64,000 nt of DNA from Fragilariopsis cylindrus CCMP1102 (taxonomy: Eukaryota; Bacillariophyta; Bacillariophyceae; Bacillariales; Bacillariaceae). The notes beneath the pieces are model-generated. The model saw only the letters and a list, made by a program, of their open reading frames with translations. It was not told the origin of the DNA and did no database searches. Positions 1 to 64,000 of the stretch are shown here, piece by piece. How positions within the stretch are numbered: the stretch's first letter is position 1; each line of letters begins with the position of its first letter. The position numbers were made by a program, and so were the translations under genes. Location of the stretch: NCBI GenBank assembly GCA_900095095.1, contig FMBT01000369.1, positions 124,001 through 188,000 on the forward strand. The letters are read 5' to 3'.

Positions 1-1463
1 CTAGTAGTACTCAGAAAAATGTAACGGTAGTACCTGAAATAATCCATACAGATTTAATTGAATTTGTTCTACTGTCATCATCGAGTAGTGATGATGGCGA
101 TGGTGATAGTGGTGGTGATTCTGCGATTGCTCCTCCTTCTATTATAGAAGATGGATCAAATAATAACACTATGGACGACATTGATATTGACATTGACATT
201 GACAGCAGCAATGATAATGACAATGACCATGACATCAAGACATCCTATGTATTTGCTATAGTATCAAAATCGATCAACATACCATTTTTTGATGATGTAA
301 AAGCAGGATGTGAAGCACGTGCAGCAACAATTATGCGTCGTACAAGTAATCAAGTAAATATAGAATGTTTCTATACAGGTCCAATTGAACAGGATGATCC
401 AATAGAACAAGCAAAAATAATTGAAGATTTAATCTTAAACAATAATGGTAATGGTAATAATAATAATGATACAGTTAAAGTGGATGGTATAGCATTTAGT
501 GTGATTGATAGTAACATTGCATACAACTTAACTGTTATGGCCCAAGATGCGAATATACCAATCATCACATTTGATAGTGATGCACCATTCAGTAAAAGAA
601 TTGCCTATATTGGTACAGACAATAGACAATTAGGGAATGAATTAGCTAATACACTTTTATTAGTAGTAAAAGAAGAAGAAAATGGAAATGGAAATGAAAA
701 TGAACCACAAAACGGAGATGGAAAAAAGGAGAGACAAAAATCATACGGTGTTGTTTCAAATAATCATCCAAATTTACAATTACGTGAAAAGGGATTAAAT
801 GATATATTATCATCATCATCATCATCAGCAAAATCATCAATGTTATGGAACCAAGTTGATAATTCACCAACTAATTTTGAACAAATTAATGATCTAATAG
901 TAAATAATACAAGTACTAACACGCGTATTGATGCTATATTTTCAACAGCTGGACGACCAATGAGAGATGTTGAAGAATGGAAAGATTTTGTGAGTAATAA
1001 TATTAATACAAATAATAATAAAATTAAATTAATTGTTGCTGATACACATCCAGATCAAGTAAAATTATTACAACAAAAGTATGTGAATGGTTTAGTTGGA
1101 CAGACACCCTATTTAATGGGTTCAATATCAATTGATGTACTACTAAAGCTTGCCACCAAAAAAGCAAAAACAGCAACAGCAACGACAACGACAACACTAC
1201 TAGATAATAGTAGTGGTAGTGGTAGTGGTAATGATAATGATAATACTGATATTGATATTGAGGAATATCTGTACACGAATTTAGTTCGTGCAAGATTAAT
1301 TGAATCCAAAAATCAAAATGACAACATCGATGATAGCGATGGCAATGGTGACGACGATGGCGATGGTAACGACGATTCTTCCAATGCATCGTCATTATTA
1401 CCATCATTGTTGTTTTCTTGTTTCTTTGTTGTGTGTGTTTTTTCTGTCACTTTAATAATATGA
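1..1463 (+). CDS. Periplasmic-binding-protein-like sugar/ligand-binding protein, 5' partial
   Basis: The frame is open from base 3 to the stop at 1461-1463, so the gene enters from the left edge; the first internal Met is at 171. After a Ser/Asp-rich stretch the protein reads as a type I periplasmic binding fold of the Peripla_BP_4 kind: YVFAIVSKSINIPFFDDVKA (first strand and helix), then VDGIAFSVID, then NIPIITFDSDAP followed by YIGTDNRQLGNELA, the family's usual hinge signature. A second lobe follows (YGVVSN, IDAIFSTAG, IKLIVADTHPDQVKLL, GLVGQTPYLMG). Low-complexity Asn, Glu and Thr inserts break up the lobes. The last ~25 residues are hydrophobic (LLPSLLFSCFFVVCVFSVTLII) and could be a membrane anchor or a GPI-attachment signal. 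The family is mainly bacterial (ABC-transport or sensor ligand binding). A role as an anchored extracellular binding protein is inference. The N-terminal signal, if any, lies outside the window. Confidence 0.8.
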   Translation, partial: SSTQKNVTVVPEIIHTDLIEFVLLSSSSSDDGDGDSGGDSAIAPPSIIEDGSNNNTMDDIDIDIDIDSSNDNDNDHDIKTSYVFAIVSKSINIPFFDDVKAGCEARAATIMRRTSNQVNIECFYTGPIEQDDPIEQAKIIEDLILNNNGNGNNNNDTVKVDGIAFSVIDSNIAYNLTVMAQDANIPIITFDSDAPFSKRIAYIGTDNRQLGNELANTLLLVVKEEENGNGNENEPQNGDGKKERQKSYGVVSNNHPNLQLREKGLNDILSSSSSSAKSSMLWNQVDNSPTNFEQINDLIVNNTSTNTRIDAIFSTAGRPMRDVEEWKDFVSNNINTNNNKIKLIVADTHPDQVKLLQQKYVNGLVGQTPYLMGSISIDVLLKLATKKAKTATATTTTTLLDNSSGSGSGNDNDNTDIDIEEYLYTNLVRARLIESKNQNDNIDDSDGNGDDDGDGNDDSSNASSLLPSLLFSCFFVVCVFSVTLII

Positions 1464-1539
1464 TCATCATCATTAGCTACCGTAAAATAGAAGAGATTTT
1501 TTTGTAAAACTTCTATCGTTCGATGATCATTCTTGATTC

Positions 1540-1760
1540 ATTCAATTATTTAAAAAGGGGGGGGGCTACATACGAAGTACAGTAGTGCACCTCTAAAATC
1601 AACTCACTCGTCCCCCTTTTATTATTAATCAATCTTGGCTGGCTAGTACCGTTATTCAATTATTTAAAAAGGGGGGGGGGGGGAAACTACGCACGACGTA
1701 CAGTAGTGCTGCTATAAAATATCTTCAAAAAAAAAATGAGCTCACTCGTCCCCCTTTTAT
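1540..1760. repeat. Tandem pair of units with G-run / C-run arms
   Basis: Two similar units (1540-1622 and 1654-1760) each start with ATTCAATTATTTAAAAAGGG and a run of 8 to 13 G, share GTACAGTAGTGC, and end with CACTCGTCCCCCTTTTAT. Within each unit the AAAAGGGGG start is the reverse complement of the CCCCCTTTT end, so each can fold as a hairpin or represent a short inverted-repeat element. Together with the TAGC tracts this fills the 1464-2011 gap, which holds no recognisable gene. Confidence 0.8.
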
Positions 1761-1807
1761 CATAAACTCTGCACCGTCTTACAATTATTAGCGTAATAGT
1801 AGTAGCT

Positions 1808-1905
1808 GGGTAGCTAGCTAGCTAGTCTATATAGAGTTAGGTAAAACATTAAACCTAATATTATATTACCCAGACAGGTCTAGCTAGCTAGCTAGCTAGC
1901 TACTG
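1808..1905. repeat. Two TAGC tetranucleotide tracts around a short spacer
   Basis: GTAGCTAGCTAGCTAG near 1810 and a longer GCTA run near 1880-1902 flank about 55 bases of AT-rich DNA. CTAG/GCTA repeats are self-complementary, so the two arms can pair. No coding potential is seen. Confidence 0.7.
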
Positions 1906-2011
1906 AAGCTCAGTAGCTAGTTACTGTAGTAGTAGTACTTTTTTTAAACTTTTTCCTGTTAGAAAGCCTTTGCTTTAAATAATGCATCGCGCAAATTTCC
2001 AAACAAAACAA

Positions 2012-4096
2012 TCATAATTCTTTTGTCACCGTAGTCGGTGTTGTTCTTGCTGTTGTCGTCGTCATCATCAGTAGTTGTTCTCGTGATGAGGATGATGATA
2101 TTGATGTTGGTGCTATTATTGTTGTTCCATTTTTATCTTCAGTAACAAGCATCCAAAGAATAGGTGCGGCAATAACAACAATAATAGGAATTATTATCAG
2201 AGAATGATAATGCGGTTGCTTATTATAATATTGACGAAATAATGAATATGTTGTACTATTACCGTTGTTGTCGTTGTTGTTGCCGTTACTGTTACCGTCA
2301 CTCTTCGGCGTTGTCTCGTGTAGATTGGATGATGATGATGCAATCAATTTCATTTTCTCGGATCTATCATTATCATCACCGTGAATATTGTTGTTGTTGC
2401 TGTTGTCGACGTCATCGTTGAGATATTGTTGATCTGCTGTTGGACCAGCAGCAAGGAAATTAGAAATAAACTCATTCATTACTTCATCAACGTTATCAAC
2501 ATTATCATCATCCTTGTCTTCTACCGGAATCTTCGGTATTATTAGTGTTTCATTGTTATGGTTATGGTTATTGTTATTTGCATTGTCATTATCATTGTCA
2601 TCGTGATTGTCAACATCGTCATGTTCATGTTCATTTTCTTCTTCTTCTGATGAAAGAAAATTAGATACGAATTCATCTATAAAATCTTCACCTTCTTCAT
2701 CTTCTCCTCCTTTAGAAGTAGTAGTAGTAGTAGTAGTATCAGCAGCATTCTCTCTTTCTTCTCTTTCTTCTTCTCCCGAAAGAAAATTAGAGACGAATTC
2801 ATCCATGAAATCATCGCCTTCTTCTTCTACTATTTCTTCTTCTTCTTCTTTTTCTTTAGTAGTAGTAGTAGTAGAATTTTCTTTATCTTCTGATGAAAAA
2901 AAATTGGAAACAAATTCATCCATAAAATCATCGTCTTCTTCTTCTCCAAAAGGTTTGTCATCGTCGTCGTCGTTGTTGTCGTTGTTGTCGTTGTTGTTGC
3001 TGTTGTTGCTGTTGTTGCTGTTGTTGCTGTTGTTGCTGTTGTTGCTGTTGTTGCTGTTGCTGCTGTCATCAGTATCAGAATCAGAATCAGAATTAGTATG
3101 ACCCCAGTCGATATTATCACTTGAATCATCGGCTGATATTACTGTTGTTGTTATCACTCCTACTTCATCATCATTATTATTATTATTCCATGTATCTTTA
3201 TTGTATCCTAATTGTTTGACAGCAGAACGTTGCATCTTATCCAGGTGTATCCATTTTTTTGAAAAGACATCTAAAGATTTTATATCATTACTGTTCCATA
3301 ATATGGAATTATATCCTATTTCAATAGCATTTAATTTAATGATTGGTGGTAATTCATTCCATTCATCATTACACTCTAATATCCAATTATAATTATTGTC
3401 ATTATAATAATTGACATCATAATTGTCATTATAACTTTCGTTGTCGTCGTCTTCTTTTTCATCGTCATTGGAATTATCATTTTCACTGTCACTGTCATCG
3501 TCACTGTCGTTGGAATTACCATTTGAATCGTCGACATCGCTATTATTACTGCCCTCATTATCATCGGTACCATCGTATGGTATTTCTTGTAATAGCGACG
3601 ATACCGGTAATGCTGATATTGACGATGACGATGACACTATAATTGATGATAACGGCGATGATGATGCCATTGCTGTTGATGACTTTGACTTTGTTGTTGT
3701 TAAAAATAAAAGTATTTCATCGTTCGATAATTCCATAATTTTATCAACACGTTTTTGTAATAGTTGCACTTTCTTTGTAAGAAGAATGTCATCATCAACA
3801 TCAACAGCAACAGCAATAGGACTTTTTTCATTACTCTCATATCCATTTCCATTTTCTTCGTCGTCTTCTTCTTTATCATCATTTTCATCATCATCATCAT
3901 AGTCATCAATTATTTTCATTTGTACCATACCACGTATTTTTGACATCATAATTTTTTCATCTTCATTCATACGATTTTGTTTGATTTCTAATTTACTGAT
4001 CCATAAATCACATATATCTACTTCTATTGGTATACGTGGAATTTCGATCACCACATTCTTTTCTTCATTAAATGTTACTTCTTTTATTAGTACCAT
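2012..4096 (-). CDS. Acidic tail-anchored repeat protein, diatom LGY/W-type module, function unknown
   Basis: A 694-residue frame runs without interruption from ATG at 4096. The N-terminal ~60 residues look folded (IEIPRIPIEVDICDLWISKL). Around residues 255-300 there are two copies of a module I associate with diatom proteins: W.ELPP..KLNAIEIGYNS.LW and W..LDKMQRSAVKQLGYNKDTW. From about residue 385 to 555 a Phe/Asp motif occurs four times, spaced by acidic and Ser/Thr-rich linkers: FMDEFVSNFF, FMDEFVSNFL, FIDEFVSNFL and VMNEFISNFL. A single hydrophobic segment (SLIIIPIIVVIAAPILWML, about residues 630-650) lies near the C terminus, suggesting a tail-anchored membrane protein with its bulk in the cytosol. 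The 9-base repeat near 2990-3060 encodes Asn/Ser. Function is not known; the repeated EF.SNF motif could be a short linear interaction motif. Confidence 0.75.
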   Translation of the reverse strand: MVLIKEVTFNEEKNVVIEIPRIPIEVDICDLWISKLEIKQNRMNEDEKIMMSKIRGMVQMKIIDDYDDDDENDDKEEDDEENGNGYESNEKSPIAVAVDVDDDILLTKKVQLLQKRVDKIMELSNDEILLFLTTTKSKSSTAMASSSPLSSIIVSSSSSISALPVSSLLQEIPYDGTDDNEGSNNSDVDDSNGNSNDSDDDSDSENDNSNDDEKEDDDNESYNDNYDVNYYNDNNYNWILECNDEWNELPPIIKLNAIEIGYNSILWNSNDIKSLDVFSKKWIHLDKMQRSAVKQLGYNKDTWNNNNNDDEVGVITTTVISADDSSDNIDWGHTNSDSDSDTDDSSNSNNSNNSNNSNNSNNSNNSNNNDNNDNNDDDDDKPFGEEEDDDFMDEFVSNFFSSEDKENSTTTTTKEKEEEEEIVEEEGDDFMDEFVSNFLSGEEEREERENAADTTTTTTTSKGGEDEEGEDFIDEFVSNFLSSEEEENEHEHDDVDNHDDNDNDNANNNNHNHNNETLIIPKIPVEDKDDDNVDNVDEVMNEFISNFLAAGPTADQQYLNDDVDNSNNNNIHGDDNDRSEKMKLIASSSSNLHETTPKSDGNSNGNNNDNNGNSTTYSLFRQYYNKQPHYHSLIIIPIIVVIAAPILWMLVTEDKNGTTIIAPTSISSSSSREQLLMMTTTTARTTPTTVTKEL

Positions 4097-4106
4097 TATA
4101 TTTTAT

Positions 4107-4110
4107 TTTA

Positions 4111-4137
<27 letters not shown>
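4107..4137. repeat. CT/GA dinucleotide tract just upstream of a start codon
   Basis: A run of about 13 CT units lies 10 to 40 bases upstream of the ATG of the minus-strand gene ending at 4096, so it reads as a GA tract in its 5' leader or core promoter. A regulatory role is inference from position only. Confidence 0.6.
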
Positions 4138-4141
<4 letters not shown>

Positions 4142-4546
4142 ATTAGTAGTACTCGTTGATATTACTTTGCCAGGCCTTTCCTACCCATTGATTTTGTCGT
4201 TTGTTAGCTGTGCAACAAATATTCTTTGTTGTCGAACCAGGTAGCTGTAACGGTAGATCTGCTATGTGGACTTGTATCATGTGTTTATTAATTTTTATTG
4301 CTTGTTTATCCTTCGAGAAAATCTGAAAAAAAAAGTGTCGAGTTCGTTCGTGAAAAATAAAATTAATGACTGGCATGTCCCATCGATCGTCATCCGGCCC
4401 AACGAAAATTCAGGGTAGGGGACAATGGGTTACTTTTTTGAGGGAGATGTGCCCCTTAAATAGGACCCAGAAGCCAGCGCCTACCTCTATGAGAAGATTT
4501 GAAAATTTCAGATTTGAAAGAGAAGATTTGAAAAATTTGAAAAAGA
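4138..4546. other. Non-coding stretch with possible decayed coding fragment
   Basis: A short minus-strand frame (4143-4376) contains PLQLPGSTTKNICCTANKRQ, which looks protein-like but is too short to assign. Near 4430-4480 the sequence TTTTTTGAGGGAGATGTGCC resembles TTTTTTGAGGGAAATATGCC inside the right end of the piggyBac element at about 19796, so a small transposon-derived remnant is possible. No convincing gene is seen. Confidence 0.3.
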
Positions 4547-4737
4547 TTTTGTTTTTATGTGAATTCAGGATTTTTCTTCTGGCACGACTTTCAGTTGGAT
4601 CGACGACGAAAAAGCGAGAGATAATAAATAATGATTGACGACGGCATCATATTCGTTTTGTTTTTATGTGAATTCAGGATTTTTCTTTTGGCACGACTTT
4701 CCGTTGGATCGACGAAAGCGAGAGATAATAAAAAATG
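4547..4737. repeat. Direct repeat, two ~85-bp units at 109-bp spacing
   Basis: Units at 4547-4633 and 4656-4737 share TTTTGTTTTTATGTGAATTC, GGCACGACTTTC and GTTGGATCGACGA, followed by AGCGAGAGATAATAAA. They differ by a few substitutions and small gaps. Repeated GAAGATTTGAAAAATTTG words flank them. I see no gene in the repeat itself. Confidence 0.75.
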
Positions 4738-4860
4738 AAAGAGAAGATGTGAAAAATTTGAAAAAGAAGATATGAAAAATAAAAAGATTGAGCGAATGAA
4801 AGCAATACAGCTACCAAAAGTCCAACAGGCTCACAAATCTGTTTTATTCGTGAAACAAGT

Positions 4861-5019
4861 ATGGAATTACGGCGTTTACAACATCACCGATTGGTGACCG
4901 CCTCGCAAGTCCTATCTATCATGGCGCTGGTCATCTCCTTTTTCGTACTCGGTCTTGTCCTTTGGCCCTGTGGTCCTCTGGCTGGCGGCGGGGACTTGCA
5001 CGTTTGCCTACGTGGATAG
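4861..5019 (+). CDS. Possible small membrane peptide or orphan exon
   Basis: A 52-codon frame sits in a segment clearly richer in G and C than its surroundings (about 4870-5050). It contains a clean hydrophobic span (VLSIMALVISFFVLGLVLW) after a basic start (MELRRLQHHRLV). It may be a short single-pass membrane peptide, the first exon of a gene whose remainder is lost, or a fragment of a mobile element. There is no family match I can name. Confidence 0.25.
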   Translation: MELRRLQHHRLVTASQVLSIMALVISFFVLGLVLWPCGPLAGGGDLHVCLRG

Positions 5020-5406
5020 TGGGAAGCACGCCGCAGCCGAAACTCCGTATACGGTATTAGGCTAATCATTGGTCAGGAAAATATATACAGTACTATAAAG
5101 AGCGAATCACATAACCAATTTCGGGACCAAGGCAATAATTAAAAATGTAGACTCAATTATTTGAATAAGTACAGAACCAAAACTAATAATATGAATATGA
5201 AGGAGTATATAAGAACAAGCATAGATTTGATTTTAAAATTATATAACTAAGTACTACATAAATTATCATAAGCATATAACTTAGAAGATAGTTGAAATGA
5301 ATTCGGGGTTGATTGTATCCAACAGTTATTGAGTTATTAGCTGTTGACAATCCAGATGAATGATAAATATTTAACAAAATCGAGAGATTCAGATTGATGC
5401 ACATTG

Positions 5407-5456
5407 ATTCGAATTCGAATTCGAATTCGAATTCGAATTCGAATTCGAATTCGATT
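5407..5456. repeat. TTCGAA hexanucleotide microsatellite
   Basis: About eight perfect copies of the self-complementary hexamer GAATTC/TTCGAA. It lies in the gap 5020-5617, which otherwise shows no gene. Confidence 0.9.
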
Positions 5457-5617
5457 CGCCTTCTGTCCATTTCATTGATTTTTCTTCTTTTTTGTTTCCT
5501 ACCAGTAGGAAGAAAAAAAACAGCATGCAGAGTATACTGTACTCCGTGCTGCTTGCTGTATTTTCATCCGCCAAAGAGATAATAAAAGTATTGTAGGATG
5601 TATACTGTACTATACTT

Positions 5618-6784
5618 CTATTGTAAAAATCTATTGTAGTTCTTCTTCGAGTCTACAATAGTGTTGTTGTTGTTGTTGTTGTTGTTGTTACCCCACGTTG
5701 CGTTTCTGTTGTTGTTGTTGTTCGTTATAGTAGTATCAGATATAGTAGATAATATATCATTGTCAAGTCTTCCACCATTATAATTATGATTGTGATTGAT
5801 TATGTTGTTTCCATTTCGACTACTAAATGTACTACTAATACTATTCTTCATTGCTGACATACTGGTGGTGGGTAAATACAATAAATCTGAATCACTCATT
5901 GATGACGTCCATCTATTTTTGACCAATAATGATAATGATGATGATGATATTGATCGTTTACTAGCTGCAGTTGTTGTTGTTGGTGATTGTTGTCTTTGTG
6001 GCATTCGTAGAAACATATTATTACTGTTGATACTAGTAGTAGTAGTAGTAGTACCAGCTTTATTCGACTTACTATTACTTCGTGGATGCTTAGTATCATT
6101 TGTCTTTGTTGTTGTTCTTCGTAACGATGATGACGATAATGATATTGATGAAATTGGACCAGAAAATGATGCTGCTTTATTCCCTAGTAATGGCCTCTGC
6201 TTCCGTGTTGATGATGATGACGATAATGATGATGAATGTTTTAGTACTATTCCTAAATTATTATCACTATCCTCTCGAACAAGATAATCCCATCGACAAT
6301 TTTTGGTTTTGGTCTTTGCTTTGTTTGTAATACGACGTATACGAAATTGTTCTTGTATATAGCTATGTTCCGGTTTCGGATTATCAGCTACAATAACTAC
6401 AAGCAGGTTATTAACATGATTGTTCCTTTCGTTCTTATGGTATTCCTGTAACAATTTTGATAAGAAAGATGAATCTTTTACCGTATGATGTGTCGTACGA
6501 CTACTAGTAGTAGAATGCTGATGTGATTTCAAACAAGGATTGTCTTTCATAATACTTTTTGGTATACTATTAGACCTAGCAGTAGTAGTAGTTGTCATCA
6601 AATCGTTCTTATTCGCGAGTGGCGGCAGCTGTTCGTTATCATTATCAATATCCGTCTGCTCCTGATGCTCGCTGGTATTAATATCGTCCAGTGTTATGTG
6701 ATCTTTTTTATCATCATTGGCGTGTTGTTGTTCATCGCTACTAATACTACTCATAGGAGAATTAAACATTAATGATAGACGCAT
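5618..6784 (-). CDS. Ser/Thr/Asn-rich protein of unknown function
   Basis: A single 388-residue frame runs from ATG at 6784; an internal ATG 10 codons in (MSSISSDEQQ) is an alternative start. The only part that looks folded is about residues 110-185: FLSKLLQEYHKNERNNHVNN, LLVVIVADNPKPEHSYIQEQ and CRWDYLVREDSDN. The rest is low complexity (Ser, Asn and Thr runs, basic KTKTKN and SKSNK patches) and probably disordered. No signal peptide or membrane span is seen. PKSIMKDNP resembles short basic/Ser motifs of phosphorylated scaffold proteins, but that is weak. I do not recognise the family. Confidence 0.6.
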   Translation of the reverse strand: MRLSLMFNSPMSSISSDEQQHANDDKKDHITLDDINTSEHQEQTDIDNDNEQLPPLANKNDLMTTTTTARSNSIPKSIMKDNPCLKSHQHSTTSSRTTHHTVKDSSFLSKLLQEYHKNERNNHVNNLLVVIVADNPKPEHSYIQEQFRIRRITNKAKTKTKNCRWDYLVREDSDNNLGIVLKHSSSLSSSSSTRKQRPLLGNKAASFSGPISSISLSSSSLRRTTTKTNDTKHPRSNSKSNKAGTTTTTTSINSNNMFLRMPQRQQSPTTTTAASKRSISSSSLSLLVKNRWTSSMSDSDLLYLPTTSMSAMKNSISSTFSSRNGNNIINHNHNYNGGRLDNDILSTISDTTITNNNNNRNATWGNNNNNNNNNTIVDSKKNYNRFLQ

Positions 6785-7857
6785 TTGCAGCAGCAGTTGT
6801 TGTTCTTATAGTGGTTTGTTTAAGTTGTTGCTTTTCCTGGCTGATTTCTTCTTATTGTGTTGATGTAAATTTTATGTCACATACTTCAGTCTTTCTTCTT
6901 CATCTTACGTGAAGTATTTGGTGATATCGATGGCGATGTCGATGTCGATGGCTAATATGATGGGTCATGTAGTCATGTCTTGTGATACCTGTGAAACAGT
7001 GATAATGCGAACAATATAAGCAGTATGACTAAGTACTAACTTCAAACTGCTGTGTTTGTACGCGATTAATATTTAATCAATCGTTGTGGCGAACCGGCAT
7101 TTCTCTGCTTCGATTTCATTTAGCAAATCAGAAGTATTATGTACAGTACCGTATTTTCAAGCTTCATAACGCGATGGATGACTTGCGATGGCGATGGGCC
7201 CATTCTTTGCTGTCTTTGCACGACTGCAGCAAACAAGCAAAGCGAATTTTGATATTAGTAGCACAGCAGTACATTTAAAATAGAGATACTGTACTCCACG
7301 TGTAAGCAACAAAGCAAAAGAAAAAAACGCGAAAAGATAAAATATATGTGATGTTCTGCGTTCCTTCTTCTTCTTGTTTTATCACACGTGCTGATTTTGA
7401 CACAGCGGCGCGATCCGAGCCATTGCGGCATAATAAGGTGTCAATAATATTATTATTATTAGGCGAATGATATTATCAATTTTCACATAGTACAGTATAG
7501 TTACTATCACTTTCACTGTACCAGTATATAAAAAGAACAGAATTTTCTTCCGCAAAAAATATTTTTAAGATTTCCGTTCTTGTCTTGGGCCCATGATTAA
7601 CTGATGATACTAAATACACGTTCGTAGGATCATATACGTGTTATTATTACACAAGCATTACCACATGCATTCATTATTCATGATCCGTTCAAAAAACTTC
7701 AACTAAATCGGCGAGTGAAATACAAGAACTCATCTGAAAAAAACACAAACGAAAATTCTTCAATACAAGAACTCTTCGGGAAAAACTCGAACAAACACTC
7801 TTCTCATATCTTTACTTCCTCTCTCTTATTATATTCCCTTTTAATACGTACTAAGTC

Positions 7858-7888
<31 letters not shown>

Positions 7889-7898
7889 AAATACCATC
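6785..7898. other. Intergenic region between divergent genes, CAA tract at its right end
   Basis: No convincing coding sequence. It is the shared upstream region of the minus-strand gene ending at 6784 and the plus-strand secreted protein at 7899. A CAA repeat (about 7858-7889) ends 10 bases before the start codon at 7899 and probably lies in that gene's 5' leader. Confidence 0.5.
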
Positions 7899-8771
7899 AT
7901 GAAGCTTTCTTTTTTCCTATTCGTAAATTTCGCGTGCGGCGCAGCTGCTGATCAATCCTTACGAGGAGGTGAAAGTAATACCGGTGGTGGTATTACCAGT
8001 ACCAATATTCGATCATTACAACTAATGAATAATTCACTCCTTCAACCTGGTGAAAGTAATTGTGATTTACATTCAGATCTTGATGGTACGTATGTTTGTT
8101 CTGTCCGATCAAACGGATCTGTGAACGATGCAACGTATAGTCCTGAAACACATTTAGCATGTGTTACCAGTGGTGAAAGTCAATACTGTGCAAACATCGG
8201 TCTTTCTGATTCTGGTGGTATGATACCTGGCGATGGTGGTGGTGGTGTTGGACCTGGTTCGGATGATATGGCACCTCCACCAAATGACGGAGATATTATG
8301 CCAGATGTTGAAGAAGAAGCGCCATTTGATGATGTGTCAGATGATATGTCGGACGAAGATATGCCGGTACCTGGTGGTGTTGGACCTGGTCTGGATGATG
8401 TGGCGCCTCCACTATTTGGCGAAGATATTATGCCAGATGTTGGAGAGGTAGCGTCATTTGATGATGTGCAAGATGATATGCCGGACGAAGTCATGCCGGT
8501 ACCGGATGATGAAGAAGAAGTCAATCCACTACGACCAGGAGGAGGAGGAGGAGGAGCATCTCCAAACAGTGCTAATGGACTAATGCCAAATCAAGGTGGT
8601 GGTGAAAAATGTCCTGGAAATGTCCCAACACAAGGTGCGCATTGTGGTGGATGGGTTCCAACTGGAGCGAGTGAAGCATCCTGCTACTACAAGAACGGTA
8701 CTGAACAATGTAATTGTGCGTTACAAGATGGTGACGCTAATTCAGTCGGTTGGGATTGTCGTTCTATTTAA
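7899..8771 (+). CDS. Secreted acidic repeat protein with C-terminal Cys-rich domain
   Basis: The 290-residue protein starts ATCATG and begins with a short signal peptide (MKLSFFLFVNFACGAAA), so it probably enters the secretory pathway. A Cys-bearing segment follows (ESNCDLHSDLDGTYVCSV, HLACVTSGESQYC). A Gly/Pro/Asp-rich centre contains two adjacent 44-residue repeats with the motif GEDIMPDV and DEDMPVP. The C terminus is a compact Cys module: CPGNVPTQGAHCGGWVP, SCYYKNGTEQCNC, then W.C near the end. That pattern (CP..P..G..C...C.Y....C.C....W.C) recalls small extracellular Cys domains, and there is one N-glycosylation site (NGT). An extracellular or cell-wall role is likely; the exact function is unknown. 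Confidence 0.8.
   Translation: MKLSFFLFVNFACGAAADQSLRGGESNTGGGITSTNIRSLQLMNNSLLQPGESNCDLHSDLDGTYVCSVRSNGSVNDATYSPETHLACVTSGESQYCANIGLSDSGGMIPGDGGGGVGPGSDDMAPPPNDGDIMPDVEEEAPFDDVSDDMSDEDMPVPGGVGPGLDDVAPPLFGEDIMPDVGEVASFDDVQDDMPDEVMPVPDDEEEVNPLRPGGGGGGASPNSANGLMPNQGGGEKCPGNVPTQGAHCGGWVPTGASEASCYYKNGTEQCNCALQDGDANSVGWDCRSI
8244..8507 (+). repeat. In-frame 132-bp tandem duplication within the secreted-protein gene
   Basis: Copies at 8244-8375 and 8376-8507 both begin GGTGTTGGACCTGG and end with CATGCCGGTACC or similar. The period is exactly 132 bases (44 codons), so the frame is kept. The copies differ by scattered substitutions, which implies duplication followed by modest divergence. Confidence 0.9.
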
Positions 8772-8961
8772 TGATAGTAATAGTAGTAATGCCTACAAAT
8801 GTATAAAACTAAGTCAATACCTGTCCAAGTCACGAGAACTAGTGATGGAATACTAAGAAAACCCCGTCCTAAATACTATAAATTAAATGTTAATAAATGA
8901 AGTTAAATAAGCATCAAGATGTCTTGACATATATACCTTTCTTCTTTTCAATAGCATCCTA

Positions 8962-9762
8962 GTGCTGCGATCCCGTAGTAGCGTTCGAGATATCATAAAA
9001 CACGACGAACATCTCCTTGTCGTCGATGCTAGCTCACAAGTTTGTTACGCAGGAGTAAATCGAGAGCTTTGTTTTCACATCATCGCGCCAGCCTTATTCG
9101 ATTTAAAACCAATCATGGACCGGATAATGATCGTTCCGCTGCTTTGGTGTACACTCGAGACCATGCTATTCCCATTATTTGCTTTATGGATTCGTATTGC
9201 ATGGTTGAAAGCTCCGATTGGATTCATCGTCATCGAGAACATCAATTACATTTCCCTGGCATTGCCGTGGGAAGAACCTGGGCGTTACAAAAGAAGTCCT
9301 ACCGTGGCATTATTCCAAGGTATCATGATAAGCTTGGAAATTGAATGGTCGACAACTTTACAAACGGACGATCCTTAATAGATGCTACCGGAGGAAGAAG
9401 GAAACAAAACGATGTTGTACGGACCGACAGGTAACTTACCCCTCGATTCATTCATCTCGATTTCCTCCTTCGCTTACCTTTGATGCCTTCCATTTTCGTT
9501 AAATAGCTTTTGATGATGTCGAACTTTGCGTAAGAGCTCGACTGAAGTATCGAATCCCAACCTACTTTCTGCCTACAGTGTCGTACGTCATAATTTCACC
9601 ACAATACTGTGTGGTCTTCTAGAAGCAATTTTGTTGCTACGGAAAAGGGGCAAATACAATGATCCAAATCGTACCCGAAATACCAGGAATGGCTTACAAA
9701 TTCCGTGCCGATATCGAATGATGAGGATTCGAATTGTTTTCACATTGACTAGTTATATATAA
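8962..9762 (+). pseudogene. Decayed protein-coding region, family not recognised
   Basis: Overlapping plus-strand frames look protein-like but none is intact. One reads IPIICFMDSYCMVESSDWIH then HFPGIAVGRTWALQKKSYRG. Further on, another frame reads AFDDVELCVRARLKYRIPTY then IVPEIPGMAYKFRADIE. The switching of frames with preserved amino-acid-like composition suggests a gene broken by several changes rather than chance ORFs. I cannot name the family. The flanking DNA to 10529 holds no other gene apart from a short repeat near 10.1 kb. Confidence 0.4.
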
Positions 9763-10059
9763 GCATATTATAAGCTATGCGTCACATTTATATCTCACAT
9801 TTAATGCAAAAAAATTACTGTACTTGATATACAGTCTTGGTATCGTCATCTTTTCTTGATTAAGGTAAGATCGAAAATAAGGTAAGTTGAAATCAACCTG
9901 GCAACTTGGGTCAATAAGGTAGAAATGGTGCGCTTTGATTAGTCTACAAAGAAAGTGCCTACTGTATGATGAAACACCTATAATTCGTCTCCTGAGAGTT
10001 GGATGACGGACAAAAATATGAGCTTCTCTGCTCACGCCCGAGTCGAGCGTACAGTAATT

Positions 10060-10166
10060 ATTTGACTGACAGCCATGCATGCAGCCAAAGCAATAATAGC
10101 AAACGTAAGGATGTGAACAAGGGGGGGGGGTCATTAAAAAGAGGGGTGAAACGTAGTCTCATAACA
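10060..10166. mobile_element. Short dispersed repeat shared with 34.0 kb
   Basis: The segment with GCATGCAGCC, then AAGGATGTGAACAAGGGGG, then GTCATTAAAAAGAGGGGTGA and AACGTA matches 34020-34120 closely. At 34 kb the same sequence abuts a fragment of the RNase H-bearing retroelement, so this copy is probably another fragment of the same or an associated element. Confidence 0.6.
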
Positions 10167-10529
10167 TAAATCTGAAGAAAATAATATTAACCCTTACTGT
10201 AGGGCTGATTATGTTGGGAATGCATGTACAGTATGAAGATTTTTGATTTAAAACTGCTGTATATTTTTGCGGCAAGTGTGAAAACTAAATCTCGTGACTT
10301 AAATATTTCATACGGGTACATTCGTGTTTTCGGAGCCTGTACGGAATACAGCATAAATCGACGGAACAAAGGAAGACACAAACAAATTCTAATAATGGAA
10401 ATGGTTTGACTAATTTTAATTTAATTTCTAATGAATGTATGGTATGGTATGGTATGGTTTGTCATAACGTATGATATGAATATGAATATAAACATATGCG
10501 TATGCTTTTTGTCTGCATATCTTCCTATA

Positions 10530-13156
10530 TTATCCACCTTCACCAAAAATATATCTCATTTTTGTTGATGGGTCCAAAAAACCACGTGAACCGATAATAC
10601 AACAGGAACATTCACATATATTACCATTATTATCACGAAGTGCAGTAGTAGGGATATTATTGTTGCTACTATTACTATTAGTAGCAACTGCAACTGCAAC
10701 TGAGGATGATAATGATCGAGTAGTACGACGAGCCCTACTGATAAGGTCATTAATACTGTTCGTATTGCTGCTGCTGCTGATGCTGCTACTACTACCGCCT
10801 GTAGTGGTATTATTATTATTCAGCACACCGCGGACGTCGGTACCGATTCCAATATCACCAACCCTATTACCATTCTCGACTTCATCGTCAGGTATTGATG
10901 ATGTATTAGAATTAGTTGTCATGATAAGTTGAACATCATCATCATCATCATTATTATCGAGATCGATTGTATCACTGTTATCATTGTCTACTAAAGAAGG
11001 ACGAGGAGGTGGAGGCGTAGTAATACTGATCCGACCACCATTACTAACAACATTACCAACAACTCCTTGTTGTTGTTGTTGTTGACCACCGCCTTGAACA
11101 CCAACAACACGTTGTTGAAATGAACGTTGTCCTTTCCATCGTACAAGTTCTAAATTTTCCCATTCGAATCGTCTATAATATTCTGGATCAATATTCGACT
11201 GCAATTCCACCATTGCTAATTCTAAAAACTTATTACTATCATTATGATCAGCATTATCATTACCATTATTACCACCAATGTTGTATTGATATTTCTCGGA
11301 TTGTTCTAAAACAATTCTTTGATATTCAATTGGATCATATACTTCACGATGATTTGGATGGACTAATAATTGTTGTATACAAAAGAATAATTCTGGTAAA
11401 CTAATACTTGGATCCCAACTTTTTTGTGCACATAATATATATTATGCAAGACAATGTATATGCAAAACGTATCGAGAATAGAATAGAATCGATATGCAAA
11501 TGATCGTTATTTGGATTTGGTATCAAGAATTGAAAAAGCGTATCAATAACAAAGCGACGATTCGTTTCGTAACGTTTCGAAGAAGAAAAAAAGACAAGAG
11601 ACGTGGCGAGTATTGGTACATCATATTATATTTGATAAACCAAAAAATTACGGGTCAATCGATCGATCGATCGATCGATCGATCGGTTTGAGTTAAGTTG
11701 AGTTGTATGCAAAGAAGTGATATGAAGTAGAAGGATTTTTTTTATCAACGGTGGTAAAGCAGCATGTGATAGTGTATTTATCGAATAGAAGTGCGTGGCG
11801 GTGTTATAGATGAGTACAGTGCAGTATTGTTGATGAGAGATAGAACGAAAAGGGCTAAGTGAGTCTCATATCATATCATATCATATCATATCAAATCAAA
11901 GTCAAAATGAAAGATTACAACGGCGATTCAATACAATTCAATATCGAGGCAGTTAGTTCGATTGGACGATCGATACTAAGTTCAATTAAATTAAAAACTT
12001 ACGATCCTATGACACCACTAAGTCCAAATTCATTATGTTCTGCTAATAATGTATTAACATGTACACAACCATCCTCATCTATATTTGGATGGAAGAATGT
12101 TGTTGGGAACTGACATGTTGGTGGTACCTTTTTTCTTCCATTATTTGAGAATGTAATTAATAATGGATACAAGCCACCATACCAATCACTACCCGATGGA
12201 CCTGGTATACCAACAATTAAATGATATATATTGTTATTACTCGGTGCTCCTGTTAAATATTTCATTGGACGATAGACCACAAAGTCTTCAAAATATTTAT
12301 ATCTACCATAGGGTTGTTTTTCAATAATCCAATCACGGAAAAAATTAGATAACCAAGTATCTAAATTATCTGATACATTATTTTCTAAATTATCTGATAC
12401 TAATAATCTTGCTTTTAATGTATCAATTTCATGATCTTTTTGTTCTAATTGAATTTGTATTTGTGTCTGAACCATTTCCTTTAATTTCGTTTCCATTATT
12501 ACTGTGGTATGATATTCAACATTCTCATTATTATGTTGTGTATGCTCGTGTCGATAACCTTCCCAGGTACACCCTGATACAGAACATGGTATGATTTGTA
12601 ATGGACAATTCCCTTTTTCCACATGAGATCTAAAATTGGATAATTTACCTGTCCATGCACAACAAGTATTAGTTGTTGTAGTATTCTCGCTATTATTATC
12701 ATCGCTCGATGATTGTTGTTGTTGTTGTTTGATAGTACTAATATCATTATTCATACAACGGATAGTCATACTATTAATAAAGGATGTTAAGGCACGATTT
12801 GGTGGTATACCACCACCACCACCACCACTACCTACATTTTTCAGCATCTGTGTTCGACAAACAGGACAATTTTCATGTCCAGTATCTAATAATTCAGTGA
12901 CACAATCTTTACAAAAGGAATGTCCACACGGATCTAAGATCATGGGTGTATGATAAACAGTATGACAAATCACACACAATAAACTATCATCGATCATCAA
13001 AATACTACTACTGCTACTACTATCACTAATACCATTGTTATTGTTGTTGGTACTAGTATTAGTACTAGTAGTACCAATAATAAAATATTCTGGATCGTAT
13101 CCCATAATATAATTTTTAGTAGTATTTTTTTTACTTGGCGCTCTTATGCTGGGCAC
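10530..13156 (-). CDS. RING finger / TRAF-type zinc finger / ubiquitin-conjugating (E2) fusion protein
   Basis: Two exons: 12003-13156, then 10530-11418, joined across a 584-base GT-AG intron (donor TC|GTAAGT, acceptor AAAAAG|TT), giving 680 residues. Met18 (MGYDPEYF) is an alternative start. A C3HC4 RING lies at residues 61-100 (CVIC, CGHSFCKDC, CPVC). A TRAF/SIAH-like zinc finger region follows at about 131-208 (C.W.G, H...C, C...GCTWEGYRHEH), then a coiled coil (217-253), then a UBC fold from about 270 to 430. UBC landmarks are VGIPGPSGSDWYGGLYPLLI, FPTTFFHPNIDEDG and, after the intron, WDPSISLPELFFCIQQLL and HPN. The catalytic motif reads HPNIDEDGCVHV: His366 occupies the usual Cys position and a Cys lies two residues earlier. 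The C-terminal ~200 residues are Asn/Ser-rich with a Cys cluster (CECSCC). It likely acts in ubiquitin transfer, combining E3-type and E2-type modules. Whether the E2 part is active is uncertain. Confidence 0.85.
11657..11686. repeat. ATCG tetranucleotide tract inside the intron of the RING-E2 gene
   Basis: About seven copies of the self-complementary tetramer ATCG. It falls in the 11419-12002 intron, as do four or more CATAT repeats near 11873-11893. Confidence 0.85.
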
Positions 13157-13539
13157 GAGTCGAGTCGAGTCGAGATACTATGGCGTTACTGTACTCGGTG
13201 TAATCCTTTTCGTCTTCCTTCTCTATCCTACCGTATTGTATCGACAAGAAGTGAAGTGAGTAACGAGGTCGAGGGTTGAGGGTCGGAGTGCTAGGTTCAA
13301 GAAGTTCTTCTTGGCTGTTTTGCTTTTTTTTTGGTACTGTAACGTACGGTATAACGACGCATGCAAGCACGCGAAGACCATAATTTTTTTTAAATGTGAG
13401 GCGAACTAGCGTTAACGTTACCGTTGCAGACAATACAGCCTTTTAAATTTCGAAATTTAAATTTTTGATCGAATGAGTCGATTTGAAACACTAGTGATCC
13501 ACCGTACTGTAGTACGGGTTACAATTAATTATTTGATGA

Positions 13540-14455
13540 CGAAGAATTAATCGAACAAAATGAATCCTCAATCAAATCAGCATAATAACAATGAAGAATA
13601 TGATGATGATTGCCATAAGATGACAGAAAATGATACATAGAACTATGTACAGATGGGGACAGTAACAATGCTACCGGAAGATGCAGCACCAACAGATCTA
13701 ATGGATACAGAAGATGGGTGGAGAATTTCAACACACCCACCAATGCATGTGAAAAACAAAGAAGAAAACAGAGGGCAAGATGTTTATGGATTTTCTAATG
13801 AGGCAGGATGAACATGTATTACAATACTACACACAAGCGGAATTCCACGTTGTATAGTACAAAATACAGGAACTATTCAAATCAACAAACAAAGTAAAAA
13901 TCGCTACAGATGGGGGAGCAATACCACTCAAAGGATTGCTGGGATTTGTACTATCTGATGAAGATGGAACAATACTGCTAACATGCTATGGACAACCATT
14001 TGGAAACGATCCACTATCTTTTAGATAAGTAATATATGCTCTACTCGCAGCATTGAGATTTGCAACGTTGATAACAGAATACTATGATTATATACTGCAA
14101 TGCAGGGAGCTAGCAAGAAGCAAGATACAGGTAGGTCTACACTGACAGTCTTAGCATGATAAAGAAATTGTTGAAAACACTACTGGACTCAGAATGGGAT
14201 ATCTTATCAGCAGCGCTACATAGGGCATTGAAGTACTTCAGAACTCCTCCAACAATTAGCTGGGTGAAAAGTCATCAGGATGAGATGGTGTATGATATAA
14301 GAAAGCAATGCCATTGGATGCATAATATCTTAACTCAGAAGCAGATGAACTGGCAACAATAGGACTAAAGAGACTACAAGAAAAACCTATAGTACCAATG
14401 GATCACAACACAAGTATACAATTTCACATAGAAGGATTGTTTTAAATCAGTATTA
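13540..14455 (+). mobile_element. Fossil fragment of an RNase H-bearing retroelement
   Basis: Translated pieces match the RNase H frame at 62.5-63.9 kb in order: EDAAPTDLMDTEDGWRIS, then the DGGA...KG region, then SEWDILSA, ISWVKSHQDE and the start of the ADEL region. It is the same family in the opposite orientation, clearly broken in several places and diverged, so an old copy. The gap between it and the RING-E2 gene (13157-13540) shows no gene. Confidence 0.8.
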
Positions 14456-14615
14456 CATCTAATTAAGATTATTCTTTCTAATATTACACGGTATTTAATT
14501 ATGCATTCTATAGTATTAGTTTTCTCCATCATTCCATTTCGTTCTATCTTATAGTATCATATCAAAACATCAATACAGTTCTGTAGTATTACATCATGGC
14601 ATGTCATTGTTTTAA

Positions 14616-15323
14616 TCACGCTGCACTAGCGCTAACACAACTTGCTGGTAGATGATTTGCCAATGCTAAGTTAAAGGTAATGATACAATACATAGTTGAA
14701 TAATCTATGGTATGACCTTCCAAGATTGTTTTTGGTGTAATACGGATTGGATGTTTATAAATATATCCATGTAACGAACTACATGAACTACGCTTATGGT
14801 GTAGTTGTTGTTGATCAATAAGGTTCGTCGTTGGTGTTGATGATGACATTGTTGATACTCTTCGTTTCTTGTTGGTCCTGCTACTATTATCACTGGTGTT
14901 CAATGACGATAGTGATGAGTTATTTGCGTAGTGTGCGTCCGAAATTGCAGGACTAGTTGTTTCAGAGTAAATGATACACCCGTCCTTTGAACATTGATGG
15001 TATTGACAATAATCATCACAATCCTTATCACTCAACAATAGGAATGCGGCGTCATCTTCTTCTACTACTTCTTTTCCTTCACTATTATTATTATTATTAT
15101 TATCGTTTGTGCGATGGTGCAATTGTAGTTTTGATAACTTTAAAAGTTGAAGTGCTTTTTCAAGTGAAATTATAGCTCGGTCAAAACGTCCAATTTCAAT
15201 ACAAAGTGCCGCACTATTATTCAATCTTTGTGTATACAAATGAAGCTCGGAAATGACAACAGCAGAACTCGACATGATGATTGGGCTGGAATTATAGTAC
15301 GAAAGGTGTTGAAATATATGCAA
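14616..15323 (-). pseudogene. Truncated TPR-type protein of a diatom family
   Basis: The 235-residue frame starts at 15323, but Met17 (MSSSAVVISELHLY) looks the better start. It shows one TPR-like helix pair (LNNSAALCIEIGRFDRAIIS, LEKALQLLKLSK), a low-complexity Asn/Ser region, then DGCIIYSE, then HPIRITPK and CIITFNLALANHLPA. In the diatom proteins I recall with this layout, NLALAHHL is followed by further TPR helices. Here the frame stops about 12 residues later. The gene may be cut short (the retroelement fossil starts 160 bases downstream) or may continue past an intron I cannot find. Probable role: helical-repeat scaffold. Truncation is inference. Confidence 0.5.
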
Positions 15324-16339
15324 TGTTAGCTTGTTGTGAGACCCTTGAAAAGAATTTTTACAAAATTAAAGCAAAAAAATGGGGAGAAACCGATGGAAAA
15401 GACTATAATTTCGAAAGCCTTCTGTGGCATTGATATGTGTAGCAGAAGCCAATACACAGAAGATGAATAGATTTATGACATCGTACTTTAATCAGAAGCG
15501 TCATGGAAGTTGAATTCTTCTTTCATTGAAAACTTTTTGTCGATCTATTTTATCATTTAAATAAATGTAACGAGCGTAACTGTTACTTAAAGTACAATTC
15601 TACCTTTTGCGATCTTGTGCTTGTAAGTCTTTACTCAAAAAATCAACGTATGCTTAAATGTAAAATCAATATTCATGACTGCGTAAAAGCAGAAGGTGAG
15701 CAACACGTAGTTGTAGTAGCTCATCGTAAACTTCAAGAAGGATTTTCTTGGACCATAAGGAAAAATCATGGTATGTTTAAATCTTGAAAAAAGACATCAA
15801 ATCAATCATCCTTAATTAATTAAAATAATGTTAAACTTCGAAAGAAGATTGTAGGCGAACAGTCCGTCAAGTTCGTCCGTCTAATACGGTAATTTGGATA
15901 TGCTTAGATCGTTTGATTTTGAAAAAAACGGTAATGAATTCGATGCCTAATTACATAATAACCGAACACAAAGAAGTTGATAGTGAATACTAAAGAAAAG
16001 ATCTCACGTACATGGAACTCTTTGTTTCCCTAATTGAAACAACGAGTGAGATATTTCAAATTAGACAGCCCTTTTTACTATGGGCACAACTAGTCGAATA
16101 TTTATGGAAAATGCTATTAGTGAATGACTGACTAAGGACTAACCATATGAGTAGATATTATTCACACACTAATAAGCAACTTCTAATGAACTCAATTTTA
16201 TGTACATACATCATAGTTAGGAAGTCTTCAGTCTAGTAGTAGAGCTGAGGCAGCTAGATGCATTTACAGGATATGAGAATATTATCTTCCATCAGTTGAA
16301 AGATATTGATATAGTAAAATTCTACACAAGGTTGTGTTA
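15324..16339. other. Intergenic DNA, no gene seen
   Basis: AT-rich sequence with stops in all frames and no repeat I can define. It ends at the TTAA that bounds the piggyBac element. Confidence 0.5.
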
Positions 16340-16343
16340 TTAA

Positions 16344-16358
16344 CAGGATTCCTGTTAT
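16344..16358. repeat. Left terminal inverted repeat of piggyBac element
   Basis: CAGGATTCCTGTTAT directly after TTAA; the exact reverse complement of the right end. The word AACAGGATTCCTGTT is itself almost palindromic. Confidence 0.93.
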
Positions 16359-16502
16359 AAGGATTTTTTCGTCTTTTTATTAAAAAAATTGCTAGTTAAA
16401 ACACGTGTTATTTTTCCAAAAAAAATAATTTAACTTAGAGAATATTGCTAATTTTCACTGGTTGATTGCTAGATAAAGACAAAATCATTCGCCATGTTAG
16501 TT

Positions 16503-16574
16503 AGCACTAGATCGACTCGAACCAGTGACCTCAGTTAATAATATTATCTTTTCAACCAGTTCAACCAAGAATTG
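16503..16574 (-). other. tRNA-like relic with A-box and B-box
   Basis: On the minus strand TGGTTGAACTGGTTGA fits the Pol III A-box and GGTTCGAGTC fits the B-box, at exactly the spacing of a tRNA (positions 8 and 52). The acceptor, anticodon and T stems do not pair well and position 33 is not T, so it is not a working tRNA gene. It may be a decayed tRNA or a tRNA-derived SINE head inside the transposon end. Confidence 0.3.
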
Positions 16575-16816
16575 TGGAAGATTTTATTACGCTGAAGATA
16601 GTAGAGCGGATTGAGTATATAAACCATAAAGCGCGCTAAATTAACACGCGCTAAATACAGTGATTTTCGATCGAAAATCAAGATTGTTAATGGGAAATAC
16701 GAGTATCGACACACATGCTAACAGTATGTGTGTGTATACTCAACTAAAGTAAAAAAGAAGATAACGGACATGATTTCCATTAAACAGAGGTTATATATTA
16801 CCTGGTTAAGTATCTA

Positions 16817-19278
16817 CTACTCTGTTAGCTCGGATATAATACTACTTTCAGCAGTACTCACTGGTGATGGTGCTGTATATAATTTCTTTTCCACATGATA
16901 TGCTGTGTGACAATCAACTACTACCAAATTTCCACCCACACTCTTGGTAGAGTTACATAGGAAAAAATCGGCACCCTTCTCCAGACTACAGTCTTCACAT
17001 GCATACTTTGACATGTAGGCTCTTTTTCTCTTTGCTCCAGTATTCTTACCAGGACACTTGTGGTACTTGCAATAAGATGTAGCCCTATTCTTCTTAACAA
17101 CCACTGGTACAGATATATGATTCCTTCCAGGCTGGCGTTCCTTTTGTAGTTTAGAAGCAGCTTTACGATAACGAAGAGCTCTAGCACCAAGATCAGACAC
17201 TGGTGTTTGAGGAGTTGCAGTGTGTACTGTAGTAGGGGAGGTAAAATGTTGTCTAAATGCATCAGATCGAAGTTTTCTTCCATCCAAAGAAGATGAGGTA
17301 GTAGTAATATCCTTTGTAGCACTTGGTGCATCTCCAAAGCCTCTAGTCCGAATTTCGGATCCTTGTTGCAGTAGTGAATGAGTCAAATTGTTGATACATG
17401 ATCTCATTATCATTGGGGTCCTATCAGGATGGTACTTGGTGTAAAGGTACTTGTAGATGTTGTAGGCATTGTTAAGATTCATATTGAAAAACCTAGATGC
17501 TAACTTGGGCGACCAACCATGCAGATGTGATTCAGTAGAGAGATCATACTTGGCTTCAGCACCATTGCCTTTATCAATCAAATGATATGTTTGACAATAC
17601 ACCCATTGTTGCTCAGGGCAATCAACATCAGTGAAGTCCTTGTTCCTTCTGAATGTTACTGGATCCCTCAGCTTTCTCTGAATTCCTCCTCTTAGAAGAT
17701 TAGGACCATGAAAGTTAGAAAGCGTCTTGACATAGTTGTTATCAGCCCAAATAGCATAGGTAATGGGCTTGTCCTTGTGTTGATACATAACTGATTGATG
17801 TGTACCAACCTTGATCCCTCTTGCAGCGACAGTTGCCTTACCACGACTACCAGCACCAGTACGATTGGTTTGACAAGTACCCACCATGTTGATCTTCCAT
17901 TCTTCTCTTCCAACTTGACACATGGCATCACTCATGTAAGCAGAATCCATGACAACACAATGACCCTTATGCTTGAATGGATCAAGCATAAGGTCATAGA
18001 GAGAGATCATCTTGTATTTTCCATAATCATTGATCTCTGGAATATCTTCATCGAATTGACCACCATAGACTCTAGCAAACAACTTGAATGTACTGAGAGG
18101 ACCTGTAGTGATACAGACAGTATGAATAGTAGCTCCAGTTCGAATCGGTTTTGGTTCAGGTCCAATTGTCATACAGCTATGATACCAGCCACCAACTCTA
18201 CTTTCATCTGTAGTAATCCACTTGCCAAAGTTGACAATAGCTTGCCATCGCTTGTAAGAAGAAGAAGAAGAAGGAAGGTATGTGTTAGTAATCGATTCGA
18301 AACAACAACAACAACAACAACATATACAGTACATACCTTATTATATCCATCTTCCAATAGACCATGTTTCAATCGATGCTTTGCAGTGCCTGGTGGTGCA
18401 ACAACTTTTGGATCATCATATATGTCATCCCAATCACTACCACACTCTGGATCCCAATCGTCACTGTAGTGCAAGCATGTAGTAAGATCCTCCAAACAAG
18501 CTTTAGTCATTGCCTCTCTAATCGATGGAACAGCATCCATTATCTCTCTTGTTGAAAATATCTGATCAATCGATCGACCTCCATGGATCATTCTACATAA
18601 ACAAGCTCCATAGAATCGAGCCACATGATCTCCAGTTATTACTTTATCTCCTTTGTAATACCTTGGCTTGTAACCATTTTCAAGAACTCGCTTTCTCATA
18701 TAGTTTCTCATCCTAGCAGCCTGGAATTCATATAGAGTTTGATCATTATCATCACCAAACTTAGGACAACACCATTGAAACACCTTCTCAAACCTGATCT
18801 CACCCCTTTCATCCCTTAACGAATCTAACTCTTCATCAGTTATGTTAACAGTGAACTCTTCATCTCCTTCCCATTCAAGCGGCTCGATTGGACGTCCACC
18901 CCTATCATCTCCATCATCTTCAATAACAACCTCATCCCATTCGTCTGGCTCTGTTCTATAATATTTTTTTGTTTCTGTTTCTATTTCATCATCACCATCT
19001 CGAATAGGGTGTTGGGTTAGTTGGAATTCATTGTAGGTGGAGGAATTGAAGTCTGCATACTTATAGATAGCATCATAAGCCATGAGGTAGAGAGCATCAT
19101 CTTCTTTAGTATCTAATAATAAATTCCAGCGTTGACTGATTTCACAATACGAATCAATAACACCATCATGTAGCCTATAGCCTTTGCAACCATCCCACCA
19201 GTAATCAGGGACCTTCATAGACAGTCCTACTAATGATTTGGCCCATTCGACACTGATTGGGCGTCTTTTAGGAGGCAT
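16817..19278 (-). CDS. piggyBac transposase (DDE_Tnp_1_7 family), two exons
   Basis: Exons 18337-19278 and 16817-18250 are joined across an 86-base intron (donor AAG|GTATGT, acceptor TTACAAG|CG), giving 791 residues. The N-terminal ~300 residues are acidic with a WW.GY-type start (DYWWDGCKGYRLHDG). The catalytic core carries the family's three Asp: D329 in WITTDESRVGG, D416 in HCVVMDSAYMSD and D484 in YAIWADNNYVKTLSNFHG. GTCQTNRTG sits at the expected place after the second. The C-terminal end is a Cys/His-rich DNA-binding finger: CKYHKCPG, YACEDCSLEKGADFFLCN, then CHTAYH. The enzyme would cut and paste the element at TTAA sites in the nucleus. All catalytic residues are present and no break is seen. 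Confidence 0.93.
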
Positions 19279-19857
19279 TTTATTGCCATTTTACTCCAAA
19301 TATTTTGATTATATTGGGTGTGGCTTTGTAATAATATGAAAATACGTAAAATGCGTGGTAAAGTTACGAAAACAGCTAGTGACTAAAATATTTTTACCAG
19401 TAGTTAGTTAGTATGAAAATTTGAAATATTTAGTTGAAAAAGAGGATTTGTTAGTAAATTTTACTAGTTATTTTCCCAAAAGTTTACAAGACTGACCATT
19501 TGACTCATATTTTTGATGCGTTGACTCCTTCTTTTTTTTAAAACTTGGTTCATTTTTCAAATTTTGAATCTTGGGTGTGAGTCACATAATAATATTGACC
19601 AAAAAGAGGGTTGCCCGGCACGTTTTTCGACTCTCTATATTTGAACACATGCTCTTCCGAATTTTATTTAGGACTGCAGCTGCCGGAGTAGTAACAGCCA
19701 ATACATAGTGACCGGGAGTTATTTCAACTTAATAAGAAAGCACGTGTCTTTGAACGGAGATGCACTGTGTCTCAATAGGGGGGTCTAAGTCCATTTTTTG
19801 AGGGAAATATGCCCCTACAAAAAATTGACCCCAAAAAGTGGCTCGCGGTGGCGAGCC

Positions 19858-19872
19858 ATAACAGGAATCCTG
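19858..19872. repeat. Right terminal inverted repeat of piggyBac element
   Basis: ATAACAGGAATCCTG followed by TTAA at 19873-19876; the exact complement of the left end. Confidence 0.93.
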
Positions 19873-19876
19873 TTAA

Positions 19877-20639
19877 TTAGATTGATAGCAACATACCATC
19901 GTTTGGAGCTATAGAATTGAAAAAAATGCTACCTGTAGTAGCAAATCACAAACACATTTCAAGAACAAACCAAAAACATGATGGATAAGAGAGTAAGTAA
20001 GAAAGCACACACAAGTTCATTGGAGACAATGCTAATGACACCACCCAAGGAGGGAGGTAGACAATTGCGGAGAGGAAAATGCATCCCTTATATTTTGGAT
20101 TGTGCACTTTACCTTCTGTTAGGAAATGATAAGAACTGAATGGAAAACTATTCCATCAACATGACAATGGGAATTCATTTATGTGACCGTACCTCCATTG
20201 ATATCAATCTTTTTAGTACCAGCTTATCAGATGAATTAAAGATACTTGTACTCTTAATAGGGAAAAAGGGTGATTTGCTGGCATAATTGAGGTTGTGCAG
20301 GGATGGCAGGTAAATCTTGAATCACCAGAAGAGGTGCACGAGAGAGGAAGTTTGTGAATCAAATGAAGGAATTAAAGCTGAAGAACTAGTATGAAAGTGT
20401 CTATCATTATTATATTAATAACCGTCCAGTCAGTTTTTACTTTTTTCGTATCATAGGGTATGCATGACACATTTCTTGATGGTATGGAAATTATTTGTGT
20501 CTTTGTAGAATTGACTCCAAGTTATAGGATAAATAATAGTCGTACCTCCTATCCTATGCCAATGCCAGGCAAATATGAACAATCCATGGATAAAAGTAAA
20601 ATACAATGACCAGGATGGATGCACTGTTAGTTATCTTAT
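19877..20639. other. Intergenic DNA with a dispersed-repeat copy
   Basis: No gene seen. The word GGCAGGTAAATCTTGAATCA then CCAGAAGAGGTGCACGAGAG (from about 20305) has relatives at about 21710 and 25795. Confidence 0.4.
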
Positions 20640-21400
20640 TGTTGTTCCTAACAAACAACTTGCTGTTGTTTCATGGTGTGTGCAGCCTTTTTGTTGTTCC
20701 ATCTTGCTTGGTTGACAGGGAATAAATAGACAAAAACAGCATACATCAATTGAAGTGCTTTTACCACACCAATATTGCTGCTGTTTACCTCCCAATAAAA
20801 CCTCTATTTGACAAGGGGTGCACAGCCAATTCACACAGATCAGTCCTAGTTGCTTAATAGTTGGTGGAGATGTTGTTTACAGAATAAAGCTTACAGTAAA
20901 AACCCTTACCCAGCAGTATCAGTTCTTATTGTTGTTGTTGTTGACTGGGAATGAATAAACAAAGACAGCATGCACTCCCACAAGGAGTTAATCTACACCA
21001 ATGATGGTACACCAACACTGCTGTGTTTGACCTCAACAATGCAACCTCTACATGCAAGATAAATTTTCCACTAAATGCACAACAAATTCCCACAGAGCAG
21101 CAGCAGCAGCAGTTGTTGTTATTGTTGTTGCTTCATCTTGTTTGGTTGACAGATAGGAATAGATATGCAGCATATAACTGGATGAGTAATCATTCAGTGA
21201 TACACCAACACTATTATTGTCTTTTTTCTTTCCCTTACAATATATCCTTTATATGTGGAAGTTTACACAAAATGCATAGCAAATTCCCCAAGAGCAGTTG
21301 TTCTTATTGTTGTTTTCTCTTGTTTGGTTGATACATTAGACATGAATAGACAAAGTGGTTGTTTGGTTTATACTTTAGACAGGAACAGATAAAGGGGGGT
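20640..21400. repeat. Degenerate tandem repeat, units of roughly 180-230 bp
   Basis: Three to four diverged units each hold TTGTTGTT, then CATCTTG.TTGGTTGACAG, GAATA.ATA.A, CAGCAT, then ACACCAACACTGCTG, then an ACATG.AAG stretch and AA.GCACA.CAAATTCCCACAG. The anchor GGTTGAC falls near 20711, 20940, 21145 and 21327. No protein-coding frame follows the repeat. Confidence 0.65.
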
Positions 21401-22917
21401 CCTGACCTTTTATCAAGTGTACCATAAGCAGCATATCTGTAAGTGGATTTTTACAGCCTTCATCATGAGAAAGCGCTTAATTGAAGTTCCCCTATTTTTA
21501 GGATTGATGTAGATGGCGTGTTCCATCCAGCACTAGGGGGCAAGTAGTTACTCTGTGCGATACCTCACGTAAGGAAGATTATCTACACAGCAAGATAAAT
21601 AATCATTGCATTGACTTAATGATTGGTTTAATGCAAACCAACAAGACAGACCAAATTTTTTAACTGGATTTAGTCATTTGAGGAAATTTGTACAAGAATG
21701 TATATGGGTGGCAGGCAGATTGTGAATTGCCAGGAAGAGGTGCATGCATGATCTAAACTAGTGATTATCATTTGATTCGATAATGTTGGATGTAATGTGC
21801 AGCTTGTACTAGTACTGTCTTTGTGATGGAGATGCATACAACAGTTCCAAAATATTATCTTTACACTACACAAGTGCAGTGTGCGGTACAATATGTGATA
21901 TTGCTATAGCTTTAGTTCTTCCTCAAGCTCCCAAGTAAGTCTACTACACAAACCATACCCACATAATTCCTTGTATTATTTTGCAGTAAGTGGTATGGTT
22001 GGTCTTGAACAAGTGCAGGCTCCTAATGGAGCTAAAGTCTCAAAAAAATAGGACCCGTAATATAAGTCTTGTAGGTGCAAAACCAGGTGCACAATCAGAA
22101 ACATGAGTAACTTTTCTACCTTAAAAAATTCTGTACCATCCAGAACACACCAGCTCTGTAGGGAGTTCAGTTTCCCCCGGCTGCAACAACAACTCATGAT
22201 GTAGTTAATTTTTATTGGAAGTTTAGGGGCTAAATTACTTTTAGATATAGACCTGACCCCACCAGCACCATTCCTTTAAATATATAGGAATGGTACTGGC
22301 TTACTAGAAGGTGGGCTTAGCTACAGAATGAAGCATCATACTGCTGTAATCTTATGTACAGAGTCACAACAAGCACCGAATCGTTAATCCCAAAATGGTT
22401 TTGTTATGTAGTGGCATGACGGTGACAAGAAGGGCAGCACAACCCTAAAATTTCCTATGATTTATACACATTCTGCTCTGATTTCTGAAGTAGGTCTAAA
22501 CTAGTACCATAGTACCTAAGATACCTACTAGTAGTCCTCTCTAATCTTACCTCACGTAGTAAGTACGTCATTATTGCATACCGTACCGGTAAAACGAACG
22601 AACTTGAACGAAGAACTCCTTTTCAAAATTTCAAAATTTTACTTTGCCGGCTTGTTCATTTTGTGTCCCTGCCTCGTCCAAATTGACATCACTACCGGTA
22701 CGACGTACTACGTACTACCGAAGTAGTGTCATTGTAAGAGTTTTAATACTAAGTACACACGCACACGTGCCGTAACTCACTCACCGTTCGCAGAGTTCTT
22801 CACTCAGCTTTAATAAATCTTTGTGTCACTCGCCTCCCATATTTGAATGTCGCGATCGGAATACAGCCGACAGATTTTATTTCTATTACTACTACCATTA
22901 CCACCACCACTACCACC
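21401..22917. other. Intergenic DNA upstream of the lipid-kinase-like gene
   Basis: No recognisable gene. A relative of the GAAGAGGTGCA dispersed repeat is at about 21710. Near 22600-22700 the sequence has several CG-containing direct words (CGTACTACGTACTACCG). The last 100 bases form the 5' leader of the next gene. Confidence 0.4.
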
Positions 22918-24502
22918 ATGATGATATCAATAGCTCGGATATCATCGTCAACTTTATTGTTGTCATTGCTATTAGACGTTAGTAATGCTAGATCAGCATT
23001 AGCATCAGCATCTCCATGGCTGCGTTTAACAACAGCAACAGCGACGACGACGACGACAGGTTCCTTTTTCTCGAAACGACGTCGTCCGATTAATACTAGT
23101 AGTAGTAGTAGTAGTAGCGTACATCACATTTTACGAGGTGGAGGATCGGCGGATACAACACGACCAGCAACATCAACAACAACCTCAACAATTTTCGATA
23201 ACACCGCAGCAAAAACAACTAAAACAGCAACACCGAGTATTCATGCTGAATACATACATCAAACCACCGGTGGGGGTATAATACCAAAGATTAGCGTGAC
23301 TGAAAATGCAGATAATACAAATTCAAATACAACAACAGCCACGGAACCAACAACATCACCACCACCATCCATTGATAAATCGACCAAAAAAATATTAAAA
23401 CAACAAACGAAAGTAATTAAGAAAAAAGATAAAGAAATAAAAAAATTACATAAACAAATTGCTAAAAAATTAAAGGTAAGTTAAGTTTTATTTATATATT
23501 GAAAAAAAAGTATTAAAAGTATGAAGAAAAATCGTTCTTTTTTTGTTTTCGTCTGCATCTGCCCGCAAAGTAAATTATATTCATTGAACTATATCACTCA
23601 CTCACTCTATATTCTCCACACTCCTCTATAACTACATTTTAAAAATCTATTATTTAATTCATTATTATTATTATTATTATTATTATTACTAGAATCGTAA
23701 TGCTACCAATAAAAGACGTAAATTTATGCATTTTGCCTGGGGGATCTTATTTGCCTCCTTGAATCATTTTCTACCACGATCGACATTTTTACCAATCATG
23801 TCGACTTTGACGGCCATTACGTTATTTATGGAATTAATGCGATACCGTGAGGGCTTTCAATGGATTAATACCAGTATGCATTATTTATTTGGTAAAAGTT
23901 TACGAAAAAGTGAAATGGATGGTAAATTTACTGGATCCTTATATTACTTTGCCGGCGTGACTGCCACGAGTTACCTGTATCCACAATCTTGTGCGACATT
24001 GGGGATTATACAATTGGCTATTGCGGATCCTACTGCCTCCTACTTTGGTCGTGCTACACGACATGTCTACTGGTCACGGATCAATAAAGGTTTTGCGGGT
24101 GGACTGGGTCGTAATAAAGGTATATTAGGATTCTTAGGTGGTGGACTGGCATGTGTACCAATTAATTATCGTATATTAAGTTTAGCCTGTAATACAGTTG
24201 TTCGTAGTAGTAGTATTGGTGCTAGTGGTGCTGGTGCTAGTACTGCACTGGCCATCAGCAATCCCACAATATTGATAGCCTCCTTAGTATTAGGATTGGC
24301 GGGTGCCTTTGCGGATTTAATTGTACCTACACCAGCATTAACATTACCAAAAACGATTTGTGGAAAAACTGTACCACCATTCCATTTAGATGATAATTTT
24401 ATTGTACCGGTCTTAAGTGGATATGCCTGTACACAAATATTTAAATACGTCTTGGGTGTACCATCCATGATTGTACCATTATCAAAATATCTAATTGTCT
24501 AA
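22918..24502 (+). CDS. Dgk1/Sec59-type CTP-dependent lipid kinase-like membrane protein
   Basis: Two exons (to 23475; 23693-24502) with a 217-base GT-AG intron (AAAG|GTAAGT ... TTACTAG|AAT). The start at 22918 (CACCATGATG) gives 455 residues and puts a signal-type sequence first (MMISIARISSSTLLLSLLLD, then ALASA). An in-frame ATG at 22843 would add 25 residues. Residues 40-170 are low-complexity Thr/Ser, ending in a Lys-rich coil. Exon 2 is polytopic and matches the CTP-transferase family: KRRKFMHFAWGILF at its start, LAIADPTASYFGRATRHVYW (the DP.A...GR signature), GRNKGILGFLGGG and ADLIVPTP. The family phosphorylates diacylglycerol or dolichol with CTP in ER or plastid-related membranes. Which lipid is used here is not decidable. 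The N-terminal leader could direct ER or complex-plastid import. Confidence 0.8.
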
Positions 24503-26448
24503 ATAACTACCCTATAAGAATCCAAACACTTAGGCTACTTAAGATGATGATGATGGTGATGATATTTACTATAATAAATAATTATAGAGAATTAAACATT
24601 TTAAAATTAGATAAATTTTTTAAATTGGTATACTTATTAGTATTCCTATTTTTATTACGGAAGGGAATTATTTTATCAGACATATCAGGATTGCCATTAC
24701 GTACAGTAGAGTACTGTACAAATGAACGAAACGAAACGAAACGAACAGGAGTCAAGTCGAGTCGTTTTTTTTCCGGCGGCAGTCAAATTATTTATTTTGT
24801 TGACCAATCCTTTCACAAACAAATACACATACACACACACAAATATACACACACAACGGCAACCCGGCCCAGCACAGCACAGCATAGCACAGTCCCAAAA
24901 AAGTACACCACACATACACTGGTAGGACCCCAAATATTATGTTATACTATGATTCTATCATTTTTTATCTTAAAAATGATGCTACTATTCATCCTACTTA
25001 TTGTTTAATATATAATATAATATTATAATGTATTTACCTTTAAACACGTCTGTTTGTAATAGAGAGTAGAACTACATGTAACAGTCCAATACGTAGTGGA
25101 ATGATTTATTTATCTATTTCTGTCATTTATTTCCCGTGTGTACGTACCTAAAATACTGTAATAGCCAGTACTTGTTCTTGTTAACTGTAAAGAATATTGG
25201 GATAGATTAATTAACTGCTTAGAAAGCACAGACTTTTCACCTAGGACAGATAGCCGCCGACGCCGCCGACGACGACGCCGACGACGACCGCGTATAATGG
25301 TTTGTTCACACCTAGTCTATTATATTGCTACTAGCAGCAATCACCGCGTAGCTTCTTGTAGTAGGGCAGTACTCTAATCATGTTCTGTGATGTAATGTAA
25401 TGCAATGTAATGTAATGTGCTGTGCTGTGCTGTGCTGTGTATTATGTGACGCGATTCCTTCCGACTCTATCTCTCGTATGTCTCTCTCTCTCGATCTCTC
25501 TATCTATGTTTCGAACTACAATACGTTACTGTAAATTAATTGAAAATTGACTCAACTCAAATCGACTCCCTCGACTCAAATCGACTCCCTCGACTCGACT
25601 CGACGACTAGAACGACTAAGACAAATTAGCGAGAACGCGCATAATATAAGTTAGAAATGTATTATAACTCTACGGTATCCCAAAAAAGTATTTTGAAGTA
25701 TCAATACGACGCTAACATTATGCTGTATATTTGTTACAAAAGAACACAGTTCCTGAGATTTTCCTTCATTAGAACATACTCTTCCTAATATCAAGGTAAG
25801 CCGTCTCCAATTTCGAATCGCCACAAGAGGTGCATAAGAGAGAAGGATCGTAGATCAAATAATAGAGTAGGAGCTAACCTCGCCCGTTCTATAATTAGAG
25901 TGTTAGAAGGGGATCCATTGGAGCTGTTTTTTTTGTTCTGTAGAATCAACACCCATCAAATAACAGTAGCAGCTTTATGCCGCTAGGAGGACCATGATCT
26001 ACACTCATTTCCTTTCTCATTAGTATAGGCCGGTTAGGTTATTTCTTATAAAATCCACTATCGATAGACTAATCGATCTATTGGTACAAGTTATAGTGTT
26101 CGAAGGAACAAAATTAATTGATTAATGTTTTAGTAAACGTGCACGTTGCTATTGTGAGTATGCATACACTTCGTTGCTAACAATCGGCTCTTAGACTGTC
26201 TTAGCATAGTGGTCACACGTTATGAAAACATCTATACTGTAGAAGGCTAGCTTAGAGTACGATATTTTTATATATATATATATATAGTTGCTTTGCTATC
26301 AAAAGATACTGATCGTATGTGTTTACTAGGCATTTGAGTTGTAGATCTATATTGTTTGACAGTGTTTACTCTAGTAAGGAAAAGATATTCACTTAATGCA
26401 TTCATTCATTCATTTTCATCGCCTGAAACTTTATCTGAAACTCGATAC
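24503..26448. other. Intergenic region with simple repeats
   Basis: No gene seen. It contains a GCC/GAC trinucleotide run (about 25255-25292), TGTAATG and GTGCT runs (about 25385-25440), TCTC runs, CGACTC repeats (25555-25610), a TATA run (26270-26286) and a copy of the GAAGAGGTGCA-type dispersed repeat at about 25795. Short plus-strand frames near 24544-25008 look like read-through of 3' flanking DNA. Confidence 0.5.
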
Positions 26449-29400
26449 TTAGATTTCAAGATTAGTTGCTGCTAATTGTACCCGTTCAGATGTTAAATTA
26501 ATTTGTTCTTGTACAATCTTATAATTATCGTCCTTTTTTCTATTATTAATTGCCTGTTGTATACCAGGAAATGCTTCAGCTGCATAACCTAAATCTATTC
26601 CCGGTGCCTGTAAACAATGTTTAAACCATGGCCGACCAGGTAAACCATCTTTTAGTAGAAAAAAACGTTCTGTTAAACCTAATTTTTCATTACATACATC
26701 AATTTTATTTGATAATAATGTAATAATGTAGTCATCAGCATTATCATTATCATTACTATTGCTGATTATTTTATTATAATTATTATTACTCTTCGTGTTT
26801 GTGTTATTACTACTGTTATTATTAACTTGATTCGACGACGATGATGACGACAATAACATTGATCTCTTCTTCGAAATATCATAACAATGTGATTGAAGTT
26901 TCGCTGCATTCTTTTTATAGTTCATAACAGCATCTGTTAGATTATGTAGGTCGATATCACGATTATTTTTATAATGATCGTGATCGCTGTTGCTGCTGAT
27001 GCCGACGACTCTACCACTACTAGCACTAGTACTACTAGTAGTAGTGTTAGGAGTACTAATATTCAATTCCTGTTTGAGATACGATATGTATCCATCTAAA
27101 GAATTACCTTGAATAACATGATCAATTGGTACGACTATAGATGTTGCCAGTCGCATTGCTTTATATAAATAGATACAAAAAAAAACATGATGAGAGATGA
27201 TATCGAAGATGACAAAGAAAGAAATGATGTATTTTTTGTTTTGTGTTTTGAGATAGCAACAACAGCAACAGCAACAGCAACAGCAACAACAACAACGACA
27301 ATGACGATGACGATGACGACACTTTTTTTTTCTCCTCTTCTGTATACACATCATTCAATAGATGCAGCACAGCACAGTACTGTACGTGTACGTACCTAAT
27401 AAACCCCAAATTTTAGATGCAAATTCTATTAATTCAAATGCATTGCAGTTGTCATCGTTATTCTCATTCTCATCACTATTCCTAGTATCTCTATCACCAC
27501 TACTAGTACTAGGACTAGTATTTGTACAACCACCATATTTATTCATCCAATCAAATGAATCATATATAGAATGATATACACCATACGTACCACCCGAATT
27601 TTTTTTGGAGTATGAAAAATCTAAGGATGGTATACCAAAATGATCTAAAAAGACTGTATAATCACTACCGGAACCTAATATACCAATATTATTATTATTA
27701 TTATTGTCTTGTTGTTTATTATCGCCATTAGTATTGTCATCATTTTCAATTATTTCCCAATCAGTATTCGCATCACGGATTGTTACATTCTTGAGAAATC
27801 TTGCATTCTTACTACTACTTATTCGTTCGTTTATACTACTTATATTACTAATAGTACTAGTACCAGTACTACTGCTACGTTTTTCATTTTCATTCATTTC
27901 CTTTTCATATTTTAAATCATTTATAACAGATTTCCATAGTGTTATTAATGATGGTGAGGATGATACTTTTAATTGATCACCCGATACTATTGTATCTGTA
28001 TTTAAATAGGCTAATGAACGTTGTAATCCTGATAGTAATCGTAATTTTGTGTTTGAGGATGATGTATTATTACTATTATTCATACTACTACTTTCCATAT
28101 TCATATTCCGAATATTTAATTCACTCCATCCCGTGGAACCTAATAGACCATATTCTTCCCCACTCCACGAACAAAAATAAATAGAACGGAGTGGTTTCCA
28201 ATTATGATATTTATATAAGTATCCTAATCCTTTGGCTACTTCCAATAATGCAGACGTGCCCGAATTGGGATCACTGGCACCATAAATCCAGGCATCTCGA
28301 TGATTGCCTAATAATATTGGTTGGTCTAAATGATTTTCTAATTCTAATTCTTCTGGTGTTGTTGCTGTTTGGTTATTATTATAATGTATTCCTGGTATGA
28401 TACCAATCACATTGGATATATTCACAATTGCATCTTTATTATCAATAATTAAATCGAGATATCCTTTCGATGGACCAATTTTATAGGTGACATTTGTAAT
28501 ACCACCTTCAAAATTATTTTGAATTGCTAATGGAATTTCTTTGATCGAGAGACCACCTAAATTTTGTAAGAGTGGTATCACATCTTCATAACTTAATGGT
28601 ATCGAGGGTATACTGGGTATAATATCGGACGTATTGACACCACATAATTGTTCGACAACACTTGAATTTGTATTTGAATTATTTCGTCCCAGTCCTAATA
28701 AAGTTTGATATCTTGGATCAATTCGATATGGATCACCACCACAATGTGATATAAATTGAACGGATCCTCTTTGTATGGAGGATGCTGATCTCCATGGACC
28801 ATTTGGATAGACAGTCCCTTTATTGTATCCATCGTCATATGGATCACTATAGATAATTACACCAATCCCACCATGTAGTTGAGTATTATAGACTTTCAAC
28901 CCTCGAAAGCCTACGGATATATATGTATTCATATTTTATTTTATATTTTATTTTATATCAAAGAATTACCGGGAGGAGGAAGAAAAAAGTGAAGTGGGGG
29001 GGGGGGACAACAAGATAGATTAGATTTTTTTGTAAAGTAGACAAAAGACGTAAAGTAGACGTATAGAAGAAGACAAAGAAAGACGAACGCAACGCAACGA
29101 AAAAGAAACGTACATTTCCCATATCGTACAATGACAATTTTATTAGTAATTGTGATATTTAAAGATTGTAAGACCTGAAAATCTTGTGGTCGACCATAAT
29201 TAGCATAGATAAATTTCTTATCATATAAATTACCACTGGGACTATAACCATGAAAACTATGATTTCTCCATATGGTATCATCCGTATTGGATGAATATTC
29301 ATCACCGGATTCCTTATCATTATCAAGTATAATATCTTCACTTAATTTTGCTTGATATAGTAATTTACGTTTTTCTGTATTCGATGTACTGCCATCAGAT

Positions 29401-29993
29401 AGTTTCTTCTTTTTCTTCTTCTTCTTCTTCTTGCGATGACTACGACTACGACGTAATACCTTTTTCTCACCAATAATAATTATATCCTCAGCCAGTTCCT
29501 CATCGTTTTCGTCTACAACTTCCATATTATCTTCATCGTATTCTTCATCCTCATCATCCTCATCCTCCTCATTATTAGTTATTTCCCATAATGATAATGA
29601 TGATGTTGGTGTATTTTCATTATTTTCGAAATCGAAATTAGGATAATTTAATTTCACTAATAACTTATCAATAGTCACTATTGGTAATCCAGCATTCAAG
29701 AATTCATTTTGTACATATTCTGCCATTAATGCATCCCCTTTTGTACCAGCAACATGTGGTAGTCTTGTTAGAAAATATAACGATGATTTTGCTAATGTGG
29801 CATTTGGAATTTTTAAAAATAATTCTTCCTCGATCGAAAATCCATCATCATCATCACCATCTATTGATCCTTGTCCTTCGTTTGCTGATACAACTGATGA
29901 TGGTAAAAGGATAAGAATAAGAAGACAACAAATCAAGTAAAGTGGGTGTCGTTGTTGTCGCGAAGAAGAATCGATTATTATCTTCATCATCAT
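26449..29993 (-). CDS. Glutamate carboxypeptidase II-like M28B peptidase (NAALADase / PSMA family)
   Basis: Three exons (29114-29993, 27396-28910, 26449-27158) with GT-AG introns of 203 and 237 bases give 1034 residues. A basic start and one hydrophobic span (LYLICCLLILILLPSSVVSA) indicate a signal anchor. The protease-associated domain shows GIGVIIYSDPYDDGY and IQRGSVQF. The zinc peptidase residues are all present by comparison with human PSMA: His497 (GNHRDAWIYG), Asp507 (DPNSG), Glu545/Glu546 (CSWSGEEYGLLGSTGWSE), Asp599 (AYLNTDT) and His740 (YGVYHSIYDSF). The third exon supplies the start of the C-terminal dimerisation region (LAMRLATSIVVPIDHV) and a helical tail (LPGRPWFKHCLQAPGIDLGY, then FPGIQQAI). 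Compared with the usual ~750 residues, the extra length is low-complexity inserts, including a Glu/Asp stretch followed by a ten-Lys run near residue 190. It should remove C-terminal acidic residues from peptides outside the cell or in the secretory lumen. Confidence 0.9.
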
Positions 29994-30918
29994 CGTTAGT
30001 TATATTGTATCTTGTATATATATTGACGTAGGATTATGATGGGAGGTAAAAACAAACAAAGGAATTATTAATTCAAAAGAAAGAAGAAGAAGAAGAATCA
30101 AAAAGACGAAGAGCTCACAACGTAGTAACGACGAGTACTTGTTTGTGCGATTCGATTATTCGATTATTCGATTATTCGATTATGATTTCGATTTGATTCC
30201 TATTCGATATTTCTATTCGATATTCCTATTCGATTTCTATTTGATTCCTATTCGAACGTCAATATATTGTACAATTAAGTATGCAGTGGCGGGAAAGACA
30301 ATAATAACTCTTGCTGTGCTGTGAATTGCTGTGCTTTGCTGTGCTTTGTTGTTGTTGTTGTTGTTTGTCGTCGTTCGTTTTTCGCACGAGTCGTCCGGGT
30401 TGCTTGTTTTTCTGTTTCAATTCAGTTCTGTTCTACAATATGTTGATGTTGATATGTTGTTGCTGCTGCTTATTTGGGGGTGCTTGAGAGTTGAGTTTTT
30501 TTTGCGCGTAGACTGACTACAGTACGCGCGCACTGTAGATCTGAAGTGTGGTGGATGGAGGAGCGAGCCATCACATTCTTTATTTGAATAATGCATTTGA
30601 ATTTTAAATATATACTATTAGTGCTGTAGTACAGTAGCTACTGTATCGTAATTACTGTACGTTCGGCTCACATAAAAAAATTATGATGATCGTCGCGTGC
30701 TTCGTTTACGGGCAAACTACAAAAAATATCATGTGCAGTAACATAAGAATTCTCAATCCATTCTTGTTAGATCGTTCCTTTTTTATTGGTCTCATCATGC
30801 AAATTAAATATTGAAAGCATATATGCATGATATCTCGCATCATCATCACACGACACTACTACAATATTAGCATCCAATCCAATCAAATCAAATCAAATCA
30901 AAACAAATCCATCAAATC
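29994..30918. other. Divergent intergenic region with pentamer tracts
   Basis: No gene seen. TCGATTAT repeats (about 30148-30185) and GTTGTT/GCTGTG runs (30315-30365) are present. A CAAAT pentamer tract (about 30880-30905) ends 13 bases before the ATG at 30919. Confidence 0.5.
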
Positions 30919-31401
30919 ATGACGAATACTATTGCTACTTTAAATTATTATTTTTCACCCAGACAGCGTTTAGATACACTGTTTATGGTACATTCCTCTA
31001 TTAGTATACTAGTGGGCAGCATTGGATACATATATCCCTCCGGTACAATGGGATTTATTTTCTTGACCGAAAATGACCGTGAAGTTGCATTAGGTCGTGC
31101 GATGTATCGACCCACGTGTGCCTTAATTTTAGCACAAGGATTAATTATTTGGAGATCACGCTCCATTAATGATGGACAAATAAAACGAGCCTTCGTCCAA
31201 GCGTATTTTATTTGTTTCTTATTAGGTACTATATCCTTCATCAATGAACATACCTCGAATAGTGGTGTCGTGTCTGGTAAATTTGTGGGTACAATCCAAA
31301 TTATATTTATGATGTTCTTAACAGCAGGTTATGCATGGTTTACCTTCTTCCAACCACCATCGGTATTTCAAGGTTTAGCAATGAGAAGAACAGCACCATG
31401 A
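30919..31401 (+). CDS. Small four-helix membrane protein, unknown family
   Basis: A 160-residue frame with no low-complexity sequence. Four hydrophobic spans are visible: VHSSISILVGSIGYIYP, ALILAQGLIIW, AYFICFLLGTISFI and IQIIFMMFLTAGYAWFTFF. Conserved-looking motifs include LGRAMYRPTCAL after the first span and a Pro-rich exit (FFQPPSVFQG). There is no targeting peptide, so it probably inserts in an endomembrane or mitochondrial membrane. The size and layout resemble small four-helix TMEM-type eukaryotic proteins, but I cannot name the family. The clean composition, unlike most neighbours, argues for a conserved gene. Confidence 0.75.
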   Translation: MTNTIATLNYYFSPRQRLDTLFMVHSSISILVGSIGYIYPSGTMGFIFLTENDREVALGRAMYRPTCALILAQGLIIWRSRSINDGQIKRAFVQAYFICFLLGTISFINEHTSNSGVVSGKFVGTIQIIFMMFLTAGYAWFTFFQPPSVFQGLAMRRTAP

Positions 31402-32359
31402 AACAAATAAGAAAAGAATAAATAAATGGATAACATTTAAAAATAATCAAGTACGTCGTAGGAACTAAAAAGAAGAAGAAGAAGTAAATATGGGGGGAAG
31501 CCAAATAACAAGACGAAAGATAACACCAAGAACACCAACAACAGCAGTGTGTGACGAGGAACAAATAAATCTCATATCATTCCACGTTGCACACACAAAT
31601 ACATCCAAAAAGTCAAAGCCTTGATTTATTATTAGATAAACACAAACACCATAAATGAAGAAAAAAGAATCCTACCATTCAATAATACACATCTCGTTAA
31701 CACATCTTTGTAATAAACGCATAACATAATAGTAGAACTTGTTTAAAAAATAATTTAAGAAAAAAAAACGCTTATCCTTGGACTATTATATAGTGCAGAA
31801 GTAATTACGCCGTACAGTAAATTGGATTTCGTTTTATTTTTGTTAGCTATGAACACAGTAAGTTAGGAGAATACTTACTTACTTACTTACTTACTTATTG
31901 TGATAATGGGGATAGAGATGTTGATAATCTTAGTCGTTATTTTTTAGTTATTTATCTATTGACTACGCAGTAAGAACTGCTGACTACATGCAGTACGATT
32001 GTTGCTTTGCGTTCTCTTCGTCGTCGTCATCGCTGAATGCTTTTATTACAATTACCAGTATTATAGTAACATTATCATCCCCTTTCAATAATAAGAATAG
32101 ATTCCTCCATTATATATCACCAATTAGTTCCTCATTATACTACTACTACTACTACTACTACTATTAGATTGGAAGAGTTTATTGATTGATTGATTGATTG
32201 ATTGATGGACGTCGTGCGTACGTTTGTTACATTATCTGTATAACTTAAAAAACATGAAACACACAAGATGAGAGGCCGGAAATTTATGACAGAGGAGGTA
32301 CTGTGAAAAACAATTGTGAAGAAAGAAAAAGAAAAACGATCTTGTACTTTTTCGTATCG
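31402..32359. other. Intergenic DNA with microsatellites
   Basis: No gene seen. TTAC/ACTT repeats lie at about 31873-31896, an ACT run at 32141-32163, and TTGA repeats at 32180-32206. Confidence 0.5.
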
Positions 32360-33480
32360 GATTTATCCTGCAGTAACGAAGAATGGACCACCTCGTGTAT
32401 AATTACCCTTTGGCTTTTATCACCAAGACTATCAAATCCATCCCATATGTTTTCATCAACATGCTATATAATTATTCCACCAGAATTGAAGAAATTTTTA
32501 TCAAACGTATTTGGTATTGGTTGTCTATTCAGTATTAGAAGTGATTCTTTTGGATTAGAAAATCCGATACCTGTTTTATGTATGAATATCAGGGTAATAT
32601 TCAACTGGATTTGCTTCATATATACCATCCTTATCTATTAAAATTGGATCAAACTAATTAAATTTTAATCTCGTTCATGCACTCATATAGCCTGGATATG
32701 ATTAATCACCATGGTAATTTCCAGCCGTATTTGCCATAACACCGAGTCTATTTGTTTAAATAGAAGGGTGACAATTAGTATGGTGTGTGCAACGGCATAC
32801 TATAACGTACGAAAATAGTAGCACCACCACGATCGAAAGTCAATCAATTACGTACCGATCAATACCACCACAATATTCCCGGATCCATAGTTTCTTTCTA
32901 TATCATACCTTCCAGATAAACCAAATGTATGTATCGTTTCGTGAATAATAAATTTAAGGTCACATATGCCACGGAATAATGCCGGTGAAATAGCATATAC
33001 GGACCAACTTGATACCCACCTGCACCTACTCATGATGCTTCATCAGTACCAGCACGTGCATGTAATGCAAGCACCTGTTTCACAATCATCGCCGCCAATA
33101 ACACCTTCATATCCTGAATGTAAAAATATAGTCATATCGTTTTACGATCAAAATTAGCATCCAATGAACTGAAATCATGAAAATCATTATCTAAATACTG
33201 TATTACAGTTTCAAATGCATGCCGTATAGTTCTTGGGTACGTCCTTGTGAACCATCCTTAGTAAATTCTTGTTCTGTATATAATCTATCATAATCCATAA
33301 TCTGTTACTTGAAAATTAATTTGAAATTCACCAGATGACATTGATTTGAAATAGTCTCCAACAGCTAGTTCCATCAGAAAACAATTCTGCGTCTCATCTT
33401 CCTTGACCATTAAATGATTGTTAAAAATCTTCAAGAGAAGGAACAGCTGTATTCGTTGTTGGATTATTCATCCATTAATT
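32360..33480 (-). pseudogene. Decayed M6-type (immune-inhibitor-A-like) metallopeptidase
   Basis: The minus strand carries family landmarks in the right order but in different frames: KSMSSGEFQINFQV, then FETVIQYLDNDFHDFSSLDA, then GDDCETGA, then the zinc site CDLKFIIHETIHTFGLSGRYD (HE..H with the following GL..YD), then a region like GGIII.HVDENIW. In M6 peptidases these correspond to the SYGK region, the D.D.DG turn, the HE..H active site with L.DLYD, and the WHIDE motif. Several interruptions make it a pseudogene. It would have been a secreted zinc protease. Confidence 0.65.
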
Positions 33481-34010
33481 GTACCAAACAGACTAGAGTA
33501 CATTAAATATAGGTCAAGGCGATTCAATCAACATCAAGTGCTCGATGATTTTGCTCTTGTTGTTAATTTACGCCTCGTATAATCCGATTATACTGGTACC
33601 ACTCTATTACCACTGCTGTTGTATTTTCGTTGTTGTTGCTGTCGATTTTATTAGTTCGATGTAGCATGGCGGCATTAGCAACCGAATGATACCTATTGTA
33701 GTATACTAGTATACAAGTGTATGCTTGCTGGGATTCGCTCTTTTGTTTTAGTTAGGTTGAAATTGTAGTACAGTAACTTAGGTATATTTTTTCTTTGCAT
33801 CAAATTATTCAACCGATGGTAAAATTGTGGACCTGGTTATAAAATTGAACAAATTTCAAATAGGCGAAGGCAATATCTTTTTGCTGTTCGTTTTAATGTG
33901 TAAATAAAAGAATGACGCCCTTGTTTTGCTTAATAAATAAGGGCAATAAATATTGAGTCATGATTGCGAACATCTTCTTACGACGTTCCATGGGAACATA
34001 AAAAATCATT

Positions 34011-34241
34011 TTATTGATAGACATGCAGCCATAGAAATAATACAGTAGCTAACGTTAAGGATGTGAACAAGGGGGTCATTAAAAAGAGGGGTGAAACGTA
34101 CGGTAGTCTTATAACAGAATGAATCTTTTTAGATATCGGCATACAGTACTTCCATATCGGTTTGCTGTTCTCTTTTGCTAACTCCTTCACTCTTTTCTTG
34201 TTATGATCTATGATCGGTCTCCATCTAGTTAGCCACTGCAA
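34011..34241 (-). mobile_element. Fossil fragment of the RNase H-bearing retroelement family
   Basis: WLTRWRPIIDHNKKRVKELA and KENSKPIWK match the frame at 55.6-56.7 kb (W.NRWKTVIDHSMIRVKELA, KDNSKPIWK). The adjoining DNA (34020-34120) is the dispersed repeat also seen at 10.1 kb. It is a short, broken, old piece. Confidence 0.75.
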
Positions 34242-34542
34242 GTGAAGAGAAAAAACAGATGGAAATAAGAGAGACAGAGATAGAGAGTGCTATGCAATAT
34301 CAGGAGCGTCTCACATGCAATCGTCGAACTGAAACAACTTCATAGAATTTGTATTGGAACTATAATATAAGAAAATGAAGAAGTGTGCAACAAGACTAGA
34401 ACAAACAAAATTATATACCGAAACTACGTCGACTTGTGCGTGCAGTAGAGATCTGAAATTAATTGGGTTGGGCGACACGACATTCTTGAAAGAATTGTGT
34501 AGAATCGAAAGAATCACTTCTAAAAACAAACACATTTTATTA

Positions 34543-34772
34543 TACTTCCTCCGTGCAACGTTTATTGTCAGTGGCACTATCGTTTGAAAATTTAGGGTGT
34601 GTAATAGCACTCTAAAACCTTAAAATATTAAGATCTACCTCACAAAATAGAGGGGGTTAAAGTCACAAGTTTCCCTCATCCTCCTTGCAAAGCTCGTCGT
34701 TGAACGTGTTAATCACGCGCTAAATTTCCAATCGATAGCACATCTGACAATAAGCGTTGCACGGAGGAAGTA
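34543..34772. mobile_element. Stowaway-like MITE, copy A
   Basis: The element is 230 bp including TA at each end. The inverted ends begin CTTCCTCCGTGCAACG, continue TTATTGTCAG and GCTATCG.TTG.AAATTTA, and match over about 50 bp with few differences. TA duplication and a CT(T/C)CCTCCGT end are typical of Tc1/mariner-derived Stowaway elements. It encodes no protein. Confidence 0.8.
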
Positions 34773-35358
34773 CAAAGAGAAAGAAGCAAAGTAACTAGTA
34801 GCAGCCACGAGCGAAATCAATATTATTATAAAAGTGTGTTGTACCGCACAAGCATGTATGTGCGCGACGCGAAACACAACACAAGACACCAGTAACAAAA
34901 AACACAATAAGTGCGTCGTTGTTCGACGTAAAAATTACAAGCGGTTTGTTGCGCCACAAACATGAAGCAATGAAATCAACGAACAATAAAATAATAAGGA
35001 AGAACCAAACAAAGAACGCAAAACTCATCAATCAATCAAGTTAATAAAACGTCAAGGGCAAAAAGGCACAAAACGACGGCAGTTTGTTGTTTTTGCTGTT
35101 TGATTTCAGAACGAGACGCAAACAAGCTCAGAACAACGAAACACACACGCCATCAAAGTTAATAAGTGTGTTAGAAGTGTGTTGGTACTGTACTACCGTG
35201 GTACTAGTACTAGTACAGGAGCTAATGTTGTATTGCTAGTTGAAGTCATCGTTCTTTTCTCTTCTCTACGTTTCATTTCATTTCATTTCATTTCATTTCA
35301 TTTTATTTTCGACGACGACGACAAAGACAATAACGACAAAGACAAATAAGGACTGATA
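34773..35358. other. Upstream region of the protein kinase, TTTCA tract
   Basis: No gene seen. Six or more TTTCA pentamers (about 35273-35305) and a GAC run lie within 90 bases of the kinase start codon, probably in its core promoter or 5' leader. Confidence 0.5.
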
Positions 35359-37007
35359 ATGCAAAGCAAATCAGATCACAAATCCAAGATGACACCACAC
35401 CAACAAGTATATCAGCAGCATCAGCACCAGCAGCAGCGACATCAGCATCAACGACAGCAGCATCGTCATCAGAATGCTGCTGGTGCTGGTGCTGTTGGTG
35501 CTGGTGTTGACGTAGTAGTAAAGAAAAGAAGTTTATTTCAAACATCGAATGAAGATCGTAAAAAAAGAGATGATATAATATCATTACAAATGAATACAGT
35601 CACAGATAAATATCTTCATACTATGGAACTAAATTCAAATTTCTTCTTCTCGTCCTCTGACTGTGATAATGACAATCATCGTGACAGTGATAATCACAAT
35701 GACAATCAAGGTGACAATCACAGTGACGTTGAAGTAGTGACTACTATAGCTAAAAAGCCTCCACAAGACAACGACAACGACACCAACAACGACAACGATA
35801 ACAACAGTGCTAATAATAATAGTAATAATAATAATAAGAAGAAGAACTCAGTTGGTGTATTAATAATTCCAAAATTTGAAACAAATGAAATTGAATTAGA
35901 AACAACAATTGGTATGGGTGAATTTGGTATTATATATAAAGTTAAATCTATTCAATTGAAGAATTCAAATTTAAATAATAATAATAATAATAATAAGTTG
36001 AATGATGTCGTAGACGAAGATGATAATGATGATGATAATGATGATGATAAGGGGCTCGGAGTTGTTGACAATGGCAACACAATAAACGAGAATGAAAATG
36101 AAGACAAGAATGCGAAAGCAGCTGACGATTACGATGATGATGAGTTTATCTTGGATAATAAAAGCAGTCGAGCAATGTGTATAGCTGATTTAGACCGTAA
36201 AAATACCGGGTCCAATAATATTGATACAGTTTCGTCACTGTCACTGTCGTCGTCACAAAAGCAAAAGCAAAATCAACCACTACCGTCATCCAAAAGATCC
36301 CCAAAATCAACAGAAATAATTGAGTCAAGAATGAATCAAATTTTGAGACATCAATTGGCCAATTATTTTCTACAACTACCATCTGCAACAGCGGATAATA
36401 CCAGAGCTGTTACTAATAATAATGATATCATATCCTCCTCCTCCTCGTCCTATTTAACAACAGCAGCAGAACAGCGACAGCAACAGCAACAGCAGCATAA
36501 GAAACAGCATCATCAATCCATATCTAAATCTTTGATTGAAATGACTACGTCGTCGCAAAAGAAGTCTGATTCAAATTCAAATTCAAGTAGTAGTAGTGAT
36601 TTGTTGTTTGTTATTAAACATATACGTAAAGATTTATATCCAAAGAAACGTATTGAGGCTGCTAAAGATTTAGCAAGAGAAGCAAAATTATTAACAAGGT
36701 TACAACAATTGTATAATTCTACTGGCACTACTGCTAATATGAATAGGAATAGGAATATGAATAATCATCCAAATATAATAACAATCCGTGGTATAGTATC
36801 AACACCAGGATCAATAGAATTTGGTATTATATTAGATCGTTTATATTTAACATTAACAGAAATATCCACATCATGGAATGATCAACAAATACAGATATTA
36901 AATAAATATAAAAGGAAAATAAAAACAAAATCATCATCAGCATCCTCAGTATCATCCTCTATTCTTACTAGTACTACTAATACTGCTTCATCAACTGCAA
37001 CTGCCAG

Positions 37008-37040
<33 letters not shown>

Positions 37041-38734
37041 GTGGCTTACTAATATTATTCAATCAACTCAAAATAATATAGTTGGAACAGTTAATAGTTG
37101 GTTTGATCATAATAATGGCAGTAGTAGTACGCGGCAGCAACACAATCAGCAAGTTCCGACAACGTCGTCAACATCTTCAAGGCAACAACAACAACAAGAA
37201 GAAAATGATAATGATGATGATGATGATCAACAACAGCATCAACAACAGCAACAACAACCAATATCGGTTTCATATTTAAATCCAAATAATAATAAGAATT
37301 ATTCATCATATTCATCTGATGCAATTGTATTATTGGGTGAAAGGGTACTAGCATTATGGGATGTATCGGAAGGTATGAAATATTTACATAAAAATCAGAT
37401 ATTATTTCGTGATTTAAAAACTGAAAATGTTGGTAGTACTAGTGCTTCTATAGGTGGTGGTTGTGTTAGTACTACCAATGATATCATAGACAATGTCGAC
37501 AACAACAACAATGATGATGATGATACCGAACAGAAAAAAAAATCCTCCACTAATAGTTGTCATCATCAACAACACCAAGAGCAGTATCAACGGATGCAAA
37601 TATTTGATTTTGGTCTTGCAAGAGAATGTAAACCAACAGATAGAGTAATGGTACAGCAACACAGATACGTAACAACAATGAAGAAAAAGAAGAATACTAA
37701 TACTAGTGAAGACGATGATACTATCTCTTCTTTTTATGATACGTATCGGATGACAGGCTTAACTGGTACACTTCGAATAATGGCACCAGAGTAAGTAGTA
37801 GATGTACTGTACTGTATTGTACTGTATACGTGTGGTTTTCTCTCCTTTGCTAATCTCCCCCCCCCCCCCCCCCCCCCGCCGCCGCCGCGCTCCCTCATGT
37901 CAAACATTAAATAGAGTTATACAATGTTCACCATATGGGTTATCAGCTGACGTATATTCATTTGGGATATGCATGTGGGAAGTATTTCAAGGTACGAAAT
38001 GTGATTTTTTATCAGCAGCTGAAATATGTAATAGAAAAAAGTCTATCCGTCCAACAATCCCAATATCGTACTTTGATGATGATGATAACAATGACAATGA
38101 CGATGTCATTAACCAGACACAAAGACTGGATTCTGCTCCCAGTACAAATAATACAAATAATAAAAGGAATACAACAGTAGCGAATACAACAATAACAGCA
38201 GCAGCAGCACGTAGTAGTAAAAACAAAAATAATAAGAAATATATTGGTATCGGTATGCCAAAAAAGTTACAAAATTTAATGCAACAATGTTGGAATGATA
38301 ATTCTAACGAACGACCAACCTTTAATGAAATTAGTTCTCAATTGAGCTTTATTCTATTAGAATTATTCTATTATCATTATAATAACAATAATCAAAAACG
38401 ACAACGACAATCGTCATCATCGCCTTCTCGTCGTTCACCATCGTCGTCATATGTGCCTGCGTCGACAGCACATCAGAAATGGAATAACGAAGAAGACGAA
38501 GACCATGTAGGAAGATCAGCAGCAAAATCGAAAGCAGTATCAAACTCGGTTTACAACAGCGATAAAAGCAACAATAGAAATTATACAACAGCAACATCAA
38601 CATCGTCGTCGAAAAGAAGGATTATAAATACAAAATCATTACCACGGGGAGGAGGACAAGGAGGTGAAGCAGCAGCAGCAGCTTTTTGGTATCGTCTCGA
38701 AATGATTCATTCTTCTGGACTATTAGACGTTTGA
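35359..38734 (+). CDS. Protein kinase with long low-complexity inserts, two exons
   Basis: Exons 35359-37790 and 37915-38734 (donor CAGA|GTAAGT, acceptor AAATAG|AG; a poly-C run lies in the 124-base intron) give 1083 residues. The kinase domain begins near residue 180: Gly loop IGMGEFGIIYKV (about 185), ATP Lys420 in FVIKHI, Glu in LAREAKLL, HPNIITIRGI, catalytic loop LFRDLKTENVG (Arg684, Asp685), DFG at about 750 (MQIFDFGLAREC), then GTLRIMAPE at the exon end. Exon 2 continues YGLSADVYSFGICMWEV and CWNDNSNERPTFNEI. The HRD motif is FRD. The overall look, with the C-W...RP ending, is TKL-like. About 230 residues of Asn/Asp/Ser-rich sequence are inserted between the Gly loop and Lys420, and another ~150 before the catalytic loop. 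The N terminus is His/Gln-rich and the tail is Ser-rich. It is probably an active Ser/Thr kinase; substrate unknown. Confidence 0.87.
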
Positions 38735-39185
38735 ACATGCCATGACAGACGAAATGCGAGAATATTTGAGATATACGATATACGGTTTACGATGACCGAC
38801 GACGATGGTGATGAATAATGAATATTTTACTTGAGTAAACGAGCTAGCTCTGGATAGAAGCATTGCTCACTCACTCACTCATTACTGCCATGTGGGGGGT
38901 ATACTAGTTCACTACCGTTAGGAGGAAACACGAAAGTTATAATAGTCTCTAAAAGAAAGGTGTATCTGTATCCGGCTGTACTATATCAATAGATTACGAC
39001 TATCATTTGAAATATTTCCTTGAGGAAGAAAGAGGAAAATTGCTCATATTTCAATCTGACTTCCAATATTTAACGTAGCTATCATCTCTAATGTGTTCGG
39101 GGTTAATGTTGAGTACCTTCTATCATTGATTGTACTACTGTTCGTAGCTAGCTAAAACAATTTTTGCATTCTCACTTACTGTAAC

Positions 39186-39398
39186 TACTTCCTCCAGCGA
39201 ACGCTTATTATCAGACGCGCTATCGTTTGAAAATTTAACACACGCTAAAGCAAGCTAAACCCTTAATTCTACTCACAAAATGCGAATTGTACGATAAAAT
39301 AAAAATAAGCGAAGATTTTTTTTTGGTTCAACGCGCTTTTATATTGTAATAATTCCAGGCGATAGCGCGCGTGACAATAAGCTTCGCTTGAGGAAGTA
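39186..39398. mobile_element. Stowaway-like MITE, copy B
   Basis: The element is 213 bp with TA at both ends. Its inverted ends are CTTCCTCCAGCGAACGCTTA and CTTCCTCAAGCGAAGCTTAT, both continuing toward GCGCTATCG. It is the same family as the copy at 34543-34772, with an unrelated centre. Confidence 0.8.
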
Positions 39399-39554
39399 CT
39401 GTGAGCACCAAGTGAAAAAGCACTGTAAAAAACAAGCCGAATTTATTTTTACCGCGCATTCACACATGATAATTCCATATGTGCTTCAAAGTCCGAATAT
39501 ACCATCCTCAATCTCACCCTTATGGGTCTCTTTCAAAGTCGCTTTGAGAAGTTT

Positions 39555-40250
39555 GAAAAAAGACTACCGAACGTTGCTGTTAAAGTCTTCGTGATCACGG
39601 GTAAGCTAGAGCAAATTTCTGAGTGAATGAATCGAATCGAATCACAATTAATTGTGTGTGTGTGGTTACTAAAAACTGCTCGATGATACAATAACCGAAG
39701 ATGGGTATGAAATTCAAATGCAAACGAATCACTTATCACATTTCCTGTAAACGAATGGAGATGCAAGAATCGTACAACAAAGCTCAGCAGCACGGCACAT
39801 GACACCCGATAATGGACTAGAAGCAACATATTTTTTGAAAAAAGAAAGGATGGGTTAGTAGGTGGAAATGACGGTGATACAGGACTGATGGAAGGTGGAC
39901 GTTGGTATCGATACTTTCAATCGAAACTTGCTGCTTCTATCTTAATGCGATGCCTTCATGCAAGAACGTACTAAGTTTGTGTGCCCATCCAGGTGTTGCA
40001 CGAACGTCCATCTGGGATGATTTCCTTGTTCATACAATCTTCTGCCGATGGTTCTATTGGATTACTAGAAGAATGATGGACTCGAAAGAAACGTCAAATG
40101 TGGTACTCTGTACGGACCAAGGCGAGATCTGATGGGAGGAAATGCCATCCGAAATCGACCAACAGCCTATGAAATCTCTAGAAGCTAAAGAAATGCTTTG
40201 GCGTACGAGTGAAGAAGCTACCGGTGCAGATTTCGTACCTTTAGATTAAT
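39555..40250 (+). pseudogene. Decayed short-chain dehydrogenase/reductase
   Basis: Family landmarks occur in order on the plus strand: VAVKVFVITG (Rossmann start), then TEDGYEIQMQTNHLSHFL (the NHLGHF helix), SSAAR, then GGRWYRYFQSKLAASIL (active-site Y...K), then LCAHPGVARTS, and finally MLWRTSEEATGADFVPL, the usual C-terminal end of retinol-dehydrogenase-like proteins. The pieces lie in more than one frame, separated by stops, and part of the N-terminal half is missing. It is a host gene remnant. The flanks (38735-39185 and 40251-40860) show no other gene. Confidence 0.75.
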
Positions 40251-40864
40251 GTTGATTTTGTAGTAGAAGAATTGTAATCCTGCCAACTCTCATTTCTCAG
40301 TCTAAATTTCTTGACCTGCTTCTATTTAGTTGCATCTGTACTTATAACTAGACTATAAATCTACCCTCTTAAAAATCTATCAGCTCATTTATCTATATAT
40401 GCTATTATAAATTGTTTGATGTAATCACATTGATCACCGTCGGATGATTGACTGAAGAAAATCATATTGAATAAAGATTATGTTCCGATTGCATTCATTT
40501 AGAAATGTTGGCGATTTTTGTTTACCGCAGTAGTGATGAGTTTCTCGTTCATTTATATTGCATTTCATTCGTCCCATATGCATCATTCTAGTAGCTTCAA
40601 CAGAGCCTGCAATATAATGCAGGAAGGGAGATTATGCATATGATGTCACGAAGATGATGCATCCTATATTATATCCATTTAATTGTATGCCTTCTGGAAC
40701 ACCGATGAACACTAGAACCATTAGGTAGCGACGAACGATCTGTCCTTCTTGAAAATTAACGGAAAGCAAGATCAAATCAACGATGAGATCAACGATGACA
40801 CGTTTATACCGAGGTGGTTACATCCTTCGCTCAACGACGACGGTAGGTAAAGTATTTTGATTTT

Positions 40865-41176
40865 TCTACCATACACCATAATAAATAAGAAGAGACGACA
40901 CTCAAAAAAAGGAAGCGACGATGACCCGATCCCATGGTCGGACCTGATGTGTAAGTTCTTTTACTCTGTGTGAAGGTTTATCAAAAGAAGTGCGTATTTT
41001 GTTTTTATCCTTACTACTACGTGCATACAATAATAAAAGACGACGCGAAAAATTACGATGAACGATGGCACTCAAAAGTTTGAAGCTACCGTAAGTGCGT
41101 TTTTTGGTTTGTACACCATTAATTAAGATACGACGCGAAAAATGACGCGACAACTGAACAATGACCATTTTTTCTA
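40865..41176. repeat. Repeated ACGACGCGAAAAATGACG-type sequence, three related copies
   Basis: Copies near 40869-40935, 41010-41075 and 41104-41176 share a block ACCAT.A.TAA...., then GA.ACGACGCGAAAAAT, then GA...A.GATGACC. An inverted relative lies at about 43138-43205, on the other side of the gene at 41613. No coding sequence is seen here. Confidence 0.6.
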
Positions 41177-41612
41177 GGTTCTCCTTCTCCTTCGCTACCT
41201 CTACTTAGTATGAGCATTCTATACCCGCGGGGCTTTTACTCAACACGAAGAGTCATTAAAACTAACCTTCGCCATGCCGTTTTTGTGTCGTGTTTTGAAA
41301 ATACTAAACGGTCATATTGCATGACTGATGGGGAGAATAAGAATTAGAATACCGCATACAAACTTCTCTTTTGTTAAAGTTGTCAGAAATTGACAGATGA
41401 AAAGAAAAAAATCGATTCATGTGTGTGAATCTACGTTAAAATGATACATTTCCTTTCTTTTTTCTTTCCTACTTACTTGAAGTACAAAACAAAAATTTAG
41501 GAAAGTAAACTTAACTCAACTAAAACTAACTTAACTTAACTTAACTAAAAGCTTTCGACTAACAACAAATAGGTAGCACAAAATTTTATCTCAATATCAC
41601 CAGTACAACATT

Positions 41613-42569
41613 ATGTGTCGATCAACGAATACAGTACCACACGTGTTAATGACGAGTACTATCACACCACAACCACTACCACCGCCACCACCACCACAAG
41701 CGCCACAACCGTCACAACCGTCACAACCAATCAATAATAGTAGTAATCGTCGTATTAACATTGACAGTAGTCCATCAGAACCCTTTTATAGAGCAAGAAC
41801 AGTAACGCAGGTAGAAGAAGGAAATAAATCAGTTCGATTTGCTAATATTGATGATGATCATCAGGATGAAATTCGATATTTTGAACGAATTTCTTTTATA
41901 GATGCAAAGAATGTATGGTATAATGAATCTGAATTATATTCTTTTGTACAGGAAGGAAAAAAACTTGCATTGGCTTATCGTAATAATTTGTCTACTTCGA
42001 CGACTTCGACTTCGACAACGACGAATGCTCATGCTCATGCTCATGCTCATGATCATACTCATGAAGAATATTGTTATCGTGGATTTGAAAATTACACAAT
42101 AGAAAGACAAAAGCATCGTTTATTATCAAATCGATTCAATGTGCTAATTCAACATCGGAATAGTAAGGACAACGACAATAGCATTAATACTGTGACTGAT
42201 GATGATATACAACAACTTGATGATATATCACAACAATGTAGTAATTGGTCTACAAATGTTGCACTGTTAACAGCTATTAATGATTACTTTGTCAGTTATG
42301 GTGGTGATGATGACGATGGTGATAATAATTATTGCGATGAAATGTCGTCATTTTTTCCATCTGTGACAGATATGATCCCACCAGAATTCCCTATTGGAAT
42401 ACAGCGTATTATGTTATTTTCGTCGTCTATCGCCATACAACAAAGTAGGAAACGAACAATACGAACAACTCAACAGGCGGCATCTACTGATGCTGATAAT
42501 GTTAGTATTAGTAGTAATAGTAATAGTGACGTGATACGACGGCGAGTAAAACAACGAGTAGTATACTGA
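41613..42569 (+). CDS. Diatom-type acidic conserved protein with YC.RG.E motif
   Basis: A 318-residue frame from ATG at 41613 (Met13 is an alternative). A Pro/Gln-rich N terminus is followed by KSVRFANID, then RISFIDAKNVWYNESELYSF, then a His/Asp-rich loop, then EEYCYRGFENYTIERQKHRL and SNRFNVLIQH. This order (VRF, W.Y...E...., YC.RG.E..T......R...NR....V) is a layout I recognise from a large diatom protein family of unknown function. The C-terminal part continues as helices (WSTNVALLTAINDYFVSYG) with acidic inserts and a basic tail (RRRVKQRVVY). There is no signal peptide or membrane span. The CT-rich leader and upstream AACTTA repeats (41506-41545) suggest its promoter lies there. Confidence 0.75.
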   Translation: MCRSTNTVPHVLMTSTITPQPLPPPPPPQAPQPSQPSQPINNSSNRRINIDSSPSEPFYRARTVTQVEEGNKSVRFANIDDDHQDEIRYFERISFIDAKNVWYNESELYSFVQEGKKLALAYRNNLSTSTTSTSTTTNAHAHAHAHDHTHEEYCYRGFENYTIERQKHRLLSNRFNVLIQHRNSKDNDNSINTVTDDDIQQLDDISQQCSNWSTNVALLTAINDYFVSYGGDDDDGDNNYCDEMSSFFPSVTDMIPPEFPIGIQRIMLFSSSIAIQQSRKRTIRTTQQAASTDADNVSISSNSNSDVIRRRVKQRVVY

Positions 42570-44268
42570 TTTTAATCTATAAAAGTTTTATCACTATAAT
42601 ATATACAGTATAAGAAAACAATTCCAAAATTTTACGATTTCAATACACAATAATAAAGCATGTACTGTAAAATGAAACACATGCTTAAAGTTATAGTTAG
42701 TGAAACTATTAATATATTAACAATCTAGTAGTAGCTACAGTAGAGTGACTGCAGTATCATATGCATCCATTCATCCATTCATTTATTCATCCGCAGTCAG
42801 TCTGATCGTAGTAAAGCCATGTTCATCGATCGTATGTAGTGCAATATATAATAGAGAGAGAATACTATCGAAAAATAACAATACGCCACTAAATTACTGC
42901 AGCGTTGCGTGCGTGCGTCATCCAAACAAACCAATGTTTTGTCCGGAAGTGAGAAAAACGCCTTCAACAAACTACAGTACGAAGCTAGGTAACATCAATA
43001 ACATCAATTCCTGGCTGTTAATTTTGATTTGCTAAGCCTTGTGTGTTTGTAGCTTCAATATAAATGTAAGATTGTTCGCGTCGTCTCTGTATAAAATATA
43101 CAGTAGTAGTATAATCAAAAACCATAGGAAGCCTTTTTTGTGGTCATCGTTTTCGTCATGTCATTTTTCGCGTCGTCTCTTATTTATATGGTGTGTCAAA
43201 AATTAATCCAAAAGCCGTATACTATAATATACTGTACGTACTTTTAGCTTCAATAATAGTGCGAACTTAATAATAATAATAGAGGGGGAAAAAAAAATGG
43301 GTTCTCTCGCAATGGGTCATAATCTTAGGTCACCTGTAGAAGGAAACGAGGAGAACGAGATCTGTGTGAGCGAGTGAGTCGAGGAGTCGTTGATTCATCA
43401 CTCAACAATTGCTTTTAGGAAGAAAAAATTAGTCTACATCACTTTAGCTTAATAATTATGAAATTTGGTCCTCGGAAATCAAAAAAAGCGCGATTCTTCA
43501 TTCGGCAATTTGCCGCGATTTGAGAGATCGAAAATATCAGGATCGCGGCGATAATTCTGTCCTTCTACTAGTTTCTAGGATCAACATTTATTTGTTCAGG
43601 AAAAAGCGAGACCCTTGCTCTTTCGTTAAATTAAGACAGAAATCTGGTTATTTTATCGTGCGGACTGATTCTTCGGTTATTTTAACACGCCGCAACATAC
43701 AGTTGTAGGGGCAAAGTTAACCGGAAGGCCCAAGAAATTCAAATATGGCTGACATGCAGAATACCGTAACAATAAATAGGTGCAATGGAGATACGTTCTT
43801 CAGTGGCAACTGAAGGTTGGCTGCTATTCGATACAGTAGTGGTCCTGAGTTGATATGGTATAAATATCAAAATACAATAGTTAGTATCTGTCGGTCATGA
43901 GGTAAAAGATACATCGGTATTGTTCAGAAAAGATACGAAGTTGAAGTTGGCAGATCCGCTAGCCCGTACAGATTTTATTGCTGCGGTCAGCGATCCAGCA
44001 AATTCCTCCTTTACCTTCTGGGAACTTTTTTATCATAAATGCGGTGTGTTTATAAAATAGCTGAGTTGAAACCTTGGACGGTACAGTATGGTACTTTCTT
44101 CATTATAAAACAATCGATATCTATAGATTTTTGTTTGAATTTAAATTTTGAATATAAGCACAGTCTATTCTTTTAACGTTTCCTATGATTATATCTCTCG
44201 TGAAATATTATTGCAGTCCCTACAGTACAGTACAGTTATTATATATCTATTTATTACTATTTATTTCT
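42570..44268. other. Intergenic region with inverted copy of a flanking repeat
   Basis: No gene seen. At about 43138-43205 the sequence TGGTCATCG, CATTTTTCGCGTCGTCTCTT and ATATGGTGTG is the reverse complement of the repeat at 41104-41176. A shorter related word, GTTCGCGTCGTCTCT, is at about 43075. Confidence 0.5.
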
Positions 44269-45552
44269 CTAACCTAATGTAGGATGGATTAGTCCTAAAT
44301 AACTTCCATCACCATTCTCATATATTGATTTACCATCTAATGACATTGCTGGACCATTAAATCCTTCTTCAAATGAACCAATAGATTTAAATTCATTTAC
44401 TAATTCAGCATGATCTGATAGTAATACTGTAATTTTTTGTTTTGATCCATCGTTGTCGTCATTGTCATTATTAGGTAGTTTTATGGCATTTGCTAATGCT
44501 TTCACAAGTGGTAATGCTGCATTTGATGAACCCATCAATGGACCAATAACATATGGTCCACCTATCATTTCACGACGTATAATAGCAGCGCCTATAATTA
44601 CTTTATCTTTATCTTTATTATCATCGCCGTGTTTATTATTATTCGACGCTGATGCTGTTGTAGCAGTAGCAACGATTGTTTTAACACCATTAATATCAGT
44701 TGGATCATTCTTCATCATGAATGATAATCGTTTACTACGATCATATCCTGTTGCTTTGGAGTCCATTTGTATAATTAAATCTTTAATCTTAGAATCAATC
44801 GTCCCACACGACGTTGCTGTATCGTCATCGTCATCATCGACCATCCTCATACTACCAAAGGTCTTGACGTTAATAATACAGTCATTGTTATTCTCATCGT
44901 CTATAAGTAATGGAATATTTCTAGCTGTATTAATGTCTGTACTAAGTATTGTAACTTTTCCAACATTTGAAAAACCAAGTTTACGATATACTGCTTGTCC
45001 TGCAGGTGTACAAACTGGTAATAATTTTCGAATTGGTGTTTTTTTGTCTACTGCTGCTGATGCTGATGCTGATGTAATACCATCATTATCATTCTCATTC
45101 TCATTATCATTATCATTACCATCATCATTAATAGCTTCATTTAATAATAATTTAGCAACACCTTTCCCTCTTGCAGCGGGTGATACTAACATCATACCGA
45201 ATCCAGCAGCAGAAGCGCCAGTAATAATAGTGCCAGAAGTAGAACCGTCCTCATCAGTGGTAGCAGTAGTAGACGAAGGATTCAATTCGACTCTTAATAA
45301 ACTACCGAGCAGTGATACTGAATTCTCATTTTGGTCATCATTACCAATATCATTAGTATCAGACTCAGACTCAGACTCAGATGGAACAACATATGCGTTA
45401 ATATCGCCGCCACCTAATAAAAAGTTCCATTGTTGTGGTCCATAGGATGCCATTTCTGTACCAGCAGATAATTTTGATAGTAATGGTGTTAATGTTGTTG
45501 ATAGGCTGATCATACTTCCTGCTTTTTGTGTATAACTTACTACATTCACCAT
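44269..45552 (-). CDS. GNAT-family N-acetyltransferase
   Basis: A 427-residue frame from ATG at 45552. The acetyl-CoA binding motif A is clear at residues 116-140: GFGMMLVSPAARGKGVAKLL (R..G.G/A pattern), followed by the motif-B-like segment LPVCTPAGQAVYRKLGFSNV at about 175-195. The N-terminal half reads as the first strands of the fold (SLLRVELNP). The C-terminal part (GGPYVIGPLMGSS, ALANAIKLP, ITVLLSDHAELVNEF, SIGSFEEGFNGPAMSLDG) resembles the second domain of YitH-like GNAT proteins (Acetyltransf_18). Asp/Asn-rich loops are inserted between the elements. It should transfer acetyl from acetyl-CoA to an amine; the substrate is unknown. No targeting peptide is evident. Confidence 0.85.
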   Translation of the reverse strand: MVNVVSYTQKAGSMISLSTTLTPLLSKLSAGTEMASYGPQQWNFLLGGGDINAYVVPSESESESDTNDIGNDDQNENSVSLLGSLLRVELNPSSTTATTDEDGSTSGTIITGASAAGFGMMLVSPAARGKGVAKLLLNEAINDDGNDNDNENENDNDGITSASASAAVDKKTPIRKLLPVCTPAGQAVYRKLGFSNVGKVTILSTDINTARNIPLLIDDENNNDCIINVKTFGSMRMVDDDDDDTATSCGTIDSKIKDLIIQMDSKATGYDRSKRLSFMMKNDPTDINGVKTIVATATTASASNNNKHGDDNKDKDKVIIGAAIIRREMIGGPYVIGPLMGSSNAALPLVKALANAIKLPNNDNDDNDGSKQKITVLLSDHAELVNEFKSIGSFEEGFNGPAMSLDGKSIYENGDGSYLGLIHPTLG

Positions 45553-46309
45553 GATTGATTTGATTGATTTGATTGTGATTTTTAGTATTTCTTTTTTATT
45601 CTTTTATTCTTTGATTTTGATTTTTAATTGTGGATCTATTATTTTATGAGTTGTTACTGTACCGTATATTTTTGTGTTCGGGTCGGGAGAAAGATTTTTT
45701 ATGTGTATCGATCGTATCGGCTAATTAACAACTTACCGATAAAATCCTGCCTTGTTTGGCGCTTAGGAAGGATTTGCTTCGTGACTGAATTACTCATCAA
45801 TGTTCCTTTATACGGGACTGGTGGTCACGGATCTACTGTAAAACAATCTTTGATCTAGTCGAGGTAATCAAATTATAAACATAGCTACACAGCTGAATTC
45901 CTACTACTGTATAATTTACGCTCCTTCCGGCGTTCTTCTTTTTGATGGATGCAATTGCAAGTATTTTGTCATGATGTCATGTGCTGCTTGCATTTTGTTG
46001 TTAGTTGTTCTTTCGCTTAAATTCTGCGCGAAAATTTGAATCAAAGCTCCAACGAAAGGCAAACACGAGTACGTTTTTTATTAAATAACTGCCCAAGAAC
46101 AACTGAAACTGAAACTACAAATCAGATCAGATCGGCATTTGACAACGACAAAGACTGTCTCTCGGAACGCTTTACATTTTACATTACAGTAGTCGAACTG
46201 TAGTAGGTTTAACTTTTGAGTCCATAGCACTCACAAAAAAAATTATCTCGGCAAATTTACATTTCGACAAAAATCAAATCAAATCAAATCAAATCAAATC
46301 TTCAGAATC
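45553..46309. promoter_or_regulatory. Divergent promoter region with AATCA-type tracts at both ends
   Basis: The region separates two divergent genes. A TTGAT/TTTGA tract lies immediately upstream of the acetyltransferase ATG (45553-45578), and an AAATC pentamer tract (about 46271-46300) ends 10 bases before the sideroflexin ATG at 46310. Read in the direction of each gene, both are (AATCA)n. No other gene is seen. Confidence 0.4.
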
Positions 46310-48030
46310 ATGTTCGCTCAGAAATTATTATTAACTCCAACAACCACTGTCGTTCGTCGTCGTTTTGTGGCTACTACTAGAGGTCGTAATCGTTTCAAAT
46401 CATCTTCGACAACAACGAAGACAACAAAATCGACGACAGCTACAGCAGCAACAGAAGCAGCTAATAATGAGAGTGTACCAATTGGTGCAAGTTTATTAGC
46501 AGCAATTGCTGGTGTGGGTGTAGTGGCAACATCGGCATATATTGTAGATAAAATGACAGCTGCAACATGTTTACCATTTTCAACCAATGCAAGTGATCAA
46601 AGATTTTCACAAGATACATTCCAAGGACGATTTTCAAGAATGTTATTAGCCTGTGATCCCTATTTACTGATTTATACGGAATCACAAATTCAAAATTCCA
46701 AACAAATTTTATTAGATTATGATGCAGGATTATTAAAATCAAAAGCAAATGCAGAATACTCCAAATTGAACATCACAAAAGAACAAACACATGTATTATG
46801 GGAATCACGTCGTATCGTTGAAAGTGCTATACATCCAGATACAGGTGAAGTCATACCAAGACCATTTCGTATGTCAGGATATGTACCATGTAATGGACCA
46901 ATATGTGTATCAATGGTTGCATCATCATCCACACTACCTATATTATTTTGGTCATGGATTAATCAAACACAAAATGCATTAGTGAATTATTATGTAAGTA
47001 CTATTGTATATTTTATAGTATAACTTTATACTATCATCATTATCATTATAATAAGTAAATTATTGTTCTGAAGAATAGAGTTGGACGACACAAAGCAAGA
47101 GAGTTGAGAGAGAGACTTTTGACGACGGTAGGAGAGCGGAAATCAAAAACAGAACCACTCTGCTCTGCTCTGTCGTCGTGGTCGTTTCCCCGTCCCATTC
47201 CTTTTTCATATGTTCTCTATTTGTTTGTCTGGTGGTGTCGTCATCGTCGTCGTATCCGTCACTTTTTTCACTCGTCGTTTTCCAAGGAAATTCTTCTCCT
47301 CGTCAAAACTTTTTAACTCGTTCACTCAATCACTTTCTTTTTCTTTCTTCCTTTCCAATTGTTTTCCTTTTCTTCGTCATTCGCCAACGCCAATCCCATT
47401 TCGGGTTCTTTTTGTATTGTATTATAGAATCGGAATGCATCATCACCAATGACAAATGAAACATTAATGATAAGTTATACAGCAGCTGTTGGTTCAGCAT
47501 TAATTGTTGCATTAGGTTTATCAACATTAGTCCAGAAAAAATTTCCACCAAAGAAAGCAAAACAAATGATGAAATTTGTTGCATTTCCATCGGCTGTAGT
47601 TGCATCATCCTTAAATTGTTATGTAGTACGATCACCTGAAATTGAGACTGGTATACCGTTAATGGATTGTGATGGTACTATACTATTAAATGAAACAAAT
47701 GAAACATCCTGTATTGCAGCAAAGTGTGGTGTTGAATCAACAACCATATCACGTGCTATATTACAAGCACCTGTATACTTTGTACCATCCATGTTAATGT
47801 CATCATTACCTCCGTTACGTAATTTAATAGAAAAATCACCCAAAACACGTGTACCAATAACAACATTTATGGTATTAACATCATTCGGATTAGGATTACC
47901 TGCAACGGTTGCAATATTTCCACAAATATCATCAATATCCTCCAAGGATGTTGAAACCAAATATCAACATTTAATTAATCCAAAAACTAATAAACCATAT
48001 GATGTATTTTATTATAATAAAGGATTATAA
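46310..48030 (+). CDS. Sideroflexin (mitochondrial serine/tricarboxylate carrier family)
   Basis: Two exons, 46310-46993 and 47428-48030, joined across a 434-base intron (TAT|GTAAGT ... TTATAG|AAT), give 428 residues, longer than the usual ~320 because of the N terminus. A mitochondrial-type leader (VVRRRFVATTRGRNRFKSSS) is followed by a Thr/Ala-rich stretch with a hydrophobic span. Family motifs are FQGRFSRMLLACDP, then the W.SRRIVESAIHPDTGEVI helix (about residue 165-185), MSGYVPCNGPICV, and the diagnostic WINQTQNALVNYY then NRNASS, which spans the exon junction. The second exon gives SYTAAVGSALIVALGLS, FVAFPSAVVASSLNCYVVRS, and the C-terminal helices (VPITTFMVLTSFGLGLP). Sideroflexins carry serine or related metabolites across the inner mitochondrial membrane for one-carbon metabolism. 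The junction is well supported because the motif is restored in frame. Confidence 0.92.
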
Positions 48031-48759
48031 AATAAATAAAAGAAGAGAATAATGAGAGAATAAAAATAACGGATATGGACACATACATGGACACACGACA
48101 CGTGAACGAACACGTGGAATAAATTAGGATTCACACACACACATACACACACAATAACGTTAGTGAGTGAATAAAGTCGAAAGATACAAAGAGAAAGAGA
48201 AAAAGGAGGAATTATACATGACGAAATAAAAAAGACACACGCTAAATAACGAGAGAGAAACAGAACAGAACAAATTTTTGGATATTCACAAATGCATTAA
48301 CAACAAACTTAACTATTATTGATAATTATACATTCTTTATTTTGAAGAAATTCCTCACTGTTTAGCTAGCTAGCTAGCTAGCTAGTAGTAGTAGCAAGTA
48401 GAAATGCCAGGTAGTAAATTGTAGGTAGGTAGGTAGGCCGACTTTTTTCTCTTTCGTAGCGTAGCGTAGCTGCTGTTGCTGGTCCTGCTCTGCTAGAATT
48501 GTATTTCGGACGACCAAACAGAATATGTGTACGCACAGCAATGCATAGGCATTTTTTAAATCCAAAAAGTGTAACTGGTTATAATTATTAATAATCCCCC
48601 AAAATTATCATAGAGAGGCCCCTGAAAATAAAATATATTTTTGGACCCAAAAATGTATTTGGGACAAAATAGCCCCAAATGAATTCTCAATATAAAAACT
48701 AAATCATGCCCAATATTTTACTAGTATTTGTTACTGTAGTATATAATAACAACTTTAGC
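48031..48759. other. 3' flank with simple repeats
   Basis: No gene seen. It holds CACACA runs (48130-48155), a GCTA tract (48362-48384) and GTAG runs (48420-48437). Confidence 0.5.
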
Positions 48760-49440
48760 ATCAAGTATATACACCTAAAAAGTCATTTTTTTGGAACATT
48801 AAACTATGAAGTTTACAATTGACCTATTTGATGGAGAACTATTATATTCCTTTGTCTTGTAAGTCTACTGGTATCTCACAATGTAGGCTCACACACATCC
48901 CACATCTTAGGGATTTAAAATGTATGTGTACACACAACAAAACACCTCATTTGAAAGTGTTGCAAACAAACGACAACATTGGAGGGGTTGGGTGTACTAG
49001 CGTCCGTATAGTGTATTAGAACATTGTGTCTGCCTCTTACAACTTTTTTGTTCCTGAGGTTGAGGAGTAAAATTCATTTCCCTAATATGGTAGGCACACA
49101 AAAATAACAAGATTTTGGACCAAAATGAACCACAAAATATCTTATATAAAAGGGTTGCAGAGGACAACACCAGATGGGTTAGGTGTATAAATCTCCATAT
49201 GGTGTAGTAGAACATTTTGTTTGTCTCCTACAACTTTTCTATTCCTGTGGTTGAGGAATAAAATTTGATCCACTGTTATGGCAGGCACACAAACAACATG
49301 ATTTTGGATCAGAAATATTGAATAACAAAATATCTCATTTGAAAGTGTTGCAACAGACAACACTAGATGGGTGGGTGCACAAACATCCACCTATTATACT
49401 AGAACATTGTGTTTCCTTCCTACAATTCCTGGTGGTTCAT
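48760..49440. repeat. Tandem repeat array, unit about 194 bp
   Basis: Anchor words recur at steady spacing. TTGCA...GACAAC begins near 48960, 49155 and 49348 (steps of 195 and 193). Each is followed by GGGT..GTG.A, a CATA/CTAT stretch, AGAACATT.TG, CTACAACTTTT, TTCCTG.GGTTGAGGA.TAAAA, GGCACACAAA and GATTTTGGA. Three recognisable units plus partial ends are present, diverged by perhaps 15-25 %. No coding frame persists through the units. Confidence 0.8.
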
Positions 49441-49528
49441 CATCACTTGACTAAAGTAATTCTGATTGGTATCATTTTAATCTCATAAATTCTTCTGTGG
49501 AGTTTGGTTATTGGAATATTGAACAACT

Positions 49529-49942
49529 TTGAATGATAAGATGAATAACTTCTCCTTAGGTTCTAGAACCAACATGGTGCACCAAAATACCACCCTGTCA
49601 TCCATCTCATACCCAAGGGTCATGATCCCTCATACTTACCTTATTCTTCTTGCCTCCAGAACACAAACATTGCATTTTAGCCAACATGTCATATTTCCAT
49701 GCCCAAAAGTACCATTCAGAAATAGGCTGCCACAAAATCAAAGAAAGGAATTTGACCATGATTTCAACGTCCAGATACCTTACATATATGCATATGGTCA
49801 AAATACACCAACAATGCTTGGAACATTTGCCAGATTGATTGTGTGGTGGGGCAGGGAACAATGGAATAGACATAAAATAGCCCGAAATGCACATGTTGCA
49901 AAAATATTTGAGATGCTACAGCGCCCGTCCCAAGTAAAATAG
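49529..49942 (+). CDS. Orphan ORF or decayed gene fragment
   Basis: A 137-codon frame with unbiased composition, ending IVWWGREQWNRHKIARNAHV AKIFEML, which reads protein-like. The N-terminal half does not. It follows directly on the tandem array. I recognise no family. It may be a fragment of a mobile element or chance. Confidence 0.25.
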   Translation: MNDKMNNFSLGSRTNMVHQNTTLSSISYPRVMIPHTYLILLASRTQTLHFSQHVIFPCPKVPFRNRLPQNQRKEFDHDFNVQIPYIYAYGQNTPTMLGTFARLIVWWGREQWNRHKIARNAHVAKIFEMLQRPSQVK

Positions 49943-51430
49943 CTAGGCATCAACCTAATCATAATAAAGGTTTGGGATTATATTATTGTTTTAGGTAACT
50001 ATACATATATTATCTGGGGTGTCACTGTTAGATAATATTAGCGCGTTAGTCGGCTACTTCGACTAGACACTCCAGCTGTGACTCATATGAGGTGCGCGAG
50101 AGGTGTGGTTAAACTACTGTTAAAGGATTGAATCAACTGATTCAACTGCCACACCATGGATCGCTCATTACAGATGGAAAATATGAAGATAGCCTTGTAC
50201 AGAAGAAACACAACACATGAACTGGATGTAAACAACATATTGTTCTCACTTTAGTCTAGAACATCATTGTAGCTCTAATATAACATTAACATTCACTATA
50301 TGTCTTAGTATTTACTTCTAATAGTCATGGGTCAAAATCCACCGCTATCAAAATACACAATTTCTCTAAGTGCGAAGTGCGCGTGTAATCAAGGCCGTGA
50401 TGCACCATCAATACAGACCAAATAATCTTGAAAGATTATATGGAGCTCAGCATGATATCTATAGGTACAAGGTACAACTATTGCTTAGGGCTCTAGGGAG
50501 GGTAGGAAGGTGTCAGGGTGTGCTAAGCCCCCAAAAGGGTCATTTATACCCCAAAGCAGGTTTTCCCCCTTTAGCGCCCACATCAGCATGGTCCTGCCCA
50601 TAGCTTGCCAAGTTTATATTCTCTTTGGTGCATATGGTCCACCCCATGTGCTTACTTTGGGACAATTCATCTTTTGAGTGTGTATTAGGTCACATACCCC
50701 CCCCAAATGGGCCATTATCCCATGTCCTAGGCTGCATCACACCATTTACCACCTTCCAGTGTGAAGACCACATACCTAGCGCCCCAAAGTCCTGTCCAGG
50801 TATCCACCCTATGCATATTAAGCTCAGATTGGGACTTTATACATGCTAGGATGGGTTAGAATGCCAGAAAGTGGAGTGGTACAGGACTTACCACAGGACA
50901 TGATTTAGTTTAAAACTAAATAAGTACAAGTCTGTCCTTTGATGAGAAGTTTAAGTGTTAATAAATAGGTAGTACTAGTACTTTTTTTTGCACAACAGTC
51001 TTCGTGTTTTTAATGAATTAAAAAGCCTGAAAAAGTTAAAGTGTGTTCAAAAACGCGTTCTTAAGATGAAGTGTTTTGCCTGTATTCAAAGAAAAGTTTA
51101 TTCAAAGTATGATTCGTCACTGCAACACGTAGACGTCGTTCCTACTACCGTATACGGATCATTTTTTCAATTTGTATATAAGTGAGTTAGCTGATGAACA
51201 ATGATGGGAGGAATGAATGAATGAATGAATGGCATACAGATTAGATAAATTTGTAAATAGCTTTTTTAGTCAGTAACAAAGTAAAAAATCTAGGTGGGTA
51301 TAATTTTATACCTTGATTTTTGATTAATAATTAGTAACTAAATTAAAAAACTAAACTAAACTAAACGCATGCATGCATGCATGCATACCGTACATATATA
51401 AAAAATTAAATCATCTTAATTTTATTTTGT
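49943..51430. other. Intergenic region, includes a C-rich segment
   Basis: No convincing gene. From about 50490 to 50880 the sequence is richer in G and C, with several CCCCAAA-type words (CCCCCAAAAGGG, ACCCCCCCCAAATGGG, GCGCCCCAAAG), unlike its surroundings; this may be an old insertion. GCAT repeats lie at about 51365-51386 and GAAT repeats at 51211-51230. Confidence 0.4.
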
Positions 51431-53407
51431 TTAAACGTATGGTTGACGACCATGTGAATTGTTGTTGTTGTTGTTGACTTGAACAGGAACACGAATTTTT
51501 CGTCCCGGACCTGCATTCTGTGGGCATGTCACTAAAAATTCTTGTCCTTGCGCTTTAATTTTAAATTGTTGACCAGGTCGTACTCCAGCAGGAACTGTTA
51601 CATCAAATAATTGTGTTGTTCCTCCTGATGATGATGATGGTGGATCTGATCGTTTTGGTGATCGGGACTTCTGTCGTCTACTATTCGTGCTGCTAGTGTG
51701 ACTACTTGTGTGACTACTGCTGTTGGTTTGACTACTACTTGTTGAAGTAGGATTTGTTGATGGTAATGCAATTTGAATTTTTTGACCAGGTGCAGCATTT
51801 TGTGGACATGTTACTCTCATAACTTGTCCATTAACTTTCACTTGAAATGGCTGACCGGCATATACACCTTGTGGTACAGTCACGTAAAACATACTATTAG
51901 TATTATTGCCTGTAGCAGGAGCAGTATCAATATTTGGTTTGGATGTTGATAAACTTGCTGCTGTTCGGTTCAATGTTGGTACACCAGTTGGTAATTCAAT
52001 TTTAATTTTTTGTCCAGGACTTGCATTTTGTGGACATGTAACAGTATATTGTTTACCATTTACATCAACTTTAAATTGCATACCGGTAAAAACGCCTTGT
52101 GGTACGGTGACATAGTATGCGGCAGTAGTACTACTAGAACTTCCTGCTGCTGTAACTGCAGCTGCATCCTTCTTTGCTTGTTCTTGTTGAGCAACTTCAT
52201 CGCGTTCTTTTGCTAGCTGTTCTGCCATATCATGATCCTTTTGTTCTTGTTTTTCTTTCCGTCGAATTTCTTTAATTCGTGCCTTTTCACCTGCATACGC
52301 ATCCTGTTTCTTTTCTTCTTCTTTTCTCTTTTGAGCTTCTAATACCGCTACTGTTGCACCAGCACCAACAACTACTGTTGTAGCTGCAGCAGCTGCAGCA
52401 ATAGCAGCTGTTTTCTTTGAATTATCTTTTTCTTCTTCACGTTCTAATGCTAATGCTTGTAACTGCATTTCTACTCCTTCTTCTGCTTGCAATTCGGCTT
52501 GCAATTTTGTTTTTAAATCTGCTTTTTCTTTTGCTCTTTCTTTTAATATACGAATTTCTTCTTCTTCTGCATCTAACATTGCTTGCATATCAGCTTTTCG
52601 TTTTGCAATACCTTCACGACGACGTCGTTCTTCTGCTTCCTTTTCCAGACGTTCTTTTAATTCGTGTTTTTCCTTTATCTTCGCTTCTAAAATACGCATT
52701 TCTTCTTCTTCTGCATCATATTTACTGTTATTAGTATCAGAAGAGGCAGAGGTAGGAGCAGAAGCAACTCCTACTCCTGCTGCTGCACCTACTGCACCTG
52801 CAGCTATTACTGCTGGTTTTACTTTTGATTCACTTTCTTGCTTTGGTGCTGCTGATGATTTAAATTTAGTTGGTCGCGGTGGTCCTTCGTCATCGCTGTC
52901 ATCATCGTTATCGTCGTCATCATTTTCATTTTCTTCATCACAATCCACTGGTGGTTTTGGTTTAGCAACTAAATAGGATGGTTTACCAGAAGGAGGTTTC
53001 TTCTTATTGGACGATGAGGACGACGCCGTTTGAGCAGATGAAGATGCATTAAACTTAGTTGGTCGTGGTGGTCCTTCATCATCACTACTTTCTTCATCTT
53101 CGTCATCATCTACTACGTCATCATATTCTTCGTCAGGATCCACACCATACACTTGACCAGCCACAGATTCTGCTTGTTTTAACATTTGTTTTCGTTGTTC
53201 TTTTTTATTTTCATCACCTTCAAAATCATCAGTAAATTCTTCTGCTAATTTCATTGCTTTTTTAATCCATTTACCACGACTATCTTTATCTTTCATATCT
53301 CCATCTGCTTGCCATTCGGAGGCAACCTCTTGTAATTTAGATGCCCATTTGGATTGTGGATCATCACCACCACCGCCACCACCACCACCACCGAAGAATG
53401 CTGCCAT
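51431..53407 (-). CDS. Coiled-coil protein with three VTVP...VTCP modules
   Basis: A 658-residue frame starts MAAFF followed by a Gly run. Residues 15-110 are helical and charged (WASKLQEVASEWQADGDMKD). Two copies of a Glu/Asp-rich DDEGPPRPTKF motif follow. An Ala/Gly hydrophobic stretch (AVIAAGAVGAAAGVGVA) precedes a long Glu/Lys/Arg coiled coil (about 225-420), itself split by a second Ala-rich hydrophobic stretch (AAIAAAAAATTVVVGAGATV). Three similar modules close the protein at about 431-478, 506-550 and 601-645. Each reads VTVPQGV..G..F.V, then an NG..Y.VTCPQNA.PGQKI pattern. This module (V.VP.GV.PG..F.V...G....V.CP..A.PG..I.V..P) is frequent in stramenopile proteins and probably forms a small beta domain. 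Function unknown; the coiled coil suggests a structural or scaffold role. Confidence 0.8.
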   Translation of the reverse strand: MAAFFGGGGGGGGGDDPQSKWASKLQEVASEWQADGDMKDKDSRGKWIKKAMKLAEEFTDDFEGDENKKEQRKQMLKQAESVAGQVYGVDPDEEYDDVVDDDEDEESSDDEGPPRPTKFNASSSAQTASSSSSNKKKPPSGKPSYLVAKPKPPVDCDEENENDDDDNDDDSDDEGPPRPTKFKSSAAPKQESESKVKPAVIAAGAVGAAAGVGVASAPTSASSDTNNSKYDAEEEEMRILEAKIKEKHELKERLEKEAEERRRREGIAKRKADMQAMLDAEEEEIRILKERAKEKADLKTKLQAELQAEEGVEMQLQALALEREEEKDNSKKTAAIAAAAAATTVVVGAGATVAVLEAQKRKEEEKKQDAYAGEKARIKEIRRKEKQEQKDHDMAEQLAKERDEVAQQEQAKKDAAAVTAAGSSSSTTAAYYVTVPQGVFTGMQFKVDVNGKQYTVTCPQNASPGQKIKIELPTGVPTLNRTAASLSTSKPNIDTAPATGNNTNSMFYVTVPQGVYAGQPFQVKVNGQVMRVTCPQNAAPGQKIQIALPSTNPTSTSSSQTNSSSHTSSHTSSTNSRRQKSRSPKRSDPPSSSSGGTTQLFDVTVPAGVRPGQQFKIKAQGQEFLVTCPQNAGPGRKIRVPVQVNNNNNNSHGRQPYV

Positions 53408-54484
53408 TTTTCTTTAATTTACTGTTGTTGCTGTTGTTGTTGTTGTTTTTAATTCCTTCCTGTGTGTTGTGCGTTATTTCTTCTCTGTCTTCTGCTTTGT
53501 CGTACGTGTTGTTGAATGCTCTTTCTTTGTTAGTTATATCTTTGACTTGGGCCTCTTTTTATGTCGTTGATTGTCGTTCTTTATTTTATTTTTTATAAGA
53601 ATGTCGGTGATGCCACCACGCGATATGCCTTTACTTTCATTCCTCTCACAAGAACGCTCCAAGTCGTGTCTACTACCGATAGTGAAAAAAGTAAAATTCG
53701 ACACCCTCGACTGACTATGCAATTTTCCCTCTTGCACTCACGACTAACAAGACTGAAAAATCATCGCGCCATGAAGGGTTCTTTCAATTATTTGATGGGA
53801 TTGATTCATTCATTCGTGCACAGCTTATGCATTTTCTAAATTTTAGGATTTCCGACACGTACTGGTCCAACAATGCTGTTAAAAAGAGCATACCGGTAAG
53901 CCCGATCACCAAGGCAAGCATTCAACAGTAGATCAATGTACATGAGAGCAAGGCATGTAATGTGTGAACCAACCCTGACCAACCTACCAATATTTCCTCT
54001 ACTTCCTGTGTGCATTTACTTCAGTATAGATTGAAATGTTAACACTTGATAATATATTCTGTCTGACATGCCTAAAATACTTCTAATAATAGTGGAGACT
54101 ATGTGTGTGTGTAATATAGAGTAAGATAGATAGATATGACTTGACATTAGGTTGGACTTGGTATTGTATCATTGCAATAGAATGTAAAATTGTGAGCTAT
54201 TAGTAGTATTGTTTTGCTACTCATACTTTTTACTTGTGACTAGATAGCAAAGCAGTCCATGTGCAACATTCGGTATGTGCGTCATGTACCATGCATTCTT
54301 TAAAACTAACCTCCCAATTTTATGTCTGATGTGCGTCGATTTATGTCGTTGCTTCAGTTTGGATGTATGTGTCTACTTGATAGTATTACACTTTACTGAT
54401 TCCAACAACACAAATTGAATATACACAAACAACTTTGCATATCCCTCATTACCACTTCTGATATGGATACTCTGATAATAATGT
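53408..54484. other. Intergenic DNA, no gene seen
   Basis: GTTGTT runs lie immediately upstream of the coiled-coil gene's ATG (53420-53450). The rest is AT-rich without a persuasive frame. Confidence 0.5.
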
Positions 54485-54610
54485 GTGTCTTTGTTTCAGT
54501 CAGTATGGTTTCTTTACACGGAAAAGGTGATCAGCAGAGCATGAAGCGTGTCTTTGTTTCAGTCAGTATGGTTTCTTTACAGGGAAAAGGTGATCAGCAG
54601 AGCATGAAGC
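54485..54610. repeat. 63-bp tandem duplication
   Basis: Copies at 54485-54547 and 54548-54610 both read GTGTCTTTGTTTCAGTCAGT ... GATCAGCAGAGCATGAAGC. They differ at a single base (CACGG versus CAGGG), so the duplication is recent. It preserves a reading frame, but no gene is evident around it. Confidence 0.9.
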
Positions 54611-54919
54611 AACAGATATAAGGGTGGTAAATGAACACACACACACATACACACTTGGCCACTTGCAAGCCTACTGTAGTTCTAAAATTGATGTCAAAAA
54701 AATGTTAAAAATGTTTGTCAAAAAAATGTAAAAGGACACATACTTCTAATAATAGATACAATAATAATGGTAATAATAGTATAAATTTCTAATTTAGATC
54801 CTTCCAAATATCTAATTTAAATCGAAAATGTTCAGCAAGTGGCTCTAGTACTGTCTCATGAAGGCACAGCACTGCCGAAACAGCTGTACCACAATTCTAT
54901 AAGGTAATAAATGACAGAA

Positions 54920-55600
54920 AACCCACAATTGATTTCTGTCTTCTATTGGTTTGTTTGCGTTGTTGCTCCTTCTTTCGCCCATCAGTTTCAAGTATGTCTT
55001 TCTGTTGCTGTGCATTCATCCTCTCTATCACTCCATTCTCGGGACCATTGAACTACCGAAGTCGCTCCTGCCTGAGAGGCTACTTTTTATTTCTTCACTC
55101 TGTTTGCAATAGCTCTCTTGTGGCTGCTGATGAATGTTGTACTCGTTGTGCAGTAGATTTGCCGATAAATTCTTTGAGGTCATTGTGGAACAGGCCCATA
55201 TCCAATGGTATTGCTTTGTCTCCTTCCAGTGCGTTCACTTTCCTTGCATCTGCGCTGAGTTTAGTTTTTCTTGTTGTTCTACTGGCTTACCATGTACTTC
55301 CTCATTCCTTTTCTCCCATAATTTGATGAAGTATGTTAGTGTTGTTTCGGCAACTGATGCACCCCACACATAACAGTCTCTCTTCTTGTAGCCATTCCTG
55401 GGATATTTTTCCAGCAAGGAAATGTCTCCATCCAATTCTTTTGATATGATAGCATTAGCGAATCTTATTGGAAGGTTACTTATGCCGACATCTCCATTCT
55501 CTAACCATTCTGCAATATTATTAACTTGTTATTTAAAAGCTGCAGCTTTGTCCCTTAACTTCTTAGAAAGAAGAGGAGTCGACAATCTACCCGCCTATTA
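54920..55600 (-). mobile_element. Fossil retroelement fragment
   Basis: Minus-strand frames carry NNIAEWLENGDVGISNLPIR, YVWGASVAETTLTYFIKLWE and KRNEEVHGKPVEQQ, the W..RN...HG look typical of the region after RNase H in retroelement ORFs. It is broken in several places and is distinct in sequence from the adjacent frame at 55.6 kb. It is probably an old, related element. Confidence 0.5.
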
Positions 55601-55623
55601 TTCTATATTATTTGTTTATTTGT

Positions 55624-56661
55624 TTACTTTGGTTCATCTCCGAATCTATCTGCAATAGTCTGTTTCTCAATTTCTAGTACTGGTGTTTCTCTGCTAGTTG
55701 ATCTCTTTTTCCCCAACTTTTCATACAGTGTGGACATGAGGCTATTCATTTTGTATTTTGCTTGTAGTACTGGTGACACTCTGCTGGATGATCTCTTCTT
55801 CTTTAGTCTAGTGAACACGTTCGTCAATGGATTATTTGACATTTTCTTTGTTGTTGTTCTGGTTGTTTTCCTTGAAACTTTTGTCTTTGCTGGTTTGTCA
55901 GCTGTGAAATGCTTCCATATTGGTTTGCTATTGTCCTTTGCTAATTCCTTAACTCTTATCATGCTGTGATCTATCACTGTTTTCCATCTGTTTATCCACT
56001 TTTTCATTTGTTGGTTTGTTTCTACTAGTCTCTCGTCGATGGGTTCATTGAATATTTTCAGTTCATCTTCCGGTAACACCATTTCTTGTAGTGTATATAA
56101 GTGAGTGATTTGCTTTGATAATGAGTCATATTCTGCTGCGATTCTTCCCCCTGTTACTGGCGTAGTTCGATCCACGCATCTTTCTTTCCATAGTTCTGCT
56201 ATGATGGGTATTATTGATTTGAAGAATGCCTGAAAGTGTTCTGTTCTTGTTGTAGTCTTGCTCTGGTCATTTTTCTTGTATTGCTCTTCTTTCCTTTTCT
56301 TCTTTCTTTGCTTCGCTGCATGCAACCTTGGATTTTGCAGTTTTCTTCTGTTTGTGTATGCTGTTTGTTGTATTTTCCACTGTTTCGTGAATTTCCCTCT
56401 GAGTAGATTGTCCCATCCTATTTCCTCTTGTTCTTTGATGAGTAGGTCATATCTTTCATATCCTTCTTGTTGTTTGATTCGTATCATAGCTTCCCTTGTC
56501 GATTCTCCATTGAAGTATGTCATTATTCCCTCCTGTAATATGTCACATAGTTTTTCATCGACATTATCTCTCATTCTGTTTATTTGTTTGGTGATTTTGG
56601 TCCTGTGTCTTCTTCTGTTTTCACATGTGAAGACATGGTCGTCGTCTTCAGTTGTCATCAT
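55624..56661 (-). mobile_element. Left part of an RNase H-bearing retroelement, split by the copia insertion
   Basis: A 345-codon Lys/Arg-rich frame runs up to the copia insertion point. Part of it (W.NRWKTVIDHSMIRVKELA, KDNSKPIWK) recurs at 34.0 kb. The matching right part of the same host element resumes at 62565. The family could be non-LTR-like but is unresolved. It is broken by the nested insertion and apparently older than it. Confidence 0.7.
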
Positions 56662-56663
56662 AC

Positions 56664-56897
56664 TGTTGAGATTCTAGTTTAGACAAGAGTTTAATGTTAG
56701 TTGTTAAGGTTGTTCTAAACGATTTATGAGTTCTATCTTAGGCTGTTAGGCTGTCCTTGAGACGCTGTGTTGCTTGTATTAGTGATAGGCATTTGTCGTT
56801 TGAATTAGTGGTTGACTGGCTTGTTTGACTGTTTGAATCGGTGCGCGATAGTAACGGTATTTGCGGTCTGTCCGTCGTGCGTGTTAAGATTTCAACA
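56664..56897 (-). repeat. 3' LTR of the copia element
   Basis: 234 bp, TG...CA bounded, same sequence as the 5' LTR. The RT/RNase H frame runs into it. Confidence 0.95.
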
Positions 56898-58714
56898 CAC
56901 CCTTGCAAGCTAGTTGGGCTCTTTCCTTCGATATATGTATAGATAGGTCTTAGTTTTCTGTGTGTGGTTGGTGAGTGGTATTTGGTATAGTAGTCGGCGA
57001 GGTTAACTTTGCCCGGAGCCCAGAATACTCTGTATTCTCCTTGTTCCACCCTGTCCTGTACCCAGTAGAATCTTTTGTCCATTGCTTTACTTTGTCTTTG
57101 TTTGATTGTTTTGTTCATTATTCCATCCGCTGTACTGTTATCTGTTCGTAGTGGTGTTGGCGGTTGTGGGTGGCCTAGTTCTTCTAGTGTTGTTCGCATT
57201 GGTGCTAATTCCTGTGCATTCATGTATAGTGCTCCTACTTCTGCTTCTGCTGCTGATGCCATTACTGCTTTGATTATTTTTGCTAGTACGTATATTGGTC
57301 CATTGAATTGAGTTCCGCCTTTGTTGCCTAGATAGTGATATCCACCGGCTCTACTTCTTGATTTCGGTGCTACACAGTACGCTGCATCGCTGTCACATGA
57401 TAATATCATGTCACTGGCTCTGTAAATGATGGTTGCGTCGGGGTTGCTGGCACAGTAGTTTAGGAATTGTATTAGTGCTGCCTGCGTGTCTTCTGTTGCT
57501 GTTGTTGCCTTGATGCTTAGTTCATTGAGTGCGTGTAACTGTGTGCTATCGACTGATCTTCCATCATATAGGAATTTGCCACATACTTTCTGGATGTGGT
57601 TTTTCTGTAATAGGGTTAGTTCTGGTGTTGTATCTTCCGTGGTATACTGTACTTTCTTTCCGTATTCCGGTGCTACATACTTTGTTGGTCCATAGTGATG
57701 TTTTGATGGAGTTGGGTGTTGGAATTGCTGTAGTGCTCGCTTGACATACCCTTTCATGGACAGTTTTACTTCTCTTTTTTCATAGTTCCATTCTAGGTCA
57801 ATTCCAATATACTTGGATCCAGTCCAGTCTATTTTTAGTGGATATTTTTCTTTGATTGCTGCGAATAAGTGATCAATGTCATCTTTGTTGGTGTATTTGA
57901 CTCCAAAGTCGTCCACTACTAGTGTGAAGCTGATTGGTCTTGTTTTATGTTTCCATAATCCTGGTGTACGTTTGGTTGGATAATATCCATACTGTGCTAG
58001 GTGTTCTTGGAGGTCTTCGTTGGCAATCCGACCACTCTGTGCTAAGCCATACATGGCTCCGGTGATTTCTACATAGGCGTATCCGTCTGCTTCCACATAT
58101 TGCATTACATTGTATTCTTCTATGATTTCTGTTGGAATAAGGCTTAGGTGAATTCTCATGTATTCAGATGATTTGAGTTTTGAATTTGTGTAGAAGTTTC
58201 CTATATCTGCTGCTGCATACTGCGCATTCTTGGTTGATATGGTACTGTTGAGGTGGATCTTGATTGTTTCCAGTCCAGCTGTTTCTGTGCTTGTTTTGCC
58301 ATCATACTGTAGTCGGTCTCCTCCTACTGTTAGTCTTGTTCGATTGATATCATCTTTTTGTAGTCTTACATCACAGCAGAATCGGGCATACGTTACTTTC
58401 TTTCCTATTGGTACTTGTTTTCTTTTTATGAAGTGGAATGTGTCTGATCCTTTGACTCGTTGGGTGCCATCTTCATTCTTTCCTACTCCTTTTAAAAGTT
58501 TGCCAAATTCGTTTGCTGCTGATTTTTGCCATGATTCCCGTGTTTGTTTGTTTGGGTGGTTGACTAGTTGTTTGTAGTCTATCATTTTGCCTGTTGCTTC
58601 ATCGTATACTGTCATTGCAAAGTGTCCTGGTAGTTTTCCTCCTGCTGCTGATGGATTGTTCCTGTTTTGTCGTACGATGTTGGCCCTTTGTAGTCTTGTT
58701 GATAATCTTGTCAT
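56738..58714 (-). CDS. Copia reverse transcriptase / RNase H region
   Basis: Long open frame. RT signatures are ADIGNFYTNSKL, EITGAMYGLAQSGRIA and the active-site block LVVDDFGVKY. The RNase H part has MILSCDSDAAYCVAP, then RSRAGGYHYLG, KAVMASAAEAEVGALYMNA, and DNSTADGIMN with KAMDKRFYWVQDRV. The frame ends inside the 3' LTR. It would copy element RNA into DNA in cytoplasmic particles. Confidence 0.92.
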   Translation of the reverse strand: MTRLSTRLQRANIVRQNRNNPSAAGGKLPGHFAMTVYDEATGKMIDYKQLVNHPNKQTRESWQKSAANEFGKLLKGVGKNEDGTQRVKGSDTFHFIKRKQVPIGKKVTYARFCCDVRLQKDDINRTRLTVGGDRLQYDGKTSTETAGLETIKIHLNSTISTKNAQYAAADIGNFYTNSKLKSSEYMRIHLSLIPTEIIEEYNVMQYVEADGYAYVEITGAMYGLAQSGRIANEDLQEHLAQYGYYPTKRTPGLWKHKTRPISFTLVVDDFGVKYTNKDDIDHLFAAIKEKYPLKIDWTGSKYIGIDLEWNYEKREVKLSMKGYVKRALQQFQHPTPSKHHYGPTKYVAPEYGKKVQYTTEDTTPELTLLQKNHIQKVCGKFLYDGRSVDSTQLHALNELSIKATTATEDTQAALIQFLNYCASNPDATIIYRASDMILSCDSDAAYCVAPKSRSRAGGYHYLGNKGGTQFNGPIYVLAKIIKAVMASAAEAEVGALYMNAQELAPMRTTLEELGHPQPPTPLRTDNSTADGIMNKTIKQRQSKAMDKRFYWVQDRVEQGEYRVFWAPGKVNLADYYTKYHSPTTHRKLRPIYTYIEGKSPTSLQGCVEILTRTTDRPQIPLLSRTDSNSQTSQSTTNSNDKCLSLIQATQRLKDSLTA

Positions 58715-58773
58715 TCTTCGTGTTAGGTCTTTATCTGTATCAATACACCTGTACCGGTTGAGTGTGGTACTGC

Positions 58774-60765
58774 TTACTTGTTCGTTGTCCCACTTTCATA
58801 TTGGATGTAGTATAAACGTTCATTTTCATTGTACTCTGTTACTTCTCCCCGTTGAATGGTGTTGTTGTAGTTCTTCATGATTTTGGTTCCTATTTCATCT
58901 TCAGTAATTGTTGGTAATGTCACCCTTGTAGCTACTCGGTTCGTACCTTGGTTCGTACTGAAGAATTGTTGTTGGTTTTCCCCTGGATCACCCACTTGGT
59001 TCGTACCTTGGTTCATATTGAAGAATTGGTGTTGGTTTTCCTCTGGATCACCCACCACCCTTGTAGCTGCCCATGCCGGCACCCTTGTAGCTTCACTGTC
59101 CTGTTGTCGTGGAGTGAATATTTCTCGTAGCTTGTCAATGGCGTCGTTGGTCTTGGTTCCTTGGTCCAAAAATGGGGTAGGTGGATGTGGTTTTTGAAGT
59201 ATTGCTATTAAATCCTCTGTTGCACTTGCTAGTCTATCTTCTGACGATGTCTTTGGCATTTGAACGTGTTCAGGGAAGAATTCAATTGTATCTGTTGTTC
59301 TTTCTCCTCTTGTTGCTGGGATGTATACTCTATAATTACGGTAATGATGTTTGGCTGGTCCAATGAAGTACCCTTTTACACCATGATCCGCCCATGTTTT
59401 TCTGTCCTGTGGTCGCTCATGTGCTACAATGAGGCATCCAGGCGGCGCTAGTGGTGTTTTGTTGAAGTCAAAATTTCCCCATAACTCATTGTAGGCTGAC
59501 TTGGCTGGGTTGATTCGTGATGGTCGTAACATGTTGAGTGTTAGTACTGCTACCTGTATTAACCTATCCCATTGGCTCTTTGGAAATGTTGGATCACACC
59601 CGTATAACGTTGATATAAAATGATTTTTGAATGTTTGTATTCCCCGTTCAGCTGGTATAGTTCGATGGTTGCCTCTTGGTGCTATTTGGTACTTCAGACC
59701 TCTTGATTCTATCTCTTCAATGAGTTCTTTTGAAAATTCATTGTCTATCCGATGTAGTACTGGGTTGATGCCTGCTTTCTTCAGCGTATCATGCATTTCG
59801 ATGAACCCTGCTAATAGGTGTTCTTTTGCTCGTGATTTGATTGCCACTGCTAGTATTGGTCCTGCATCACTGTCTTCCATTAGCATGACATATCGGTTTC
59901 CTCGTGATGACGTGTGTGGGAATGCACCTGTTTGGTCGCTTGATGTCATTCCTTTCAAATCTTCAAAGTTGATGGCTGTTACCTGTACTATGTGCTCTCG
60001 GTTCTTTATTACTCGTGGTGGTAGATAGTCTGGATCATCTTCTTCATCTTCCATTATTTCCTCTGCTGTTACTTTGTCTGTTGGACGGAGGTTCTTTCTT
60101 ACTTTGTGTAGATGACCCATTGTTGTTTGGATTGATTTTGGTAGGTGTTTTCTGATGCCATTGGATGTCAATCCTGGAAATGATGTTAACCAATTTTTGT
60201 CAATTGCTTTGATTAGTGTTGTGACAACTGGTGCTCCTAACGTTGCATGGTGCCATGCTTGTAGCTGTGACGCTGATTTTTGTTGGTATGCACTGTTCGC
60301 AGTGTGCTTGAGTTGGATCACAAATGGTCTTTTGATTGGTGTCATCGTGTTATTGTTAGTACTTTCTAGTGGCATCAACCATAGGTTTGTTTCGGCATCT
60401 CTTGGTCCTTCAATGATGATTTTGTTTGCTTTGATTACCTGTACATTTTTCTTTTTGAATACTACTGTACAGTCTGCATCACATAGTACTGGTACAGATA
60501 TTAATGATCTTTCCATTTCCTTGAATCCGTGTGCTTTCTGTGCTTCCGTTGGCAGTTCTGGTGCTAGTTGTAGCTGTCGTGTTGTTACCGAGTTCATCGT
60601 ATTGGTGTTGGCTACTCCTACATTAATTTCTTCGTGGTGTAGTGCTACTCCTAGGTGCTTGTGGTTGTTTGATAAAAACATGCTAGTTGCTGCTGAATCT
60701 GGATGGCCCTGTGGTGTGGTTTGGCTAGTTAGTAGTGCTTTGAATTTGTTTGTTAGGGTTGACAA
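58774..60765 (-). CDS. Copia protease / integrase region
   Basis: Open frame with a protease-like DSAATSMFL near the start, a gag-pre-integrase-like segment (LQAWHHATLGAP) and the integrase core: SSDQTGAFPHTSSRGNRYVM (first Asp), HRIDNEFSKELIEEIESRG (second Asp) and IPAERGIQTFKNHFIS (Glu). A typical GCLIVAHERPQDRKTWADHG then VKGYFIGPAKHHYRNYRVY segment follows, as in other copia integrases. A 20-residue NQ...GTN repeat appears near the C terminus. Confidence 0.9.
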   Translation of the reverse strand: MSTLTNKFKALLTSQTTPQGHPDSAATSMFLSNNHKHLGVALHHEEINVGVANTNTMNSVTTRQLQLAPELPTEAQKAHGFKEMERSLISVPVLCDADCTVVFKKKNVQVIKANKIIIEGPRDAETNLWLMPLESTNNNTMTPIKRPFVIQLKHTANSAYQQKSASQLQAWHHATLGAPVVTTLIKAIDKNWLTSFPGLTSNGIRKHLPKSIQTTMGHLHKVRKNLRPTDKVTAEEIMEDEEDDPDYLPPRVIKNREHIVQVTAINFEDLKGMTSSDQTGAFPHTSSRGNRYVMLMEDSDAGPILAVAIKSRAKEHLLAGFIEMHDTLKKAGINPVLHRIDNEFSKELIEEIESRGLKYQIAPRGNHRTIPAERGIQTFKNHFISTLYGCDPTFPKSQWDRLIQVAVLTLNMLRPSRINPAKSAYNELWGNFDFNKTPLAPPGCLIVAHERPQDRKTWADHGVKGYFIGPAKHHYRNYRVYIPATRGERTTDTIEFFPEHVQMPKTSSEDRLASATEDLIAILQKPHPPTPFLDQGTKTNDAIDKLREIFTPRQQDSEATRVPAWAATRVVGDPEENQHQFFNMNQGTNQVGDPGENQQQFFSTNQGTNRVATRVTLPTITEDEIGTKIMKNYNNTIQRGEVTEYNENERLYYIQYESGTTNK

Positions 60766-60911
60766 TCGGGTTGTGCTATCAGTTTATTATTAGTTACTGC
60801 TGCTGCATATGATATATGCCTGTTGTTGATACGCGAAGATGATGTGTATATATTTAAATCAGTATTATTTATTTTATTTTGACTTATCTTACTATTCACC
60901 TCCCCACATCT

Positions 60912-62261
60912 TCAGGTTACGAAATGGCAATTGGTAGTGACTCCTCCCATTTTGTTAGTGAGGGTAGCTGCTTCATTGTGGCAGGCTTTTCGGTTGGTGC
61001 AGGTGCCTGGTGTGTGTGTTGGTTTGATGTCGTATCCACACGATGGGCAGTAGTTGGTTGAATCCGGATATCTGCGTTTCGATCGTTCTCCATTTCCTAG
61101 ATCATTCCGGATATACTCGCCGTCAAACCTGTTCTTTTTCTTCTTTGCTGTACCTGCATTGCCTTCACCTTGGTTGTTGTTTTGAGTGAATTGTGCAAAC
61201 ATCTGCATCATTTCTTCTTTGGTAACAGTGCTTGTTGCACTACTGCCACCGGCGCTGCTTCCGTTGCTGCTGCCTGTGCTGATTGAAGCTGGGATCCGTC
61301 CGGGGACCTGGTTGGTTGCACTGTTTGCGAGTTGTTGTTGTTCGATCCTTGCTTCTAGTTCCTGAATCTTCTGTGTTTGCAGTACCAGTACTTCTGATGC
61401 TCGTCTTTGGGTATTTTCATCTGCTTCATTTTGTGCTAGTACTGCATTCGCTAGTTCCGTTCTCTTCATGATGGCTGGGTCTGTTTTGTTCATTTGGATC
61501 TCTTTACTGAAGTGCTTCCTCATGTCTTCCCATGTTGTTAATGTGCCTCTGTTCCATTCGCGACACGCATCTTTTAAGTCGATGTTCTTTTCAAATGTGG
61601 CATATGCATTCCTCATTACTTCTGCATCTGTTACAGTTTCGCGGAGGCCCGTTAGTAGTTCCCGTGCTGCACTGATTGCCTTGTAATAGTGTTGGACGAT
61701 TCGGTCTGGATCATAGTCGACTTTGAGTAGCTCTCTTGCATGTAGGATTTCGCGATCCTTGTCGACGGTTAGGATGAAATTTGTCCACATGTGTTGATAT
61801 ACTTCATGTGGTGATACTCCCAGTAATAATCCATCAGTTTCTAGTTCGATAAATAAATCCTCATCAAAGCATGCTTGGATTGCTTTGTTCGTGTTGCGCT
61901 TGTGTTCCTCGTATTCTTCATAGAGTTTGAGGGCTTGCTTGTGTGCTGCATTGAGTATGTATTCTTCATAGAGTTTGAGGGCTTGCTTGTGTGCTGCATT
62001 GAGTATGTTGGTGTCTCCGATGTATGGTCCTGGGTCGACTGGCACTGGTACTTGTGCTGTAATTCCCTTTTTTAGTATCCATTGTGCTTGAGTGCACATT
62101 ATCCATGACCATCCATGATCTCTTGCTTCTGTGATGTTGCATTTGTAACTGGTCTGTACTTTTGCCATCTGTTTTTGGAATGTTATTAACTGTCCCGTTG
62201 TTGGTATTCCGGCTACTCGATCAATGCCTGAGTAGTCGTATTCAATTTCGATTTTAGTCAT
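60912..62261 (-). CDS. Copia Gag protein with zinc knuckle
   Basis: 449-residue frame downstream of the 5' LTR. A helical capsid-like region (FILTVDKDREILHARELLKV, REWNRGTLTTWEDMRKHFSK) is followed by a Gln/Asn/Ser linker and a C..C........H....C-type knuckle (YCPSCGYDIKPTHTPGTC) near the C terminus. A 16-residue segment (LNAAHKQALKLYEEY) is present twice in tandem. Confidence 0.88.
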   Translation of the reverse strand: MTKIEIEYDYSGIDRVAGIPTTGQLITFQKQMAKVQTSYKCNITEARDHGWSWIMCTQAQWILKKGITAQVPVPVDPGPYIGDTNILNAAHKQALKLYEEYILNAAHKQALKLYEEYEEHKRNTNKAIQACFDEDLFIELETDGLLLGVSPHEVYQHMWTNFILTVDKDREILHARELLKVDYDPDRIVQHYYKAISAARELLTGLRETVTDAEVMRNAYATFEKNIDLKDACREWNRGTLTTWEDMRKHFSKEIQMNKTDPAIMKRTELANAVLAQNEADENTQRRASEVLVLQTQKIQELEARIEQQQLANSATNQVPGRIPASISTGSSNGSSAGGSSATSTVTKEEMMQMFAQFTQNNNQGEGNAGTAKKKKNRFDGEYIRNDLGNGERSKRRYPDSTNYCPSCGYDIKPTHTPGTCTNRKACHNEAATLTNKMGGVTTNCHFVT

Positions 62262-62330
62262 GGTATTGCTGTTGCCTTTGACTTATTTCGTTGGTCTAGT
62301 TTCGTGTCCTGCGACAATATTGTTTAGAAC

Positions 62331-62564
62331 TGTTGAGATTCTAGTTTAGACAAGAGTTTAATGTTAGTTGTTAAGGTTGTTCTAAACGATTTATGAGTTC
62401 TATCTTAGGCTGTTAGGCTGTCCTTGAGACGCTGTGTTGCTTGTATTAGTGATAGGCATTTGTCGTTTGAATTAGTGGTTGACTGGCTTGTTTGACTGTT
62501 TGAATCGGTGCGCGATAGTAACGGTATTTGCGGTCTGTCCGTCGTGCGTGTTAAGATTTCAACA
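62331..62564 (-). repeat. 5' LTR of the copia element
   Basis: 234 bp, TG...CA bounded, same sequence as the 3' LTR, immediately followed on its outer side by the CATAC duplication. Confidence 0.95.
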
Positions 62565-64000
62565 CATACATGATGCACATCTTTGATCGTGGAAATGATC
62601 TCTTTTATGGACGCGTTCTCCTGTAGGTAGTTTCTTGATGCAGTACTTGTGCATCCATTGGATTCCTTTTGATGCTATTTGTTTCTTGTATACTGGTCTA
62701 AATATTTCCCAGTCAATTGTTTCGAATGTGTGCTTTGTCCAGTTGAATCTCTTACAATAGTATTTTTGTAGATGTGGTAGTTGTATAATAGTTCGTACTG
62801 TCTTCTTGAAGTCCCTTGTGATTGTCTTTCCCTGTATACTGAACTGTATCATTGTTGCTGGATCCATTGGTACTTTTTGTTTCCTTTGCAGTCGTTTTAG
62901 TCCTGTTGTCGCTAGTTCATCTGCTTCTGAGTTAAGATACGCATCCAGTGGCATTTCCGTCTTGTCGAAAACCACATCATCCTGATGACTCTTGACCCAG
63001 TTGATTTTTGGGTATGTTGGAAACCTTTTTAGTGTTCTTTGCAGTGCTGATAGCACATCCCATTCAGAGTGTAGGACAGTCGCCAATGATGCTGTTGGGT
63101 ATTCATCATAAGCTTTGAGTTTTGTGATCATGCTGAGACTGTCTGTATATATTTGTATCTTGCTTCTTGTTGGTTCATCACATTTTAGTCTTTCATCATA
63201 GTATTTTACAAGATATGTTATGAACGTCGACGCTGCGAGTAGTGCACATATCTCTGATCGAAAAGACAGTGGATCATTTCCCGATGGTTGTCCAAAGCAT
63301 GTAGCTAGTATTGTTCCTTCTTCATTTGCTATGACAAATCCTAGAGATCCTTTGAATGGTATTGCTCCTCCATCTGTTGCAACGATTACTTTGTTTGTTG
63401 ATTTGAGTAGTTTGTATATTGTAATCGGTGACGTATCGAAGTCTATTTGCGTATAGTACTGCGTGATGTGTTCTTGTTGCGACATCAAATAGTCCATAAA
63501 GTTCTCGTTTCTTGCAGTGTTCTGTTGCTTGTGTTGTACTGGGATGGTGTTGTGATATTCTCCATCCTTCCTTCGTATCCATTACATCTGTTGGTGTTGC
63601 ATCTTCCGGTAATTTGTCCACATTTCCATCAGGTACATAATTGTATGTATCATTGTCTGCTGTCATGTGGCAGTCGTAATAGTATTCTTCGTTATTGTGC
63701 CAGTTCTTTCTGTAGCTCCTGTATAGGGTGTCTGTATCCTCTGAATAATAGAATGGCCACAGTCGTTCTGAATCATTGGCTGGTATGAGCCAGTTGCCTA
63801 ATGGCTTCATCAGCCTCATCCGTTGTCCTATTTCACCTGTCATTCGTCCTTCTTCTCTGTTTTTCTTCTCATATTGTATCACCTCTGTATGGTTTAATTC
63901 CTCTTCATCGTTGTCTTCGTAGAGTATTTTGTAGTATTTGCCTGTATTGTTAGTTACAATGCCTCTGTACGGTACTCCAACCCAGTATTTGAGTATGAAC
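62565..64000 (-). mobile_element. Right part of the RNase H-bearing retroelement, continuing past the window edge
   Basis: Minus-strand frames contain an RNase HI domain with its acidic residues: IVATDGGAIPFKGSLGFVI, FRSEICALLAA, IQIYTDSLSMITKL, INWVKSHQDD and NSEADELATTGL. Upstream is an acidic Tyr-rich region, and at the right edge a Tudor-like stretch (WVGVPYRGIVTN, YYKILYEDNDEEEL). The element is broken, with about two interruptions seen in the window, one being the copia insertion. The family is unresolved: LINE-like or another retroelement. Relics occur at 13.5 and 34.0 kb. Confidence 0.8.

Follow-up and report, generated by a model that had tools for sequence, protein, structure and literature searches.

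A Fragilariopsis cylindrus gene encodes a RING and an E2-like domain with histidine in the catalytic cysteine column

A two-exon gene on the minus strand of the DNA analyzed here encodes, in a single polypeptide, a C3HC4 RING, a Cys/His finger region, a probable coiled coil, and a UBC domain that has histidine in the column of the catalytic cysteine. The DNA is a 64,000-nucleotide stretch of Fragilariopsis cylindrus contig FMBT01000369.1 (positions 124,001 to 188,000), referred to below as the window. With slightly better than even confidence, and judging from the sequence, we read the product as a RING/finger ubiquitin ligase that would use a separate E2 and that carries an appended UEV-like, noncatalytic E2 module for binding or regulation.

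RESULTS

The RING-UBC gene consists of two open frames, 13177-11999 and 11441-10530 (Table 1). An earlier note on this DNA had proposed that an intron at 11419-12002 connects them, and our analysis reproduced this intron exactly. It has GT-AG ends and joins the two frames in frame; the second of the two GT-AG pairs tried within a short range led to stop codons. When codon log-odds were computed with ten other open frames in the window (putative genes) as the training set, each exon had positive values in its correct frame, and the intron had negative values in every one of its six frames. Translation from the ATG at 13105 to the stop that ends at 10530 gives a spliced product of 663 amino acids. 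Residue numbers here differ from those of the earlier note because the latter were counted from a GTG at 13156; the ATG is the likelier start for a nuclear gene. The low-complexity tail encoded by exon 2 matched only itself in a search of the genome.

Table 1 Features of the RING-UBC gene, in window positions
Feature	Position	Strand	Residues and remarks
Exon 1	12003..13105	(-)	Residues 1-367 and two bases of codon 368; in-frame coding-type codon bias
Intron	11419..12002	(-)	584 bp; donor GTAAGT, acceptor AAAAAAG; no coding bias
Exon 2	10530..11418	(-)	Remaining UBC domain, low-complexity tail, C-terminal CECSCC stretch; stop included
C3HC4 RING	12854..12976	(-)	Residues 44-84; Arg84 directly follows the last ligand
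Cys/His finger region	12509..12757	(-)	Residues 117-199: C117, C149, H161, C167; C174, C179, H191, H199; finger grouping by eye
Probable coiled coil	12371..12496	(-)	Residues 204-245; judged by eye from the translation
UBC domain, first part	12003..12367	(-)	Residues 247-367; sheet, HPN, active-site segment; helix 1 assumed
GCVH site	12059..12070	(-)	Gly346-Cys347-Val348-His349; His349 in the catalytic Cys column
UBC domain, second part	11286..11418	(-)	Residues 368-412; invariant Trp, WDPS, C-terminal helices

The C3HC4 RING described in the earlier note is well supported. Pfam zf-C3HC4 matched residues 44-83 over its cutoff (E = 7e-10), and all eight zinc ligands are intact in C3HC4 spacing (C44, C47, C60, H62, C65, C68, C80, and C83). 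In the PDB, the RING matched those of RING2, TRIM21, and TRAF2. We take Arg84, the basic residue after the last ligand, to occupy the linchpin position; a basic linchpin at this place is usual, if not universal, among RINGs. Passages of PMC12326332 report that a linchpin Arg stabilizes the closed E2~Ub conjugate. Since all of the RING ligands are present and Arg84 stands at the linchpin place, the ligase half could plausibly use E2~Ub in trans.

The other half of the protein is homologous to UBC domains. Pfam UQ_con matched residues 280-412 over its cutoff (E = 9.8e-16), a match that spans the splice. Against a UBC profile built from 11 other E2 domains of the same genome, the spliced protein scored 50.3 bits, exon 1 alone scored 38.6 bits, and exon 2 alone scored 6.9 bits. 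The best of 1,000 shuffles of the UBC part reached 7.3 bits with the same profile, so the score of the spliced protein is beyond chance. Exon 2 by itself falls below the best shuffle, yet it adds ~12 bits once it is joined to exon 1, which, together with the span of the UQ_con match, bears out the proposal that a UBC fold is spliced across one intron. With both Pfam domains over their cutoffs and the UBC domain crossing the splice, the RING and the UBC domain do belong to a single spliced polypeptide, as the earlier note had it. The UBC profile matches start at residue 280 or later, and the stretch N-terminal to that point contributes a match to the PYG motif only. Single-sequence structure prediction of the exon 1 part of the domain gave a mean pLDDT of 39.9.

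Three alignments agree that histidine occupies the catalytic column. HMMER aligned DGCVHV of the window domain over SGTVCL of SCE1, and His349 fell in the same column when the domain was aligned by MAFFT with 17 E2 domains of the genome and when it was aligned to the 11-member profile. The His366 of the earlier note, and the Cys364 that it placed two residues before, thus correspond to His349 and Cys347 when the count begins at the ATG. His349 is encoded by CAT (12061-12059) and Cys347 by TGT (12067-12065). A single-base error at His349 was considered and rejected: a change from Cys to His takes two base changes, so one sequencing error cannot explain the histidine. The HPN motif is kept (residues 339-341), as is the invariant Trp, which lies within WDPS.

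Beyond HPN, Cys, and Trp, the E2 signature as laid out in parts of PMC4604453 includes a Ser/Asp site that is usually followed by Pro; the same parts describe this gate site as not strictly conserved in UEVs and as Glu in two E2 families. At the gate position, the window domain has Glu-Val in the profile alignment and a ten-residue gap relative to SCE1 in the HMMER alignment, and an Asp-Pro pair is found three residues past it. The alignments lean toward loss of the Ser/Asp-Pro gate. The Phe of a CQF motif and the Pro of WDPS are both kept. We take the former to be the counterpart of UbcH5 Phe62 and regard it and the WDP proline as RING-facing residues.

We compared the domain with the other UBC domains of the genome. 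A genome-wide search, which scored the best candidates only, gave 29 UBC matches with haplotype copies counted apart; 6 are exon pieces that stop short of the catalytic column, and 23 span it. By eye, the column holds Cys in 20 of these 23, the exceptions being the window gene (His), L033 (Asp), and L037 (Glu). L033, a Cys-less UBC frame that includes C573:3136-3549, is presumably FTS/AKTIP-like, and L037 is presumably UEV-like. Both also lack HPN, and the window gene is the only one of the 23 to have HPN without the Cys. None of the 20 matches with a canonical Cys has a second Cys two residues before it (by eye). The RING pattern was found in the window gene, which served as the control, and at none of the 26 other UBC loci (holding the other 28 matches) in flanks mostly between 1.5 and 2.7 kb long (for L032, 227 bases on one of the two sides), within which introns can hide the pattern.

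Searches of the genome turned up the gene only once; at the DNA level, apart from the self-match, there were two short hits, 45 and 32 bases long. On one flank (23600-30000), the first 1.95 kb has an 83% partner on contig C738, and on the other (2000-9500), the best candidates were matches of ~250 bases or less. The gene may be either collapsed or hemizygous. With pieces of the protein as queries, 11 stretches on viral contigs and 34 on bacterial or archaeal contigs matched a pattern, and no orthologue was confirmed from these; queries with the UBE2D-like and UBC9 domains of the genome found nothing on the viral contigs.

Several other elements were seen in the window. Approximately 600 bases upstream of the RING-UBC gene start, on the opposite strand, is a retroelement piece (13702-14436, plus strand), a remnant sharing 48% identity, over 252 aligned positions, with an RNase H-like frame at 62559-63581. 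Frames at 56738-60783 (minus strand) have weak RVT_2 (just under the cutoff) and retroviral SH3-like matches and, with a gag-like frame at 60912-62282, have the look of a copia-like element. A DDE_Tnp_1_7 transposase frame, which we take to be of the piggyBac type, lies at 16817-18337 (minus strand; E = 1.4e-10). The window also holds an M28 peptidase (27355-28935, minus strand; E = 2.7e-15) and the C-terminal part of a sideroflexin (47428-48030, plus strand; E = 2.7e-48), the first part of which seems, by eye, to be the upstream frame at 46220-47023.

To place the E2 half among E2 families, we used pairwise scores and a tree. Among the best 60 of 245 PDB sequences matched by the E2 half, the top 15 rows were named SCE1, UBC9, Ube2i2, E2 I, or E2-18 kDa, and no row was named as an E2 variant. 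E-values began at 2.1e-14 (SCE1) and were followed by those of E2 B (4.9e-11), E2 A (2.5e-10), and E2 D2 (8.2e-9). Within the genome, the highest score was to UBC9 (47.1 bits; next, 35.5 bits). The local score to this UBC9, which we joined by eye from two exon frames, was 164 (z = 21.4; next best, z = 17.7), and that to L037, a stretch of 88 amino acids, was 52.5 (z = 5.1). The PYG motif after helix 1 is common to the window domain and UBC9. In a tree of 18 E2 domains, no branch was starred; the window domain was placed with UBC9, L004, and L037 at 73/75, which is weak, on a branch flagged as long (2.33, compared to a median of 1.31). Its highest identity in the tree set was 28%, and this was to L004 and not to UBC9. 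Kinship to UBC9 is the likeliest reading of these scores rather than a result, and the comparison leans against kinship to UEV1/MMS2. On its back side, according to sections of PMC12687455, UBC9 holds SUMO with a basic corner made of Arg13, Arg17, and Lys18. By eye, W-IIEKQPYG of the window domain stands against W-RRDHPYG of UBC9, which would replace this corner (MAFFT placed the residues otherwise), and the SUMO-binding basic corner thus seems to have been lost.

Between the RING and the coiled coil, the finger region aligns with that of a RING-finger paralogue in the same genome, represented by L011 and L012. Over the RING and finger together, L011 is 30% identical and L012 27% identical to the window protein. 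L011 and L012 are found on contigs C648 and C401, and since both contigs share silicon-transporter matches, we take the two to be haplotypes of one locus. Across the genome there are 27 matches to the silicon transporter family, ranging from 31.1 to 756.9 bits and all above the cutoff of 26.8; among 14 control genomes, one gave a match, and it lay below the cutoff. This distribution is consistent with a diatom. L011 has Lys in place of the His ligand of the RING, the L012 frame is without the first half of the RING, and the RING pattern was found in neither; no UBC match was present on either contig in the genome profile search. The coiled coil of L012 was weakly matched by a model named ATLF (17.6 bits, with a cutoff of 27.4; E = 0.0033), which we set aside as a chance coiled-coil match.

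The finger region of the window protein has a C-x-W-x-G...H...C pattern that we take for the look of a TRAF finger, and the earlier note had named the region TRAF-type. Profiles did not support that name. Pfam zf-TRAF gave no match in the whole protein at E values up to 1 or in residues 147-244 at E values up to 5, the latter in a piece without C117 and with HMMER filters that drop most weak matches. Neither zf-TRAF nor a TRAF/MATH domain was among the 17 Pfam families listed for the whole protein at E values up to 1. The zinc-finger model nearest to residues 147-244 was Sina_ZnF, under its cutoff (E = 0.039), and when a three-row profile of the RING-finger region was run against the PDB, none of the best 60 of 148 sequences reached the C-W finger. 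Of the three kinds of model that the earlier note had in view, the RING and UBC models therefore matched the protein and zf-TRAF did not.

DISCUSSION

From these features, we infer a ligase whose RING, like that of ordinary RING ligases, would most likely recruit a charged E2 in trans, and which possibly acts as a coiled-coil dimer. Thioester formation at the usual position would be impossible for the E2 fold. It may instead work in the manner of a UEV, as a noncovalent docking site for ubiquitin, a ubiquitin-like protein, or a partner E2, so that a UEV-type docking module would be built into the ligase and not recruited. As described in passages of PMC5702613, the RING-finger ligase TRAF6 builds chains with Ubc13-Uev1A, a pair made of an active E2 and a UEV. 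We favor UEV-like docking because the RING and the inactive E2 variant of that trio would here be in one chain.

The earlier note had left two options for the E2 part, relocation of the Cys and a UEV-like noncatalytic scaffold. A UBC fold detected by profile and the loss of the catalytic Cys speak for the second. Certain features argue against it: the intact HPN may point to residual catalysis or to a recent loss, Cys347 is close to the catalytic column, an Asp-Pro follows the gate position by three residues, and Glu at that position is, in the parts of PMC4604453 cited above, also a feature of two E2 families. A further point against it is that, by eye, the domain does not retain the SUMO-binding basic corner of UBC9.

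The main rival to UEV-like docking is self-occlusion of the RING, which we consider unlikely. Here the pseudo-E2 would be an intramolecular decoy that occupies its own RING or that of a dimer partner and, until displaced by a ligand or a modification, keeps the ligase off. Retention of the CQF Phe and the WDPS Pro in a domain that has lost its Cys is consistent with such a decoy, as is the long linker between the RING and UBC domain of one chain.

It is rather improbable that the gene is a lineage-specific fusion in decay, with an E2 half drifting as a functionless relic. The long branch of the UBC domain, the failure to find a second gene copy, and the transposon remnant directly upstream would fit decay; against it, 663 codons have stayed open, the RING ligands are intact, both exons have coding-type codon bias, and the E2 half retains HPN and Trp.

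A more far-reaching version of the favored reading, to which we give little credence, is that the protein represents a diatom ligase class in which a UBC9-derived pseudo-E2 has been welded to a ubiquitin RING, with the former SUMO E2 serving as a sensor that aims ubiquitin ligation. Just as doubtfully, such a SUMO-directed ligase might sense a SUMO-like or ubiquitin mark or the SUMO machinery itself, its E2 fold taking the place of SUMO-interacting motifs.

We think it very improbable that a relocated Cys347 makes the E2 part active, which would turn the protein into an E2 and an E3 in one. The proposal draws on a Cys where SCE1 has Thr and on the intact HPN and Trp, and we found nothing further in its favor. 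The position would be an unusual one, given its absence from all 20 canonical-Cys matches of the genome, and the Ser/Asp-Pro gate is out of place; to our knowledge, no E2 has its catalytic Cys shifted two residues earlier. Hardly credible is a gene-model error in which neighboring RING-finger and UBC genes were read as one, as a single exon, with no interruption, codes for the RING and the greater part of the UBC domain, and the reading frame of that domain continues across the intron.

Normally, the RING and the E2 domain belong to different proteins, which bind each other weakly. A natural RING-UBC fusion did not appear in the portions of the open-licence literature that our searches reached, in which E2/E3 hybrids such as UBE2O came up, nor in the portions covered of PMC11354881, PMC4327156, PMC3667038, PMC4604453, PMC12687455, PMC12326332, PMC5702613, PMC2408969, and PMC3422240; the layout may already be annotated in eukaryotic sequence databases. 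The existence of a natural chain combining a RING with a Cys-less E2 fold would demonstrate that ligases can carry a UEV-type helper internally, and the RING-UBC protein would offer a ready system for asking what effect a pseudo-E2 has on its own RING, be it activating, aiming, or blocking. The SUMO and ubiquitin pathways would be linked in one protein if UBC9 truly gave rise to the E2 part.

Among known proteins, the RING2-UBE2D3 chain (PDB 4r8p_L) likewise has a RING and an E2 in one chain; its E2 is D3, and we read the chain as man-made from its molecule name alone. The E2/E3 hybrids UBE2O and BIRC6 resemble the window protein in having a UBC domain within a large multidomain protein. Their UBC domain is catalytic, and they are not known to have a RING. 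L028-L031, which we take to be the UBE2O/BIRC6-like frames of this genome, keep the Cys and show no RING pattern. Ligases of the RNF125 and TRAF types share the order of a RING followed by Cys/His fingers but have no UBC domain, and the same is true of the L011/L012 paralogue, in which the RING frame is degenerate or truncated. By pairwise score, the nearest relative of the E2 half is UBC9/SCE1, with which it has PYG in common and from which it differs in its missing catalytic Cys, its altered gate, an insertion before the Trp, and its replaced back-side basic corner (by eye). The likeness in function that we favor is to the UEVs (UBE2V1/MMS2 and UEV1A) beside TRAF6, in which a Cys-less E2 fold works with a RING-finger ligase. 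UEVs are separate chains. The window domain, by contrast, is part of the ligase polypeptide, has retained HPN, and gives a higher score to UBC9 than to the UEV-like L037.
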